This document shows, in pieces, positions 1 through 64,000 of a stretch of DNA of 64,000 bases. A program made the position numbers and the translations under genes. Within the stretch, counting starts at the first letter, position 1. Every line of letters begins with the position of its first letter. This DNA comes from Cymodocea nodosa (lineage: Eukaryota; Streptophyta; Magnoliopsida; Alismatales; Cymodoceaceae), in contig CM072336.1 in the NCBI GenBank assembly GCA_036874045.1, positions 23,387,501-23,451,500 of the forward strand, in the 5' to 3' direction. A model generated the notes under the pieces. The model saw only the letters and a program-made list of their open reading frames with translations, was not told where the DNA came from and ran no database searches.

Positions 1-1790
1 AGTAGACATTCACTATAGGTCACCCCATTTGCAATTTTATGTCCTACGATTATCTTTGTCTTTTCATAGTTTTGACATAAGTATTTCTTTTGAGCTTAGG
101 AACCATTAGGAGGCACTACTTATTCCTTATTGGAAAGCATCTATAGATGAAGAAATTGAAACATTGATATCTTGTGGTACTTAGGAGTTCATGGCCTTCT
201 TTGTAGGAGCTAACACAATTCCTTGTAGATGAGTATTCATCACCGCAAATGCAAGTTAGATGAGTTTATTGATAGATATAAGACACATTTGGTTGCTTAT
301 GGCAAACATTCACACTAATTGCTCATTTGAACTCTATTTAAGTTCTATTATCCCTTGCAATCAATCTGTAGTGGGAATTCTAGTAGCTAGATTTCGAGAG
401 CACCTTCTATGATGATCTAACAGATTAGGTGAGCATGCTTTGAGATATGTTATTCAAAGAGAGGATTGTGTCTATTAACTCTAGAAGGCTACATATGACC
501 TAAAAAATCCACAATCATGGTTTGTTAATTTCAACAAAGTGATCATCAATGATGGTTCTAGAGATGTACCATTCTGTTTGTTTATGGTGATGACTTTTTT
601 TAACAAACAGTGACTACAATAATTAGTGAGGGTAAGGAGTACCTTAGGATATATTTTGTGACTAGGAATATGGAAAGGTCTAAGTCTTCTTAGGTATTGA
701 ATTTGCTCACATAAGGAGGAGGATGTTGTCTTAGAGATGACTCTCGGGTTGTGTTTGGAACTACAATTACAGTTTTATAGAAAAGGTAGCTTATTGGAAA
801 GTTGTACTGTTGCAATTTTTGTTGATTTTTCAAAAAAATAAAAAATGAGGATAATCTTGAAAATGCAAGACATGTTTCTACAAATTCCCACTGGCTAACT
901 CTCAACTGCTTTTTGAAAAGTATTGTTTTAAACTGAAGCACACAAGTTGTGTTTCTAAAATTGTCTCTTTTGAAGACATTTGATAAAAGTTGTGCTTTTA
1001 AGAAAGCCAAAATCACTACATGCACTTGGAAATGTGTTTTGGTAAAAATTGTTTTAGAACAACTATGGTGAAACCGCAATTCCAAACATAGCCTTAGATT
1101 GTAAACCTGAACACAGTCGTATACAATAGTCTTTGTTTTTATGATAATTTGTTAGAGATTCTAAAGGATCTTGGTAAGTATAGACATTTGCTTTGGAAAT
1201 TAATTTATTTGACAATTACCCATCCATATATATCATATGCATTTGATCTTCTCAGTCATGTATGAGCCTAGGATGAACTACTACAAAGAAGTCTTATAGT
1301 ACTTGCCAACATTAAAGGTGTTCATCACAAAGGATTTATCTAAAAAAATGGTCATTAACAAGTTGGCCTACTCAAAATTTGGTTATGCAATAGATAGAGG
1401 ATACTAAAAGCCCATATCTTGACATTGCATATATGATGGGGTAATCTTGTCACATGAAGATGTGAGTAGAATGTAGTGTCTAAATCTAATAACGTTGAGG
1501 CTAAATATCATTCCATGTACAAATAACATGCGAGAAGATATGACTTGGGTCTTTTCTAATAGAATTTGGTTTTCTTGAGGAGGAACTTATAGCTATGCAT
1601 TGTAACAACAAAGTTGATACCTTATTTATCAATAACTTCTCTGTCCATGAACATACAAAGCATATCAAAATAAATTATTATTATATTCGTAATATGGTAA
1701 TGAGAGGACTTATATCTACTGTCAATACCCAATTTTTGAAGCAATTGGCCAATATCTTAACCTAGGTTTTGAGTGTTAGGAATTGTGAGA
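1..1790 (+). pseudogene. Decayed Ty1/Copia pol (reverse transcriptase to RNase H)
   Basis: Broken plus-strand reading frames follow the order of a Copia pol. About 120-300 resembles the start of the RT domain, and 410-620 contains a KATYDLKNPQSWF-like stretch, matching the usual LYGLKQSPR.WF block. About 1,180-1,300 reads GKYRHLLWKLIYLTITHP, the block just before RNase H. About 1,480-1,760 carries VEAKYHSM- and HEHTKHIKINYYYIR-like motifs, typical of the Copia RNase H end. Stops and frame changes are frequent, so no protein is made. The frame is split at about 735-1,093 by a small insert. The 5' part of the element lies outside the window. The class is well supported; the lineage within Copia is not resolved. 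Confidence 0.8.
736..1093. mobile_element. MITE-like insert with imperfect terminal inverted repeats
   Basis: This roughly 355-bp AT-rich segment interrupts the Copia RT/RNase H reading. It begins with GGGTTGTGTTTGGAACTACA and ends with the inverted counterpart AGGCTATGTTTGGAATTGC, read on the other strand. The shared core is TGTTTGGAA. No clear target-site duplication was found, so the superfamily (hAT-like or PIF-like) is left open. The antisense open frame across it is incidental. Confidence 0.5.
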
Positions 1791-2000
1791 CTTTTATGTA
1801 ACAAGTTAAACATGCTTGATAAATACACTCAATCTTAAAGGTGTGTCAAATTACACATATTATATAGTAAATGTGTATTTAGGTTATCGGAGATTAGACT
1901 GTTAGCCAATCCTATATAAATGTAACACTCATTAGCAATAAACGCCTTTGAACATTCCCTCATCACAGTTTCCAAATATTTCAAGTTTTGCAAGTGGAAT
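1791..2000 (+). repeat. Probable Copia 3' LTR remnant
   Basis: Directly downstream of the RNase H relic lies AT-rich sequence with a TATA-like box (CTATATAAATGTAAC near 1,912-1,926), followed by a pyrimidine-rich stretch. This is the layout of a 3' LTR. No second LTR is available for comparison and the ends were not defined. The assignment rests on position only. Confidence 0.35.
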
Positions 2001-2663
2001 TAAAGTAGTTATCTTCTAACATTTTCAAGTTCTATTACAATCAATGTCCTATATTCTCCAAAACTCAATTTGGATTATTTGTAGCATTTCAAACTCTCAA
2101 ATACATTTGCATAGTTGATTAATTCAAGCATCCCAAAGCAAGTAGTATGTTAGGCAATGGTACTTCGCATTGGTATAAATTAAGTATTAAACATGTCAAA
2201 TTACTTACTAGTCATGTAAATCTTTCTTGAGCACTTGTTCAGAATTTCAAAAGAATCAGTCAGAACTCAGGAATCAGGACTTTATCATACCCTGGAGAGT
2301 TGGAGTAAAAAGTAAAACACAATTACGTAGAAGTGCTTTACATAGATTTGCATCGTAAGTGAGATACTGTTAGAAATTATACAACCATGCTATAGTTAGA
2401 TTTTAGAGATACAAGGTTTGGTAGATTTCAGGTTCATGGAAGAACATCACAAGTGGATTCTATTGAGGAAAAAGAGTCAAAGAGTAATATTGCCAAAAAA
2501 ATAAAAAACTTCACTTAGAAATGAACTCATGGAAAATGGCGGCATAATGAATTATAGTTTAGTTTACCAGAATGGTGGACTTGCAAGAAAATATTAAACT
2601 GCAATCATCTTAATGCCACTAAATTTATATCTGCAACTCCCACGTAGTATTGAAATATGATAC

Positions 2664-5600
2664 CTGATAAGATCAACAAGTTTTGTACGAGATATCTTAA
2701 ATCCAGCACTAGCCAAGGCATCAACCCTTACAGATGCTTCAACAGTTTTGTATGACTTTGTCCTACAATAATGACAGTAGATTGGTTTCAGTAAAATAGA
2801 TTGAGACTAGATAAGTAAAGAAAAATCAAAATGTTTTTTATTACTAACCTTGGTGGCTCATACTCTAGAGCAAGCAATGGTATCTCTGCACAAGATACTG
2901 TGACATTACCAACCTACAGAACACATTGAAAGAGAACCAGGACTTCAACTAAAACTATGGCAAGAACCACAATTTAGGCTTTGTATTTAAGAGAACTTAA
3001 TGCACAAAAACAACACATATGATGTTTGAAATTTGTTTGCATTGTACAATCATGACATCCAAGGGAAATATGAAAACAGTGGGCTTTCCATAATATATTT
3101 CCAACATCTCACTGATTCATCCAAAAAACTCTCAACACGGAGGCTCTAAGGATGTATTCTAGTATTCCATATTCAGAATTGTTTTCTCAACAAAGAAAAT
3201 AGTTACAAGCAACAAAAAAAGAAAGAAAAATGACATGTTAGAACTTGATTTAATCTCTAGGTAGCACCTTTTGTCCAAAGATCTTATCCCTTCAAGATAA
3301 GATCAGCCTATAACAAAATGATGTTTCTCATTGCCTACCTGCCTTTAGGTATGCTAGCTATTTTGTAATGTTTTTTTAGTATCCTTTTTGTCAATGATTG
3401 CAGTTATTTTGTTATCACATCTCTTAAGTATATTTAATTTTTAAATTGGATTGAAGTTTTGGTTATCAGGTCTTAAAGCTGAAATTATCATTAGTTGAAT
3501 GCCACTCAAATCAAATTGATGCCAAACTATGATGAGCATAACCACCACTTCGAGACTTATTCATGGACCATGATTACATTTACAAAGAAAATCATGACAT
3601 AGGATTTCTTATTAGTTTCAGTTTTAAAAAAATTTAAAAAGTACCATATTCAATATTTGAGTAAACTCCACATGTCTAAGACTAAATAAAAGAGAAAAGT
3701 TAGCGTTAGGTAGCCAAATGTAAAAGCTTATTAATCCTTCATGAACATGAATTTTAAAGATAATTTGTTAGAGTGTAACCCTCTTAGCAATGTGTTATGT
3801 TGAATCTTAGGTGTAATGAAAAGAACAAAAAAGAGAAGTGATGCACACCTTAAGTGTAACATTCTTAAATTAAGGACTTTACATTGACATCTGGATGTAG
3901 ATGAAAAAGGTGAAGGTTCTCACATCTTAAGGTGTAGGTAAAAAAGTTAATCTAGAACATCAAAATTAAGTTAACTTAGAATATAGGAACCTTGATCAGT
4001 AAGAGTATAAAATTAGTGGGTATAATGATAAGAAGGAAGATTAACATATTATGCTTATAATGGGGGGAGAAAATTCTAAGTTAATTAAGGATAGTAGTTT
4101 TAAATTGTGGTATGCTGGAAAAGATAAACATAGGAATAGATTTAGAATAATAGTTTATAAAAGTTTAAAAGACAAGGTTGTTGAGGTAATATTGATAGAA
4201 TATAGAGTTATAATGATTAAGCTTGTCATATGAAATGAGATAGTTAATATAATTTGAGCATATGTACCACAAGTAGGTTTACAAGAAATTATTAAATAAA
4301 AATTTTGGGATGATTTAGATAGTTTAAGTCATAACTTACTAGTGAAAAGTTCTTTATTGGAAGAGATTTAAATGGTCATGTTGGAGAGCAAATAGAGGAT
4401 ATAAAAGAAAACGTGAGAAATTTGGTTTTAGTAATAGAAATGAAGAAGGGAATTCAATTTTAGACTTTATTATAGCTTGCGATCCTTTAATAGGAAACAC
4501 TTACTTTAGAAAAGAGAGGAGCATTACATTTAAAAGTGGTTCAAATGTTAGTCAAATAGTTTTTTTGCTTACTTGAAAGATAGATCAAATAATGTACAAA
4601 GCTAGTAAGGTTATTCCAAAAGAAAATTCATACCAAAATTACAAAGAGAAGGATTAAAGTACATAAGAACCTAAGAATTAGGAGATGGAATCTAAAAAGG
4701 AAATTATATTTTGAGATAACTTGTTAAAAGGAGTATGGAAATTAAATAGAGAGGTAAATGAATTTTTAAAATAAAATGATTACTTGTATTAAAAAGATTG
4801 CAAAGGAAATTTTAGGAGAGTTGTAGAATAGCTCCACTAGGTAAAGAATGTTAGTGGTGGAATGAAGACATATTAAAAATAATAAAAGAAAAAGAAAAAA
4901 CAATAACAACAATCCAAGTCATAATCTCATTATGTAAAATTGGCCACATGAATATTTTTCTTTCAAGTATTTCTATTTATTGTCAAATTTTCATTTAAAT
5001 TATAGAAATTTAAATCGTTTTTTAAAATTCCTGACCAAGTAGTTTTAGGTCTAACTCCACTTCTTTTAATTTTTCTATACTAATTAGTTCTCCTCTCCTG
5101 ATTGATGCATTTCTTAGTCTTTTCAGGATATGACCAAATCATTTAAGTTGATTTTCTTTTATCTTATTTCCAATAGGTACAACTCCTACTCTATGTCTAA
5201 TAAAATTATTTTAACTTATCTCTTATAGTATTACTACTCATCTATTTAAGAATACATATCTGAGCAACATTAACTTTTTACATATACACATATTTTATAG
5301 TTTAACATTCTGAGCCATAAAGTACAATTGGGTGAATAACAGTTTTATAAAATTTTTCTTTTAATTTTAATGATATCTAGTTATCATGTAATACTTCAAA
5401 AGTATTTCTCTACTTCATCCATCCTACTTTAGTCTTATGAATAATATCTTTTATAATTTCATCATCGCTATTTATTATATATTCTAAATATTTAAAAGTC
5501 TTACTTTTATAGATCTTATGACCATCTAAGTATATACCTTTATCATTATTCTTATTTTTATTGAACCTGCATTCCATATATTTAGTTTTCGACTTATTCA

Positions 5601-8600
5601 ATTTAAATCTTTTAAACTCTAAGAGGGGATTTGTGTCGTCCAAATTCTTGGGAATTCCAGGAAAAGGAAAGTGAAGAAAGTTAACATGGTGTTTGTGCCT
5701 GTATAGAATCTTAGCAAAGTTTTTAAACTTTCCCTAATATAAAAGGAAAAACTTTCTTAACTTCCTAACATCCCCCCCTCTGATTTTTAGGAAAGTCGAG
5801 TTGCCCGTGCGAGCTTCAACCACCCAATGCTACTTGCACCAATATGACCCCACTGTCTTCCTCATGTCATCGTGACTCTTTTGTCTTTTCGCAACCATCA
5901 TGACCCCTATCGACTAATCTTTCTACCCTCAAGCCTTCTGTCTTCAACACAAACACAAACATGCCGTTGTGACCCCTCCAACTTCCTTACAAGTGTTGGC
6001 CCTTACAATCATTTTCTTCTTTCCACCCTCAAGCCCTCCATCCACAGTCACACCATCGTGACTCCTCTAAGTTCCTCGTGAGCATTGACCCCCATGATCA
6101 TTTTCTTTCTCATGAGTGTTGGGTTTGATTGTCGATGACAAGAAGAAGAAGAAGAAGAAGAAGAAGAGGGGAAGAAGAAAAAGAAAAAAAAAAAGAGAAA
6201 TAGGAAAATAAATATTTAACTTTTTTTTATTTACCATATTTTATTTATTTAGTTCAAAATTATAGTATTATATGCATGACTATAGTATTATATGTATTTT
6301 ATGAAAATAAATATGCATGATTATAGTATTATATGTATTTTATATTTATAAGTACATGCAAATTAATATTTATTATAATTATAATCATGTAAATATACAA
6401 ATATTTGTGACATTATATAATTTAAAGGATAATGCATATTTATTGATATTACAATATTTATAAGAAATTCATAATTATTATCGATAACATGAATATGTGT
6501 TAATGACTAACAAAGGCATAAATGGCTTTGGGAATCCTGAGTTTCTTGATTTTCCATTACATGCACAAATACCTTAATGTTTTCTGAGATTCTGGATTTT
6601 ACATTTCCCAAAAATTTGAACTTTCCATTTCTAAACTTTTCGATGTGCACAAATAGACCCTAAAGTATCTTTCCATAATTCTAATTTAGAACTAATTTCT
6701 ATCTTACTTGTAAAATTAGGTTATTTGCAAATAGCATACACTGAGGTATTTCCCCTTGAATTTCCTTGATTATCTCATTCATAACTAAGACAAACAAATA
6801 TGGGCTTAGAGAGGACTCTTGATGTAAACCTATGTTTATTGGAAATTCTCCAGTTTCTTTTCTTATAGTTTTAACACTAGTAACTACTCTTTTTATTATA
6901 AAATTAGGACTATAAGAAATTATATGATAATTTGAATACAAAGTAATGGAAAAATAGAAAATATATATTTGCTAAGGCTAGAGAAAAAATCTATAGATTT
7001 GAATCAAGTGTATTAAGGGTGAAGATAGTAGAGTTTTAGTAAATGAAAAAGAAATAAAAGATAAATGATCTAGGTATTTTAGTAAACTTTTTAATAATTA
7101 ATCATAAGAAACTCTTACATATAAAATTTAAGTAGCAATTCAAAACATATAAACTATAGTGACTTTAGAAGAATTAGCAATTTAGAGGTAAAAGAAGCTA
7201 TTAAGAATATAAAATGTGGGAAAACTATTGGATTTGATGGTATTTCTATTTAAGTGTAGAAGTGCATAGGTAAAGTAGGGATTAAATGGTTAACTAAACT
7301 TTTTGAAATAATTTTAAAGATAAAGAAAATACTAGATGAATGAAGAAAGAGTTCTTTAATAGATGAAAGAGTTTATTTAAGAATATGGTGACACAAAACT
7401 ATGATAATTATTGTGGTACTAAATAACTTATACTCCAAAATTTTGTGAAAGGATAACTCAATAAAGACTAAAGTATGTAATTAAAATTACAGAAAATTAA
7501 TTTAGATTTATTCCAAGCAAGTTAACAATGGAAATTATTCATTTACTTAGATAACTAAGAAAAAGGACATCCATATAAGTTTTATTGATTTAGAAAAAAC
7601 TTATAATAGAATACCTTAAAGCCTATTGTAAAGGATTATAAAAAGAAAAGGGGTACTCATATGATATATTGACATTATAAAGAATGCATACGAAATGATA
7701 GTTACTAGTGTTAAAATTATAAGAAGAGAAAATAAAAAATTTCCAATAGATATAGGTTTATAATAGAGGTCCTCTCTAAGCCTATATTTGTTTGTTTTGG
7801 TTTTGAATGAAATAACTATGGAAATTGAGGTGCTCTAGTGTATGCTATTTGTTGATAACAAAGTTTTGACTAACGGTGATAGGTCTAAATTAGAATTATA
7901 GAGCGATACCTTAGTATTCAAATGATTTAGATTGAATAGATTAAAAATCAAATATATGAAAGGTGAATTCAACAAAAATAAGAATAATAAGGAAGGCATG
8001 CAATTAGATGATCATGAGATTCATAAAAGTAAGACTTTTAGATACCTAAGATCTATAATGAGTCATAATAGAAAAATTACAGAGGATATTATTTATAGGA
8101 TAAAAGTAGGATGAATAAAATAGAGAAATGTTTCTGAAGAGTTATATGATAGAAGGATATCCTTAAAATTAAAATTAAAATTCTATAAAATTACTTTCAT
8201 TTGGCTATATGTTATGGTTTAGAATACTAAATTATAAACCATCATCATGTAAAAAGAAGTTGGTGTTACAGAGATGCAAATATGTTTAGATGAATAAATG
8301 GTAATACTATAATAGATAAATTAAAAAATGATTTTATCAAGAAAAGAGTAAGCGTTATACTAATTGAAGATACTATTAAAGGAAATCAGCTTAGGTAGTT
8401 TGATTATATCCTTAAAAGGCTAAAGGGTACACTAGTTAGGAGAGGACAACTAATTAGGATAGAAGAAACTAAAAGTAGTAGAGGAAACAATAAAACTACT
8501 TGGTTAGAAATTATAAAAAAATATTTAAATTTATATAATTTAATCAAATATTTGACTATAAATAAAAATATTTGAAAGAAAAGGATTCATAAGATCAATT

Positions 8601-10687
8601 CTACATAGTGGGATTATGACAGGGCTGTTGATTTTGTTGTTATTCAATGTTTTGAGTACTAGCTTTCAGAAACTCAAAAAAGTAAACATCTAAAATTTGA
8701 TACTATTCTACATGAATGCATCCAGCTCAGCAATTTTAGAAGAAAGAAAGATGTACCTTATTCAATGTTGATATCATAAAATCAATAAGCTCAGGAACAA
8801 TGAGGACTTGAGCCCCCTTTTCTCCCTAGGAAAAAGTTTAGAAGATAGGACTTCAACTTTTAATTCAAATGAGTATGAAACGTAACAAGCAATAACAGAG
8901 GAAACATTAAAAAACAATCTTGCAGTGTTTGGTAATTAGAAGCCCATTAATATGAGAACTTAACAGTTCATTAAATTTAAAAAATAAAAGAGAAGAATAC
9001 CTGCAACAATATATCACCAATCTTCTCCCTAACTATTCCTGTACTGAGAATTGAGCCAAGGAAGTCTCCATGAGAGCAAGGTCCAAAACTAAAGTTCCCT
9101 GAGATTCTGAATGATGGATGCATTTAGCCATCTTGGGTAAATCATGGACAACTCAAACACTCAAGAGAGAGAACCTCAATGCGGTAACAACATCGGGAGC
9201 TGTAGTCATGACCTCTGGATGCGCAATAGAAAGGCGGCAACGCTCAGCCTGGTAAAACACAGCATGTAACTTTATTATTGCAAACCCCAAATTCTAAACA
9301 GATAACAAGAAACAAAATGACAAAAAATACCTGTGGGTATCCACCCTGTGCTACTCCTTTAATATCAGAAAGCTTTTCCAATGTGTTCATTGCCTCCTTC
9401 AGTAACGGTGGGGTAAGGAAATCTGTGGTAATAATCTCTCTTCTTGATGAAGCCCTTCTTGCCTTATCAACATCAAAAGAGAGCAATCATACAATCAAAT
9501 AATCAACCAGGAAAGAAGAAAATTCCAATTTCTATGTGGTAATAATCTCTCTTCTTGATGAAGCCCTTCTTGCCTTATCAACATCAAAAGAGAGCAATCA
9601 TACAATCAAATAATCAACCAGGAAAGAAGAAATTTCCAATTTCTATGTGGTAATAATCTCTCTTCTTGATGAAGCCCTTCTTGCCTTATCAACATCAAAA
9701 GAGAGCAATCATACAATCAAATAATCAACCAGGAAAGAAGAAATTTCCAATTTCTATGTGGTTTGTAATAATGTCTTGTTCAATTTATTAAGAAGTAGAG
9801 ACAAACTCACAACTGAACAAATCATTTACAATGTACATAAACAAATCAGAGAAAACAACAAGCTGAGAAAGATGATGCAAGTACCAAAATAATATACAAA
9901 CGATATAACTAAATTGCATTAATATCATCCTCTTGTTGAAGCTTTTAATGCCCTCGTCAATGCTTTTTTTGAGCAGTCGTCAAAGAAAATTTGTTAAAAG
10001 GAAACAAAGTACAAACTTATCCAGAAGATAAGCGGCAATGACAACAAGCACAAAAACTACATCAGAAACACACAAGCATGGGATATCAATGCTACAAAGT
10101 TAAAACGCAAAATACAAGAAGAACTCCGATCACATTTTTCTGACTTAGGCATATTTAGTTCTCAACAAATCAGCAATTAAACTCATTTAATATGAAGGAA
10201 GACTCTGAACTAGGCAACGAAAATAGCAAATGTGCAGAAAAAAATGAAGAAGCTTCTCTTAGAACTTCCAAAATGACACAATAAAAAACCAAATAACACC
10301 TTCTTGATTTATCGAAATCCATCATGAACTGCCATAAACGAACAATTAGCAAATACCATATCCGTTATGTGCTTGACCTCCTCAACAACATCTTTCTCAT
10401 GACTCCGTTTCATGGCCTCAGCTGCCACACTACACATCCGACCTGAACAACGAAAAATAATCAATCTTTACAGGACAAACATGGTGCATGAAGTGAGGCG
10501 AGCCATGGGAATCAAGGGACAAACAAGGAGGAAGAATATCACCTGGGTATTGTTGGTGAACTATGTGCAGAGATGAGTGGTCAAGGTATCGAATTGGGAG
10601 ACGGCAATGTCGGAGGTGGTCGAGCGCGGCCGGGAGTGAAAATCGACCCACCGCCACCGCCGGGAAAGAGGAGGCGACCAGGGCCAT
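2664..10687 (-). CDS. Plastid-type S4 RNA-binding domain protein (photosystem II S4 domain protein-like), 3'-incomplete
   Basis: Eight exons splice in one frame with GT-AG borders: 10543-10687, 10357-10442, 9331-9462, 9175-9248, 9001-9106, 8757-8825, 2849-2913 and 2664-2762, giving about 258 residues. The start at 10,687 opens a GC-rich, Arg/Ser/Ala-bearing N-terminus that looks like a chloroplast transit peptide. Recognisable blocks are EEVKHITDMARRASSRRE (about 66-86), TDFLTPPLLKEA, GGYPQAERCRLSIAHPEV, CSHGDFLGSILSTGI, GAQVLIVPELIDF, EIPLLALEYEPPR, and the start of the S4 domain (VEASVRVDALASAGFKISR). This matches the plant and cyanobacterial YlmH-like family, thought to bind structured RNA and act in plastid biogenesis. 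The end of the S4 domain and the C-terminus (about 50-60 residues) would lie beyond the left edge or are lost. The 5.8-kb intron between exons 6 and 7 is filled by LINE DNA. Exon 3 has duplicated acceptors. Confidence 0.85.
4895..6948 (-). mobile_element. L1-like LINE remnant, minus strand (nested copy)
   Basis: This is a 5'-truncated LINE on the minus strand. RT palm sequence lies at 6,699-6,941 (FPINIGLHQESSLSPYLFVL; the catalytic YADD position reads FANN). After an insert, the thumb/connection segment follows at 5,410-5,643 (KFK/SKTKYMECRFNKNKN type), then the C-terminal tail down to a TTGTTGTTATTG 3' tail near 4,898-4,916. 5' truncation, a short repeat tail and insertion into the same family's reading frame are all typical of target-primed LINE insertion. 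The mutated catalytic site and stops make it inactive. Confidence 0.75.
5650..6660. mobile_element. Insert of about 1 kb inside the minus-strand LINE, possibly non-autonomous PIF-like
   Basis: This segment separates the palm and thumb parts of the minus LINE. Its right edge, read on the minus strand, is GGGTCTATTTGTGCACAT, very like the Harbinger ends at 12,592 and 51,801, and it is followed by TAA in the flank. The left end shows TTTGTGC only weakly (near 5,686-5,695) and no clean TAA duplication. The interior holds a pyrimidine-rich stretch (5,780-6,110), a GAA-repeat run (6,140-6,190) and very AT-rich DNA. The 69-codon open frame at 5,872-6,081 resembles nothing known. Confidence 0.4.
9424..9756 (-). 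repeat. Perfectly phased 111-bp tandem triplication over the exon 3 acceptor
   Basis: Three near-identical 111-bp units start at 9,424, 9,535 and 9,646. Each unit holds the first 39 bases of exon 3 of the S4 gene, its AG acceptor and about 70 bases of upstream intron. Only the unit at 9,424 continues into the rest of exon 3. In the other two, the exon part runs directly into TAG. A more diverged relative of the exon edge is visible near 9,920-9,990. Confidence 0.9.
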
Positions 10688-10829
10688 TCTCCCTTCCGTT
10701 CGTGGTCGCAGTTGCGGCTGAGCATACAGACGGACAAATTAGAACGAGGCGTCTGCATTATCCGAGATTATACACCATTTCGTCGCGAAACCGCCGACCT
10801 GCGGGATTCCTTCACACAAATAAATAAAT

Positions 10830-12591
10830 AAATATGAAATTTTAATAAATTAATTACATAAAATAAATTTTAACATCAAAAAAAACTTACTTGTTAAAAT
10901 TAAATTGTATCTAAATTATTTTATTTTTTTCAAAATTTTTAGATAATCAACGAACTATATGTCTAAATAATGACTTATATTGTCTAAAGTTTTACATAAA
11001 AAGCCTGTATTACAAATATTAGAGTAAACTCTCTTTATTATAATATCTTTTAGTTATTTCATCTTTATTGTAAATTTAAATCATAAATTTAACATTATTA
11101 TTGATTTAGTAGTAGTCATTGAAGTTGATGCTTCACCTTTCATGATTTGAATCTAAGTATATTGTTGTTCCCACTCAAAATCATTGCTAATAACATCTAC
11201 ACTGATAGTACTATTGAAGATAAAGTCATTAAAATTGTATGCTATTTTTGCAAAGAATTTAACTTAACAGTTGAAGAAAATCAAAGCCTTGAAAGATAAA
11301 CTTTGTATTTTGTGTAATAAAGAAAGAATATTGATTGAGTATGAATTGTTAATAAACTTTAATATTCTTCTCTATTTATAGATTTTTCCATCACCGATCT
11401 TCTCTTTCTTTCGTTGATTCATCCCTTCACTTCTCCTTTTTTTTTTCGTTAATTTCAATGTTTATTTTTTACAAACATTATTTCAATGTTCCTTTTTTAC
11501 AAACATTAAAAAATAAACATTGAAAAACAAATGTTTTTAACAAACGTTAAAATTTAAAAGGGTTATAACCCTTACAAGTTAGGCTTGCGGGCCAACTTAA
11601 ACCTAACTGGAATCAGCTCATAGGCTAGCCTAGGCTCAGCTCGACTTGAATTAGCCTGTAGGCCAACCCGGTTTAACTTGAATTGAATTAACTTGCAGGC
11701 CAACCCAACCTAGTTCAACTCAACCTGAATCAACCCACAAGTTGATTTTCTAATATATTATAACCCAACTTGACCTGATTTAAAAAATTAGGTCGAGCCA
11801 GGTTAGCCCACAATGGCTTGGCCCAATTGACACCTCTATCTAGAAATTAACAAAAGGTTTAACGAAACCATTTAGAAATTGATGGAAGATTTGGCTAAAT
11901 TGTTCAGAAATCGATGGAAGGTTAAGTTAAATTGTCTAAAATTTGATGCAGCCTTTAATGAAGTATTTGAAATTTAATGGAGGGTTTGGTTAGATGCAAT
12001 GAAGCTTACAAAGACTTAGTGGAAGAGAAGGCATTAAAGTGGACCAACCATTCATACATGGACAAATCCCAACTGTTCATTCCAATGAGGAGAGAAGAAG
12101 TGGGGGTGCTACACATCCTATTAGTCTATTGGATGAATGACTTTTGACCAACCATTCTAGTGTTGCCATGTGTTAGGCTTTGTTACTATGGTATATCACA
12201 TGTTATGCTAATGTGGTGAAGAGAGAAAATGACAAAAAATGAACTTTTCAAAATTCATCCTAGGCATTTTCCTAATCATTCCAATGTTATTTGTTTGCCA
12301 GAAATGTTGTCTTATAGGGAAAATTTAATATCAGAAGATCGCAGAAATACCTTTGAAGTGTCAAACAATGTTAAAAATATGTCGTTTTACATGCACTTGT
12401 TTGGACATCAGAATGTGGGTAGCAAGGCAAAGTTCAACATACGATGGGTGATAATCTATACCTTTGGATAGGTAAACCTCCTACCATGACTATTAAAGGA
12501 AGAGATTGAAGCATCAATATTTTCCTATGTATAGGAAACCTTAAAAGTGGTGTGTTTATAGATGCCCCTCCTTAAGTGAGGTTAAAACTAA
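10830..12591. other. Intergenic; hAT-like or simple repeat remnants
   Basis: No gene is supported here. 11,455-11,545 contains repeated ACAAACATT/AATGTTTGT words in both orientations. 11,570-11,845 is a patchwork of GGCCAACCC/CAACCTGA words ending in TTGACACCTCTA, a form seen at the ends of some plant hAT-type elements; a related patch occurs at 42,960-43,120. An 80-codon open frame at 12,229-12,471 has no recognisable domain and AT-rich, non-coding-like composition. Confidence 0.5.
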
Positions 12592-12941
12592 GGGCCCATT
12601 TGTGCACATTTCCCGACGGGAAATGAAACAATGGGAGATCTAGGAAATAGTGTGAAATGGAAAGAAGAAGAAATGACAAAATAAAATGATGTTTGTGTAC
12701 AGTAGGAAACGAAAGGAAATGATAGGAAAGTGTGAGCTATTTGTGCATGCCATGAAATAATAGGAAATGACAAGAATTTTTTTTAAATGATTTAAATTTA
12801 CCTTTATAAATCATTTTAAATATATATTATGAATATTTCTAAATTTTTAATGTATTGACTTCAAATAACTATACAAAATGCACATATAAAATAACTTTTT
12901 CATCAAAAGTAAAATTCATTAAAACTAATTGAATATTTTTT

Positions 12942-14354
12942 TTACATATTATCCCTCTCCCACATGGAATACATAATTCTTTCATGCATTACATCATCTA
13001 CTACTTTCCTTTGTTCCATGCTCAAATTAACAGAATAATGTACATTATCTTCTTCGACATTGTTAACAAATTCTTCATTTAATACAACATTTTCTTCCCA
13101 CAATTCATTTGCCAGATCTTGTAATAAGTCTTCTCGATCTGCTCTTCTAATGAAATTATGGACAAGAAAACATGCTAAAACAATTTTAACTTGTGTTTCA
13201 AATGGATATGGCATGTAACCTCGTAAAATTGCAAATCGATGCTTGATCACTCCAAATGTACGTTCTATAACATTTCTCAATTGAGAATGTCTACAATTGA
13301 AATTCTCTACTGCGTTACTTGGAACTCGATTTTGATCATATTCTGATAAATGATATCGTACACCTCGAAATGGAGAAATAAATTCCAGACGATTTGGAAA
13401 TCCTACATCTACCAAATAATACTTATCTGCACAATATACATAACATTTAGCACTTTCTATTATTTACATTTATATAAACAAATAATCTGAATGACAATAG
13501 TGTTGTCATACCAGGTGGTACTTCAAGCCCATGCGGTCGAGAAGTTGCATCTTGTAAAATCATTGCATCTGCAGTTGATCCTTCCCAACTAGCAAGTACA
13601 TACATAATTTCCATGTCAGAATTACAAGCTGCCAATACATTTTGTGTTAATTCTCTTTTTCTATTCCTGTATTTAGTAGTATCTTGTCCATAAATTGTGG
13701 CATTGACATGTGTACCATCGATAGCGCCAATGCAATCCTATATTGAGAACATATAAAAAATGTATTATTAAACATCTATGCAAAATACATTCAATAAAAT
13801 AGATGAATATAATAATATAATTCACATTTTAACTTAAAATATGGGTAGACATTTGGATCATTACGAATTCAGTTTGACGTTGAAGATGAAGGTTTTGTTA
13901 TAAGTATATCATGTAATCTTATTATAGCATTGACAACCTCATTGAAATATGTGCTAATCGTCCAAGTAGATCTCCAAAAACGCTCAGTAGTTACTTCATA
14001 TTGTTGGTTCTGACCAATTGTAACAAGAAAAATTATTAATTTCTCTTCTACAGTTATACCTCGACTATCTTGTATAACTCTTTCTCTTTTAAGCAACTCA
14101 CAAAATTCCATAAAAACAGTTTGACTCATGCAATATATTTTTCGACAATTATATGATTGGTGAGGTATTGATAAATCTAATAATGTCCTAATATATTGTT
14201 CTCCCTCCCTACTATATATTCATTCAGTAGAATTCCTTGTAATATGTATAATAATATGTGCAACTCCTCCACATGCTTGAGTAATTATGTTGCATATTTG
14301 CCTTCGTCTTTGCCTCTGTAATCGTCGTTGAGAACTTTCATCATAGTTGTCCAT
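12942..14354 (-). pseudogene. Harbinger DDE transposase (nuclease), 3 exons, disabled
   Basis: The exons fit as 13833-14354, 13512-13737 and 12942-13426, about 410 codons. Motifs are GAIDGTHV (first catalytic Asp), ASWEGSTADAMIL (second Asp), YYLVDVGFPN, RYHLSEY, and LRNVIERTFGVIKHRF, which holds the likely catalytic Glu. This order matches plant HARBI1-like nucleases. Three lesions are visible: in-frame TGA at 14,217-14,219, a second TGA at about 13,866-13,868, and loss of the exon 1 donor (TT where copy no. 2 has GT). The start at 14,354 was chosen because a basic, Gln/Arg-rich N-terminus follows. It would cut DNA at the TIRs in partnership with the MYB-like ORF. Confidence 0.85.
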
Positions 14355-14429
14355 GTAGAGGAAAACTACATGTAAAAAAACAAATATGTCAAATATAAGC
14401 AAAGAAGGTAATATTCAATAATATCAATA

Positions 14430-14660
14430 ATGTTCAAACATCATAATAACAATAACAAAGTCTAACTACAAATTATTACAACATCACAATAAAATATTTT
14501 TTCAATAACAACATAACTCGAAAACATCATAATAACAACAAAGTCCAACTACAAATTATTATAACATCACAATAAAATATTTTTTCAATAACAACATAAC
14601 TCGCAAACATTATAATAACAATAAAGTCCAACTACAAATTATTACATCACAATAAAAAAG
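14430..14660. repeat. Tandem repeat of about 80 bp between the two Harbinger genes
   Basis: About three copies of a unit containing CATAATAACAACAAAGTCC, ACTACAAATTATTA and CACAATAAAATATTTTTTC are present. The same array, with four copies, occupies the same place in element no. 2 (about 53,690-53,990), so it is part of the transposon and not of the host. Confidence 0.8.
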
Positions 14661-14763
14661 GGGGATAACTATATCCACCCTTAACATCACAATAAAATGT
14701 CAAAATAGAGGTGCATATAACAAAAGGGAAAAAATCTAGAGAATGCATATAACAAATAATAAT

Positions 14764-15726
14764 TCACATTCTCTCAATATGATGTCTTATCCATGTAACT
14801 CGTACAGCATTAGAAGGTAACCCTAAAAAAATAGCTCTTTTCACAAGCTGTTCTAGTAAATCTAGAGACAATATTTTCTCCGCTTCTGTAAGACCCTCAA
14901 GATCCCATATTTGGGAAATAACTTCATCAATTTCTTTCCTGAGTTCTGATTTCTGCCACTTCTCATCATTTTCTACAATCTTTGCCATACTTTTACTCAG
15001 TTCATTCATTGATATAGCAATTGAATGAGATGATTCAGCATGTGGTCGGACTCTTTTCTTTGACTTTCTACCAACAGTTTCACCTGTATAAGGGCTTGGT
15101 GAATGTTCATCGTCTCTACTATTAGGAAGTACCAGAGGAACTTGAGTACTGAATATAGGGAAGGTGTCCACAGGTTCTTCGGGTTCCACATGTTGTGGTG
15201 TTGTGAAATCATGGGGAACGCGACTATTCACTCTAGTTGCCATATTTCCATCAAACACTGTATACAGATCATCATATATTGTGCATGACTTTCCCTAGCA
15301 TGTTTTACATTCTGGATGTTGCTATAAGAAATAAATGAAGAAATTACTTAATATATGAAAGTTCAAAGAAATACATGAATACCGTCAAATAAAATAACAT
15401 ACCTGCACAAATTCATCCCAAATTTCTCGGGGAATGTCAGTATGTCCACGAATGTAGTCCCACCCCCATCCACTTTGTTTGGAAATTTTTGTATAATTCT
15501 TATACATTGTCCTCCATATTTTCATTCTACTTTATACATGTTTTTTCTCAACATTGACATTAGTTTTATCATTGTATTCAGCAATCACTTTTTGCCATGT
15601 CTCAGCTCTGATCTTTCCATCATGTGCTTTTGCATTTTCCTCTCTTATTTCTGATGCTAAGATACCTAAAAAAATTTCATCTTGTCTGATGCTCCAGTTT
15701 ACGTACTTTTTTCTCTTAAAAGTCAT
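14764..15726 (-). pseudogene. Harbinger ORF1: MYB/SANT-like DNA-binding protein
   Basis: Two exons fit: 15403-15726 (108 codons) and 14764-15294 (177 codons, ending in a stop), about 284 residues. The N-terminus (KYVNWSIRQDEIFLGILASE, then ETWQKVIAEYN and WRTMYKNY) is a trihelix/MYB-like domain of the Myb_DNA-bind_3 type. The C-terminal part is Ser-rich, then helical (SMNELSKSMAKIVE, LDLLEQLVKRAIFLGLPSNAVR). In PIF/Harbinger elements this partner binds the termini and imports the nuclease. A TAA at about 15,532-15,534 interrupts exon 1; copy no. 2 is open at that position. A TAG shared by both copies just before exon 2 supports reading it as the splice acceptor. Confidence 0.8.
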
Positions 15727-16483
15727 ATTCCTGTATTATGTACATTAACAAAGCTAGAACAAGTATGAGAATATCATTTTTCCTTTTGCAAGTATATTCA
15801 ATCGTATACATAATTTTCTTACAAGTAAGAGTACATGCATTCACAATAATATAACAATGAACCAATGAAACAATGAATCAACAAATCAATCAAACAATAG
15901 AACAAAACAACAATGACACAAATACTAAAAAGGGAAATCAAATTGGATAACACCTATTATTGGATAGCATTATTGGATAAGAAGGGATGTTAACATGTTA
16001 TACAAGATTATGTAGATAAGTTTAGCAAAGAATGAAGATTGAAATGTGCTTATGAATCATCCAGTTGAAGAATAATATATAAACAGATAGATACGTGCAA
16101 TTCTTCAACCATGTAACTATTATGATCAAATAGGATCTAGAATGCACAAGGACATGAAATATATGCAATACACCACTGCAGCAACATATCAATTTCCATT
16201 GAAAATTTATTGTTGATGATTTTCAGTTAGTAATATCAGAGATCAACCTGATCCTGTTTAAAGTGCAATAATTCCGCAATGCCGTAGCAGGCGGTGACGG
16301 TTCTTCCTCTGCTCCAGGACATTGGTTCCAACCCAACATTTTTAGTTTGGATATTTTCATCTATCTGTTTAGTTTTAGATAATGTAAAACTACAAAATAT
16401 GTTAGGTTATGCAAGGCAATAACATCAAATGAGTAATTAATTCAGAAGGAGATCAGATTACCACAGAGTCATCATACGATATG
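15727..16483. other. Non-coding interior of Harbinger no. 1
   Basis: AT-rich sequence upstream of the MYB-like ORF; its promoter should lie here. A GC-richer patch at about 16,255-16,340 is open on the minus strand for about 30 codons and might be an exon fragment, but no family was recognised. The last five bases (ATATG, 16,479-16,483) are the left copy of the Athila target duplication. Confidence 0.5.
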
Positions 16484-18223
16484 TGTTTGGGTTTTCCCAG
16501 CACTACACTAGAAAAACTTGGATTTGTTACTTCTATTTTTACTTAGTTAATTTATCTTTATGCCTATTCTTTCTTTTAGAAGTAAACAAACAACATTTAA
16601 TACAATTTAGATATTAATTTACCATTGGGCGATTCCACAAATTGTAAATAACATCAATTAAGCTTTTTAATGCTAGTTAACATTGGATTTATCATTAAGC
16701 AATACTAACATTCAGATGATTCAAACAGTCACCATTAAAATCTTTAAGTTTTTTGTACGAACCAATTTCAGTAAATTGTAAAATTAAAACTAACCTAAAA
16801 CAATCATAAAACTGATACAGATAACATTAATCACGATACAACACAAACAATACAACACTCAAATACAACATACAAACAAAGATAAATTGTTTTTGGTATT
16901 TTTGTTTTGAAGTGAACATGGAAATGTGCGAAAGGAGAAATGTAAAGTAATCTCACTTGACAGTAAATACTTTCGACACTACTTGCAATGCGATTACACC
17001 ACTGAAAATTAAACCACTTACAATTCTGTCTCCTCTCCCTATAGAATCGCAAGTCCAGAATTGCAAGATGATCTCCTCTTCAGCATACAGGCATCAACCC
17101 GAAGCCAATGCTAAAAACTTTACGATCTCCTGAAATATGAGTCGGCGCTTGGTGAAAATGTCTTCTCTTCCCGCGACACGATCACTCCTCATAGTGGTTG
17201 TCAGGCACTGTGTTTGGCTCAGAATTGACCCGACATCAAGCAAGTATCCTCACAGACCTCCAATGATTGGTGATTATGGTGGTGATAACGATGGTTGGTG
17301 TGATACTTCGGAGAATCACCGATACTATCTGTAGAAAGCTCGGTGCTCCTCCTTTGTATACATTGGCCGTCCATCGATCACACTTTCTTCTTTTTTTCTT
17401 CTTTTCTTTTATATTTCTTCAGTAGTAACTGCTTCTGCTTAAATGATCGGTTGGATTTCCTTCCTTCAGATCAACGGCGATGCTTCCTTCTCCATGCACG
17501 ATTGAATTCTTACATGATACGTGCAAACGTGGTTTTTCCTTCCAATTGTCTGTTCTTGCAACCGCTACAGTGGCATTTTAGAAAATAATTATAAAATACA
17601 TGCAATAAACAAAATAAGCCGCTAACCTAACGCGTTACCTTAGTGTATATTCATGTAACTCAACGCGTACAGTTATGCTAACTTAACGAGTTATAACTTA
17701 AGTAAATCTACCAGCTCTCGACACGTGTAAGCAGCAGTTTAAACATAAAATAACATTTCGGAGAGTTACAGGTATAACTATCCGATGCTCAAATGCATTT
17801 TTGGATAGTTACAGCTAACTCACCGAAAATTCACTTAAGACATTCATTCTGGTTTCGACACGTGTACATCTAGAAATAATAAAATATTCTCTCTAAACAT
17901 AACTGTTCGGCAATTTAAACATAACTACCTGATACATATTCGGTCTGTTAAACATAATTGTCCGAATTTGTTCGGTATGTTAAACATAACTATCTGAAAT
18001 ATCAGAAAATTCGGATACTTAAGAATTTCACAGCCTGCGACTTACCGACAATTCATAAATGTACTAAATTAACATTAATTCTCCAAAATTAAGCAGATTC
18101 TTTAATTAAAGCATATAACAGTGCAATTATAACATAATGGCTTAATTCTCATATGATAAGCTAAATATTATACAATTAACCATCATTTAACCGTTAATAA
18201 TATGCACTTTTTCATTCTAAACA
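16484..18223 (-). repeat. 3' LTR of the Athila element
   Basis: This is 1,740 bp against 1,999 bp for its partner. The difference is mainly one internal loss: sequence equivalent to about 27,573-27,829 is absent, joining ATTAATTT directly to ACCATTGGGCG. A TATA box (TATAAAA on the minus strand, 17,407-17,413) marks the promoter. U3, at its right, carries two GACACGTGT sites (near 17,718 and 17,857) and palindromes of the CGGATAGTTA type. Confidence 0.93.
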
Positions 18224-18234
18224 CTTCCCCCATA
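18224..18234 (-). other. Polypurine tract of the Athila element
   Basis: Read on the minus strand this is TATGGGGGAAG, directly abutting the 3' LTR. It is the expected primer for plus-strand DNA synthesis. The same tract abuts the LTR at 62,114-62,124 in the plus-oriented relative. Confidence 0.85.
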
Positions 18235-20170
18235 CCTAAATTTTGCTAGTCCTTTAGCAAACAAAGATCTAATTAATTGGTTTTTCAAAAAGTGCTAGAA
18301 TTAATTCTTCTCATTTTGTTTTTTTTCTTCTGTTTAGAATAAACATATATTCTATATGTTTCAGTAATCAACCTGCAAAGATATTTAGAATATATGTAAA
18401 TTACATACAAAGTATATCATCTTCATATAGGTGTTAATTATATTATTGTTTGTTCTTCTTTTCATCATCTGTAATCCTGAATTTTCCAATAAGTTTTCTA
18501 GAAGAAATTTCAACAACATACGAATCAAAGTACAATCCAATTCAATCTGATTCAGACAAGTAGAATAAAGAATTGTATTTCCATTAAACAACTTCAAAAG
18601 TCAATTCCAGATTCATATTTCAGCAATTCTAGATAACAGAAAATATACTCGATTCATAAGATATCTGTATTTCACAAAACACTTGTATCTTTTTAGAACA
18701 TTATATGTTTTTCTTTTTTTTGTACTTTAAAAGTTAATTTGACAAGCTTGAATCATACAAGAGCTTTCTAATGTACCCATGTAACGAGCTTTCAGTCAAC
18801 AATCCCAGATCTGATCAGGATCTTAGGTTGCCAGATTTTCAGAGTCCTTTTTCAGGTCAACAATCCTTACATACCTATCTGCTCAAGTACAAAAGGCTCG
18901 TGATCAAACAAGTCAATAAACTCTCAAAGTTTTTTTTTTTTCTAAAAATAAATGCACACACAAAACAAAGCATTATTCACATACTGTATATGCACGTATT
19001 TCATTAATACAGATGCAGTAAAACACCAATCTCATATAATCCTACTTCTATCATTTACTAAAAATATGAATCCATAACAATAAGTTCATACTTTATCTGT
19101 AGTTTAATAAGATCTACACATAAATCATTCTACAAGTTCAATCAGTCAAAGTAAATGTATCTTTCATCATATGTGTTTCATTTAATCTAGAATTCACATC
19201 TCAGCTACTTCAGGACTTCAAATAATTTTCTGATTAAGCATTAAATATTCTGATTCCATTTTAAAATCGTAAAACTATTAAACTCATGAAATTCAGAAAA
19301 ATTATAATATACTATATCTAGATTTACATAAATAATAAATTCTATAGCATCTTCTGTAGCCTTCTAAATATAACATTCAAGCAGTTTATAAAAATTTTAC
19401 AGTCTCAATTATCGGATAGTTACAGCAAGTTCATAAAAATTTTCAATTTCCTCAAAACTTTGCAGTACCATTTTAATTCCTTTAATTAACAAACTTACAT
19501 GACTGTTACTTTAATTACCTCCCCCCCATACCTACATTTTGCATTGTCCTCAATGTAAAAGATTTGACAATAAGTACAGTAATTGTAGTAGGCATGAATA
19601 AAGTTTTGTTTGATTTAAAATTCAGGATAAGTAATTGGTTACATACCTTGTTCCATTTGTACCTATTTCTGCATATTCCGATTTTTGATTCTAAAAAACT
19701 TTTCATTCCCAAATAAATACAGAATATAAAACAAAATAACATTTAACAGATATTAATAAATCAGTGTCTTGTGTGGAACCCAGGCTTCTATGCCTTTGGT
19801 GGCTCACAAGCAACCTAGTTGGTTTCCCAGAACAAATACCAACAAACTGGATTGATATTTTGTTTTGTTTGTTTTTTTTTTATAAAATGAACATGAAAAA
19901 CTTCAAAATTTCTTTTTTTTTAAAAAAAAATAAATGCAGAATACACATGTGAAACACACAAAATCACAGCTTAAGAACATGATTGAAAAGTAAAAACAAA
20001 TGGAATAAATGTATCAGTCCAAGCAAACTTTTTAGGCATAGTTCTTCTTACTATTAATTCTGTTTTAATGCAGTTCTTGTTCCTTTTTAATTTGTAAACA
20101 TGCAATATATTATAAATTCCAAATACGAGTGTATTACCATTAATGATATGTAATGCAGAAAGGGATCCTT
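18235..20170. other. Athila 3' non-coding region with a second polypurine-like tract
   Basis: No gene is supported. 18,235-19,104 is the stretch kept as the only interior of the plus-oriented relative (61,243-62,124). A second copy of the polypurine neighbourhood occurs at about 19,520-19,555: CCCCCCATACCTACATTTTGC, against CCCCCATACCTAAATTTTGC at 18,226. The element therefore carries two such tracts about 1.3 kb apart. The open frame at 18,771-19,007 has a counterpart at 61,325-61,588, but shows no coding signature. Confidence 0.6.
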
Positions 20171-20177
20171 TTTGGTT

Positions 20178-21137
20178 CTAGGGTAATGTAGCAGTTTCTA
20201 TTTCTACATCTATTTCAATATACTCCTCTTCCCACTTCCATTCATTCATGTCTTCCATAATCCATATTTGAAATTTCATCAGTTCATCCCACCATCTTAT
20301 CAGACATAAAGTAGAATCATCTTCTTCATTATACCACATTCCTATTTGAATTCCATTAAATTCTGCAGATGGTGGTTTAGCTATTTCACTCGGTACAGGT
20401 AAAATTTCTATATAATCATCATAACTGTCTATGCTTACTATGTATAAATCAGATCCATATGCTAATGATATCTCTGTGACTAAATAGATATATCCATCAA
20501 GTATGACATGTGTTTGGTTAATTAATGATTTCTGTCCTAGATATATTATAATGTTTTCATTCCAAGATCTGTTCAGAAAATTATACACACTTAAGCGTAA
20601 ATCTTCACCCCAATTTCCTATAGGTCTCCAATAATATAATTTTTCAGAAATTGCAGAATTTTTTTCAGAAAATATTAAAGCTGACCCACAATTTACAGTT
20701 GGTGCTTCAAATCTAGTAGGTCTTCCTATATTCCATTCTTCTCCTGTTATAGGATTTCTTATCAAAATATCAGGTAATGATAAACTTGCATACCTTGGTC
20801 TCGTCTTGTATATGATTAATCATTCATCTATCCCCATAATATGACTCATTCCTTCTAATGCATTGGGTGGAATTCCAGTAGTTTCTTCCATAGCTAGATA
20901 TTCATGGGTATTTAAACTACGATTAAATGACCTCCATATGAATCCATCTCTAATCTTAGTCATTTTTGCAGCTTGTAGTCCTTGAAAATATTTTTCTTCA
21001 ATACAGTCTTTAATTTCCTTTGATACACAACACAGCCTACACAGATCTTTAGCTGACAAGTTACTTAGTATTTCCCTTAGTGCATCCAACGGTAATTGCA
21101 TTAATTCCATTTGTCGATTCAGTCTGAAGCTTTCCAT
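20178..21137 (-). pseudogene. F-box protein reading frame carried inside the Athila retrotransposon
   Basis: This is one reading frame of 319 codons, broken only by a TGA at 20,820-20,822 (codon 106). Residues about 13-50 (MQLPLDALREILSNLSAKDL, then CRLCCVSKEIKDCIE) are a good F-box, the module that docks on SKP1 in SCF ubiquitin ligases. Residues about 120-319 look like a plant F-box-associated/kelch-type region: RNPITGEEW near 126-135, followed by alternating aromatic, beta-rich segments and an acidic C-terminus. The ATG at 21,137 has a favourable context (A at -3, G at +4). A TATA box sits about 120 bp upstream. It lies between pol and the 3' LTR, same strand as pol, separate from the gag-pol frame. 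TGA could have come from CGA by deamination. Family call is firm; target and function unknown. Confidence 0.8.
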
Positions 21138-21250
21138 TCTATAAATATTTGTTGTCGGATGAAGGTTGAATCAGCTGCTTCTCCTTCCAGTTCCTCTAAC
21201 ACTTTCTCCTTTTTTTAAAAGTGCTGGTAACTCGTAAATAACATTCTGTT

Positions 21251-21263
21251 TTATATATATATT
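21251..21263 (-). promoter_or_regulatory. TATA box upstream of the F-box frame
   Basis: On the minus strand this reads TATATATATAAAAC, 115-125 bp before the F-box ATG and on the same strand. It suggests the F-box unit may have its own promoter and not depend on LTR read-through. In such AT-rich DNA a chance match is possible. Confidence 0.5.
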
Positions 21264-21419
21264 GCGCATCCATAAAGTGAATAAATCTCGTTGCAAGAAC
21301 GTGGCTTGCAACGTGCATCGTGGTTCCTATTTTTATAGGTACGTGTACCACTACTAATTTCAAATTTTGATAACCGCTAAACCGACGAAGTTTCGTTTGT
21401 GGTTAAAAGAATACCGTTC

Positions 21420-22215
21420 TACTTAATCCACGAACTAACCTCGTTGAGTTACAGATTACTCAACAGAACATAGTCAGTTACTATTGCTAACTCCATAGAC
21501 TAACTTCGTTGAGTTACTGTTGAGTTACAAATAACTCAACAGAGTGACCTTATATTATATTACTGACTTCGTGGAGTTACAGTTAACTCAACGGACTTAC
21601 TTCGTTGAGTTAACACTAGGCAACTTCTAAGTTTCACTCTCGTAAGTTTTCTATTATGTTTTTTTTTCTTTGTTTTTCATTCTGCTAACTGTAATAAAGT
21701 TAAATCTATGTCATTAATGCCTCATTTTGATTGAAATACATTTAAATCTGAACATTATATAAAGATTTAACTTGCAAGTCATTTTACGTTATGTAGAATT
21801 TACATTTTACCTTATAACATGCAGAAATTTTTAAGCAGTTATCCTGTCATTCAGCAAATTGTAAATCTGTTACATATTCATAAAGTTCCACAAATTACAT
21901 AATATTCAATAAATTTTCATTCATTTCACATCCAAATACGTATTAAAATTGCATTTGAAAAATTATATCCATTAATATGAATCAATTACATTACAAGTAC
22001 ACCATACAATTTCATATAATTTTACACAAGTAGATGAACAATACAATTTAATCTCTATGCCTAAATTCATCTACTTCCTTCTGGAGTTTTTTTAATTTTA
22101 GGTCTTAGCTACAATACTCCGTTGAGTTACAGTTAACTCAACGGAATAAGCTCGTTGACTAACTCAAGACTTAACGGAGTATGCTCGTTGAGTTAAGCGT
22201 ATCTCAACGGACTCC
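21420..22215. repeat. Cluster of short palindromes of the GTTGAGTTA...TAACTCAAC type
   Basis: Repeated inverted pairs lie at about 21,440-21,625 and 22,115-22,212. The clearest, 22,119-22,144, has perfect 11-bp arms CCGTTGAGTTA and TAACTCAACGG around CAGT. The same palindrome recurs in LTRs (27,703-27,728; 60,930-60,970) and in the relative at 45,196-45,320 and 47,277-47,350. Confidence 0.8.
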
Positions 22216-22267
22216 CCGTACAAGCAAATATAATAATAAAAATATTACAGAGAATAGTTTTCTGTTT

Positions 22268-22520
22268 TTTTACCGGTTTAACCAATACTATGGTGCGGTC
22301 ATACCTAAATATTTTTTTATTTTTCTTTCGGTTGGACCGATACTATGATTCGATAAAACCAATATTTTTTTCTAAAAATTAATATACAATTTTTTTTTGC
22401 CGGTTTAACTGATACTATGCTTCGGTCAGACCTAAATATTTTTTATTTTTCTTTCAGTTAGACCGATACTATGTTTCGGTAAAACCAATATTTTTTTCTG
22501 AAAATTAATATACAATTTTT
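22268..22520. repeat. Tandem repeat of about 125 bp, two copies
   Basis: Two copies contain CCGGTTTAAC, ATACTATG, CGGTCA.ACCTAAATATTTTT, ACCGATACTATG and TTAATATACAAT in the same order, just downstream of the pol stop. A degraded version follows pol in the relative at about 45,350-45,640, so this belongs to the retrotransposon family. Confidence 0.8.
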
Positions 22521-22645
22521 TTTAATGTTCTGGTCATACCGATGGATCCAGTCGGTTGAACCACAACTATTTTTATATTCTATATATATTTTTAATGTTT
22601 TTTTTTTTTAAACATATATATATAAACATAAAAACTGATTTATTA

Positions 22646-25600
22646 CTAAGTAAAGCTCGAGTAGTCCTCTACTCTAACTTCTTCTATACTTTCAAAGGAG
22701 CTTTTTGGTGTTTTCAGAATAGGTTTAAGTCTTTGTCTATTTACTTTAAATATATTCTGATTTTTAGGATTTTCAATTTAAATAGCTCCATAAGGATAAA
22801 CATTTCGAACTATGTAAGGTCCTGCCCATCTAGATCTTAATTTTCCTGTATGGTTATGGAGTCTAGCCATATAAAGATATACTTCTTGTCCTATTTCAAA
22901 ACTTTTAGGAATAATTTTTTTATCATGCCAGAATTTAATTTTCTCTTTTTCTCTTATAGTCTTCGAATAAGCTTCATTTCTAAATTCTTCTAATTCAATT
23001 AGTTGCATTTTCCTATTTTCAATAGCTTGATTTAAATTAGTGTTCAGAGTTTTTAATGCCCAATAAGCTTTATGTTCTATTTCAGCAAGTAAATGACAAC
23101 ATTTTCCATATACTAGCCTAAAAGGTGACATACCTAAGCTTGTTTTATAAGCAGTTCTATAAGCCCAAAGTACATCTATCAATCTATTAGCTCAATCTAT
23201 TCTAGTAGGATTTACTACTTTTTCCAAGATTAATTTAATTTGTTTGTTTGCACTTTCTACTTGTCCACTTGTTTGCGGATGATATGATGTTGCAATTTTG
23301 TGGTTTACTCCATATTTCTTCATTAAGACTTCAAAACTTCTATTACAGAAATGAGTTCCTCTATCACTGATAATAGCCTTAGGTATTCCAAATCTGGCAA
23401 ATATATTTGTTCTTATAAATTATATTACCACTTTGTTATCATTAGTTTTTGTAGTAATAGCTTCTATCCATTTAGATACATAATCCACCCCCAACAATAT
23501 GTAATTAAATTAATTAGACATAGGAAATGGACTCATAAAATCTATTCCCCACACATCAAAAATTTCAACCTCAACAATAGGATTAAGAGGCATCATATTC
23601 CTCTTTGATATTCTTCCTATTTGTTGACATCTTAAACAACTTAAGCAATATTTATGAGCATCTTTGAATAGTGCTGGCCAATAAAACCCACATTGTAGAA
23701 TTTTTGCAGCAGTTTTCCCTGAACCAAAATGTCCTCCACAAGCTTGGTCATGACAGAAAGACAATATGCTCGAATATTCAGTTTATGGAACACACCTCCT
23801 TAAAACCAGATCAGGACATTTCTTAAATAAGTAAGGGTATTCCCAATAGTAATATTTTACTCTTGAGAAAAACAATTTCTTATCATGTCTATTCCAATCC
23901 TTAGGTGTTAAACTAGTAACTAAGTAATTAACTATGTCTGCATACCAAGGCATTGTGTTGATGGTCATTAATTGTTCATTAGGAAAATTATCCTTAATTT
24001 CAATATTTGATTTTTCTATTTGTAATCTTGATAAATGATCTGCTACTACATTCTCACAACCTTTTTTATCTTTAATTTCTAAATCAAATTCTTGCAATAA
24101 TAATATCCATCGGATCAATCTAGGTTTAGTTTCTTTTTTCTTTATTAGATGTTTTAGAGCTGAATGATCCGTGTATATTATTACTTTAGCTCCAATCAGA
24201 TATGATCTAAACTTTTCTAAATCAAACACAACAGCTAATAATTCTTTTTCAGTAGTTGTGTAATTAACTTGAGCATCATTTAAGGTTTTGCTTGCCTAAT
24301 GAATCACTCTAGGAGATTTTTCTATCTTCTGTCCTAACACTGCTCCTACAGCAAAATTAGAAGCATCGCACATTAATTCAAATGGATGGTTCCAATTAGG
24401 TGCTTAAATTATAGGAGTTGAAATTAAGCTAGTCTTAAGTCTGAAAAATGCTTCCTTACAATTTTTATCTAAGTTAAATGGAACATCTTTTAATAGATTA
24501 GTTAAAGGTCTAGTTATCTTGCTAAAGTCTTTAATAAATCTTCTATAAAAACCAGCATGTCCTAGAAATGATCTAATATCTTTTAATGATTTAGGTTCTA
24601 GTAGATTAGAAATTACTTCTATTTTAGCTTTATCTACTTCCAACCCTTTTTTAGAAACAACATGCCCTAAGATTATTCCTTGTTTAACTATGAAGTGACA
24701 TTTTTCCCAATTTAAAATCAGATTTTTTTCCACACAGTGTTTTAATATTTGGTCTAAATTGCTTAAACACATTTCATATGAGTTGCCATATACAGTAAAA
24801 TCATCTATAAATATTTCTAAAAATTCTTCAGTCATTCCAGTAAATATGCCCTACACACACCTTTGAAAGTTAGCTGGCGTATTGTATAATCCGAATGTCT
24901 TTCTTTTAAAAGCATAAGTTCTATTAGGACAGGTGAAAGTTGTTTTCTCTTGATCCTCTAATGCTACTAGAATTTGATTATACCCTAAATATCCGTCTAG
25001 GAAACAAAAATTTTCTTGCCCTGCTAATCTTTCCAGCATTTGATCTATAAAAGGTAAGAGAAAATGATCTTTCCTAGTCACAGCATTCAACTTTCTATAG
25101 TCTATACATACTCTCCAACCTGATTGAATTCTAGTAGGTATCAAGTCTTGACTTTCATTCCTAATAACTGTTAATCCTGATTTCTTGGGAACTACATGGA
25201 TTGGACTAACCCACGAGCTATCAGAAATCGGATAAATTATATCATTATCTAACCATTTAACTATTTCCTTCCTGACTACTTCCCTAAGGTTTGGATTTAA
25301 TCTCCTCTCAGGAATTCTAACAGGTTTAGCATTCTCTTCTAAATATATGTGGTGACAGCATAAAGTTGAACTTAACCCTTTTATATCAGTCATAGTCCAT
25401 CTTATTGCTTCTTTATAACTTTTTACTACATCTTTTAATTTAGCTATTTGATCCTCTTTTAAATCTGAAGCAATAATGATTAGACAGGTCTGTTTATCTT
25501 CTAAAAATATATAGGTTAATTCAGGAGGTAAAGGTTTTAATTCTAAATGCTGCCCATCAAAAGCTAGAGCTCCTAATTGAACATCATCATTTTTTAAATT

Positions 25601-27316
25601 AATTTCTTCCTAATCTCCTTCTATATTTATGCTTTCACTTTCTTCTAAAGTTTCAGAATTGATTTGCCTATTTAATTCTTCTTAAATCACATCATCTAAC
25701 ATATCTCCTTCATCCTCTAAAAATTCTATGGTATGTAAGGACATTTCTAACTCCTCAAACCTTTCTCGTTTGAAAATATTTAATTGAGTATCCTCATTAC
25801 CATATGCTAACTTCATTACTCCAGTTTTACAATTTATAACAGCCCCTGATGTTGCTAAAAATGGCCTTTCCAAAATTAAAGATGTATCACTATTTTTATG
25901 CTTAATTTGTTGGGAATCCAAAATTACAATATCAATAGGATATATAAAATTCTTGATTTTAATTAAGACATCCTCTATTTTTCCTCTAGGGTATCTTATA
26001 CTTCTATCAGCTAATTGAATAACCGTACTAGTAGGAGTTAAGCCTTCTAATCCTAAGGATGCAAATATATCACTTGGCATAACATTTATACCTCCACCTA
26101 AGTCTATTAAGGTTCTTTCTAGAATGGTATTTTCTATGGTGCATGATATAACAGGGATTCCAGGATCAGATAACTTTGTAGGAATTTGTGGCAGAAATAG
26201 GGAACTACTTTGCTCAGCTAAAAAGACATTTCTAAGAACTTTTCACTCTCTTTTCTTAGTACACCAATCCTTCAGAAATTTAGCACAAGGTGGCATATGC
26301 TGCAATAGATCTAACAAAGGAATGTTAACTTGTACTTTTTCAAAAATTTCTCTGATTTTTTCTTATTTTTCAGGAATTGTTTGTTGTAATCTTTCAGGAT
26401 AGGGTGCTAAAGATTTTGATTTCAAAGACTCTTTTTCTTTTAGTTGATTTGTTTGATCATTTTTAGCTTCAATTGCAGATTCAGATTGTTCTTCAGTGAT
26501 TTTTAGATTTTCAGCTATTACATTTTCATTATCATTTTGATTTTTACACTTGTCCACCTTCATATCATTTTCATTTTGAGTTCTTGGTGGTATATCAGTT
26601 CCAAATCTTAATGTTACACATACATCTTCCAGATTTTCGTTACTTTCATGATGTTTTTGTATATCATTTTCGTGATTATGATCTTCAATTATTTTTAGTT
26701 TTAAAGTGCATTCTTTAAATTCTCTTACATTAGTGTTTTCTGTTTGTTGTATATTTTGCAAGTTGTGCAGGTTTATAACATTATAATTTTCATTGTCCTG
26801 TTGCAAAACTTGTATTTTCATTGCATTTTTGTCTAATGCTTTTAATTTTGTTTTCAGATCATCTAATTTCATTGCATTCAATTTTTGATCAATTTTCTTT
26901 ATGGCTTTTTCAGTTTCGTAAATTATATCCTATTTAGGTTCTGAATATGCCTCCTTATAGTTTAACCGGTTGACTTCTTGTTGTTGACACACAAAGTATT
27001 CCAGTTTGTCCAGATTTTGCTCTATACTATGGTCCAGTCTGTCATAGTTATCCCAAACTTCAGTGTCTCTCATCATATTACACATTCTATACTGACCATC
27101 AGTTGGGTAAACTATAGGATTCTCATACTCGGCTCTATTATATTGAGGATAATTCATTTGTTGTTCATGGGATCTAACAATCTGTAAATGTCTCAATTTC
27201 AAACAATCAAAAATCTCGTGTCCTTCAGAATTGCAGAATTCACATATGCTAATTAAAGGTTTTAGAAATATTTGAGCATAAGTATATGCTATATTCTCAA
27301 TTACAGAAGAAAACAC
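22646..27316 (-). pseudogene. Athila gag(3' part)-pol, single frame with about 13 internal stops
   Basis: One reading frame runs from 27,316 to its natural TAG at 22,646-22,648. Segments: a gag zinc knuckle CEFCNSEGHEIFDC (about 27,210-27,255); an acidic linker (26,363-26,881); protease with IDLGGGINVMP (near 26,085-26,110); RT (about 24,404-25,393) with the catalytic FIDD near 24,800-24,811; RNase H (about 23,900-24,400) with [10 protein letters not shown]; integrase (about 22,780-23,800) with an H2C2 finger, GIDFMSPFP and ISDRGTHF. All open pieces share the same frame, so lesions are stops, not indels. The N-terminal gag domain is absent: only about 90 bp separate the primer site from the first open segment. 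It cannot be autonomous. Confidence 0.9.
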
Positions 27317-27407
27317 ACAACTCTAGCTATTAAAACGAAACAACTCTAACAGTTACTTATATTAATTCAATTCAATTCAATTTACATCGACTCAATTCAA
27401 TTCAATT

Positions 27408-27424
27408 CCCCGTCAACGGCGCCA
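27408..27424 (-). other. Primer-binding site, tRNA-Asp type
   Basis: CCCCGTCAACGGCGCCA as written matches the 3' end of plant tRNA-Asp (CCCCGGCAACGGCGCCA) with one mismatch. It lies 7 bases from the LTR. This primer choice is typical of the Athila/Tat side of Ty3/Gypsy. Confidence 0.88.
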
Positions 27425-27431
27425 TAAAACT

Positions 27432-29430
27432 TGTTTGGGTTTTCCCAGCACTATACTAGAAAAACTTGGATTTGTTACTTCTATTTTTACTTAGTTAATT
27501 TATCTTTATGCCTATTCTTTCTTTTAGAAGTAAACAAACAACCTTTAATACAATTTAGATATTAATTCCAATTTGTACTTTAACTGCAAGTGCACAGTGT
27601 CTATTATATCAGTGTGCAAGTACAGGTCGATCCCACAAGGAATTGCTGACGAATTTAAGAAATGTTTGATTGTGAACAATTCAAATTTATATTCAATAAG
27701 CACTCCGTTGAGTTACAGTTAACTCAACGAACTTAGGCTAACTCAACGGACTATCCTCGTGGACTTAACTTAACTCCATGAGCCTGTCTCTTCTTTGTAA
27801 TACTATTGTTTACAGAGGAATTTGGCCAACCATTGGGCGATTCCATAGATTGTAAATAACATCAATTAAGCTTTTTAATGTTAGTTAACATTAGATTTAT
27901 CATTAAGCAATACTAACATTCAGATGATTCAAACAGTCACCATTAAAATCTTTAAGTTTTTTGTACGAACCAATTTCAATAAACTGTAAAATTAAAACTA
28001 ACATAAAACAATCATAAAACTGATACAGATAACATTAATCACGATACAAGACAAACAATACAACACTCAAATACAACATACAAACAAAGATAAATTGTTT
28101 TTGGTATTTTTGTTTTGATGTGAACATGGAAATGGGCGAAAGGTGAAATGTAAAGTAATCTCACTTGATAGTAAATACTTCCGACACTACTTGCAACGCG
28201 ATTACACCACTGAAAATTAAACCACTTACAATTCTGTCTCCTCTCCCTATAGAATCGCGAGTCCAGAATTGCAAGATGATCTCCTCTTCAGCATACAGGC
28301 ATCAACCCGAAGCCAAGGCTAAAGGCTTTACGATCTCCTGAAATATGAGTCGGTGCTTGGTGAAAATGTCTTCCCTTCCCGCGACACGATCACTCCTCAC
28401 AGTGGTTGTCAGGCACTGTGTTTGGCTCGGAATCGACCTGATATCAGGCAAGTATCCTCACAGTCCTCCGATGATTGGTGATTATGGTGGTGATAACGAT
28501 GGTTGGTGTGATACTTCGGAGAATTACCGATACTGTCTGTAGAAAGCTCGGTGCTCCTCCTCTATATACACTAGCTGTCCATCGATCACACTTTCTTCTT
28601 TTTTTCTTCTTTTCTTTTATATTTCTTCAGTAGTAACTGCTTCTGCTTGAATGATCAGTTGGATTTCCTTCCTTCAGATCAATGGCGATGCTTCCTTCTC
28701 CATGCGCGATTGAATTCTTACATGATACGTGCAAACGTGGTTTTTCCTTCCAACTGTCTGTTCTTGCAATCGCTACAGTGGCATTTTAGAAAATAACTAT
28801 AAAATGCATGCAATAAAGAAATAAGCCGCTTACCTAACGCGTTACCTTAGTGTATATTCATGTAACTCAACGCGTATAGTTATGCTAACTTAACGAGTTA
28901 TAACTTAAGTAAATCTACCAGCTCTCGACACGTGTAAGCAGCAGTTTAAACATAAAATAACATTTCGGAGAGTTACAGGTATAACTATCCGATGCTCAGA
29001 TGCATTTTCGGATAGTTACAACTAACTCACCGAAAATTCACTTAAGACATTCATTCTGGTTTCGACACGTGTACATCTAGAAATAATAAAATATTCTCTC
29101 TAAACATAACTGTTCGGCAATTTAAACATAACTATCCGATACATATTCGGTCTATTAAACATAACTGTCTGAATTTATTCGGTATGTTAAACATAACTGT
29201 CTGAAATATCAAAAAATTCGGATACTTAAGAATTTCACAGCCTGCAACTTAACGACAGTTCATAAATGTACTAAATTAACATTAATTCCCCAAAATTAAG
29301 CAGATTCTTCAATTAAAGCATATAACAGTGCAATTATAACATAATAGCTTAATTCTCATATGATAAGCTAAATATTATGCAATTAACCATCGTTTAATCG
29401 TTAATAATATGCACTTTTTCATTCTGAACA
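27432..29430 (-). repeat. 5' LTR of the Athila element
   Basis: This is the 1,999-bp full-length LTR. It retains the block 27,573-27,829 that is missing in the 3' LTR, including GTACAGGTCGATCCCACA, a block also kept in the relatives at 47,190 and about 61,035. The promoter TATAAAA (minus strand) is at 28,615-28,621, with U3 to its right and R/U5 to its left. ACGTG-containing sites lie in U3 near 28,928 and 29,065. Confidence 0.93.
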
Positions 29431-29630
29431 ATATGCGAGCAAAAAAAAATGTAAGATATGCGAGCAAGATGCATGAAGCTCATCCATGATATGGATGTAG
29501 CAGAAATCCCAATCCCCATCAGTAGAAGTGATTATAATTACAGATTCCTTATTCTCGTGAAGCCCATCCTTTCGGATTCCATGGGTCTCTCTTCTGCAAC
29601 CAAGCGTAGGTAAAGAAGCTTTTAATAATC

Positions 29631-29945
29631 CTAGGCGTAGAAGTCGATGATGTCTTTGAGGTGAAGGGGGAGGACAGAGTGGCAACTATCGTCCTACCGA
29701 CCCACCAGCCACAACAGATGCTTGAACAGAATGGAGTCCACATGGGCGAAGACGATTTCGTCCACCCTTCCGCATCTCCTCCGCTTACCGCAGCAGTAGC
29801 CGGCCCCCACCATCCTCATTAGGGCCTGGAAGGGCTCCTCCTCTAACATGAAAGGGTCGACGACGAACTCCCGCCTCTCCTTCCCCACTACCACCGTGAC
29901 GGCACCGGGAGGATCGGTCGAGTGCGGGGAAAAGACATTCTCCTC
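29631..29945 (-). pseudogene. SAUR-like auxin-responsive gene fragment inside Harbinger no. 1
   Basis: A GC-rich minus-strand frame reads VTVVVGKERREFVVDPFMLE, then EEPFQALMRMVG, IVFAHVDSILFKHLLWLV and, after an in-frame TAG at 29,694-29,696, LHLKDIIDFYA and stop. The VGKERREFVVDPF, VDSILF.H.LWL and LK.IIDFYA blocks are those of a subgroup of small auxin-up RNA proteins. No in-frame ATG precedes it, so it is 5'-truncated. It lies within the Harbinger boundaries, outside the nested Athila, and is absent from element no. 2. Its GC content contrasts with its surroundings. The family call rests on motif memory, without a search. Confidence 0.6.
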
Positions 29946-30221
29946 ACAAGATTATTTGCATGATCGATTTCAAAACCCATAGTTCATAAATACGAACGGA
30001 ACTCATGCACAAGAGAGAAGAGTGGAAAAGGGTACCAAACTTCTTAAACCCAAAACATGATCCCACCGATTTCGACCACATTGTCCAAGAAACCCAAAAT
30101 CATGGTAATTTCTCAGTCAAAAAAGGTGCAAGAGAACGATAAAATTCACCCAAACGTTGAACAAAATCCACAAACCACTTTTGATCTGTAACTAGACCAA
30201 CAAACCAACATCAATATCAGT

Positions 30222-30590
30222 TCACCTGAGTGAAGAAAGAGCACCACTCACCAGCCAATGCCAACCGCCGAGCCCCACCGCCTTCTTCACCACACCCTGC
30301 AGCCTAACCAACACCGACTTGGTCATGTTGTTCCCCGTCGGTAGAGCGCGTGGCGGTAGAGTGTGCGGCGAGTTTGAGATGACGACAAGGGTAGGTGCGA
30401 ACAGGCGAGAGAGCATCAGTCGAGCGTAGCGTCGGTAGAGCACGAACAGGCGAGAGAGCGTTGGTCGAGGTGACGTCAGTAGAGCGTGCGACAAGGTTGA
30501 GGCGACGATGAGGGCAGGCGCGAATAGGCGAGAGAGCATCGGTCGAGCGCAGCATCGGTAGAGTGCGCGGCGAGGTCAATTTTCCCGACC
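30222..30590. repeat. GC-rich imperfect repeats near the right Harbinger end
   Basis: Repeated words such as GGCGAGAGAGC, ATCGGTCGAGCG and TCGGTAGAGC occur every 40-90 bp between about 30,340 and 30,575. Similar but weaker words lie before the right end of element no. 2 (about 56,060-56,130), so these are likely subterminal repeats, a common transposase-binding zone. A short minus-strand peptide at about 30,225-30,330 (VLVRLQGVVKKAVGLGGWHW) looks conserved but was not identified. Confidence 0.5.
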
Positions 30591-30781
30591 TTTACCCAAC
30601 GTTACGGAGGGGAGAGGTCGAGAAACAAAGGGTTATTGAAGTTTTATATCAAGGTAATAAGGGGAAATATTTTCCCCTTATTTCCTTCATGCACAAACAG
30701 GAAGAAACCATGGGAAATGGTTTCCCTCAATTTCTTTTCTTTTCTTTTCCCATGGTTTCCCCTTGCACAAACCCCCCCTAA

Positions 30782-31860
30782 GACTTAAAATTGATAGACA
30801 CCTTGCTTTTAAGGCATAGAGAACCTATAAGAAAGGCTCAATCTAGACGTTGAGCTTGTGGGGATGCCAAGCTCGAAGGGTGGTGACTTAGAGAATGCTA
30901 AGTTTAAAGGATGGTAAAGTGGCCACAATTAGGTCGATGACATGTTGAATGATGTCACACCAAAGGAGTGTTAGTTCTTTATTTATAGGTTTAATTTTGA
31001 TGATGAAAAACTAAGTAATTATTATTAGGTAAAATGTTTTAGCACTTACTTTTAATTTAACTATTATTGTTTAATTATTTTTATTCAGTATTATTACTTT
31101 AAACCTTCGAAAATAAGTTTTAGAATGTTTCATTTCTCTTTAGGTATAAAATTGGAGAGTTTCACTAAAAGTCATTGAAATCTAAGGTCAATTGAAAGGT
31201 TTTAGTTTTACACTTTATTTTTGAATGATTTCATTTGAAAGTATTTGAAATATTTTTTAACTATCAATGAGTTTTAGTTTTTAAGCTTTTAGAATGTTTT
31301 GTTTTTAAAAGCCACCAAAATGCTTTTCATTTTCAAATGATTTCACTTGAGAGTATCTAAAATACTTTTTAACTATTGGTGAGTTAAGTTTTTAATCCTT
31401 CAAAATGTTTGTTTTTGAAAGTCACTGAAATACTATTCAGAATCGGAGGGTTTCACAATTATATTGGATGGTTTCATTTGAAACATTTAAATAGCATTTT
31501 GTTTTACTGTTTATAGGACATATGTCATGTTCTTAACGCATAACTTAAGTTTTGTTTTTTAGAAGATTTCAGTTGAAAGATTTTGATTTTTCTTGAAGTG
31601 TTTCTTCTATTTTTTTGAAAGTATCCAATATGTCTTAACTTGGTATTTTTGCTACTGTTATATGATATATTACTATTTTGGAAAGATATTATTCTTATTA
31701 CAGATCTAATTTGAAGATTACCAATTATGCCTAGAAACAAATTGATGCACATGGAATCTAATGAATATAGAGTAATTGTTTGATAAAGAAAATCAGAGAA
31801 GAATAGAAACGTAAATTATAGAATATACAAAAAAGAGAAGAAAAAAGAAGAAGAGAAGAT
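30782..31860. repeat. Intergenic with a tandem repeat of about 112 bp
   Basis: No gene is supported. 31,224-31,450 holds two imperfect copies (offset about 112 bp) of a unit with AATGATTTCA.TTGA, TTTTTAACTAT and GAGTT.A.TTTTTAA, preceded by partial copies from about 31,090. Confidence 0.55.
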
Positions 31861-31861
31861 C

Positions 31862-33860
31862 TTGCAACTACTGTTTATAATAACTACTAAAGATTAAATA
31901 ATGTAAAAACATCCAGATTTCTCTTAAACCTTTCAACCATCAACATTCATATAGAGAGTTTTTTGTTGTATGTTTTAATCATATTGAATCTTGTACTCCT
32001 ATGCTGAATTATTTCTTTTCTACTTTTGAAAACCTTAACTCACAAGGGTGTTATGAGTATACCTTTACAAGGTTAGGACCTTCGTGAAGAGAGTGAAGTG
32101 TGTGACTTCACTTACTCAAGATTAGAGTCTTGAGTGCACAAGGTTGGTGCTTTATGTAGGGTTATTGTTTAGCTTAGGAGAAACATCTATAAGGTTGTTG
32201 CTCAACCTATAAAAGCAACAAGACTAAGGTTTGTACTTAGCCTTAAAAAGTACTTAGTAAATTTTCAAGGTTGGGGCCTTAAGGAGTGGACTACCCGTTT
32301 GGGAAATTACTATAAATTTCCTATATTCTTTTTGTGTGTGACTGTTTATTGAATTTTAAATCATTTTAATTAGAGTTAATTAGTGTCAACTGCATCTGAA
32401 TTTTTAAAAGTAATTAAAACTTATTAAGATACTATTCACCTTCCTCTAGTGTGTCATTCGATTCTAACAAGTGATATCAGAACCTACTCACAAACATGGG
32501 TTCGAAACCTCAAGGATGCATTATGGGATGCATTTTTTGGGAGGGGGAGATTATTGAGGAATCTATGGAGGGACTCGATAGGAGATGGGCTAAGGAACCT
32601 GAAGGACCCATAGGTGAGCAGCAGGTGAATACTTTAAGAACTTATAAGAAGACGAGTGGAGGGACCTTACAGACCCAATGGGAAAAGGGAGAAGACCTTA
32701 GGGACTTATGAGAGAAGGTGGTTGATCCTAATGGTTTCTCCCACAAACTTAGACTTTTAAGGGATTCTAAGGTTTACTTAAAAGGATTAGTAACACTTTT
32801 ATTATCAACATGAACTTTTGGTATAATGATAGTCTAGTTCTAATAGTGGTATCAGAGCAAGGTTATCTCTGTAATAGATTTAACCAATCTGAGATCAATG
32901 ACAGAGGGTTAGCATGTTCACAGACCACCTTTGTTTGATGGTAATAACTATGGTTTTTGAAAAAATAAAATGACTAATTTTCTTAAATCTATAGATGTAA
33001 AGGTTTAAAGAGTAGTTGTACGTGAAATACAAAAAGATACTATTTGCAATAACTAGTAAAGATTAAATCATGTAGAAGCATCTAGATTTCTCCTGAAGCT
33101 TTCAACCATCAACATTCATATAAGGAGTTTTTTGTTGTGTGTTTTAATCATATAGAGTCTTGTACTCCTATGTTGAATTATTTCTTTTCTACTTTTGAAA
33201 ACCATAACTCACAAGGGTGTTGTGAGTATACTTTCATAAGGTTAGGGCCTTAGTGAAGAGAGTGAAGTGTGTGACTTCACTTACTCAAGATTAGAGCCTT
33301 GAGTGTACAAGGTTAGTGCTTTATGTAGGGTTGTTGTTTAGCTTGGGAAAAACATCTATAAGATTGTTACTTAGCCTATAAAAGTAATAAGACTAAGGTT
33401 TGTACTTAGCCTTAAAAAGTAGTTAGTGAATTTTCAAGGTTGAGGCATTAAGGAGTGGACTACCTGTTTAGGGAACCACTATAAATTTCCTGTGTTCTTT
33501 TTGTGTGTGATTATTTACTGAATTCTAAATCATTTTAATTAGAGTTAATTAGTGTCAACTGCTTCTAAATTTTTAAAACCAATTAAAACTTGTTAGGACA
33601 CTATTCGCCCTCTCTAGTGTGTCATTCAATCCTAACAAGTGGTATCAAAGTCTACTCATAAATGTGGGTTTGAAACCTCGAAGATGCATTATGGGATGCA
33701 TTTTTTTTTAGGGGGGGGACATTATTGAGAAATCCATTGAGGGACTCGACAAGAGACGAGTTAAGGGACCTAAAGGACTCATAGGTGAACAACGAGTGAA
33801 CACTTTAGGGACCTACGAGGAGACAAGTGAAGTGACCTTACAGACCCAATAGGAAAAACG
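31862..33860 (+). mobile_element. Ty1/Copia LTR-leader segment in tandem
   Basis: 31,862-32,470 and about 33,040-33,640 are direct repeats (offset about 1,169 bp) ending in CTAACA, then a tRNA-iMet-type primer site. Three such sites are visible: 32,472 (TGATATCAGAAC), 32,847-32,864 (TGGTATCAGAGCAAGGTT) and 33,640 (TGGTATCAAAG). After the second, 32,895-33,040 reads PPLFDGNNYGF and NKMTNFLKSIDVKV, the start of a Copia gag (UBN2 type), which then runs into the second repeat. No pol remains. The structure suggests a deleted element duplicated by unequal recombination. Confidence 0.7.
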
Positions 33861-33929
33861 ATGAGTGTAGTGATTGAAGTCAATTTGATTCTTTAAATTT
33901 TCATACCCAAATTTTAACATATACTCTAA

Positions 33930-35665
33930 TATACTCACTCCATTAATTTATAGTTAACTCAACAAACTTAGTTCGTAGAGTTACAGTTAACTTAATGGAC
34001 TTCCCTCGTAGAGTTATAGTTAACTCAATGAACTCTTTGGTAACTTTCAATTAATATTGTTGACTACATAAGAACTCAATCATCCATTTGGCGACTCTAT
34101 ACATTACAAATAACATCTTTTACGCGCTCTTTAAATGCTATTTTATATTAAATATATCACTAATCAATTCTAGCATTCAAATAGTCTAAACAGTAAACAG
34201 ATCAATCATGCTTTTAGACATTTATACCAATTGGTTTCAACAATCAGTAATATGATTTTCTATTAACTAGAATAAAATAAACACGAAACATTCAACATTT
34301 ATTGACAATACAAACATAGACAATACAACACAAAACTTTATAAACAAAAATATGTAAATGTAAACAGGTAGTTGTTTTTTTTTTCCTTAAGATGGGTGAG
34401 TTATGAAAGATAAAATTCTCTATTAATAGTAAGAAATTTCTATCACTACATTTGATGCGATTACACCATTAAAAACTTAACCACTTACTGTCAAGCACTC
34501 CTCTTCCTATTAAATTGTGAATCTAGACTTTTGTAAGTTGATCTTCTCTTTAGTTTAGTGGTATCAATTTAAAACCAAAGGTAGAAGTTTTATTGTCTCT
34601 TGAAAGATAATTCGATACTTAGTGGAAATGTCATTCCTTCTTGTGATATGATCACTTCTCACAATGGTTGTTAGTCATTATGTTTTGCTTGAAATCAACC
34701 TGATATTTGGAAAGTATCTTCACAGATCTCCAATGGATGGTGGTATTGGTAGGAGTTCAAAGAACGTTTGACGTTTTCTGTAGTGAGTGCATTTCTCTCC
34801 CATTTTCTTCGTTCTTTTTCTTTTATATTTCTTTCAGTAATAATTACTTTCACCTAAATCATTGGTTGGATTTCCTTTATTTGTATCAATGATGATAATT
34901 ACTTCTTCCTCTACGATTTAAATCATAACGTGGTTCGTGCAACGTGATTTTTTTCAAATTTCCTACAACTACTTACAATCGAATATTAAAAAATAACTAG
35001 TCTACGGAGTTAGTGTAACTTAACGAACTTACTCTATTGACTTACCATTAACTCAACGGACTTACATATATAAACAATAATATATGTATCACGTGTAATA
35101 AAGAAATAACTTATAAGTTTATAACATTAATCTAACACGTTACTTTAGTATTTTAATTAAGCAACATAACACTTGTAGTTATATTAACGAGTTAAACATG
35201 TGCAACTTATATGATATAATATAACATTAGTAAACTTTAAATTCAACATGTGCATAATGCTAATTTAATGAGTTTAGATCAACTTATAGTTTTGATCGAT
35301 AACTCAATAAATTCTCACGTGATCTTTTAACCCTTTAAACCTATAACTCAATGAATTATCACGTGATCTTTTATGAAAAGAATACTAACTCAACAAGTTA
35401 TTACTGTGCATTATATATAATACAAATATGTAAAAATAAAACATACCATGTTTAATACTATAAAACCACATGTAAACTAGGTTTTCAATTTTTCAGAAAT
35501 GATATTTAATTAATGTTTAATTTCTTTAAATTATGTATATTCTTTAATTAAAGCTTATAATTGTATAATTATAATATAATGACTTAATTCTCACATAACA
35601 GACTAAATACTATGTAATTAATTATTTATTAACTACTAATATTATGTATAATTTCATTCTAAATA
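33930..35665 (-). repeat. Old, diverged LTR of the Athila family
   Basis: Similarity to the 27,700-29,430 LTR runs along the whole stretch: degraded GTTAACTCAAC palindromes at 33,945-34,035, TTTGGCGACTCTATACATTAC at about 34,090, the TTTTATATTTCTTTCAG promoter region near 34,825, and the end TTTCATTCTAAATA at about 35,665. Divergence is clearly higher than between the LTRs of the complete element. Confidence 0.7.
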
Positions 35666-36480
35666 CAGATGCTAAAGTAAAGAATGCACTGACAACTAAA
35701 ATATATAACAAGATTTCAACCTATTCTATTGAACATGAATATACGAATATGTCCATATAAATATTACTATATTAAAATGTTAAAATACTCTTAGTTAAGA
35801 GCCTAAACTATTCATATAATATGTATTTTTGTATTAAATGTAAAATATTAAAATACTAATAGTATATTAATTACATTGAACTTCAACTATTTGACATCTT
35901 ATGATAAGAGTAAGAGAAATTCGATTGTAGATTCAAAATATTTTTTGTTATTTTTCTTTATTTATAAGAATTACATTGTATAACATCATTTTATACCTTT
36001 GTTTGCAAATGATAATGAAATATGATTTATGTGGATATATTTAGTATATTTGACACAATTAACATGATGCATATAAAATATCTTTCTTACAAGAGGTGTA
36101 AGGTGTGAAATTAATTGTTAATCTTTGATAGATCTCTTAACGTACATATACAAATTATATATATTCTAAGATGTATAACAAAAAGAAAGAAAGATGCATT
36201 TATTTTAAAAGAAAAAGATTAAGAAAAACCCACATTCAACATGGCAATAATAGAATTGACGTGTAATCTCTCTTATAATCTATTATTTTGTGATCTTATA
36301 TCTTTCCTATTTCAGTTTTAATACTTGTTTTATCTTGAATTTTATCAAACTCATTTTACATTGGTTAGGTTAGCATAGTCAGTGTTCTCCCTTAATATAA
36401 ATTATCTCATTATAAAAAAAATGCATAGATGCTCAATAAAGATAACGCCGACGGTAAAATTACCATAAATACCTACAAAT
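35666..36480. other. AT-rich intergenic, nothing recognised
   Basis: Very AT-rich sequence between the old LTR and the SABATH promoter. No open frame with a recognisable product, repeat array or RNA gene was seen. Confidence 0.6.
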
Positions 36481-36489
36481 ACGTTTTTC

Positions 36490-37253
36490 TCGAATATATG
36501 TCGTCGTTCGGATCTGAGGGCTTCAACTGGGGCGCAGGAGAACATGCACACGTGACATCTAGAAAAGGCTCAATTATTCGAGCCGTTGGATTCCACGCCT
36601 TCTAAATTATTACATGCCACCAAATACATTAATGCAATTTATCGAATAATTTGAATCTGCGGGAAGATGGTAACATTTATTACACATGGATCTGAGGGTT
36701 CCAAGTGGTTCTGGGGAACATGCCACGTGACATTGAAGAAAGACACATTTATGATTTCACACAAATTTTGGATTTTTTAGTTTCATACCATAAAAATTAC
36801 AAACATGTAAGATTTAGAAATTCACGTTCACTTGCATGATATTAAAAACATATCACTGTTTTACTCTGATACGTACATCTATCAAAGTAATATTATGAAA
36901 CATAGGTAATTCATTTTTTAATGAGATTAACTGTAAGGATATTCTAACGAAAATCATCTAAGAAAAGTAATCGCAGGCCACATCATTGGAGTCACGAGGA
37001 GATGGAGGGGATAAGAGACCGACAAAAACTCCAACTCACTTAGAATAGATTAAGATATCGAGAGGATGTGATAAGAAAGGTGAAACATCACATGAAGCGA
37101 CAAAAAACAATATTAACGAAATGGAGCGCAGAGCGAATGGCATCATGGCAAAAATAAATTCGTGATATTCCGTCTTCCATTATAAAAGTGCAATGCAAAT
37201 GTGTAATTTCATCGATCGTCCAGAGGAAATACCAGCTTAATTCAATATCGGCA
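36490..37253 (+). promoter_or_regulatory. SABATH gene promoter with two G-boxes and TATA box
   Basis: CACGTG palindromes lie at 36,549-36,554 and 36,724-36,729, each within a similar context (GGATCTGAGGG...GGAACATG...CACGTGACAT), so the module is itself duplicated. TATAAAAG at 37,181-37,188 stands about 70 bp before the ATG and is conserved in the partial paralogue at 56,441. G-boxes bind bHLH/bZIP factors; in this family jasmonate or ABA control would be a reasonable guess, not a demonstration. Related sequence recurs at 43,945-44,450 and 51,335-51,800. Confidence 0.65.
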
Positions 37254-38719
37254 ATGGATGTTCAAAGCAACCTGCGTATGAAAGAAGGGGAAGGAGATAC
37301 CAGTTATGCATTGACTTCCTACGTTCAAGTATATCTCTTGCATTATCTTCTAACATTTCATGTCCATATATAGATTTCTAATTGTCGTAGCAGATATGCG
37401 CCATCGTCTTTAGAGATTAGATAATCATGCATGATGATCATATTGGATATGGTTAATATATATACATAGTGTATTAATTCCTTCTTGTATGTAGGCTAGG
37501 GTGTTATCAATTACTCGTCCTTTGTTGGAGGAGACAGTTGAGAATCTTTTGGAGCAATCGAAACACATCAATTGCTCGAAATCCTTTGTCATGGCTGACC
37601 TTGGCTGTGCAACGGGACCTAACACTTTGTCTGTGATTTCCACTGTCGTTGGTGTCTTGAGGAAGTTCCATGAAGAGTCAAAGCCCCAGTCATCAACATC
37701 GGAAATCCAAGTTTACTTGAATGATCTACCGGGAAATGATTTCAACTCCATCTTCCGAAGCATTCCCAAATACATTCAACAATTGAAGTCATGCAACGAT
37801 GACGACTTGTGCTACATAGCGGGAGTTCCAGGCACCTTCTATGGTAGGCTTTTTCCAAGGAGAAGTTTGCACTTTGTACATGCCTCCTACAGTGTTCATT
37901 GGCTTTCCAAGGTGATAAAAACTTCATTCTAGACGACTTATAGTACCTTTTGGATTGTTGAGAAATCTCATGATTAACGGATGCAAATATTTTTCAAATT
38001 GTGTTAAGCTTCCAAGTGGTGTTTGCAATCAAAAGATGAACAAGGGGAGGATCTACATTTCAAAGTCAAGTCCTTTAAACGTTTGGAAGGCCTACTTGGA
38101 GCAATTTAAGGAAGATTTCACTCGTTTCCTCCAACATCGATCGCAAGAAATCGTCGAGAATGGTCGAATGGTCCTAATCTTATCTAGTAGAAACGTCTGT
38201 GATCCAACAAGCAAAGAGATAGCCCCTGACATGAAGCTTTTAGGAGATTCCCTCCTCGCTATGGCTTCTGAGGTACGTACAACCCCAACCAATACAATAG
38301 TATGACCATAACTTTTGTAGTCATGCTCATGATTAGTGACAAATATTTTTATGTGTGATGTACATGATTATCTTTAGGGTCTTATCGAAGAGGAAAAACT
38401 AGACTCTTTTCATATGCCATTCTATGATCCTTCCTCCCAAGAGCTTGAAGATATAGTGTCAATGGAGGGGTCCTTCACGATAGAAAGAATGGAAAGCTTT
38501 GCATTTGATGCTGCAGAGGATAAAAAGAACATGTGGATCAATGTAGAAAAAGTAGCAAATTATGTTAGAAGCTTCACTGAACCATTGATCTCACGGCATT
38601 TTGGCGTGGAAATCATCGATGCGCTCTATGAGAAATTCACTCACTCGCTTAAGGAGTATATGTCAAAGGAAGTACTGGAGATATTTAATGTTATTGTTGT
38701 TTTGAAAAGAAAAGACTAG
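37254..38719 (+). CDS. SABATH-family SAM-dependent carboxyl methyltransferase, intact
   Basis: Four exons (37254-37328, 37495-37911, 38009-38272, 38378-38719) join in frame with GT-AG borders to 365 residues, the usual SABATH length. Lys10 and Gln25 match the carboxylate-contacting pair of salicylate methyltransferase. The SAM site is MADLGCATGPNT (58-69), followed by LNDLPGNDFN (100-109), GVPGTFYGRLFP (135-146), HASYSVHWLS (154-163) and GLIEEEKLDSF in exon 4. His160 before Trp161 replaces the Met common in salicylate enzymes, so another carboxylic acid (jasmonate-, IAA- or benzoate-like) is possible. The product would be a methyl ester made in the cytosol. The 97-bp intron 2 is inferred from frame; if unspliced it would truncate the protein. 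Partial copies follow downstream. Confidence 0.85.
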
Positions 38720-39180
38720 ACTATCATTTCTCTCTCTAGAATTTCTCACATGGAATTAGGTTTTCATTCAATATTGTCACGTCATTTCCTCCCTTTTAAG
38801 CGACCAATCTTAATGTTATTGTTAGTTGACTTATTTGGTACGAAGTTCGCGAAGAAAATGGAAATTATAAAGCAACAATCGACATTGACATTTTCATCGA
38901 CAAAAGCAAATTATTGGAGTCGTCTTCTTGTTCAATTACCGACGGAATCCGTCAATATCTAAAGGATATTTTAAATTCTCGTTGGGTGATAAGCGACGGT
39001 ATAATAGTAGTGTATTTTACATGTATATATAGAATTAGATATACTTTCAATATTAATGACATGTATACAATTAATAATTAGAAATATTGTACACACCCTA
39101 CTTTTAGACATTTCACATGTAAAAAAATGTCGACGGCTCAATCACATCATCCAAGTTAATCTTGGGCTAAGGGAGTAATC
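38720..39180. other. SABATH 3' flank with possible CACTA-like motifs
   Basis: The 3' untranslated flank of the gene (start ATGGAATTAGG.TT..CATTCAAT) is copied at about 42,098-42,170. Then comes sequence with GACGGAATCCGTC and CGACGG words (38,940-39,000) resembling subterminal repeats of CACTA transposons. The 70-codon open frame at 38,750-38,962 is not convincing. Confidence 0.4.
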
Positions 39181-39745
39181 ATTCAAAAACTTCATTCTAG
39201 ACAACTTATAGTACCTTTAGAATTTCCTTGAGCTTCCAAGTGGTGTTTGCAGTGAAAAGATGAACAAGGGGAGGATCTACATTTCAAAGTCAAGTCCTTC
39301 ATGCATTTGGGAGGCTTACTTGGAGCAATTTAAGGAAAATTTCACTTATTTTCTTCAACACCGATCACAAGAAATGGTTGAAAATGGTCGAATGGTCTTG
39401 ATCTTACCAAGTAGAGGTATCTCTGATCTAACAAGTAAAGAGGCAGGTCCCCGACATTAAGATTTTAGGAGATTCCTTCCTTGTTATGCAATCTAAGGTA
39501 CAACCCTAATACACGAGTAATATGACCATAACTTTTGTTGTGATATTTAAGGTTCATTTGTTATGAAGATCTTTACTGTTGTTGCTGTTTTGAGAAGAAA
39601 AAATTTATTATTTCTCTAGTTTAGAAAGGAAAGTCGAAACAAATAAAATAAAGAAATATCAATCGTAAATATCGAGGCATTTGGAAGTGGTTTTGGATAC
39701 GAATACTTCGATGTAATAATTCACCGGTGGGTTTTCACGAGCCTA
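39180..39745 (+). pseudogene. SABATH partial copy (exon 3 with collapsed end)
   Basis: The fragment starts in the intron 2 equivalent (ACTTCATTCTAGACAACTTATAG), passes [18 protein letters not shown] and [20 protein letters not shown], and then loses frame near the DLTSKE block. Exon 4 is nearly absent: sequence jumps to the last few codons (TTGTTGCTGTTTTGAGAAG). 39,605-39,745 is SABATH flank, also present at 43,805-43,945. Clearly a pseudogene from tandem duplication. Confidence 0.8.
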
Positions 39746-41464
39746 CCTTTCAATTAAATGTTGTTATTCACAGATGAATTCAAACATCTATTGGGCAGTT
39801 CCATAAAATGTAAATAACATTAATTAAATTTTTTAATATTAGTTAATTTGATATTTGTTATTAATCAACAATAACATTCAGATATTTTGAACAGTAACCA
39901 TTAAAATTTTTAAGTATTCTGTACGAATCAATTTTAGTAAACAATAAAACTATTTTCTATTTTCTAAATCAAACAAACAAAACATTCACAATAATGACAA
40001 TGATAACATTAATCACAATACAAAACAAACAATACAACACATTAATACTAAATGTAAACATAGATAATTAGTTGTTTTTGGTATTTTTGTTTAGATATAT
40101 TCCTGAAGATGAACGAAAGGTGAAATATAAAAATCTCTATGGATAGTAAGAACTCCTGTCACTACATGCAATACGATTACACCACTGAAAACTTAATCAC
40201 TTACAATCTTGCCTACTCTTCCTATAGAATTGTGAACCAAGACTTATAAGTTAGTCTTCTCTTCAGTATATTAGCATCAACCTCAAATCAATGCTAAAAA
40301 CTTTATGATCTCCTAAGATATGAGTCGATGCTTGGTGAAAATGGATTCCCTTCCTACGACACGATCACTCCTCACAGTGGTTGTTAGTCACCATGTTTGG
40401 CTTGGAATCGACCCAACATTTGGAAAGTATCCTCACAGACATTTGATGATTGGTTGGTGATTTTTGGTGGTGTTGTGAAGCTTCAGGGAACTTCCAACGC
40501 TTCTTGCAGTTATCACGATCCTCCACCTTCACACACACTTGTCTTCGTCTTTCTTCTCTTCTTTTATATTTCTTTCAGTAGTAACTGCTTTTGCCTATAT
40601 GACCGGTTGAATTTTCTTTATTCACATCAACGATGGTGATTTCTTCTTCATTTTATGAGTTAATTCCTGCATGATACATGCAATCATGGTTTTCCTTTGA
40701 ATTTCCTATTTCTACAACTACTACAGTGACATGTTAGAAAATAAATGGTCTGTAGAGTTAGTGTAACTCAACGAACTTACTTTGTTGACTTAATTATAAA
40801 ACACGTGCAGTAAAGAAATAACTTATAAGCTTAAAACACTAATACAACATGTTACCTTAGTGTATATTCAAGTAACTCAACGCGTATAGTTATGCTAATT
40901 TAACAAGTTTAGTTATTTCGGATAGTTACAACTATAAGTATCCGAAAACTTATATGCATTTTGGATAGTTAGCACCTAACCTTTCGAAAGATAACTTAAG
41001 TTAAGTCTCCAGATCACGACACATGTCCTTAGTAAGTTTTATGATAAAAAGATATTTCAGATACTTACAAACCTAACTATCCGATGCTCAGACATATTTC
41101 AGATAGTTATCATCTAACTTACCAAAAATTCACTTAAGTCATGTATTAAAGTTACAACATGCGTACTCTAGGAAATAATAAAGTATACTTTAAGCGTTTA
41201 AAACATAACTGTCTAGTACATGAAATGTAACTCTCCGAAATAACAGACATTTCGGATACTTAGGAATTACAAAGCCTATAACATACCGGCAGTTCAAAAA
41301 TATACTTAATTAACACTAATTCCTTGAAATTATGCAGATTCTTTCATTAAAGCATATAATAGTGTAATTATAACATAATGCCTTAATTCTCATATAATAA
41401 GCTAAATATAATGTAATTAACCATTATTTAACTAGTAATATTATACACTTTTTCATTCTAAACA
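39746..41464 (-). repeat. Athila-family LTR (solo or truncated), minus orientation
   Basis: The sequence follows the family LTR from GAGCCTACCTTTCA (equivalent to 47,366) to the terminal CTTTTTCATTCTAAACA at 41,464, including the TTTTATATTTCTTTCAG promoter near 40,560. It lacks the first part and has no internal region beside it. Left of it is SABATH flank; right of it is Harbinger ORF sequence, so it marks a rearranged junction. Confidence 0.8.
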
Positions 41465-41788
41465 CAATTCCAAGCTCAATATTTGCTCAGCATTTGTAAG
41501 ACCCTCAATATCTAAGATTTGGGGAATAGTTTCATCTATTTCTTTCTTGAGTTCTGATTTCTTCTCCTTCTCATAATTTTCTACAATCTTTTGCATATTT
41601 TATTTAGTTCATTCATTGATATAGCAATTGATTGAGATGATTCAACATATGGTCAAGTTCTTTTCCTTGAGTTATGACTGACATTTTCACTTATATAAGG
41701 GCTTGGCATATTTTTAGCCTCTCTATTATCAAGAAATATTGGTGGAACTTGAGTATTGAATATAAGGAAGGTGTCCACAAGTCACAAT
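41465..41788 (-). pseudogene. Fragment of a Harbinger MYB-like ORF (second exon)
   Basis: The sequence parallels 14,860-15,180 and 54,120-54,430: AGACCCTCAA, TTTGGGGAATAG, TTCATTCATTGATATAGCAATTG, AAGGGCTTGG and AAGGTGTCCACA occur in the same order. It is a stranded piece between an Athila LTR and a SABATH fragment, with stops and small indels and no TIR nearby. Confidence 0.75.
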
Positions 41789-41789
41789 T

Positions 41790-42170
41790 TCATTTGTTTC
41801 CTTCAACATCGATCACAAGAAATGGTTGAGAATGGTCTTGATCTTACCAAGTAGAGGAATCTTTGATCCAACAAGTAAAGAGGCAGGCCCCTGACATTAA
41901 GATTTTGGGAGATTCCCTCCTTGTTATGTAATCTAAGGTACAACCCTAATACACGAGTAATATGACCATAACTTTTGTTGTGATATTTAAGGTTCATTTG
42001 TTATGAAGATCTTTACTGTTTTTGCTGTTTTGAGAAGAAAAATCTAGGTCATTTGATCAACCACTTCGCTTCTTTCCATTCATTTCTTTCTCTAAGATGG
42101 AATTAGGCTTCCGTTCAATGTTATCTTCTCAATTCCTTCTTTTTATGTGACCAATCTTGATGTAATTGCG
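41790..42170 (+). pseudogene. SABATH partial copy no. 3
   Basis: TTCCTTCAACATCGATCACA opens a stretch equivalent to exon 3 from FLQHRSQE onward, with a deletion after MVENG. Then comes the same shortened tail as in the 39,180 copy (AAGGTACAACCCTAATACACGA, TGCTGTTTTGAGAAG) and the gene's 3' flank. It shares the exon 4 collapse with the copy at 39,180, so these two probably descend from one defective ancestor. Confidence 0.75.
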
Positions 42171-43804
42171 TTGGTGTGGATTTGACTCTTATGAAAGAGT
42201 CTAAATGTTGTAATAAGTTGCTCGTTAGTTGTCTCGTTTGGTAAGACGTCAAGTTAATTGTGTAAAATGTCATTGGCATGTTTAGAAAATGGAAGCCACA
42301 GGGTTAGATTTGCACTTTGGTTTTGGGTATTTTATTTCTTCAGATTTTTAGGAACTTTTCTTATTGTTTTAAACATGCAATATTATCGGTTAATGAGCAA
42401 AGTATGTACTAATAGAGTATGCTATTTTAATTTTTGTTAATGCTCCATAAAAGAAATTAATTGTCGTGAAAGATAGATAGTTTTCGTGACAAAAAATATG
42501 CAAAATGAAAATGTCATTGTATCATCTTTATAAAACAAGCCCCCTCGAAAATATTTCATTTGGTGACAAAAAATCGTCGAAAGATATTTGTCATCGGCAG
42601 AATTAACAATCCTAATTTCTTCACCATTTACGATAGAAATACTGTCAATACAACCGTTGACGGCAATTGCGTCACTGTTAATGACGGAAATCACAACAAC
42701 AAAGACATTTTTCATCGACAAGAGCAGTCATAATAAATACTTCCAAAGACATGTATACCATTGACAATTAAAAAATACATATATCACTTAAATTTTTAAA
42801 AATAAGCAAACATAACATTAGTAAAAATCAATATTACTACATCGCAAGTTGGTTGAACTATTCTTTGGTAAAACGAAGTAGTATCTAAAATAATTTTGAA
42901 AAAATAAATAAAACTAAAAAATACTAATACTAATAATAATAATAGATTTTTTAAATAAAAAAAATTTCCACCGGACAATTGACCTATTGTCTGCTTATAC
43001 ATGTAGTGGGCTGAGTTGGACTGACTTAAGCTGATAAGTAAAAACTCATATGGATTGCAAGCTAAGTTGAACCTGGGCTAATCTGTGGGTTGCCCATGGG
43101 CCAGCTTATGAATTAGTAAAATAAAATTTTTATTTTTAATATTTTATATATTTTTTAATAAAATATATTAAATTAAAGTTACATATTATTAAATTACAAC
43201 ATTTGAACATATCAACATAAAAAAAATAAATTATTTCATTTATAAATATATCAACACATTAATATCAAATCATCATTCATCGACACATTCAAACACAAGT
43301 TATAAATTTAAAATAAATCATTTTATTTATGAATTGAAATTACAATTACATTTTAAGTTATCATGACATAAATATTACATCAGATATTTTTACATCTAAT
43401 TTACATAATTATATTGAAATATTTAAAATTTTAAATTCAACTAGAAAATCATCTTATTGTTATCCACAAATGCAAGCTTCCAATCTTATTTTGACTCTCC
43501 ACTCCTTGCTTGACCTGCTGGGTGATTAAGGTGAGACGTCGGTGGTAATGGAGGCCAATGTTAAGTTTTGGTCAATTGTAACGAAAGGCTGGTTATGGCA
43601 GAGGTCAGGATGGGCTAAGTCACTAACTTAGAAGTTGTGTACTCGTAACGGAGGCCGACAATGAGCTAAGTTACACTTGAATGTTTATGTGATACCGTTG
43701 ATTGCTTATAAAGAAATGTTATATTCTTATTATCAATTCAAATTTTTGACGTAATCAATTCAACGAAATCGATATTAATGAATAACACATGACGCTATTA
43801 AAGA
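42171..43804. other. Intergenic; possible CACTA-like and hAT-like remnants
   Basis: No gene is supported. 42,550-42,745 has CGTCGAAAG, GACGG and TTTTTCATCGACAA words in both orientations, reminiscent of CACTA subterminal repeats. 42,960-43,120 resembles the GGCCCAAC-rich patch at 11,570-11,845. 43,120-43,450 is very AT-rich. 43,480-43,690 is moderately GC-rich without a recognisable open frame. Confidence 0.4.
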
Positions 43805-44450
43805 ATAAATTTATGATTTTTCTAGTTTAGAAAGGAAAGTCGAAACAAATAAAATAAAGAAATATCAATTGTAAATATCGAGGCATTTGGAAGTGGGTTT
43901 GGATATGAATACTTCGATGTAATAATGCACCGGTGGGCTTTCACGTGGTTTTGGGGAACGTGCACACGTGAAGTTGGAAAAGATACATTTATCCATGAAG
44001 TTGGATTCCGTGCCTTCTAATTAAAGGCATGCCTCCCAATAAATTAATTGCAAGTTGAATAATTTATGTGGCGCAGGAGGCAAAATCCAGTCTAATAAGA
44101 TGAGGATCGAGCATGGTAAAAGATAAACGAGAGAACATATATTATATGTAATGGATCAGAGGGAGGTGCAGTGGCACGTGTCACATGAGGTTGATCAAAG
44201 ACACATTTATCATTTCACACAAATTAATTTTAGATATTTTTGTAGTTTCGTGCTATAAAAAATTACAAACATGTGTGATTTAGAGATTCATGTTCACTAG
44301 AATGTTATTAAAAAAAATTATCGTTTTCGTCTAATACGTACACCTATCAAATTAATATTAAAGATAGGTAATTCAATTTTTAATGGGATTAACCATAAAG
44401 ACTTGTAAATTTTTAGAGATATTATTTAAGAGAAGAAATTGCAAGACCAT
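43805..44450 (+). promoter_or_regulatory. Detached copy of SABATH intergenic/promoter region with three G-boxes
   Basis: 43,805-43,945 matches 39,605-39,745. It then continues into promoter-like sequence matching 36,530-36,960, with CACGTG at 43,942-43,947, 43,965-43,970 and 44,175-44,180 and the CATTTATCATTTCACACAAATT block. No SABATH exon follows before unrelated DNA starts near 44,455. Confidence 0.65.
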
Positions 44451-44454
44451 CGTG

Positions 44455-45119
44455 AGTTATGAACACTCTGTTGATTGGCATCTCCTATGTGAATGCTTCA
44501 ATGTTGTGTTGTGTGTTTGCATTGACTTTAGCAGTTGCATATATTGATGTGAAGGTTTTACTCTTTGCATTCACTCTATTGATGTGAATGTTTGAATGTT
44601 TTCATTCACTCTATTGATGTGAAGGTTCTGATTGTTGCCCTTGTGTTTTCTGCATTTTAGCCTGTTTCCTTCTATGTTGCTCTTTACATTGCATTCTTGC
44701 ATATACAATTATCTTCCTTATAAACCATAATTTAGATTTTCGTTTTATGAGTTCTAGGATAACTTTATTGTTCATCTTGATTTTCCTTTTTCTATCAACA
44801 TCAGCTTCAATTACCACTTGTATTCTTATTTCCATTAATGTAGGTATTCTAATATTTAAATCTACAAGCATTCTTGTAAAAAAGAAGAGATCATCCTCTA
44901 CCTTTTCTAGTTGCTTCTTTCTAGTGGTGTTTCTGATCTTCTGCCTTGAATGTCATTCCTTCGATTGTCTAAAGAATTTTGTAGTGTCAATCTGATCTCA
45001 AAAGTTTTACTCCATCTTTGTCTCTGTTGCATTACAGAACGCAACAGAACGACTTTGATCTTTACTATTCTAAGTTCTAAATGATTTATGTGGATAATGC
45101 CCATAAATCCTAAGTTTTA
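44455..45119 (-). other. Unassigned; possibly a decayed Copia gag segment
   Basis: Minus-strand open frames at 44,611-44,871 and 44,907-45,104 end in a basic KLWFIRKIIVYARMQCKEQH-like run, which loosely recalls a Copia gag zinc-knuckle region with lost cysteines. The evidence is weak. 44,455-44,545 is repeated at 48,515-48,605 (GGCATCTCCTATGTGAATGC), so the intervening Athila relative sits between two copies of this sequence. Confidence 0.3.
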
Positions 45120-45689
45120 ATATAAATAAACCCTAAGTTTTTGATAGGTAATCAAGTCATTTCCCACGCAATCTATCACTACTAGCATGTACTACTCCGT
45201 GGGGTTACAGTTAACTCCACGAACTAAGTCTGTAGACTTACGTTAAGTATTTTGTTGAGTTACAATTACTCAACGAAGTAAGTTCGTTAAGCTTAACTCA
45301 ACGGACTTCTCGTAAAGTTATAACTAATAAAAATAATTATGATAATAATTTTTAATTCGATCAAGACTAAAGAATCTCCAGTTTGATCGACTCTTAATTT
45401 TTCTATTTCCTTAACTTCGATCAAACCATTGCATTTCCTTAGTCAAATCGAAATTACACATTTCTTTCTTTTTCTTTTGATTAAACCAATACCATGCTTT
45501 AGTAAAATCGAAACTTTTACATAGTATAATATATATATATATATATTGGTCAAATAGATGTATCCTTTCGATGTGACTGTTATAATATTTTTGTTTTAAT
45601 ATATGTTTTGGTAAAATTGATAATTTCGTTCGGTTAGATCGTTACTATATTTAAAATAAGTTTTTTTAAGCATATATATATATATTTTC

Positions 45690-46800
45690 TTTCTTAATAA
45701 AACTCAAGTAATCCTTTACTCTTACATTTTATATAATTCTTAAGGAACTTTTTGGAAATTTCAGAATAAGTTTAAGTCTTTGTCCATTTACTTTAAATAT
45801 ATTTTGATTTTTAGGATTTTCAATTTCTATAACTCTATAGGAATAAATATTTCAAACTATGTAAGGTCTTGCCCATCTAGATCTTAATTTTCCTAGATGG
45901 TTACGAAGTTTAGTCATGTAAAGATATATTTCTTGTCCTATTTCAAAAGTTTTTGGAATAATTTTCTTGGCATGCCAAAACTTCATTTTCTCTTTTTCTT
46001 TTACAATTTTTGAATAAGCTTCATTCCTAAATTCTTCTAATTCAATTAATTATATTTTTCTATTTTCAATAGCTCAATTTAAATTAGTGTTTAGAGTTTT
46101 TAATGCCCAATAAACTTTATGTTCAATTTTAGCTAGTAAATGACAACTTTTTCTATATACTATCTTAAAATGTGACATACCTAAGCTTGTTTTATAAGCA
46201 ATTCTATAAGCCCAAAATGCATCTATTAATCTATTAGTCCAATCTTTTCTAATAGGATTTACTACTTTTTCTAAGATTAACTTAATTTGTTTGTTTGCAC
46301 TTTTTACTTGTCCACTTGTTTACAGATGATATGATATTGCTATTTTGTGATTTACTCCATATTTCTTCATTAAGGCTTCAAAAATTGTATTACAGAAATG
46401 AGTTCCTCTATCACTAATAATAGTTTTAGGTATTCTAAATTTAGTAATTATATTAGTTTTGATAAAATGTATTACCACTTTGTTGTCATTAATTTTTATA
46501 GGAATAACTTTTATCCATTTAGATACATAATCCATCCTCAACAATATATAGTTAAATTAATTAGACATAGGAAACTGACCCATAAAATCTATTCCCTACA
46601 ATCAAAGATTTCAACCTCAACAATAGGATTCAGAGGCATCATATTCTTCTTTTATATCCTTCTTATTTGTTGACATCTTAAACAACTTAAGTAGTATTTA
46701 TGAACATCTTTGAATAGTGTTGGCCAATAGAATCCACATTGCAGAATTTTGGTAGTAGTTTTTCCTGAACCAAAATGTCCTCCACATGCTTGGTCAAGGT
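45690..46800 (-). pseudogene. Athila integrase remnant
   Basis: Broken minus-strand frames show DQACGGHFGSGKTTTKILQC and YYLSCLRCQQ (the H2C2 finger, about 46,660-46,800), YVSKWIKVIPIK and IISDRGTHFCN (about 46,400-46,540), and the C-terminal tail to about 45,700. Compared with 22,646-23,800 there are extra stops and small indels. The W codon of RKDWTNRLID is intact here, whereas it is TGA in the larger element, which shows that stop is recent in the other copy. Confidence 0.8.
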
Positions 46801-47024
46801 AAAAATACAATATGCTTAATGTTGGCCAATCAAAAATGTCATGACTTTCCAAATTGCAAAATTCACATATGCTAACTACAGATTTCATAAATCTTTAAGT
46901 GTAAGCATATGTCATATTCTCAATTATATAAAAAAAAAAACACAACACTCCCTCTGATATTAAAATAGAATAGCATTCACAGTTGCTTAACTTTTTAATC
47001 CTTGGCAACGACACTAGAAAAACT

Positions 47025-48391
47025 TGTTTGGTTGTTTGTGAAGTTAAATTAGAAAACTTATATTGTTCAATCAGACATTGTCTTATTTATAAATTCTTTT
47101 GAGACAATAAACAACTTTTCACACAAATTAGATATTAAGTTTGATTTGTGTTTTTTACAGCAAGTGCATAGTATATATTGTATTTGTGTGCAAGTACAGG
47201 TCGATCCCACAGAGATTAAGAATTGTGTACTATTTTAATTTTTATGTCAAAATTTATATGTGTTCAATTAAGCACTTCGTTGAGTTATTGTTAACTCAAC
47301 GAATTAGTTCGTGGAGTTACAGATAACTCAACGAACTAACCTCATAAACTTAAGTTAACTCCATGAGCCTACCTTTCAGTTAAATGCTACTATTCATAAA
47401 GGAAATCGACCATCTATTGGGCGGTTCCATAGAATGTAAATAACATCAATTAAGCTTTTTAATATTAGTTAATTTGAGATTTGTCATTAATCAATACTAA
47501 CATTCAAATATTTCAAACAGTAACCATTAAGATTTTTATGTATTTTGTACGAATCAATTTTAGTAAACAACAAAACTATTTTCTATTTTCTAAATTAAAC
47601 AAACATAAAACATTCACAATACTGATAATGATAACATTAATCACAATACAAAACAAACAATACAACACATTAATACTAAATGTAAACATAGATAATTAGT
47701 TTTTTTGGTATTTTTGTTTAGATATGTTTCTGAAGATGAACGAAAGGTAAAATATAAAAATCTCTATGGACAATAAGAACTTCTGCCACTACATGCAACA
47801 CGATTACACAACTGAAAACTTAATTACTTATAATCTTGCCTCCTCTCCCTATAGAATCGTGAACCAAGACTTGTAAGTTGGTCTCTTCTGTAGTATATTG
47901 GCATCAACCTGAAACCAAAGCTAAAAACTTTACGATCTTCTAAGATATGAATCGATGCTTAGTGAAAATGGTTTTACTTCCTACGATGCGATCACTCCTC
48001 ACAATGGTTGTTAGTCATCGTGTTTGACTCAGAATCGACCCAACATATGGAAAGTATCCTCATGAACCTTAGATGGTTGGTTGGTGATTTTTGGTGGTGT
48101 TGTGGAGCTTTAGGGAACTTCCAACGCTTCTTGCAGTTATCACGGTCCTCCACCTTTACACACACATTTTTTCGTATTTCTCATTTTCTTTTATATTTCT
48201 TTCAGTAGTAACTGCTTCTACCTATATGATCGGTTGAATTTCATTTATTCACATCAACGATGGTGATTTCTTCTTTCTTTTATGAGTTAATTCCTGTGTA
48301 ATACATGCAATCATGGTTTTCCTTCGAATTTCCTATTTCTACAGCTTCTATAGTGGTATGTGAGAAAATAAATGGTCTGTGGAGTTAGTGT
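47025..48391 (-). repeat. Truncated LTR of the deleted Athila relative
   Basis: It starts TGTTTGG at 47,025, contains GTACAGGTCGATCCCACA (about 47,190), GTTGAGTTA palindromes (47,278-47,350) and the TTTTATATTTCTTTCAG promoter near 48,190. It breaks off in GGTCTGTGGAGTTAGTGTAA at about 48,391, before U3 would end. Confidence 0.8.
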
Positions 48392-48890
48392 AAAATTTCG
48401 GATTAGCTTTGATCAAAACATAAAAAAGTAATCATTCTTCTCGAAACAACTAAAACTTGATCAAGTTGGAAATTCCTAAAACTAAAAAACTCGAATCTTC
48501 ATGCTTTTCCAAGGATTGATTAGCAACACTATTGATTGACATCTCCTATGTGAATGCTTTGATGTTGTGTTGTGCGCTTGCGTTCACTTTAGTACTTACA
48601 TATATTTATAATCATGTACACATGAACATGATTGAATGCATGTTCAATCCACAATCTCTAGTTCTTCAACCATGATTGTGAAAACATGGGTTGATTGTCA
48701 TTTTTCTACTATCTCTAAAATTTTTCTACTATCTTATGACATTTCTCATTATACTGTTCCCACAATAAAGTATAAAACAAATCTTTCATACAAAACTAAC
48801 TTTCATAAAATTCATTAGATAGCTTAGGAACAATAATCACAAAGTTATAAAAATAAAGTTCTATGAGAAATATAATATTTATATTTTTGA
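48392..48890. other. Intergenic, includes second copy of the 44,455 repeat
   Basis: 48,515-48,605 repeats 44,455-44,545 in direct orientation. No coding frame or other structure was recognised in the remainder. Confidence 0.5.
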
Positions 48891-48894
48891 AGTT

Positions 48895-49415
48895 TGCTTA
48901 AATATAATGAACTTACTCCATTATGTTTGAACTTGTTGTCATTCTAATATAACAACATCTATATGCGTAAAAGTTAAACATAATGAACTAACTTCATTAA
49001 GTTTACGTAAAGTCCACGAGTACATGTTTGTATGCACAAAGGTTAAACTCAATGAATTAACTTTGTTAAGTTTACGTAAATAGCACAAGTACACATAAGT
49101 ACGTAAAGAATAAATACAATGGACTAACTTCATTAAATTTACGTAAACACCATGAACACCTTATAGAGTTTACAAGTCTAAACACAATAAACTAATCCCA
49201 TTAGGTTTACGTGAATATTACAAATTTCTTATGAAGATTACAAGTCAAAATACAACAAACTAATTTTGTTAGGTTTATACAAACCTCATGAGTTACCATG
49301 AAATTCACACAATGCTTAAGCACAATGAATTAACTATGTTACATTTAAGTAAATGTCACAAATCTTTATGGAGTTTACCTAAACCTTATGGACTTATTCC
49401 ATTAGGTTTGCATAT
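48895..49415. repeat. Minisatellite, about 68-bp unit, about eight diverged copies
   Basis: Units share (A)CACAATGAACTAACTTCATT, AGGTTTACGTAAA and a CACAAGT/TATGGAGTTTAC tail. Copies begin near 48,905, 48,968, 49,040, 49,106, 49,178, 49,248, 49,316 and 49,380. The core AATGAACTAACTTCATT is itself a near-palindrome, similar in build to the LTR palindromes of the Athila family. Confidence 0.75.
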
Positions 49416-50145
49416 GTGAAAATTTTCGTGCAGTTATAATAATACTTCTTTAACTTTAGTTTGAAGTCTAATATAGATGTAAAATGACTATTATCATCAA
49501 AACATAAGATTCTTAATAATACTACTATAACTAATAATAAATATATAAAAAGAAATAATGATAATTTTTTTTTTTTTAAATCTCACCCGATAATTGACCC
49601 ATTGCTTGGCGCCCACTTGACAATTGATTAACGTCTAGTGGTATAATAAACCTAATATATATATATATATATAAATAATAAAATAAAATAAAATAAAATA
49701 AAATAATAATAATAACTAATAATGGTAATAATAAATATACAGTAATAATAATAAATGAGTATCTCAATATGATCAATTCATTATTCACATTCACTTGTAT
49801 CATTTAGTAAGTCTATTTTCTGTATAGTGTCAATTCCTTGGAAATAGTTGAGTTTGTAATGTGTAGTTTCTCTTTCTTTTTATGAATTAATATTCTAGTA
49901 ATGGTGGTTTGGTTCATGTTTACACCATTTGCAGTAAGAAGTTGAGCTGCTTGTTGGGACTTGAGTGGCAACTAAATTGGTACAACCTGAGCACCTCCTG
50001 TGTTAATCTAGATCAATAGGACCATTGATTGAAGGTGTGCATGAGAGCATTTGTAAACAATGAATGATAGATAACCATATATCATTATCATGTATCAGTG
50101 GCTTTTAAATGTAGGGGCACATGCACACATGATGTGGAGAAAAAC
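49416..50145. other. Intergenic with simple repeats
   Basis: 49,654-49,672 is (TA)n and 49,675-49,706 is (AAAAT)n-like, followed by AATAAT repeats. 49,800-50,145 shows no recognisable coding sequence. Confidence 0.6.
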
Positions 50146-50149
50146 ATGT

Positions 50150-50440
50150 CTTAACTATCTAAAATATAAATGAAACTACTCTTAGATACAAACTTAAACT
50201 ATTTAAAAAATAAATGAAATCGCTCTTAGACACGAAGTTAAACTATTTAGAATATAAATGAAATTCTTCATAGATATGAGTTTAAATTATTTAAAACATA
50301 AATGAAATTACTTTTAAATACAAGTTTAAACTATTTAAAACATAAATAAAATTACTCTTAGATATGAACTTAAATTATCTAAAATTATAACATACTCTTA
50401 GATAAAAGTTTAAATTAATTATCTAATGAACTTTGATGTG
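50150..50440. repeat. Minisatellite, about 44-bp unit, about six to seven copies
   Basis: The unit CTATTTAAAA.ATAAATGAAA, T.ACTCTTAGATA and .A..TTAAA recurs every 42-46 bp with moderate divergence and then decays to the right. Confidence 0.8.
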
Positions 50441-51334
50441 AGTATAAATTATCTATTTATGTATTTGATATGACGTAAATGAAACATTCTTTTTTGAAAT
50501 GTATAAGATATGAAATTACTAATTAATTCTTGAGAGATCTTATATATTTAAATATTTATATTATATGAAAAATCTACAAAAATAGTTGATCCTTTTTCTA
50601 CCAAACCAAAACATGGTGCTTTTTACTTATCCAAAACAAAATTAATAGGCCTTTTGATGCACCTTTTGTTAATAACGTTTGATTTTTGCTACCTTGTGAA
50701 AATAAAAGGAGCGATGTTAGGAAATATAAATTCCTTAGAACACATGCTCACCAATCTCCACGTTCATAGAAAAACCTGGTATTTATTTAGAATTGTTGTT
50801 TTTATCATGAACTCTTGTAAAATTTTGAGGAACCGTTGTATGTGAAATACCGGTTAACTAAAAATCGTGACTGAGTTACTTGTTGTTAAGCTTGAGATGA
50901 AAACAATAGATACCATGTTCTCTCCGTATCTTCAAAAATTAAAGATACTGTTACTGTAAAAAAAAGAGGATAAATCAAGTAATCTGAATCTTAGGTACAA
51001 TATATTGAAAGCCCTGCTCCATTGCTATACAATGTGAGAGGTTGAAATGTCCAAACCAATCAATATCATCATTCAACCAATCCCTTTGTCTTTACGTCTG
51101 TCGCATTTAACAGCTAGCGAAATATGTATAGAAGCGTGTGCTTAGGAGGTAAAGCATCACATCATCATAAAAAATAAAGAATTACAAGTTGCATACCTAG
51201 TTGCATGTTGCGATCAAATATGCAATCACCGAAAGAAACAGACAAAATCGTGTCACTTCAAGCCAGTTAGTCGTCAGAAATACAGTAACTTTGATACGGA
51301 TGTGTGATTATTAACGAGACAAGTAGTATATTAT
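50441..51334. other. Intergenic, nothing recognised
   Basis: Mixed-composition sequence without a supported gene. The 63-codon plus frame at 50,654-50,845 shows no domain. Confidence 0.5.
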
Positions 51335-51800
51335 ATATCATGGATGGAATGCATCCAAGTTATTGAATAATTTAAATCTGTGCTGCGTTGATCGAAGATG
51401 TGTTGCACCAGAGCATAATTAAAAAAGAAAAGGCAGATAACATGATGTATCATGGATCGGAGGGTTATAAGGGGTAGGTCCACTGGCACATCCACACAAG
51501 ACCTTGAAAAAAAAAACATATTTATATTTCACACAAATTTAAATTTTTTTTTCCTTACATACGATTAAAGAAATATTTCCATTTTACAATATTGATACAC
51601 CTATCAAATACTAACTATAGGCAATATATTTTCAAATGGAATTTAAGTGCAAAGATATTCTGGTGAAACTTATAAATTTTTAGAGATAATATTTAAATAA
51701 AACAATCACTGAAGGCCACTATGAGCTATGAGTAGCTACGAAAGGGGAAAACAAGAGAACACCAAATACTACCTAACATAGAATATAATAAGATATGTAA
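51335..51800 (+). promoter_or_regulatory. Left part of a SABATH paralogue promoter
   Basis: GCATCCAAGTTATTGAATAA, GGATCGGAGGGTTATAAGG, CCACTGGCACATCCACAC and TATTTCACACAAATTTAAA follow the order of 36,600-36,780 and 44,050-44,260. The last 50 bases match 37,015-37,060. The continuation lies right of the Harbinger element, at 56,334. The G-boxes are lost here (GGCACATCC and CCACACAAG where CACGTG stood). Confidence 0.65.
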
Positions 51801-52149
51801 GGCCTATTTGTGTACATTTCCCATCGAGAGAAATGAAATAACATGAGATCCAGGAAATAATGGGAAATAGAAATGAGAATAAATGATAGAAAATAAAATG
51901 GTGTTTGGGTACACCAAGAAATGATAGAAAAATTTGAATTATTTGTGCATACCAAGAAATGATATGAAATGACAATAAGTTTTTTTAAAAGGTTTAAATT
52001 TACCTTTATAAACCATTTTAAATATATATTATGAATATTTCTAAATTTTTGATGTATTAAGTTCAAATAATTATACAAAATGCACATATGAAATAACTTT
52101 TTCATCAAAAGTAAAATTTATTAGAACTACATTGAATACATTTTTTATA

Positions 52150-53557
52150 TATTATCTCTCTCTCACATGGAATACATAATTCTTTCTCGCATTACATCAG
52201 CTACTACTTCCCTTTATTCTATGTTCAAATTAACAGAACAATGTACATTATCTTCTTCAACATTATTAACAAATTCTTCATTTAATACAACATTTTCCTC
52301 ACGTAATTCATCTACTAGATCTTGTAATAAGTCTTCTCGATCTATTCTTCTAATGAAATTATGGACAAGAAAACATGCTAAAATAATTTTAACTTGTGTT
52401 TTAAATGGATATGGCATGTAACCTTATAAAATTGCAAATCGATGCTTGATCACTCCAAATGTACGTTCTATAACCTTTCTCAATTGAGAATATCTATAAT
52501 TAAAATTCTCTATTGCGTTACTTGGAACTCAATTTTGATTATATTCTAATAAATGATATTGTACACCTCGAAATGAAGAAATAAATTCTAAACGATTTGA
52601 GAATCTTGCATCTACCAGATAATACTTACCTACATAATATACATAACATGTAGCACTTTTTATTACTTACATTTATATAAACAAATAATCTGAATGACAA
52701 TAGTGTTGTCATACCAAGTGGTACTTCAAGTCCATGTGGTCAAGAAGTCGCATCTTGTAAAATCATTGCATCTGCAGTTGATCTTTCCCAACCAGCAAGT
52801 TCATATGTGATTTCCATGTCAAAATTACAAGCTGCCAATACATTTTGTGTTAATTCTCCTTTCCTATTCATATATTTAGTAATTTCTTGTCCATAAATTG
52901 TGGCATTGACATGTGTACTATCGATAGTACCAATGCAATCTTATATTGAGAATATATAAAAAATGTATTGTTAAACATCTATGTAAAATACATTCAATGA
53001 AATAGAAGAATAAAATAATAATATAATTCACATTTTACCTTAAAATATGGGTAGACATTTGGATCATTACGAATTCAACTTGGTGTTAATGATGAAGGTT
53101 TTGCTATAACTATATCATGTAATCTGATTATAGCATTGACAACTTCATTAAAATATATGCTAATCGTCTAAGTAGATCTTCGAAAACGCTTAGTAGTTAC
53201 TCCATATCGTTGGTTCTAACAACTGTTACAAGAAAAATTGCTAATTTCTCTTCTACACTTATACTTCGGCTATCTTGTATAACTCTTTCTCTTTTAAGCA
53301 ACTCACAAAATTCCATAAAAATAGTTTGACTCATGCAATATATTTTTTGATAGTTATATGATTGGTGAAATATTGATGAATCTAATAATGTCCTAGTATA
53401 TCGTTCTCCCTCCCTACTATATATTTGTTTAGTAGAATTCCTTCTAATATGTGTAATATTATGTGCAGCTCCTCCACATGCTCGAGTAATTATATTGCAT
53501 ATTTGCTTTCGTCTTCGCCTCTCTAATCATCGTTGGGAACTTTCATCATAGTAGTCC
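52150..53557 (-). pseudogene. Harbinger transposase, element no. 2, degenerate
   Basis: Three exons align with element no. 1: about 53,037-53,557, 52,718-52,945 and 52,150-52,635. The exon 1 donor GT is intact here (TTTAAG then GTAAAATG). QVKIILACFLVHNFIRR and MSQTIFMEFCELLKRE are readable. Frame shifts in exon 1 (near 53,170-53,220) and stops in exon 3 (near 52,420 and 52,490) disable it. In exon 3 the FGVIKHRF block is still recognisable. Confidence 0.8.
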
Positions 53558-53689
53558 ATGTAGAGAAAAGTTATATGTAAAAAAACAAATATGTCAAATA
53601 TATCAAAAATTAACCAAATGGAAGTACCTAAGAATAAAAGTAGAGTGCACAATTGATAATAGTGTTGTCAATAAAGCAAAAAAGGTAAA

Positions 53690-53990
53690 TACTCAATAAT
53701 AACAACAATGTTCGAATATGATAATAAAATGTTCTTTCAATAATAACATAACTCATAAACATCATAATAACAACAACAAAGTCCAACTATAAATTATTAC
53801 ATCACAATAAGATACTCTTTCAATAACAACATAACTTGCAAATATCATAATAACAACAACAAAGTCCAACTACAAATTATTACAACATCACAATAAAATG
53901 TTCTTTCAATAACAACATAACTTGCAAATATCATAATAATAACAACAAAGTCCAACTACAAATTATTATAACATCACAATAAAATGTTCA
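53690..53990. repeat. Tandem repeat of about 80 bp, about four copies
   Basis: Same array as 14,430-14,660, with CATAATAACAACAACAAAG and CACAATAAAATGTTCTTTCA words. It lies between the two Harbinger genes. Confidence 0.8.
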
Positions 53991-54018
53991 AATAGAGGTG
54001 CATATGACAAATAATAGT

Positions 54019-54981
54019 TTACATTTTCTTAATATGATGTCTTATCAATATAACTCGTACAACATTAGAGAGTAATGTTAAAAAAATAGCTCTTTTCACA
54101 AGTTGTTTTAGCAAATCCAAGCACAATATTTTCTCTACATCTATAAGACCCTCAAGATCAAATATTTGGGGAATAACTTCATCCATTTCTCTCATGAGTT
54201 TTGATTTCTGCCACTTGTCATCATCTTCTACAATCTTCGCCATACTTTTACTCAGTTCATTCATTGATATTGCAATTGATTTAGATGATTCAACATGTGG
54301 GTTGGGTTTTTTTCCTTGACTTCCTTCCGACATTTTCACCTATATAAGGACTTGGTGAATGTTCATCCTCTCTACTATTAGGAAGCATCGAAGGAACTTG
54401 AGTAATGAATACAAGGAAGGTGTCTATAGGTTCTCGAGGTTCCACATGTTGTGACATTGTGAAATCTTGGGGAACATGACTATTCACTCCAATTGCCATA
54501 TTTCCATCAAACATTATATACAAATCATCATATATTGTGCATGACTTTCCCTAGCATGCTTTACATTCTAGATGTTGCTATAAGAAATAAATGAAGAAAT
54601 TACTTAATATATGAAAGTTCAAAGAAATACATGAATATCATCAAATAAAATAACATACCTGCACAAATTCATCCCAAATTTCTTTGGGAATGTCAATATG
54701 TCTACGAATGTAGTCCTACCCCATCTACTTTGTTTGGAAATTTTTGTATAATTTTTATACATTGTCCTCCATGTTTTTGTTCTATTTTCTACATGTTTTT
54801 TCTCAACATTGGCTTTAGTTTTATCATTATATTCAGCAATTACTTTTTTCCATGTCTCACCTCTGATCTTCCCATCATGTGCTTTAGCATTTTCCTCTCT
54901 TATTTCTGATGCTAAAATACCTAAAAAAATTTCATCTTGTCTAATACTCCAATTTACATACTTCTTTCTCTCAGAAGTCAT
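54019..54981 (-). pseudogene. Harbinger MYB-like ORF, element no. 2, frameshifted
   Basis: Exon 1 (54,659-54,981) is fully open, with KYVNWSIRQDEIFLGILASE and KKHVENRTKTWRTMYKNYTK. Exon 2 (54,019 to about 54,550) is split between two frames that overlap at about 54,290-54,339, so one small indel breaks it. Otherwise the C-terminal helices (SMNELSKSMAKIVE) are preserved. The open exon 1 shows where element no. 1 has acquired its TAA. Confidence 0.8.
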
Positions 54982-55199
54982 ATGCGTGTATTATGTTCAT
55001 TAATAAAGCTACAAATTACTCCATTCAAACACTAAACAGTAATTTCATTTATATTGTTTTGTTATTACGTGCATCCAATCATTTAGTGTAATTTCATTTA
55101 TATGTCATTTGCAAACACTCACATTTAAGCCATGGGAAATGAAAAATAAGATGTAGTTATTGATTGCCATCCTCATGCAAACTACAAACAAAAAAAAGA

Positions 55200-55470
55200 T
55201 GAAAATGTTGTACAAAAAGATCTCGATAAAGGAAATATATATCACAATCCAATATATATCATTTGAACAACTAAACAATAATCCACAATCTAATATATAT
55301 CATTTGAACAATAAACATTAATCCACAATCCAATATATATCATTTAAACAACTAAATAGTAATCCACAATCCAATATATATCATTTGAACAACTAAACAT
55401 TAATCCACAATCCAATATATATCATTTGAACAACTAAATAGTAATCCACAATCCAATATATATCATTTGA
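55200..55470. repeat. Tandem repeat of about 48 bp, five copies
   Basis: AATCCACAATCCAATATATA and TCATTTGAACAACTAAACA recur at nearly constant spacing from about 55,246. The copies are very similar, so the array is recent. It lies upstream of the MYB-like ORF inside Harbinger no. 2, and has no counterpart in no. 1. Confidence 0.85.
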
Positions 55471-56333
55471 AGAGAATTTCGATTAATGGATAAGAACAAG
55501 AAGAATAGATCCAAAACAAGAATTGACAACATTAAAAAATCACTCAGGAATCCTTGAGAAAATAGATCACTTAGGAAGGATGGGTGAAGAACAAAAAAAA
55601 AATAGTAATCCACAATAGTGGGAGAAGAACGACCAGAGAAAATAGATCACTCACGAAGCCCTCCACTTCTACCTACTATCCCTTCTCTCTGTCTTTGCCT
55701 GTGGATGTGTTATAGTGATGGAAGAAGTAGTACAGAAGAGGATGAGGTGAAGAAGACAGTGTAAGAAATAGCTGGCTCACACGATAGATTTGGGGGGCTA
55801 ACAAGTGACACTTTGTTTCCATGAACAAATTCTACCGATGAAATGAAAAATGTTAACAAACTTACTTGCAAGTTTTGAGGGTGACGACAATTATTTTTGG
55901 GGGTGACGATGAGCGATTTTCAGGTGACAATAGTTAGAGGTGATGACGATGACCAAGTTTTGAATGATGGTGATAGATTTGGTGGTGACTTCACGAGTTT
56001 CGAGGGTGATTTCCAAATGTTTAAAAGGCTATGGCAACGACATTAATGACAAAGAGTGTCGATGGTTGATGGGTTAGGCGAGAGCATAGAGGGTTCTTCG
56101 ATTGGGGGAGAGCATCATGGTCGAACGATGATTCAGGAGGGGAAATTTTTTTCAGGTGTTACGGAGGGAAGGGAGGGGGAAAACGAATGAGATTTTGATA
56201 TTTATATAAATAAAATGGAGGGAAAATATTTCTCTTTCGTTTCAAAACTTGAGAAATATTTTCCCTAGATTTCTTTTCCTTTACTTTTTCATGATTTTCC
56301 CTCTACACAAACCCCCCCCCCCCCCTCCCCCCC

Positions 56334-56700
56334 GAAATGATAAGAAAGTTACAAACAACACAACGTCACAACGAAGGATAGTTAATAGAGCACAAAGCAC
56401 AAGACATTTTGGTAAAAATAAATTGGTGACATTCCTTCTTTATAAAAGTACATTGGATTTATAAAAGTACATTGGAAATGAGTTAGATCTTCCAAAAGAA
56501 CAAATAGTTTTAATATCCGTGATGGGACTTCAAAACATCTTTCACATGACTGGAGGAGACGGAGATGCTAGTTATGCATTGATTAGATGCAATAGTCTTC
56601 TAATTGTTGTAGTAGATATGCATGTGGATCATCTTTAGAAATTAGATAATCATGATGATGATATTTGTGACGTAGTTGTCATGGCATGGACAAGGCTTTA
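56334..56700 (+). pseudogene. SABATH paralogue: promoter remainder, exon 1 and start of intron 1
   Basis: TATAAAAG at 56,441 matches 37,181. The ATG at 56,522 opens MGLQNIFHMTGGDGDASYAL, equivalent to the first 20 or so residues of the intact gene, with GGDGDASYA closer to the family consensus than the intact copy. Intron 1 sequence (TAGTAGATATGC, TTTAGAAATTAGATAATCAT) follows to about 56,660 and then similarity ends. Exons 2-4 are missing. The remainder of this promoter lies left of the Harbinger insertion. Confidence 0.75.
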
Positions 56701-57003
56701 TTGGTGTCTTTCTCCTTCGAGTCTCTAGTGTGTAAGGATAGAGGAAAGAATAACAAGAGATAGGAAGTTTATACCTATGTACGATGGAAAATTTTAATAA
56801 AAAGGAAAAGGAGAATTTAACAAGAATTTAATGTATGACAGAAAGTTCAGATATAAATTCTAACAAAAGATTAGTACACGATAGAAAAGAAATGATAAAA
56901 AGAATGAAATCAATCAATAATAATAAAATCATTAATACATTTGTCCAATAATACAAACAATTCAATTAATTATTACAAATAATATTTGAAAAGTAAAAAT
57001 ACA
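56701..57003. other. Intergenic, nothing recognised
   Basis: AT-rich DNA with no supported feature. Confidence 0.5.
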
Positions 57004-57400
57004 TCTCAATTCCAATATTACAATGCTAAATAATATCAAGTAGTTCTTCTATCCTATATTACCATCATTATATTTTCACGCATTTTATCTATTATTTCTT
57101 TTCTTTGTTCTTGACTAATTTCAACTTGTGTATTGCTTTCCATATATATCTCTCCTATTGGTTGTATGTCATCAATAATATTGAACTCTTTCAACTCATC
57201 TTGCAGGTCTTCAAGTAAATCTTTTTTATCAATTTTACAAATAAAATTATGAAGTAAAAAACATTTGATGACAATCTTCATTTGTGTTTCATATGGATAT
57301 GACATCTGACATCGTAATATTGAAAATCAATGTTTCACAACTCCAAACGTGCACTCAATGATTGTCCTCAATTGTAAATGTGACATAAATACTTTAGATA
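57004..57400 (-). pseudogene. C-terminal fragment of another Harbinger transposase lineage
   Basis: The minus frame 57,054-57,305 reads MSYPYETQMKIVIKCFLLHN, KIDKKDLLEDLQDEL and ISQEQRKEIIDKMRENI, parallel to the end of the transposase at 12,942 but distinctly diverged. Upstream, 57,306-57,390 continues with QLRTIIECTFGVVKH-like sequence out of frame. It is a different subfamily from elements 1-3. No TIR was found. Confidence 0.75.
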
Positions 57401-58789
57401 CGTGTGCGGAAGGTGTTAGTACCTTTAATTATATGTGACATAGTGAAGATGTTTGCATTTGAGTTGTTTGACAATTGGAGTGAGCAGGTATTCAAGGAGC
57501 TTTGGCTCATAGTCTCAAACAATCACAAGGTGTTGCTTAAACCTTTGAGGTTCTTGGTTGAACACCCCACTTGTCTCACCTTTGCTTGACTCTTTCTATT
57601 TGAAGAAGCATAAGGAAGGTTGCATAAATAGATTTGACCTTGACTATGCATCAAATTGAGGGTGTCACCTTGGTGAGTGGAAATGTCGTTACTTCTTTGT
57701 ACTCTCTTATGAATGTCAAGGTCCATCTCATCCCTTTCTAGGGAGAAGTGTGGGCATCTGCTTTCAATGTAGGTGGGATCATCTAAGCTATTGTAGGACT
57801 TGGCATTGTCATAAAGCTGGAAAGGGATGGAAAAAATAGGGATGGAGAAAAACAAAGGATTGTTGAAGGTGAATCTCTTCATTTTGGCAACACCTTGATT
57901 TGTCTAGAGTCCATTGCACCTTTGTTCATTTTCCTATTCTCTCCCTCTTTTCCTTTTGAAAGTAAGAAATTTGAGAAGTAATTGCTAGATTTGCTTGGAG
58001 TGAATTATAAGAAAATTAAAAAGAAGGAAGAAGCAATTGTTAGATTTTTCTAGGGTAGATTGCAAGGAAATTTGAATGAAAGGTGAAATAACTATTGAAT
58101 TTGTCTAAGGTAGGTTGTGAGGAAATTTGAAGGAAAGGCAAAACAATTGCCAAATTTGTCTAAGATAGGTTGTGCTTTAGGTAACCAAGGATGGGTATTC
58201 ATTAGACTTGACTAAAAGGAGGGAATGTTTAAGGAGAGGTGGTAGGGTCTTGGATATAATTGTAGTCATTACAATAGCTATTTGAATCGTCCACACATGT
58301 TGGTGGATGCCTAATCACTCGTCCCCTTAGAAGTTAAAGATTTCATTGTATATTCAATCACATAATGATTTCTCCAATTCCCTTATGCCTAGGCGGTTTG
58401 AAAAATCAAATGTTTTAGATTTCAATATGTTTCTTTTCTAAGAGTCCTCAACCCTTTGTATAGAAGACCTAATCTAGAGGTGAACTTTTCTTTGGCCTCC
58501 CTTACCTAGAATGAGCCATAGACTGATTGATTGGTAACTCTCATTCATTGGGAATTTTTTCCTAGGATTGAGTAGCTCCTTGTGAATGGAATCTTCAAAC
58601 TTGTGCTCCCTACAAGAAGAGGTAAGGCAAAAAAATATAGATAAATAGTAATGTATATCTGTGGACAGAAGAAGGATCATTTTTATTAGCAAAATTTTTT
58701 CAAATTGCTTTGGTTTACAGGTTCTGAAAGCACCCGTCAATGTCTTATATCATGGTGGCCCCTTATTAAGAACATATAGAACAATGAAA
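57401..58789. other. Unassigned, open frames without recognised family
   Basis: The longest frame is 57,523-57,882 on the minus strand (119 codons: MKRFTFNNPL start, hydrophilic middle). A second is 58,474-58,740 on the minus strand. Neither shows a known motif. 57,960-58,170 has a loosely repeated TTTGTCTAAG.TAGGTTG.GA and GGAAATTTGAA..AAAGG unit (about 70 bp). Host exon remnants are possible. Confidence 0.4.
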
Positions 58790-59454
58790 GGGCATGTTTG
58801 TGCATATTTTTCAATAAGAAATGAAATAGTGGGAAATATAGGAAATAGTGAGAGATGGAAAGGAGAAGATATGATGAGAGATAATAGAAAATAAAATATT
58901 ATTTGTACACATTAGGAAATGATAGGAAAACTAAGATATTTGTGTATACTAGGAAATGACAAAAAATGACAAGAAAATTTTTAATTTTACTTTTATAAAA
59001 TATTAAAATATATATTAAATTTTTTTAAAAATATTTGATATATTAACTTAAAAAAACTATACAAAATACACATATGAAATAACCTTTTCATCAAAAGTAA
59101 AATTCATTAAAACTACATTGAATACATTTATTTACATATTATCTCTCTCTCACATGGAATACATAATTCTTTCACGCATTACATCAATTGCTATTTTCCT
59201 TTGTTCCATGCTTAGACTAGCAGAACAACATACATTATCTTCTTCAACATTGTTAATAGATTTCTCATTCAATACAACATTTTCTTCACGTAATTCATTT
59301 GTTAGATCTTGTAGTAAGTCTTCTCGATCTGCTCTTCTAATGGAATTATGGACAAGAAAACATGCTAAAATAATTTTAACTTGTGTTTCAAATGGATATG
59401 ACATGTAACCTCGTAAAATTGCAAACCGATGCTTGATTACTTCAAATGTACGTT
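58790..59454 (-). mobile_element. Harbinger transposon no. 3, cut by an Athila-family insertion
   Basis: The left end GGGCATGTTTGTGCATATTT resembles the other Harbinger ends. 59,150-59,454 is transposase exon 3 on the minus strand: KHRFAILRGYMSYPFETQVK, LQDLTNELREENVV and MRERIMYSM. The frame is open and stops only where the LTR begins at 59,455, inside the conserved block ahead of FGVIKHRF. The preceding base triplet is not TAA. The rest should lie beyond the right window edge. Confidence 0.8.
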
Positions 59455-61242
59455 TGTTTAGAATGAAAAAGTGCATATTATTAACGGTTAAATGATGGTT
59501 AATTGCATAATATTTAGCTTATCATATGAGAATTAAGCCATTATGTTATAATTGCACTGTTATATGCTTTAATTGAAGAATCTGCTTAATTTTGGGGAAT
59601 TAATGTTAATTTAGTACATTTATGAACTGTCGGTAAATTACAGGCTATGAAATTCTTAAGTATCCGAAATGCATCTGAGCATCGGATAGTTATACCTGTA
59701 ACTCTCCGAAATGTTATTTTATATTTAAACTGCTGCTGACACATGTCGAGAGTTGGTAGATTTACTTAAGTTATAACTCGTTAAGTTAGCATAACTATAC
59801 GCGTTGAGTTACATGAATATACACTAAGGTAACGCATTAGGTTAGCGGCTTATTTCTTTATTGCATGTATTTTATAGTTATTTTCCAAAATGCCATTGTA
59901 GCGGTTGCAGGAACAGACAGTTGGAAGGAAAAACCACGTTTGCACGTATCACGCAGGAATTCAATCGCGCAGGGAGAAAGAAATCATCGCCGTTGATCTG
60001 AAGGAAGGAAATCCAACCGACCATTCAAGCAGAAGCAATTACTACTGAAGAAATATAAAAGAAAAGAAGAAAAAAAGAAGAAAGGTGTGTGATCGATGGA
60101 TGGCCAGTGTATACAGAGGAGCACCGAGCTTTCTGCAGAAAGTATCGGCGATTCTTTGAAGTATCACACCAACCATCATATCACCACCATAATCACCAAT
60201 CATCGGAGGTCTGTGAGGATACTTGCCTGATGTTGGGTCGATTCCGAGCCAAACACAGTGTCTTACAACCACTATGAGGAGTGATCGTGTCGCGGGAAGG
60301 GAAGACATTTTCACCAAGTGCCGACTCATATTTCAGGAGATCGTAAAGCTTTTAGCCTTGGCTTCGGGTTGATGCCTGTATGCTGAAGAGGAGATCATCT
60401 TGCAATTCTGGACTTGCGATTCTATAGGGAGAGGAGACAAAATTGTAAGTGGTTTAATTTTCAGTGGTGTAATCGCGTTGCAAGTAGTGTCGGAAGTATT
60501 TAATGTCAAGTGAGATTACTTTACATTTCACCTTTCGCCCATTTCCATGTTCACATCAAAATAAAAATACCAAAAACAATTTATCTTTGTTTGTATGTTG
60601 TATTTGAGTGTTGTATCGTGATTAATGTTATCTGTATCAGTTTTATGATTGTTTTATGTTAGTTTTAATTTTACAGTTTACTGAAATTGGTTCGTACAAA
60701 AAACTTAAAGATTTTAATGGTTACTGTTTGAATCATCTGAATGTTAGTATTGCTTAATGATAAATCCAATGTTAACTAGCATTAAAAAGCTTAATTGATG
60801 TTATTTACAATCTATGGAATCGCCCAATGGTTGGTCGAATTCCTCTGTAAATAGCAATATTATAAAGAAGAGGCAGGCTCGTGGAGTTAACTTAAGTCCA
60901 CGAGGATAGTCCGTTGAGTTAGCCATAACTCAACGAACTTTGTCCGTTGAGTTAACTATAACTCAACGGAGTGCTTATTGAATATAAATTTGAATTGTTC
61001 ACAATCAAACATTTCTTAAATTCGTCAGCAATTCCCTATGGGATCGACCTGTACTTGCACACTGATACAATAGACACTGTGCACTTGCAGTTAAAGTACA
61101 AATTGGAATTAATATCTAAATTGTATTAAAGGTTGTTTGTTTACTTCTAAAAGAAAGAATAGGCATAAAGATAAATTAACTAATTAAAAATAGAAGTAAC
61201 AAATCTATGTTTTTCTAGTGTAGTGTTGGGAAAACCCAAACA
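59455..61242 (+). repeat. Left LTR of the plus-oriented Athila relative
   Basis: TGTTTAGAATG to AAACCCAAACA, 1,788 bp. The promoter box TATAAAAG is at 60,054-60,061. U3 contains a single enhancer-like unit with GACACATGTC (about 59,738) where the right LTR has three. GTTGAGTTA palindromes lie at 60,915-60,975 and the conserved TGGGATCGACCTGTACTTGC block at about 61,040. Confidence 0.9.
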
Positions 61243-62124
61243 AACTACAAATAAAGTATGAGCTTATTGTTATGGATTCATATTTTTAGTAAATGATAGA
61301 AGCAAGATTATATGAGATTGGTGTTTAACTACATCTGTATGAATGAAGTACGTACATATACAGTATGTGATTAATGTTTTGTTTTGTGTTTGTATTTTGA
61401 TTGAAAAAAAAAGAAAAAAAAAGAAAAATTATTGATAGTTTATTGACTTGTTTGATCACGAGCCTTTTGTACTTGAGCAGATAGGTATGTAAGGATTGTT
61501 GACCTAAAAAATGACTCTTGAAATCTGGCAACCTAAGATCCTGATTAGATCTAGGATTGTTGACTGAAAGCTCATTACATGGGTACATTAGAAAGCTCTT
61601 GTATGATTCAAGCTTGTTAAATTAACTTTTAAAGAAAAAAAAACATATACTGTTCTAAAAAGATACAAGTGTTTTGTGAAATACAGATATCTTATGAATC
61701 GAGTATACTTTCTGTTATCTAGAATTGCTGAAATATGAATCTTGAATTGACTTTTGAAGTTGTTTAATGGAAATACAATTCTTTATTCTACTTGTCTTAA
61801 TCAGATTGAATTAGATTGTACTGTGATTCGTTTGTTGTTGAAATTTCTTCTAGAAATCTTATTGGAAAATTCAGGATGACAGATGATGAAAAGAAGAACA
61901 AACGATAATATAATTAACACCTATATGAAGATGATATACTTTGTATGTAATTTACATATATTCTAAATATCTTTGTAGGTTAATTACTGAAACATACAGA
62001 ATATATTTTTATGCTAAACAGAAGAAAAAAACAAAAGGGGAAGAATTAATTCTAGCACTTTTAAAAACCAATTAATTAGATCTTAGTTTGCTAAGGGACT
62101 GGCAAAAATTAGGTATGGGGGAAG

Positions 62125-64000
62125 TGTTTAGAATGAAAAAGTGCATATTATTAACAGTTAAATAATGGTTAATTGCACAATATTTAGCTTATCATATGAG
62201 AATTAAGCCATTATGTTATAATTGTACTATTATATGCTTTAATTGAAGAATCTGCTTAATTTTGGGGAATTAATGTTAATTTAGTACATTTATGAACTGT
62301 CGGTAAGTTGCAGGCTGTGAAATTCTTAAGTATCCAAATTTTTTTGATATTTCGGACAGTTATGTTTAACATACCGAACAAATTCGGACAGTTATGTTTA
62401 ACAGACTGAATATGTATCAGATAGTTATGTTTAAATTACTGAACAGTTATGTTTTGAAAGAATATTTTATTATTTCCTGAAGTACACGTGTCGAAACCAG
62501 AATGAACGACTTAAGTGAACTTTCGGTGAGTTATCTATAACTATCCAAAATTGCAGCTGGGCATCGGATAATTATCCCTGTAACTCTTCGAAATCTCTTT
62601 TTATTTATAAAATAGTTGAGGACACGTGTCATGTTCTAGGTAAGTGACTTAAGTGGATTTTCGGTGAGTTAGGTGTAACTATCCGAAATGCATCTGAGCA
62701 TCGGATAGTTAGACCTGTAACTCTTCGAAATGTTATTTTATGATTAAATTGTTGCTGACACGTGTCGAGATCTGGTAGACTTACTTAAGTTATATATCGG
62801 TAAGTTAATTGTAACTATCCGAAATGCATCTGAGCATCAGATAGTTAAGTTTATAAGTATCCGAAATGCACCTAAGCATCAGACAGTTAAATTTATGCAC
62901 GTGTTTTATAGTTAAATCAACGAAGAAAGTCCGTTGAGTTATCTGTAACTCCATAGACTATATATTTTCTAGTATGCCACTGTAGCGGTTGCAAAAATAG
63001 GACAGTTGGAAGGAAAAACCACGTTTGCACGTATCGCGTAGGAGAAGGAAGCATCGTCGTTGATCTGAATGAAGGAAATCCAACCAATCATTCAAGCAGA
63101 AGCAGTTACAATTGAAGAAATATAAAAGAAAAGAAGAAAAAAGAAGAGGGCGTGATCGATGAGTGATTGATGGACGGATAGTGTGTGTAGAGGAGGATGA
63201 GCGTCGCAATTCTCTGAAGTACCACACCAACAACCATCATCACCACCATAATCACCAACCATCGGAGGTCTGTGAGGATACTTGCCTGATGTCGGGTCGA
63301 TTTCGAGCCAAACACAGTGCTTGACAACCACTGTGAGGAGTGATCGCGTCGTGGGAAGGGAAGCAATTTTCACTAAGCGCCGACACATATTTCAGGAGAT
63401 CGTAAAGCTTTTTGCCTTAGCTTCGGGTTGATGCCTGTATGCTGAAGAGGAGATCATCTTGCAATTCTGGACTTACGATTCTATAGGGAGAGGAGACAGA
63501 ATTGTAAGTGGTTTAATTTTGAGTGGTGTAATCGCGTTGCAAATAGTGTCGGAAGTATTTACTGTCAAGTGAGATTACTTTACATTTCACCTTTCGCCCA
63601 TTTCCATGTTCACATCAAAACAAAAATACCAAAAACAATTTATCTTTGTTTGTATGTTGTATTTGAGTGTTGTATTGTTTGTGTTGTATCATGATTAATG
63701 TTATCTGTATCAGTTTTGTGATTGTTTTATGTTAGTTTTAATTTTACAGTTTACTTAAATTGGTTCGTACAAAAGGCTTAAAGATTTTAATGGTTACTGT
63801 TTGAATCATCTGAATGTTAGTATTGCTTAATGATAAATCCAATGTTAACTAGCATTAAAAAGCTTAATTGATGTTATTTACAATCTGTGGAATCGCCCAA
63901 TGGTTGGCCGAATTCCTCTGTAAATAGCAATATTATAAAGAAGAGACAGGCTCGTGGAGTTAACTTAAGTCCACGAGGATAGTCCATTGAGTTAGCCATA
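62125..64000 (+). repeat. Right LTR, incomplete in the window
   Basis: It starts TGTTTAGAATG directly after the polypurine tract. U3 is longer than in the left LTR owing to repeated units at 62,484-62,900. TATAAAAG is at 63,121-63,128. The sequence continues past 64,000 before reaching its end. Confidence 0.9.
62484..62900 (+). promoter_or_regulatory. U3 array of three units of about 137 bp, each with a GACACGTGTC-type box and a hairpin
   Basis: Units begin at ACACGTGTC (62,484-62,492), GACACGTGTC (62,621-62,630) and GACACGTGTC (62,757-62,766). Each is followed by GACTTAAGT or a variant, CGGTGAGTTA, then an inverted repeat. The clearest has arms TAACTATCCGA (62,676-62,686) and TCGGATAGTTA (62,701-62,711), with a 14-base loop. 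ACGTGTC is the core of ABA-responsive elements bound by bZIP factors. The position, 220-640 bp upstream of the TATA box, is that of an LTR enhancer. Confidence 0.65.

Follow-up and report, generated by a model that had tools for sequence, protein, structure and literature searches.

The 64,000-nt stretch of the Cymodocea nodosa genome analysed in this work (contig CM072336.1, positions 23,387,501 to 23,451,500; hereafter the window) harbours on its minus strand a 12.9-kb Athila-like LTR element (16484-29430), which hosts a reading frame for an F-box protein. The LTRs of the element end in TG...CA and are flanked by the perfect 5-bp target-site duplication ATATG (16479-16483 and 29431-29435), in agreement with a preliminary description of the locus. 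The 5' LTR (27432-29430) and the 3' LTR (16484-18223) are 95.8% identical over 1,603 bp and 98.5% identical over another 136 bp (K2P 0.043). The 5' LTR has ~261 bp that are missing from the 3' LTR, and since two other LTRs carry ~275 bp at that place, the segment was probably lost from the 3' LTR; an insertion into the 5' LTR was rejected, the segment being part of the LTR in other copies. A primer-binding site-like sequence, TGGCGCCGTTGACGGGG, which we take to be of the tRNA-Asp type, as in Diaspora and Calypso, is located 7 nt past the 5' LTR (27408-27424), and a polypurine tract (18224-18236) adjoins the 3' LTR. The assignment to the Athila lineage is provisional and is based on the primer-binding site, the gag, the layout and general features of the lineage.

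Read from the 5' end, the interior begins with a stretch encoding a CCHC zinc knuckle (26933-27322; CX2CX4HX4C in translation), which by motif is a gag remnant. A Pfam search returned no gag family match for this stretch and did not find the capsid part of gag in the window copy. The pol region (22778-26080) consists of several broken frames in the Gypsy order PR-RT-RH-IN; reverse transcriptase, RNase H and integrase were recognised by Pfam (RVT_1, RT_RNaseH, Integrase_H2C2), and the protease from its position and a weak match only. It is followed by a tail (22601-22777) common to an F-box-less relative in the same window (45661-45824), by a leader module (21138-22600), which in six copies without pol lies 50-70 bp past the primer-binding site, and finally by the F-box frame.

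In relatives with an open frame the F-box gene comprises 388 codons, corresponding to 19974-21137 of the window. Comparison of copies divides it into exon 1 (21120-21137), made up of six codons and adjoined by GTATGT in copies with an intron, and exon 2 (19974-21119), with 382 codons in open copies; at the junction between the two (21119-21120) the intron is exactly missing here, as both copy comparison and junction counts indicate. The F-box domain itself occupies residues 13-50 (20988-21101, also placed within 20820-21137; PF00646, E 1.8e-11). The position of the frame, which had been placed at 20178-21137 between pol and the 3' LTR and on the strand of pol, was confirmed. Its description as 319 codons with a single lesion was not: codons 106 and 320 of the window copy are both premature stops, the second of which had been taken as the end of the frame. 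Nor was a promoter for the frame supported. The AT-rich stretch near 21240-21260, formerly read as a TATA box of its own, sits in the leader that follows the primer-binding site in pol-less copies, and the 120-bp bin containing it shows no excess of conservation over the neighbouring bins (5.5% mismatch versus 4.8% and 3.3%, 20 copies).

The F-box domain scored above the curated cut-off in the window piece and in all three copies scored with cut-offs, and PF00646 was matched in 10 of 10 family members. According to Pfam, the product of this third ORF is an F-box protein, not an env-like membrane protein, and it would be expected to bind SKP1. An FBA_1 match appeared in four of the 10 members (best E 0.017) and was below cut-off in the two with scores shown; no confident domain was detected by Pfam in the C-terminal part of any of the 10. 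Single-sequence folding of this part gave an unusable model (pLDDT 33), and the best F-box entry in a profile search of the PDB had an E-value of 0.89. The observation as a whole goes beyond chance, as judged from the Pfam score and from thousands of first-look candidates genome-wide.

Several other features were observed in the window. On the plus strand, a deleted copy of the family (59455-63904) retains only 0.9 kb of the F-box-to-LTR stretch, enclosed by two LTRs. A motif of ~45 nt that is palindromic in part (ACTCAACGAACTT and its complement) was encountered repeatedly, in the LTR, the leader, the gag intron and a second element (window 21569-21613, 27568-27828 and 60879-60968; about 4423-4468 in copy L024) and is possibly an RNA structure or packaging signal. 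A transposase piece on the minus strand (12942-14129; DDE_Tnp_4, E 1.5e-10), presumably of PIF/Harbinger, has an 83-bp tandem repeat nearby (14442-14690), and three near-identical tandem copies spaced by 111 bp lie at 9424-9762.

To place the window copy among its relatives, the host genome (374.6 Mb, 28 contigs) was searched at the DNA level. This gave 3,717 first-look candidates, of which 40 were scored and, the window's own apart, all proved 97-98% identical; two further genome searches yielded 4,714 and 4,220 candidates, with 150 scored in each. Twenty copies among the 40 best DNA matches were fetched with their flanks. In all of them the F-box is followed, in the same orientation, by the same ~1.9-kb stretch, which is internally deleted in one copy, and then by the 3' LTR. 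The proposal that the same F-box occurs at the same place in many copies is thus borne out, and a frame unique to the window copy is rejected by these 20 copies and the thousands of first-look candidates. Separate insertion boundaries of the F-box segment were not found either: apart from the gag intron described below, the flanks continue from the F-box in 20 of 20 copies.

A more divergent set of 20 loci was drawn, with long open frames favoured, from 150 scored PF00646 matches. Nineteen belong to the F-box element family (76.5-96.8% DNA identity over the longest match), three of these being truncated or rearranged. The remaining locus, L050, is an F-box gene with kelch-type matches and no match to the family; profile comparison of the family protein with this ordinary F-box gene gave a probability of 1.9%. 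The family LTR was present downstream in all five divergent copies tested, beginning, as in the window, ~2.9-3.0 kb past the start of exon 2 in four of them. In L049, the copy with the most divergent F-box, the LTR is nearer and 69% identical, and there is a leader at 72% identity as well as a gag intron at 84%; the leader was also found in the divergent copy L055. The copy sets are biased toward good F-box matches and long frames. The gag intron of L049 was also seen to contain a young-family LTR (L069 1691-3702), with gag intron on either side.

The fetched copies differ within the F-box gene. In seven of the 20 the sequence ATGGAAAGCTTCAGACTG (a single copy departs from it by one base) adjoins GTATGT, with TTTTACAG and exon 2 further on; the distance between donor and acceptor is 1.54-1.55 kb, except in two shortened copies, where it is 0.68 and 0.36 kb. 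The acceptor reads TTTTATAG in one of the seven and has lost its AG in two. In the other 13, as in the window copy, the exons are fused exactly, with no bases gained or missing. Translation of the insert revealed a Ty3/Gypsy gag in L024 (PF03732, Retrotrans_gag, E 4.2e-19) and gag pieces in L019 as well (E 5e-9), and stop-free frames of more than 400 codons occur among 150 scored gag relatives. An ordinary captured host intron was therefore rejected. The preliminary description had asked about introns of the closest host gene; an intron is indeed present in other copies and absent here, yet it holds the gag of the element. In the unspliced reading, the ATG of exon 1 opens a 9-codon uORF ahead of gag. 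The zinc knuckle was not seen in the F-box-intron gag (L024 3063-4345), and a CCHC knuckle lies behind the 5' LTR in the pol-bearing window copy; the functions of gag may thus be divided over these two halves.

Genome-wide, 1,003 exact donor junctions (unspliced), 413 exact acceptors and 72 exact spliced junctions were counted, looser patterns giving 713 acceptors and 97 spliced junctions; all reversed-pattern controls gave 0. Judged from these counts, most copies have a GT-AG intron of ~1.55 kb that interrupts the frame, and since the looser patterns stand at 713 acceptors to 97 spliced junctions, the spliced share is, very roughly, 12%. On contig C1, 11 exact donor-acceptor pairs spaced by 1,548-1,573 were found (from 74 donors and 29 acceptors), and 14 of 20 scored gag matches had an exact donor and/or acceptor where expected. 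The acceptor AG is missing in L022, L027 and L067 and, by eye, also in L049 and L054; in the divergent set it is kept in 13 of the 15 loci judged (four of the 19 were not judged by the script). For older copies, in which exon 1 itself was not seen, splicing of an 18-nt exon 1 to the first AG would shift the F-box ATG out of frame, and use of a second AG 11 nt further on would keep it in frame; alternatively, translation may start at the F-box ATG. The exon of six codons may therefore be of importance to the young clade alone.

The copies also differ in whether they carry pol. Six of the 20 lack it by one common junction, for which 76 exact matches exist genome-wide, and keep the F-box; their order is LTR, primer-binding site, 50-70 bp, leader module and exon 1, after which four copies have gag (shortened in one) ahead of the F-box and two have the F-box with no gag. 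One of these, L026, has neither gag nor pol, an open F-box frame and the perfect target-site duplication GTGAA. In a seventh copy, L009, no pol was found within the stretch fetched. The window copy and the other 13 have integrase sequence ahead of the leader module, and pol is usually joined to the leader at one A-rich point, a pattern matched 37 times genome-wide; L017 stands out by a more divergent pol part (88-89%). Another Athila relative on the minus strand of the window (39736-48393), older by its LTR pair (89.5% over 1,033 bp), has an integrase 88% identical to that of the first, and the close similarity ends near the junction of pol with the F-box module; past this point only short weak matches were found, and no F-box or F-box remnants were detected in this second element. 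This pattern fits a recombinational origin of the window copy, in which the pol of an F-box-less family would have been joined to a gag-F-box family. Capsid sequence was not found in the two pol-bearing copies whose 5' ends were examined (the window copy and L021, the latter via L076). In L021, a pol-bearing copy with an open F-box, the 5' LTR runs directly into the pre-protease region (L076 2455), and the primer-binding site and leader were not found. The LTRs of the window copy and of the six pol-less copies diverge by 0.042-0.049 (K2P), which at substitution rates usual for plants corresponds to ~1.6-3.5 million years. Recombination with pol-bearing families has been described as a source of new lineages in the passages available on Arabidopsis Athila (PMC2410132).

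The structure outlined above is best explained, with a probability of about 0.75, by an Athila-like lineage whose third gene, in the position taken by env-like genes in relatives, is an F-box gene, spliced over gag and yielding an SCF adaptor; the architecture in this explanation is highly probable, and a benefit of the F-box to the element is favoured with less assurance. The earlier picture of captured cargo with a promoter of its own gives way to a third gene spliced over gag, because the intron of other copies holds gag; the gene would presumably have been acquired from the host. Genomic RNA would start at the 5' LTR and in its unspliced form encode Gag. Splicing from the leader donor, past an ATG and five codons, to the acceptor just ahead of the F-box exon would remove gag and produce an mRNA for the 388-residue F-box protein, much as a retroviral env mRNA is made; ALV-type retroviruses likewise join six gag codons to env by splicing. 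Precise intron loss at GT-AG sites is consistent with the reverse transcription of such spliced RNAs, some of which would have given rise to copies like that of the window, where exon 1 is fused exactly to exon 2 as expected from this route. The traces of splicing left in the DNA suggest that the F-box gene was expressed like a retroviral envelope gene, and the element may be using it for its own ends.

Selection on the frame bears on this last point. Among close copies the ratios are near-neutral, the differences are mostly C-T and G-A, and synonymous changes are slightly above expectation among shared changes. Divergent copies gave raw dN/dS values of 0.26-0.67. The raw NG86 ratio outside the F-box domain averaged 0.41 in the true frame, versus 0.53 and 0.68 in the wrong frames, and since raw values thus flattered the claim, we relied on a composition-matched null in which the same changes were relocated at random. 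Against this null, N/S was 0.52 of expectation (p 0.003) for changes common to at least three of 14 deep copies, 0.64 across eight near-independent pairs (no p computed) and 0.80 (p 0.17) for singleton changes. The frame is hence under moderate purifying selection in its deep changes, which becomes clear only by comparison with the null, in line with the dN/dS below 1 proposed earlier as a check, and near-neutral at the tips. Stops numbered 14 versus 41 under the null, which counts for little because open frames had been favoured; similarly, no weight was given to the lack of F-box indels among the 20 copies fetched first, these having been picked among the best F-box matches. Exon 2 is free of stops and gaps in 12 of 41 aligned copies. 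In one matched pair N/S was 0.46 for gag, 0.60 for the F-box frame and 0.63 for that frame outside the F-box domain; selection on the F-box was thus somewhat weaker than on gag while it travelled with the element.

The neutral decay of recent copies is also what would be seen if the F-box gene had been caught once and multiplied with the Athila lineage as a useless passenger, its constraint being a relic of its past as a host gene. The pol-less carriers show that spread without a pol of one's own is possible, and fixed extra domains were called rare in the passages available from a screen of 121 angiosperms (PMC9289625). Against such a passenger stands the constraint on the deep common changes, together with the divergent copies, which lie beside the family LTR in five of five cases, two of them also having the leader and one having gag. 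Since these copies already adjoin the family LTR, the deep changes must have arisen mostly inside the element. Furthermore, the constraint is close to that of gag in the matched pair, and the acceptor AG has been retained in most of the divergent loci judged. A passenger is therefore the lesser explanation, with a real but minor chance of being correct. It is considerably more improbable that the F-box copies have been domesticated and serve the host, with selection acting at the host level. Contexts were checked for 25 copies, which leaves room for a copy outside LTRs; however, every context tested was an element (20 of 20 fetched copies and five of five divergent ones), and the comparisons that reveal constraint are between copies of the element, the majority of them with stops or gaps.

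The history of the intron was followed in a quick tree of 52 exon-2 sequences, 22 labelled as having the intron and 30 as fused, some of the labels having been taken from the sequence just upstream. The 12 deepest rows are all labelled intron, and the fused copies are scattered over the young part in several positions. Parsimony requires no fewer than 11 changes of state, at least three being forced by well-supported branches, and a single clade of spliced copies was rejected (AU p 8e-34). The proportion of fused rows is uninformative, because most of them were chosen by matches rewarding exon 1. The spliced state could also have been passed on by template switching, with no need for splicing to recur. 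An unsplit ancestral frame, into which gag was inserted later, might be read from the 13 of 20 unsplit copies near the clade of the window and from the 20 of 20 in a set chosen by a match including exon 1, but the deepest rows carry the intron, unsplit copies occur only in the young part and there in several places, and the boundaries coincide with GT-AG splice sites; this order of events is very improbable. Even less can be said for repeated independent capture of related host F-box genes by Athila elements: such genes are numerous in plants, but the copies form one nested tree, and the family LTR accompanies all five divergent copies and is least alike (69%) where the F-box is most divergent, on which grounds repeated capture was rejected.

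As to what a third gene spliced over gag might do, its most likely role is that of an adaptor by which the SCF ligases of the host would be directed to remove or alter some host protein unfavourable to the element, in the simplest case a silencing or defence protein. Silencing as the actual target is doubtful at present. In a fuller and equally tentative version, drawn by analogy, env would have been replaced by a host-derived F-box gene, spliced over gag and acting in counter-defence through SCF against a silencing or restriction protein, as a transposon parallel to the polerovirus P0. The gag-F-box elements would then be helpers providing Gag and the F-box factor, with pol supplied by recombinant or separate families.

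Third genes reached by splicing have precedents, and Bagy-2 reportedly splices out gag-pol. In the accounts available, Bagy-2 and the env-class Athila elements (Vicient et al. 2001, via PMC7264820) have, like the element described here, a sense third ORF between pol and the 3' LTR, and splicing is reported for Bagy-2 (PMC7264820); their product, however, is env-like, whereas the present family encodes an F-box protein, and its intron, where inspected, has gag but no pol. Pol-less Athila elements of Arabidopsis (Marco and Marin 2008, PMC2410132) likewise are described as combining gag with a third gene under purifying selection, but that gene is env, and the passages of that study on Arabidopsis Athila contain no mention of reverse-transcribed spliced copies. 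A host-type domain fixed as an additional ORF is described, as here, in orchid Gypsy elements; the domain there is an AlkB-type RNA demethylase, for which a part in the control of the element by its host has been proposed (PMC9289625). The same screen of 121 angiosperms, as far as its passages go, lists 15 extra domains in LTR elements (PMC9289625), and its main text has no occurrence of "F-box". The F-box "LTR-gene" TaChr6G576 of Thlaspi arvense is presented as a duplicated gene inside an LTR element (PMC8764390), and pepper NLRs (86-123 per genome) are reported inside LTR elements, many without gag-pol (PMC5664825); in the parts of both papers available these are cases of gene duplication by LTR elements, with no lineage-inherited spliced third gene described. 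Among viruses, polerovirus P0 is reported to destabilise AGO1 and nanovirus Clink to bind SKP1 and the retinoblastoma-related protein (PMC3588083); as parasite F-box proteins that recruit SCF parts, they resemble the predicted protein of the element by class of function. No F-box gene was named for an Athila-type element in the titles and abstract beginnings searched, which were those of open-access journal papers. What is known, then, is the Athila-type element with a spliced third gene; what appears to be new is that this gene is F-box instead of env.

Extra genes of plant LTR elements are mostly of unknown function, and because the one found here belongs to a recognised biochemical class, its partner and target are open to direct search. 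In addition, about a hundred spliced and about a thousand unspliced junctions document, in naturally occurring copies, how the RNA of a plant retroelement is spliced, packaged and reverse-transcribed. For annotation, the finding is a warning that many F-box matches in such a genome may be transposon-derived. Should the F-box protein counter host control, transposons, like plant viruses, would turn SCF ligases on their hosts.
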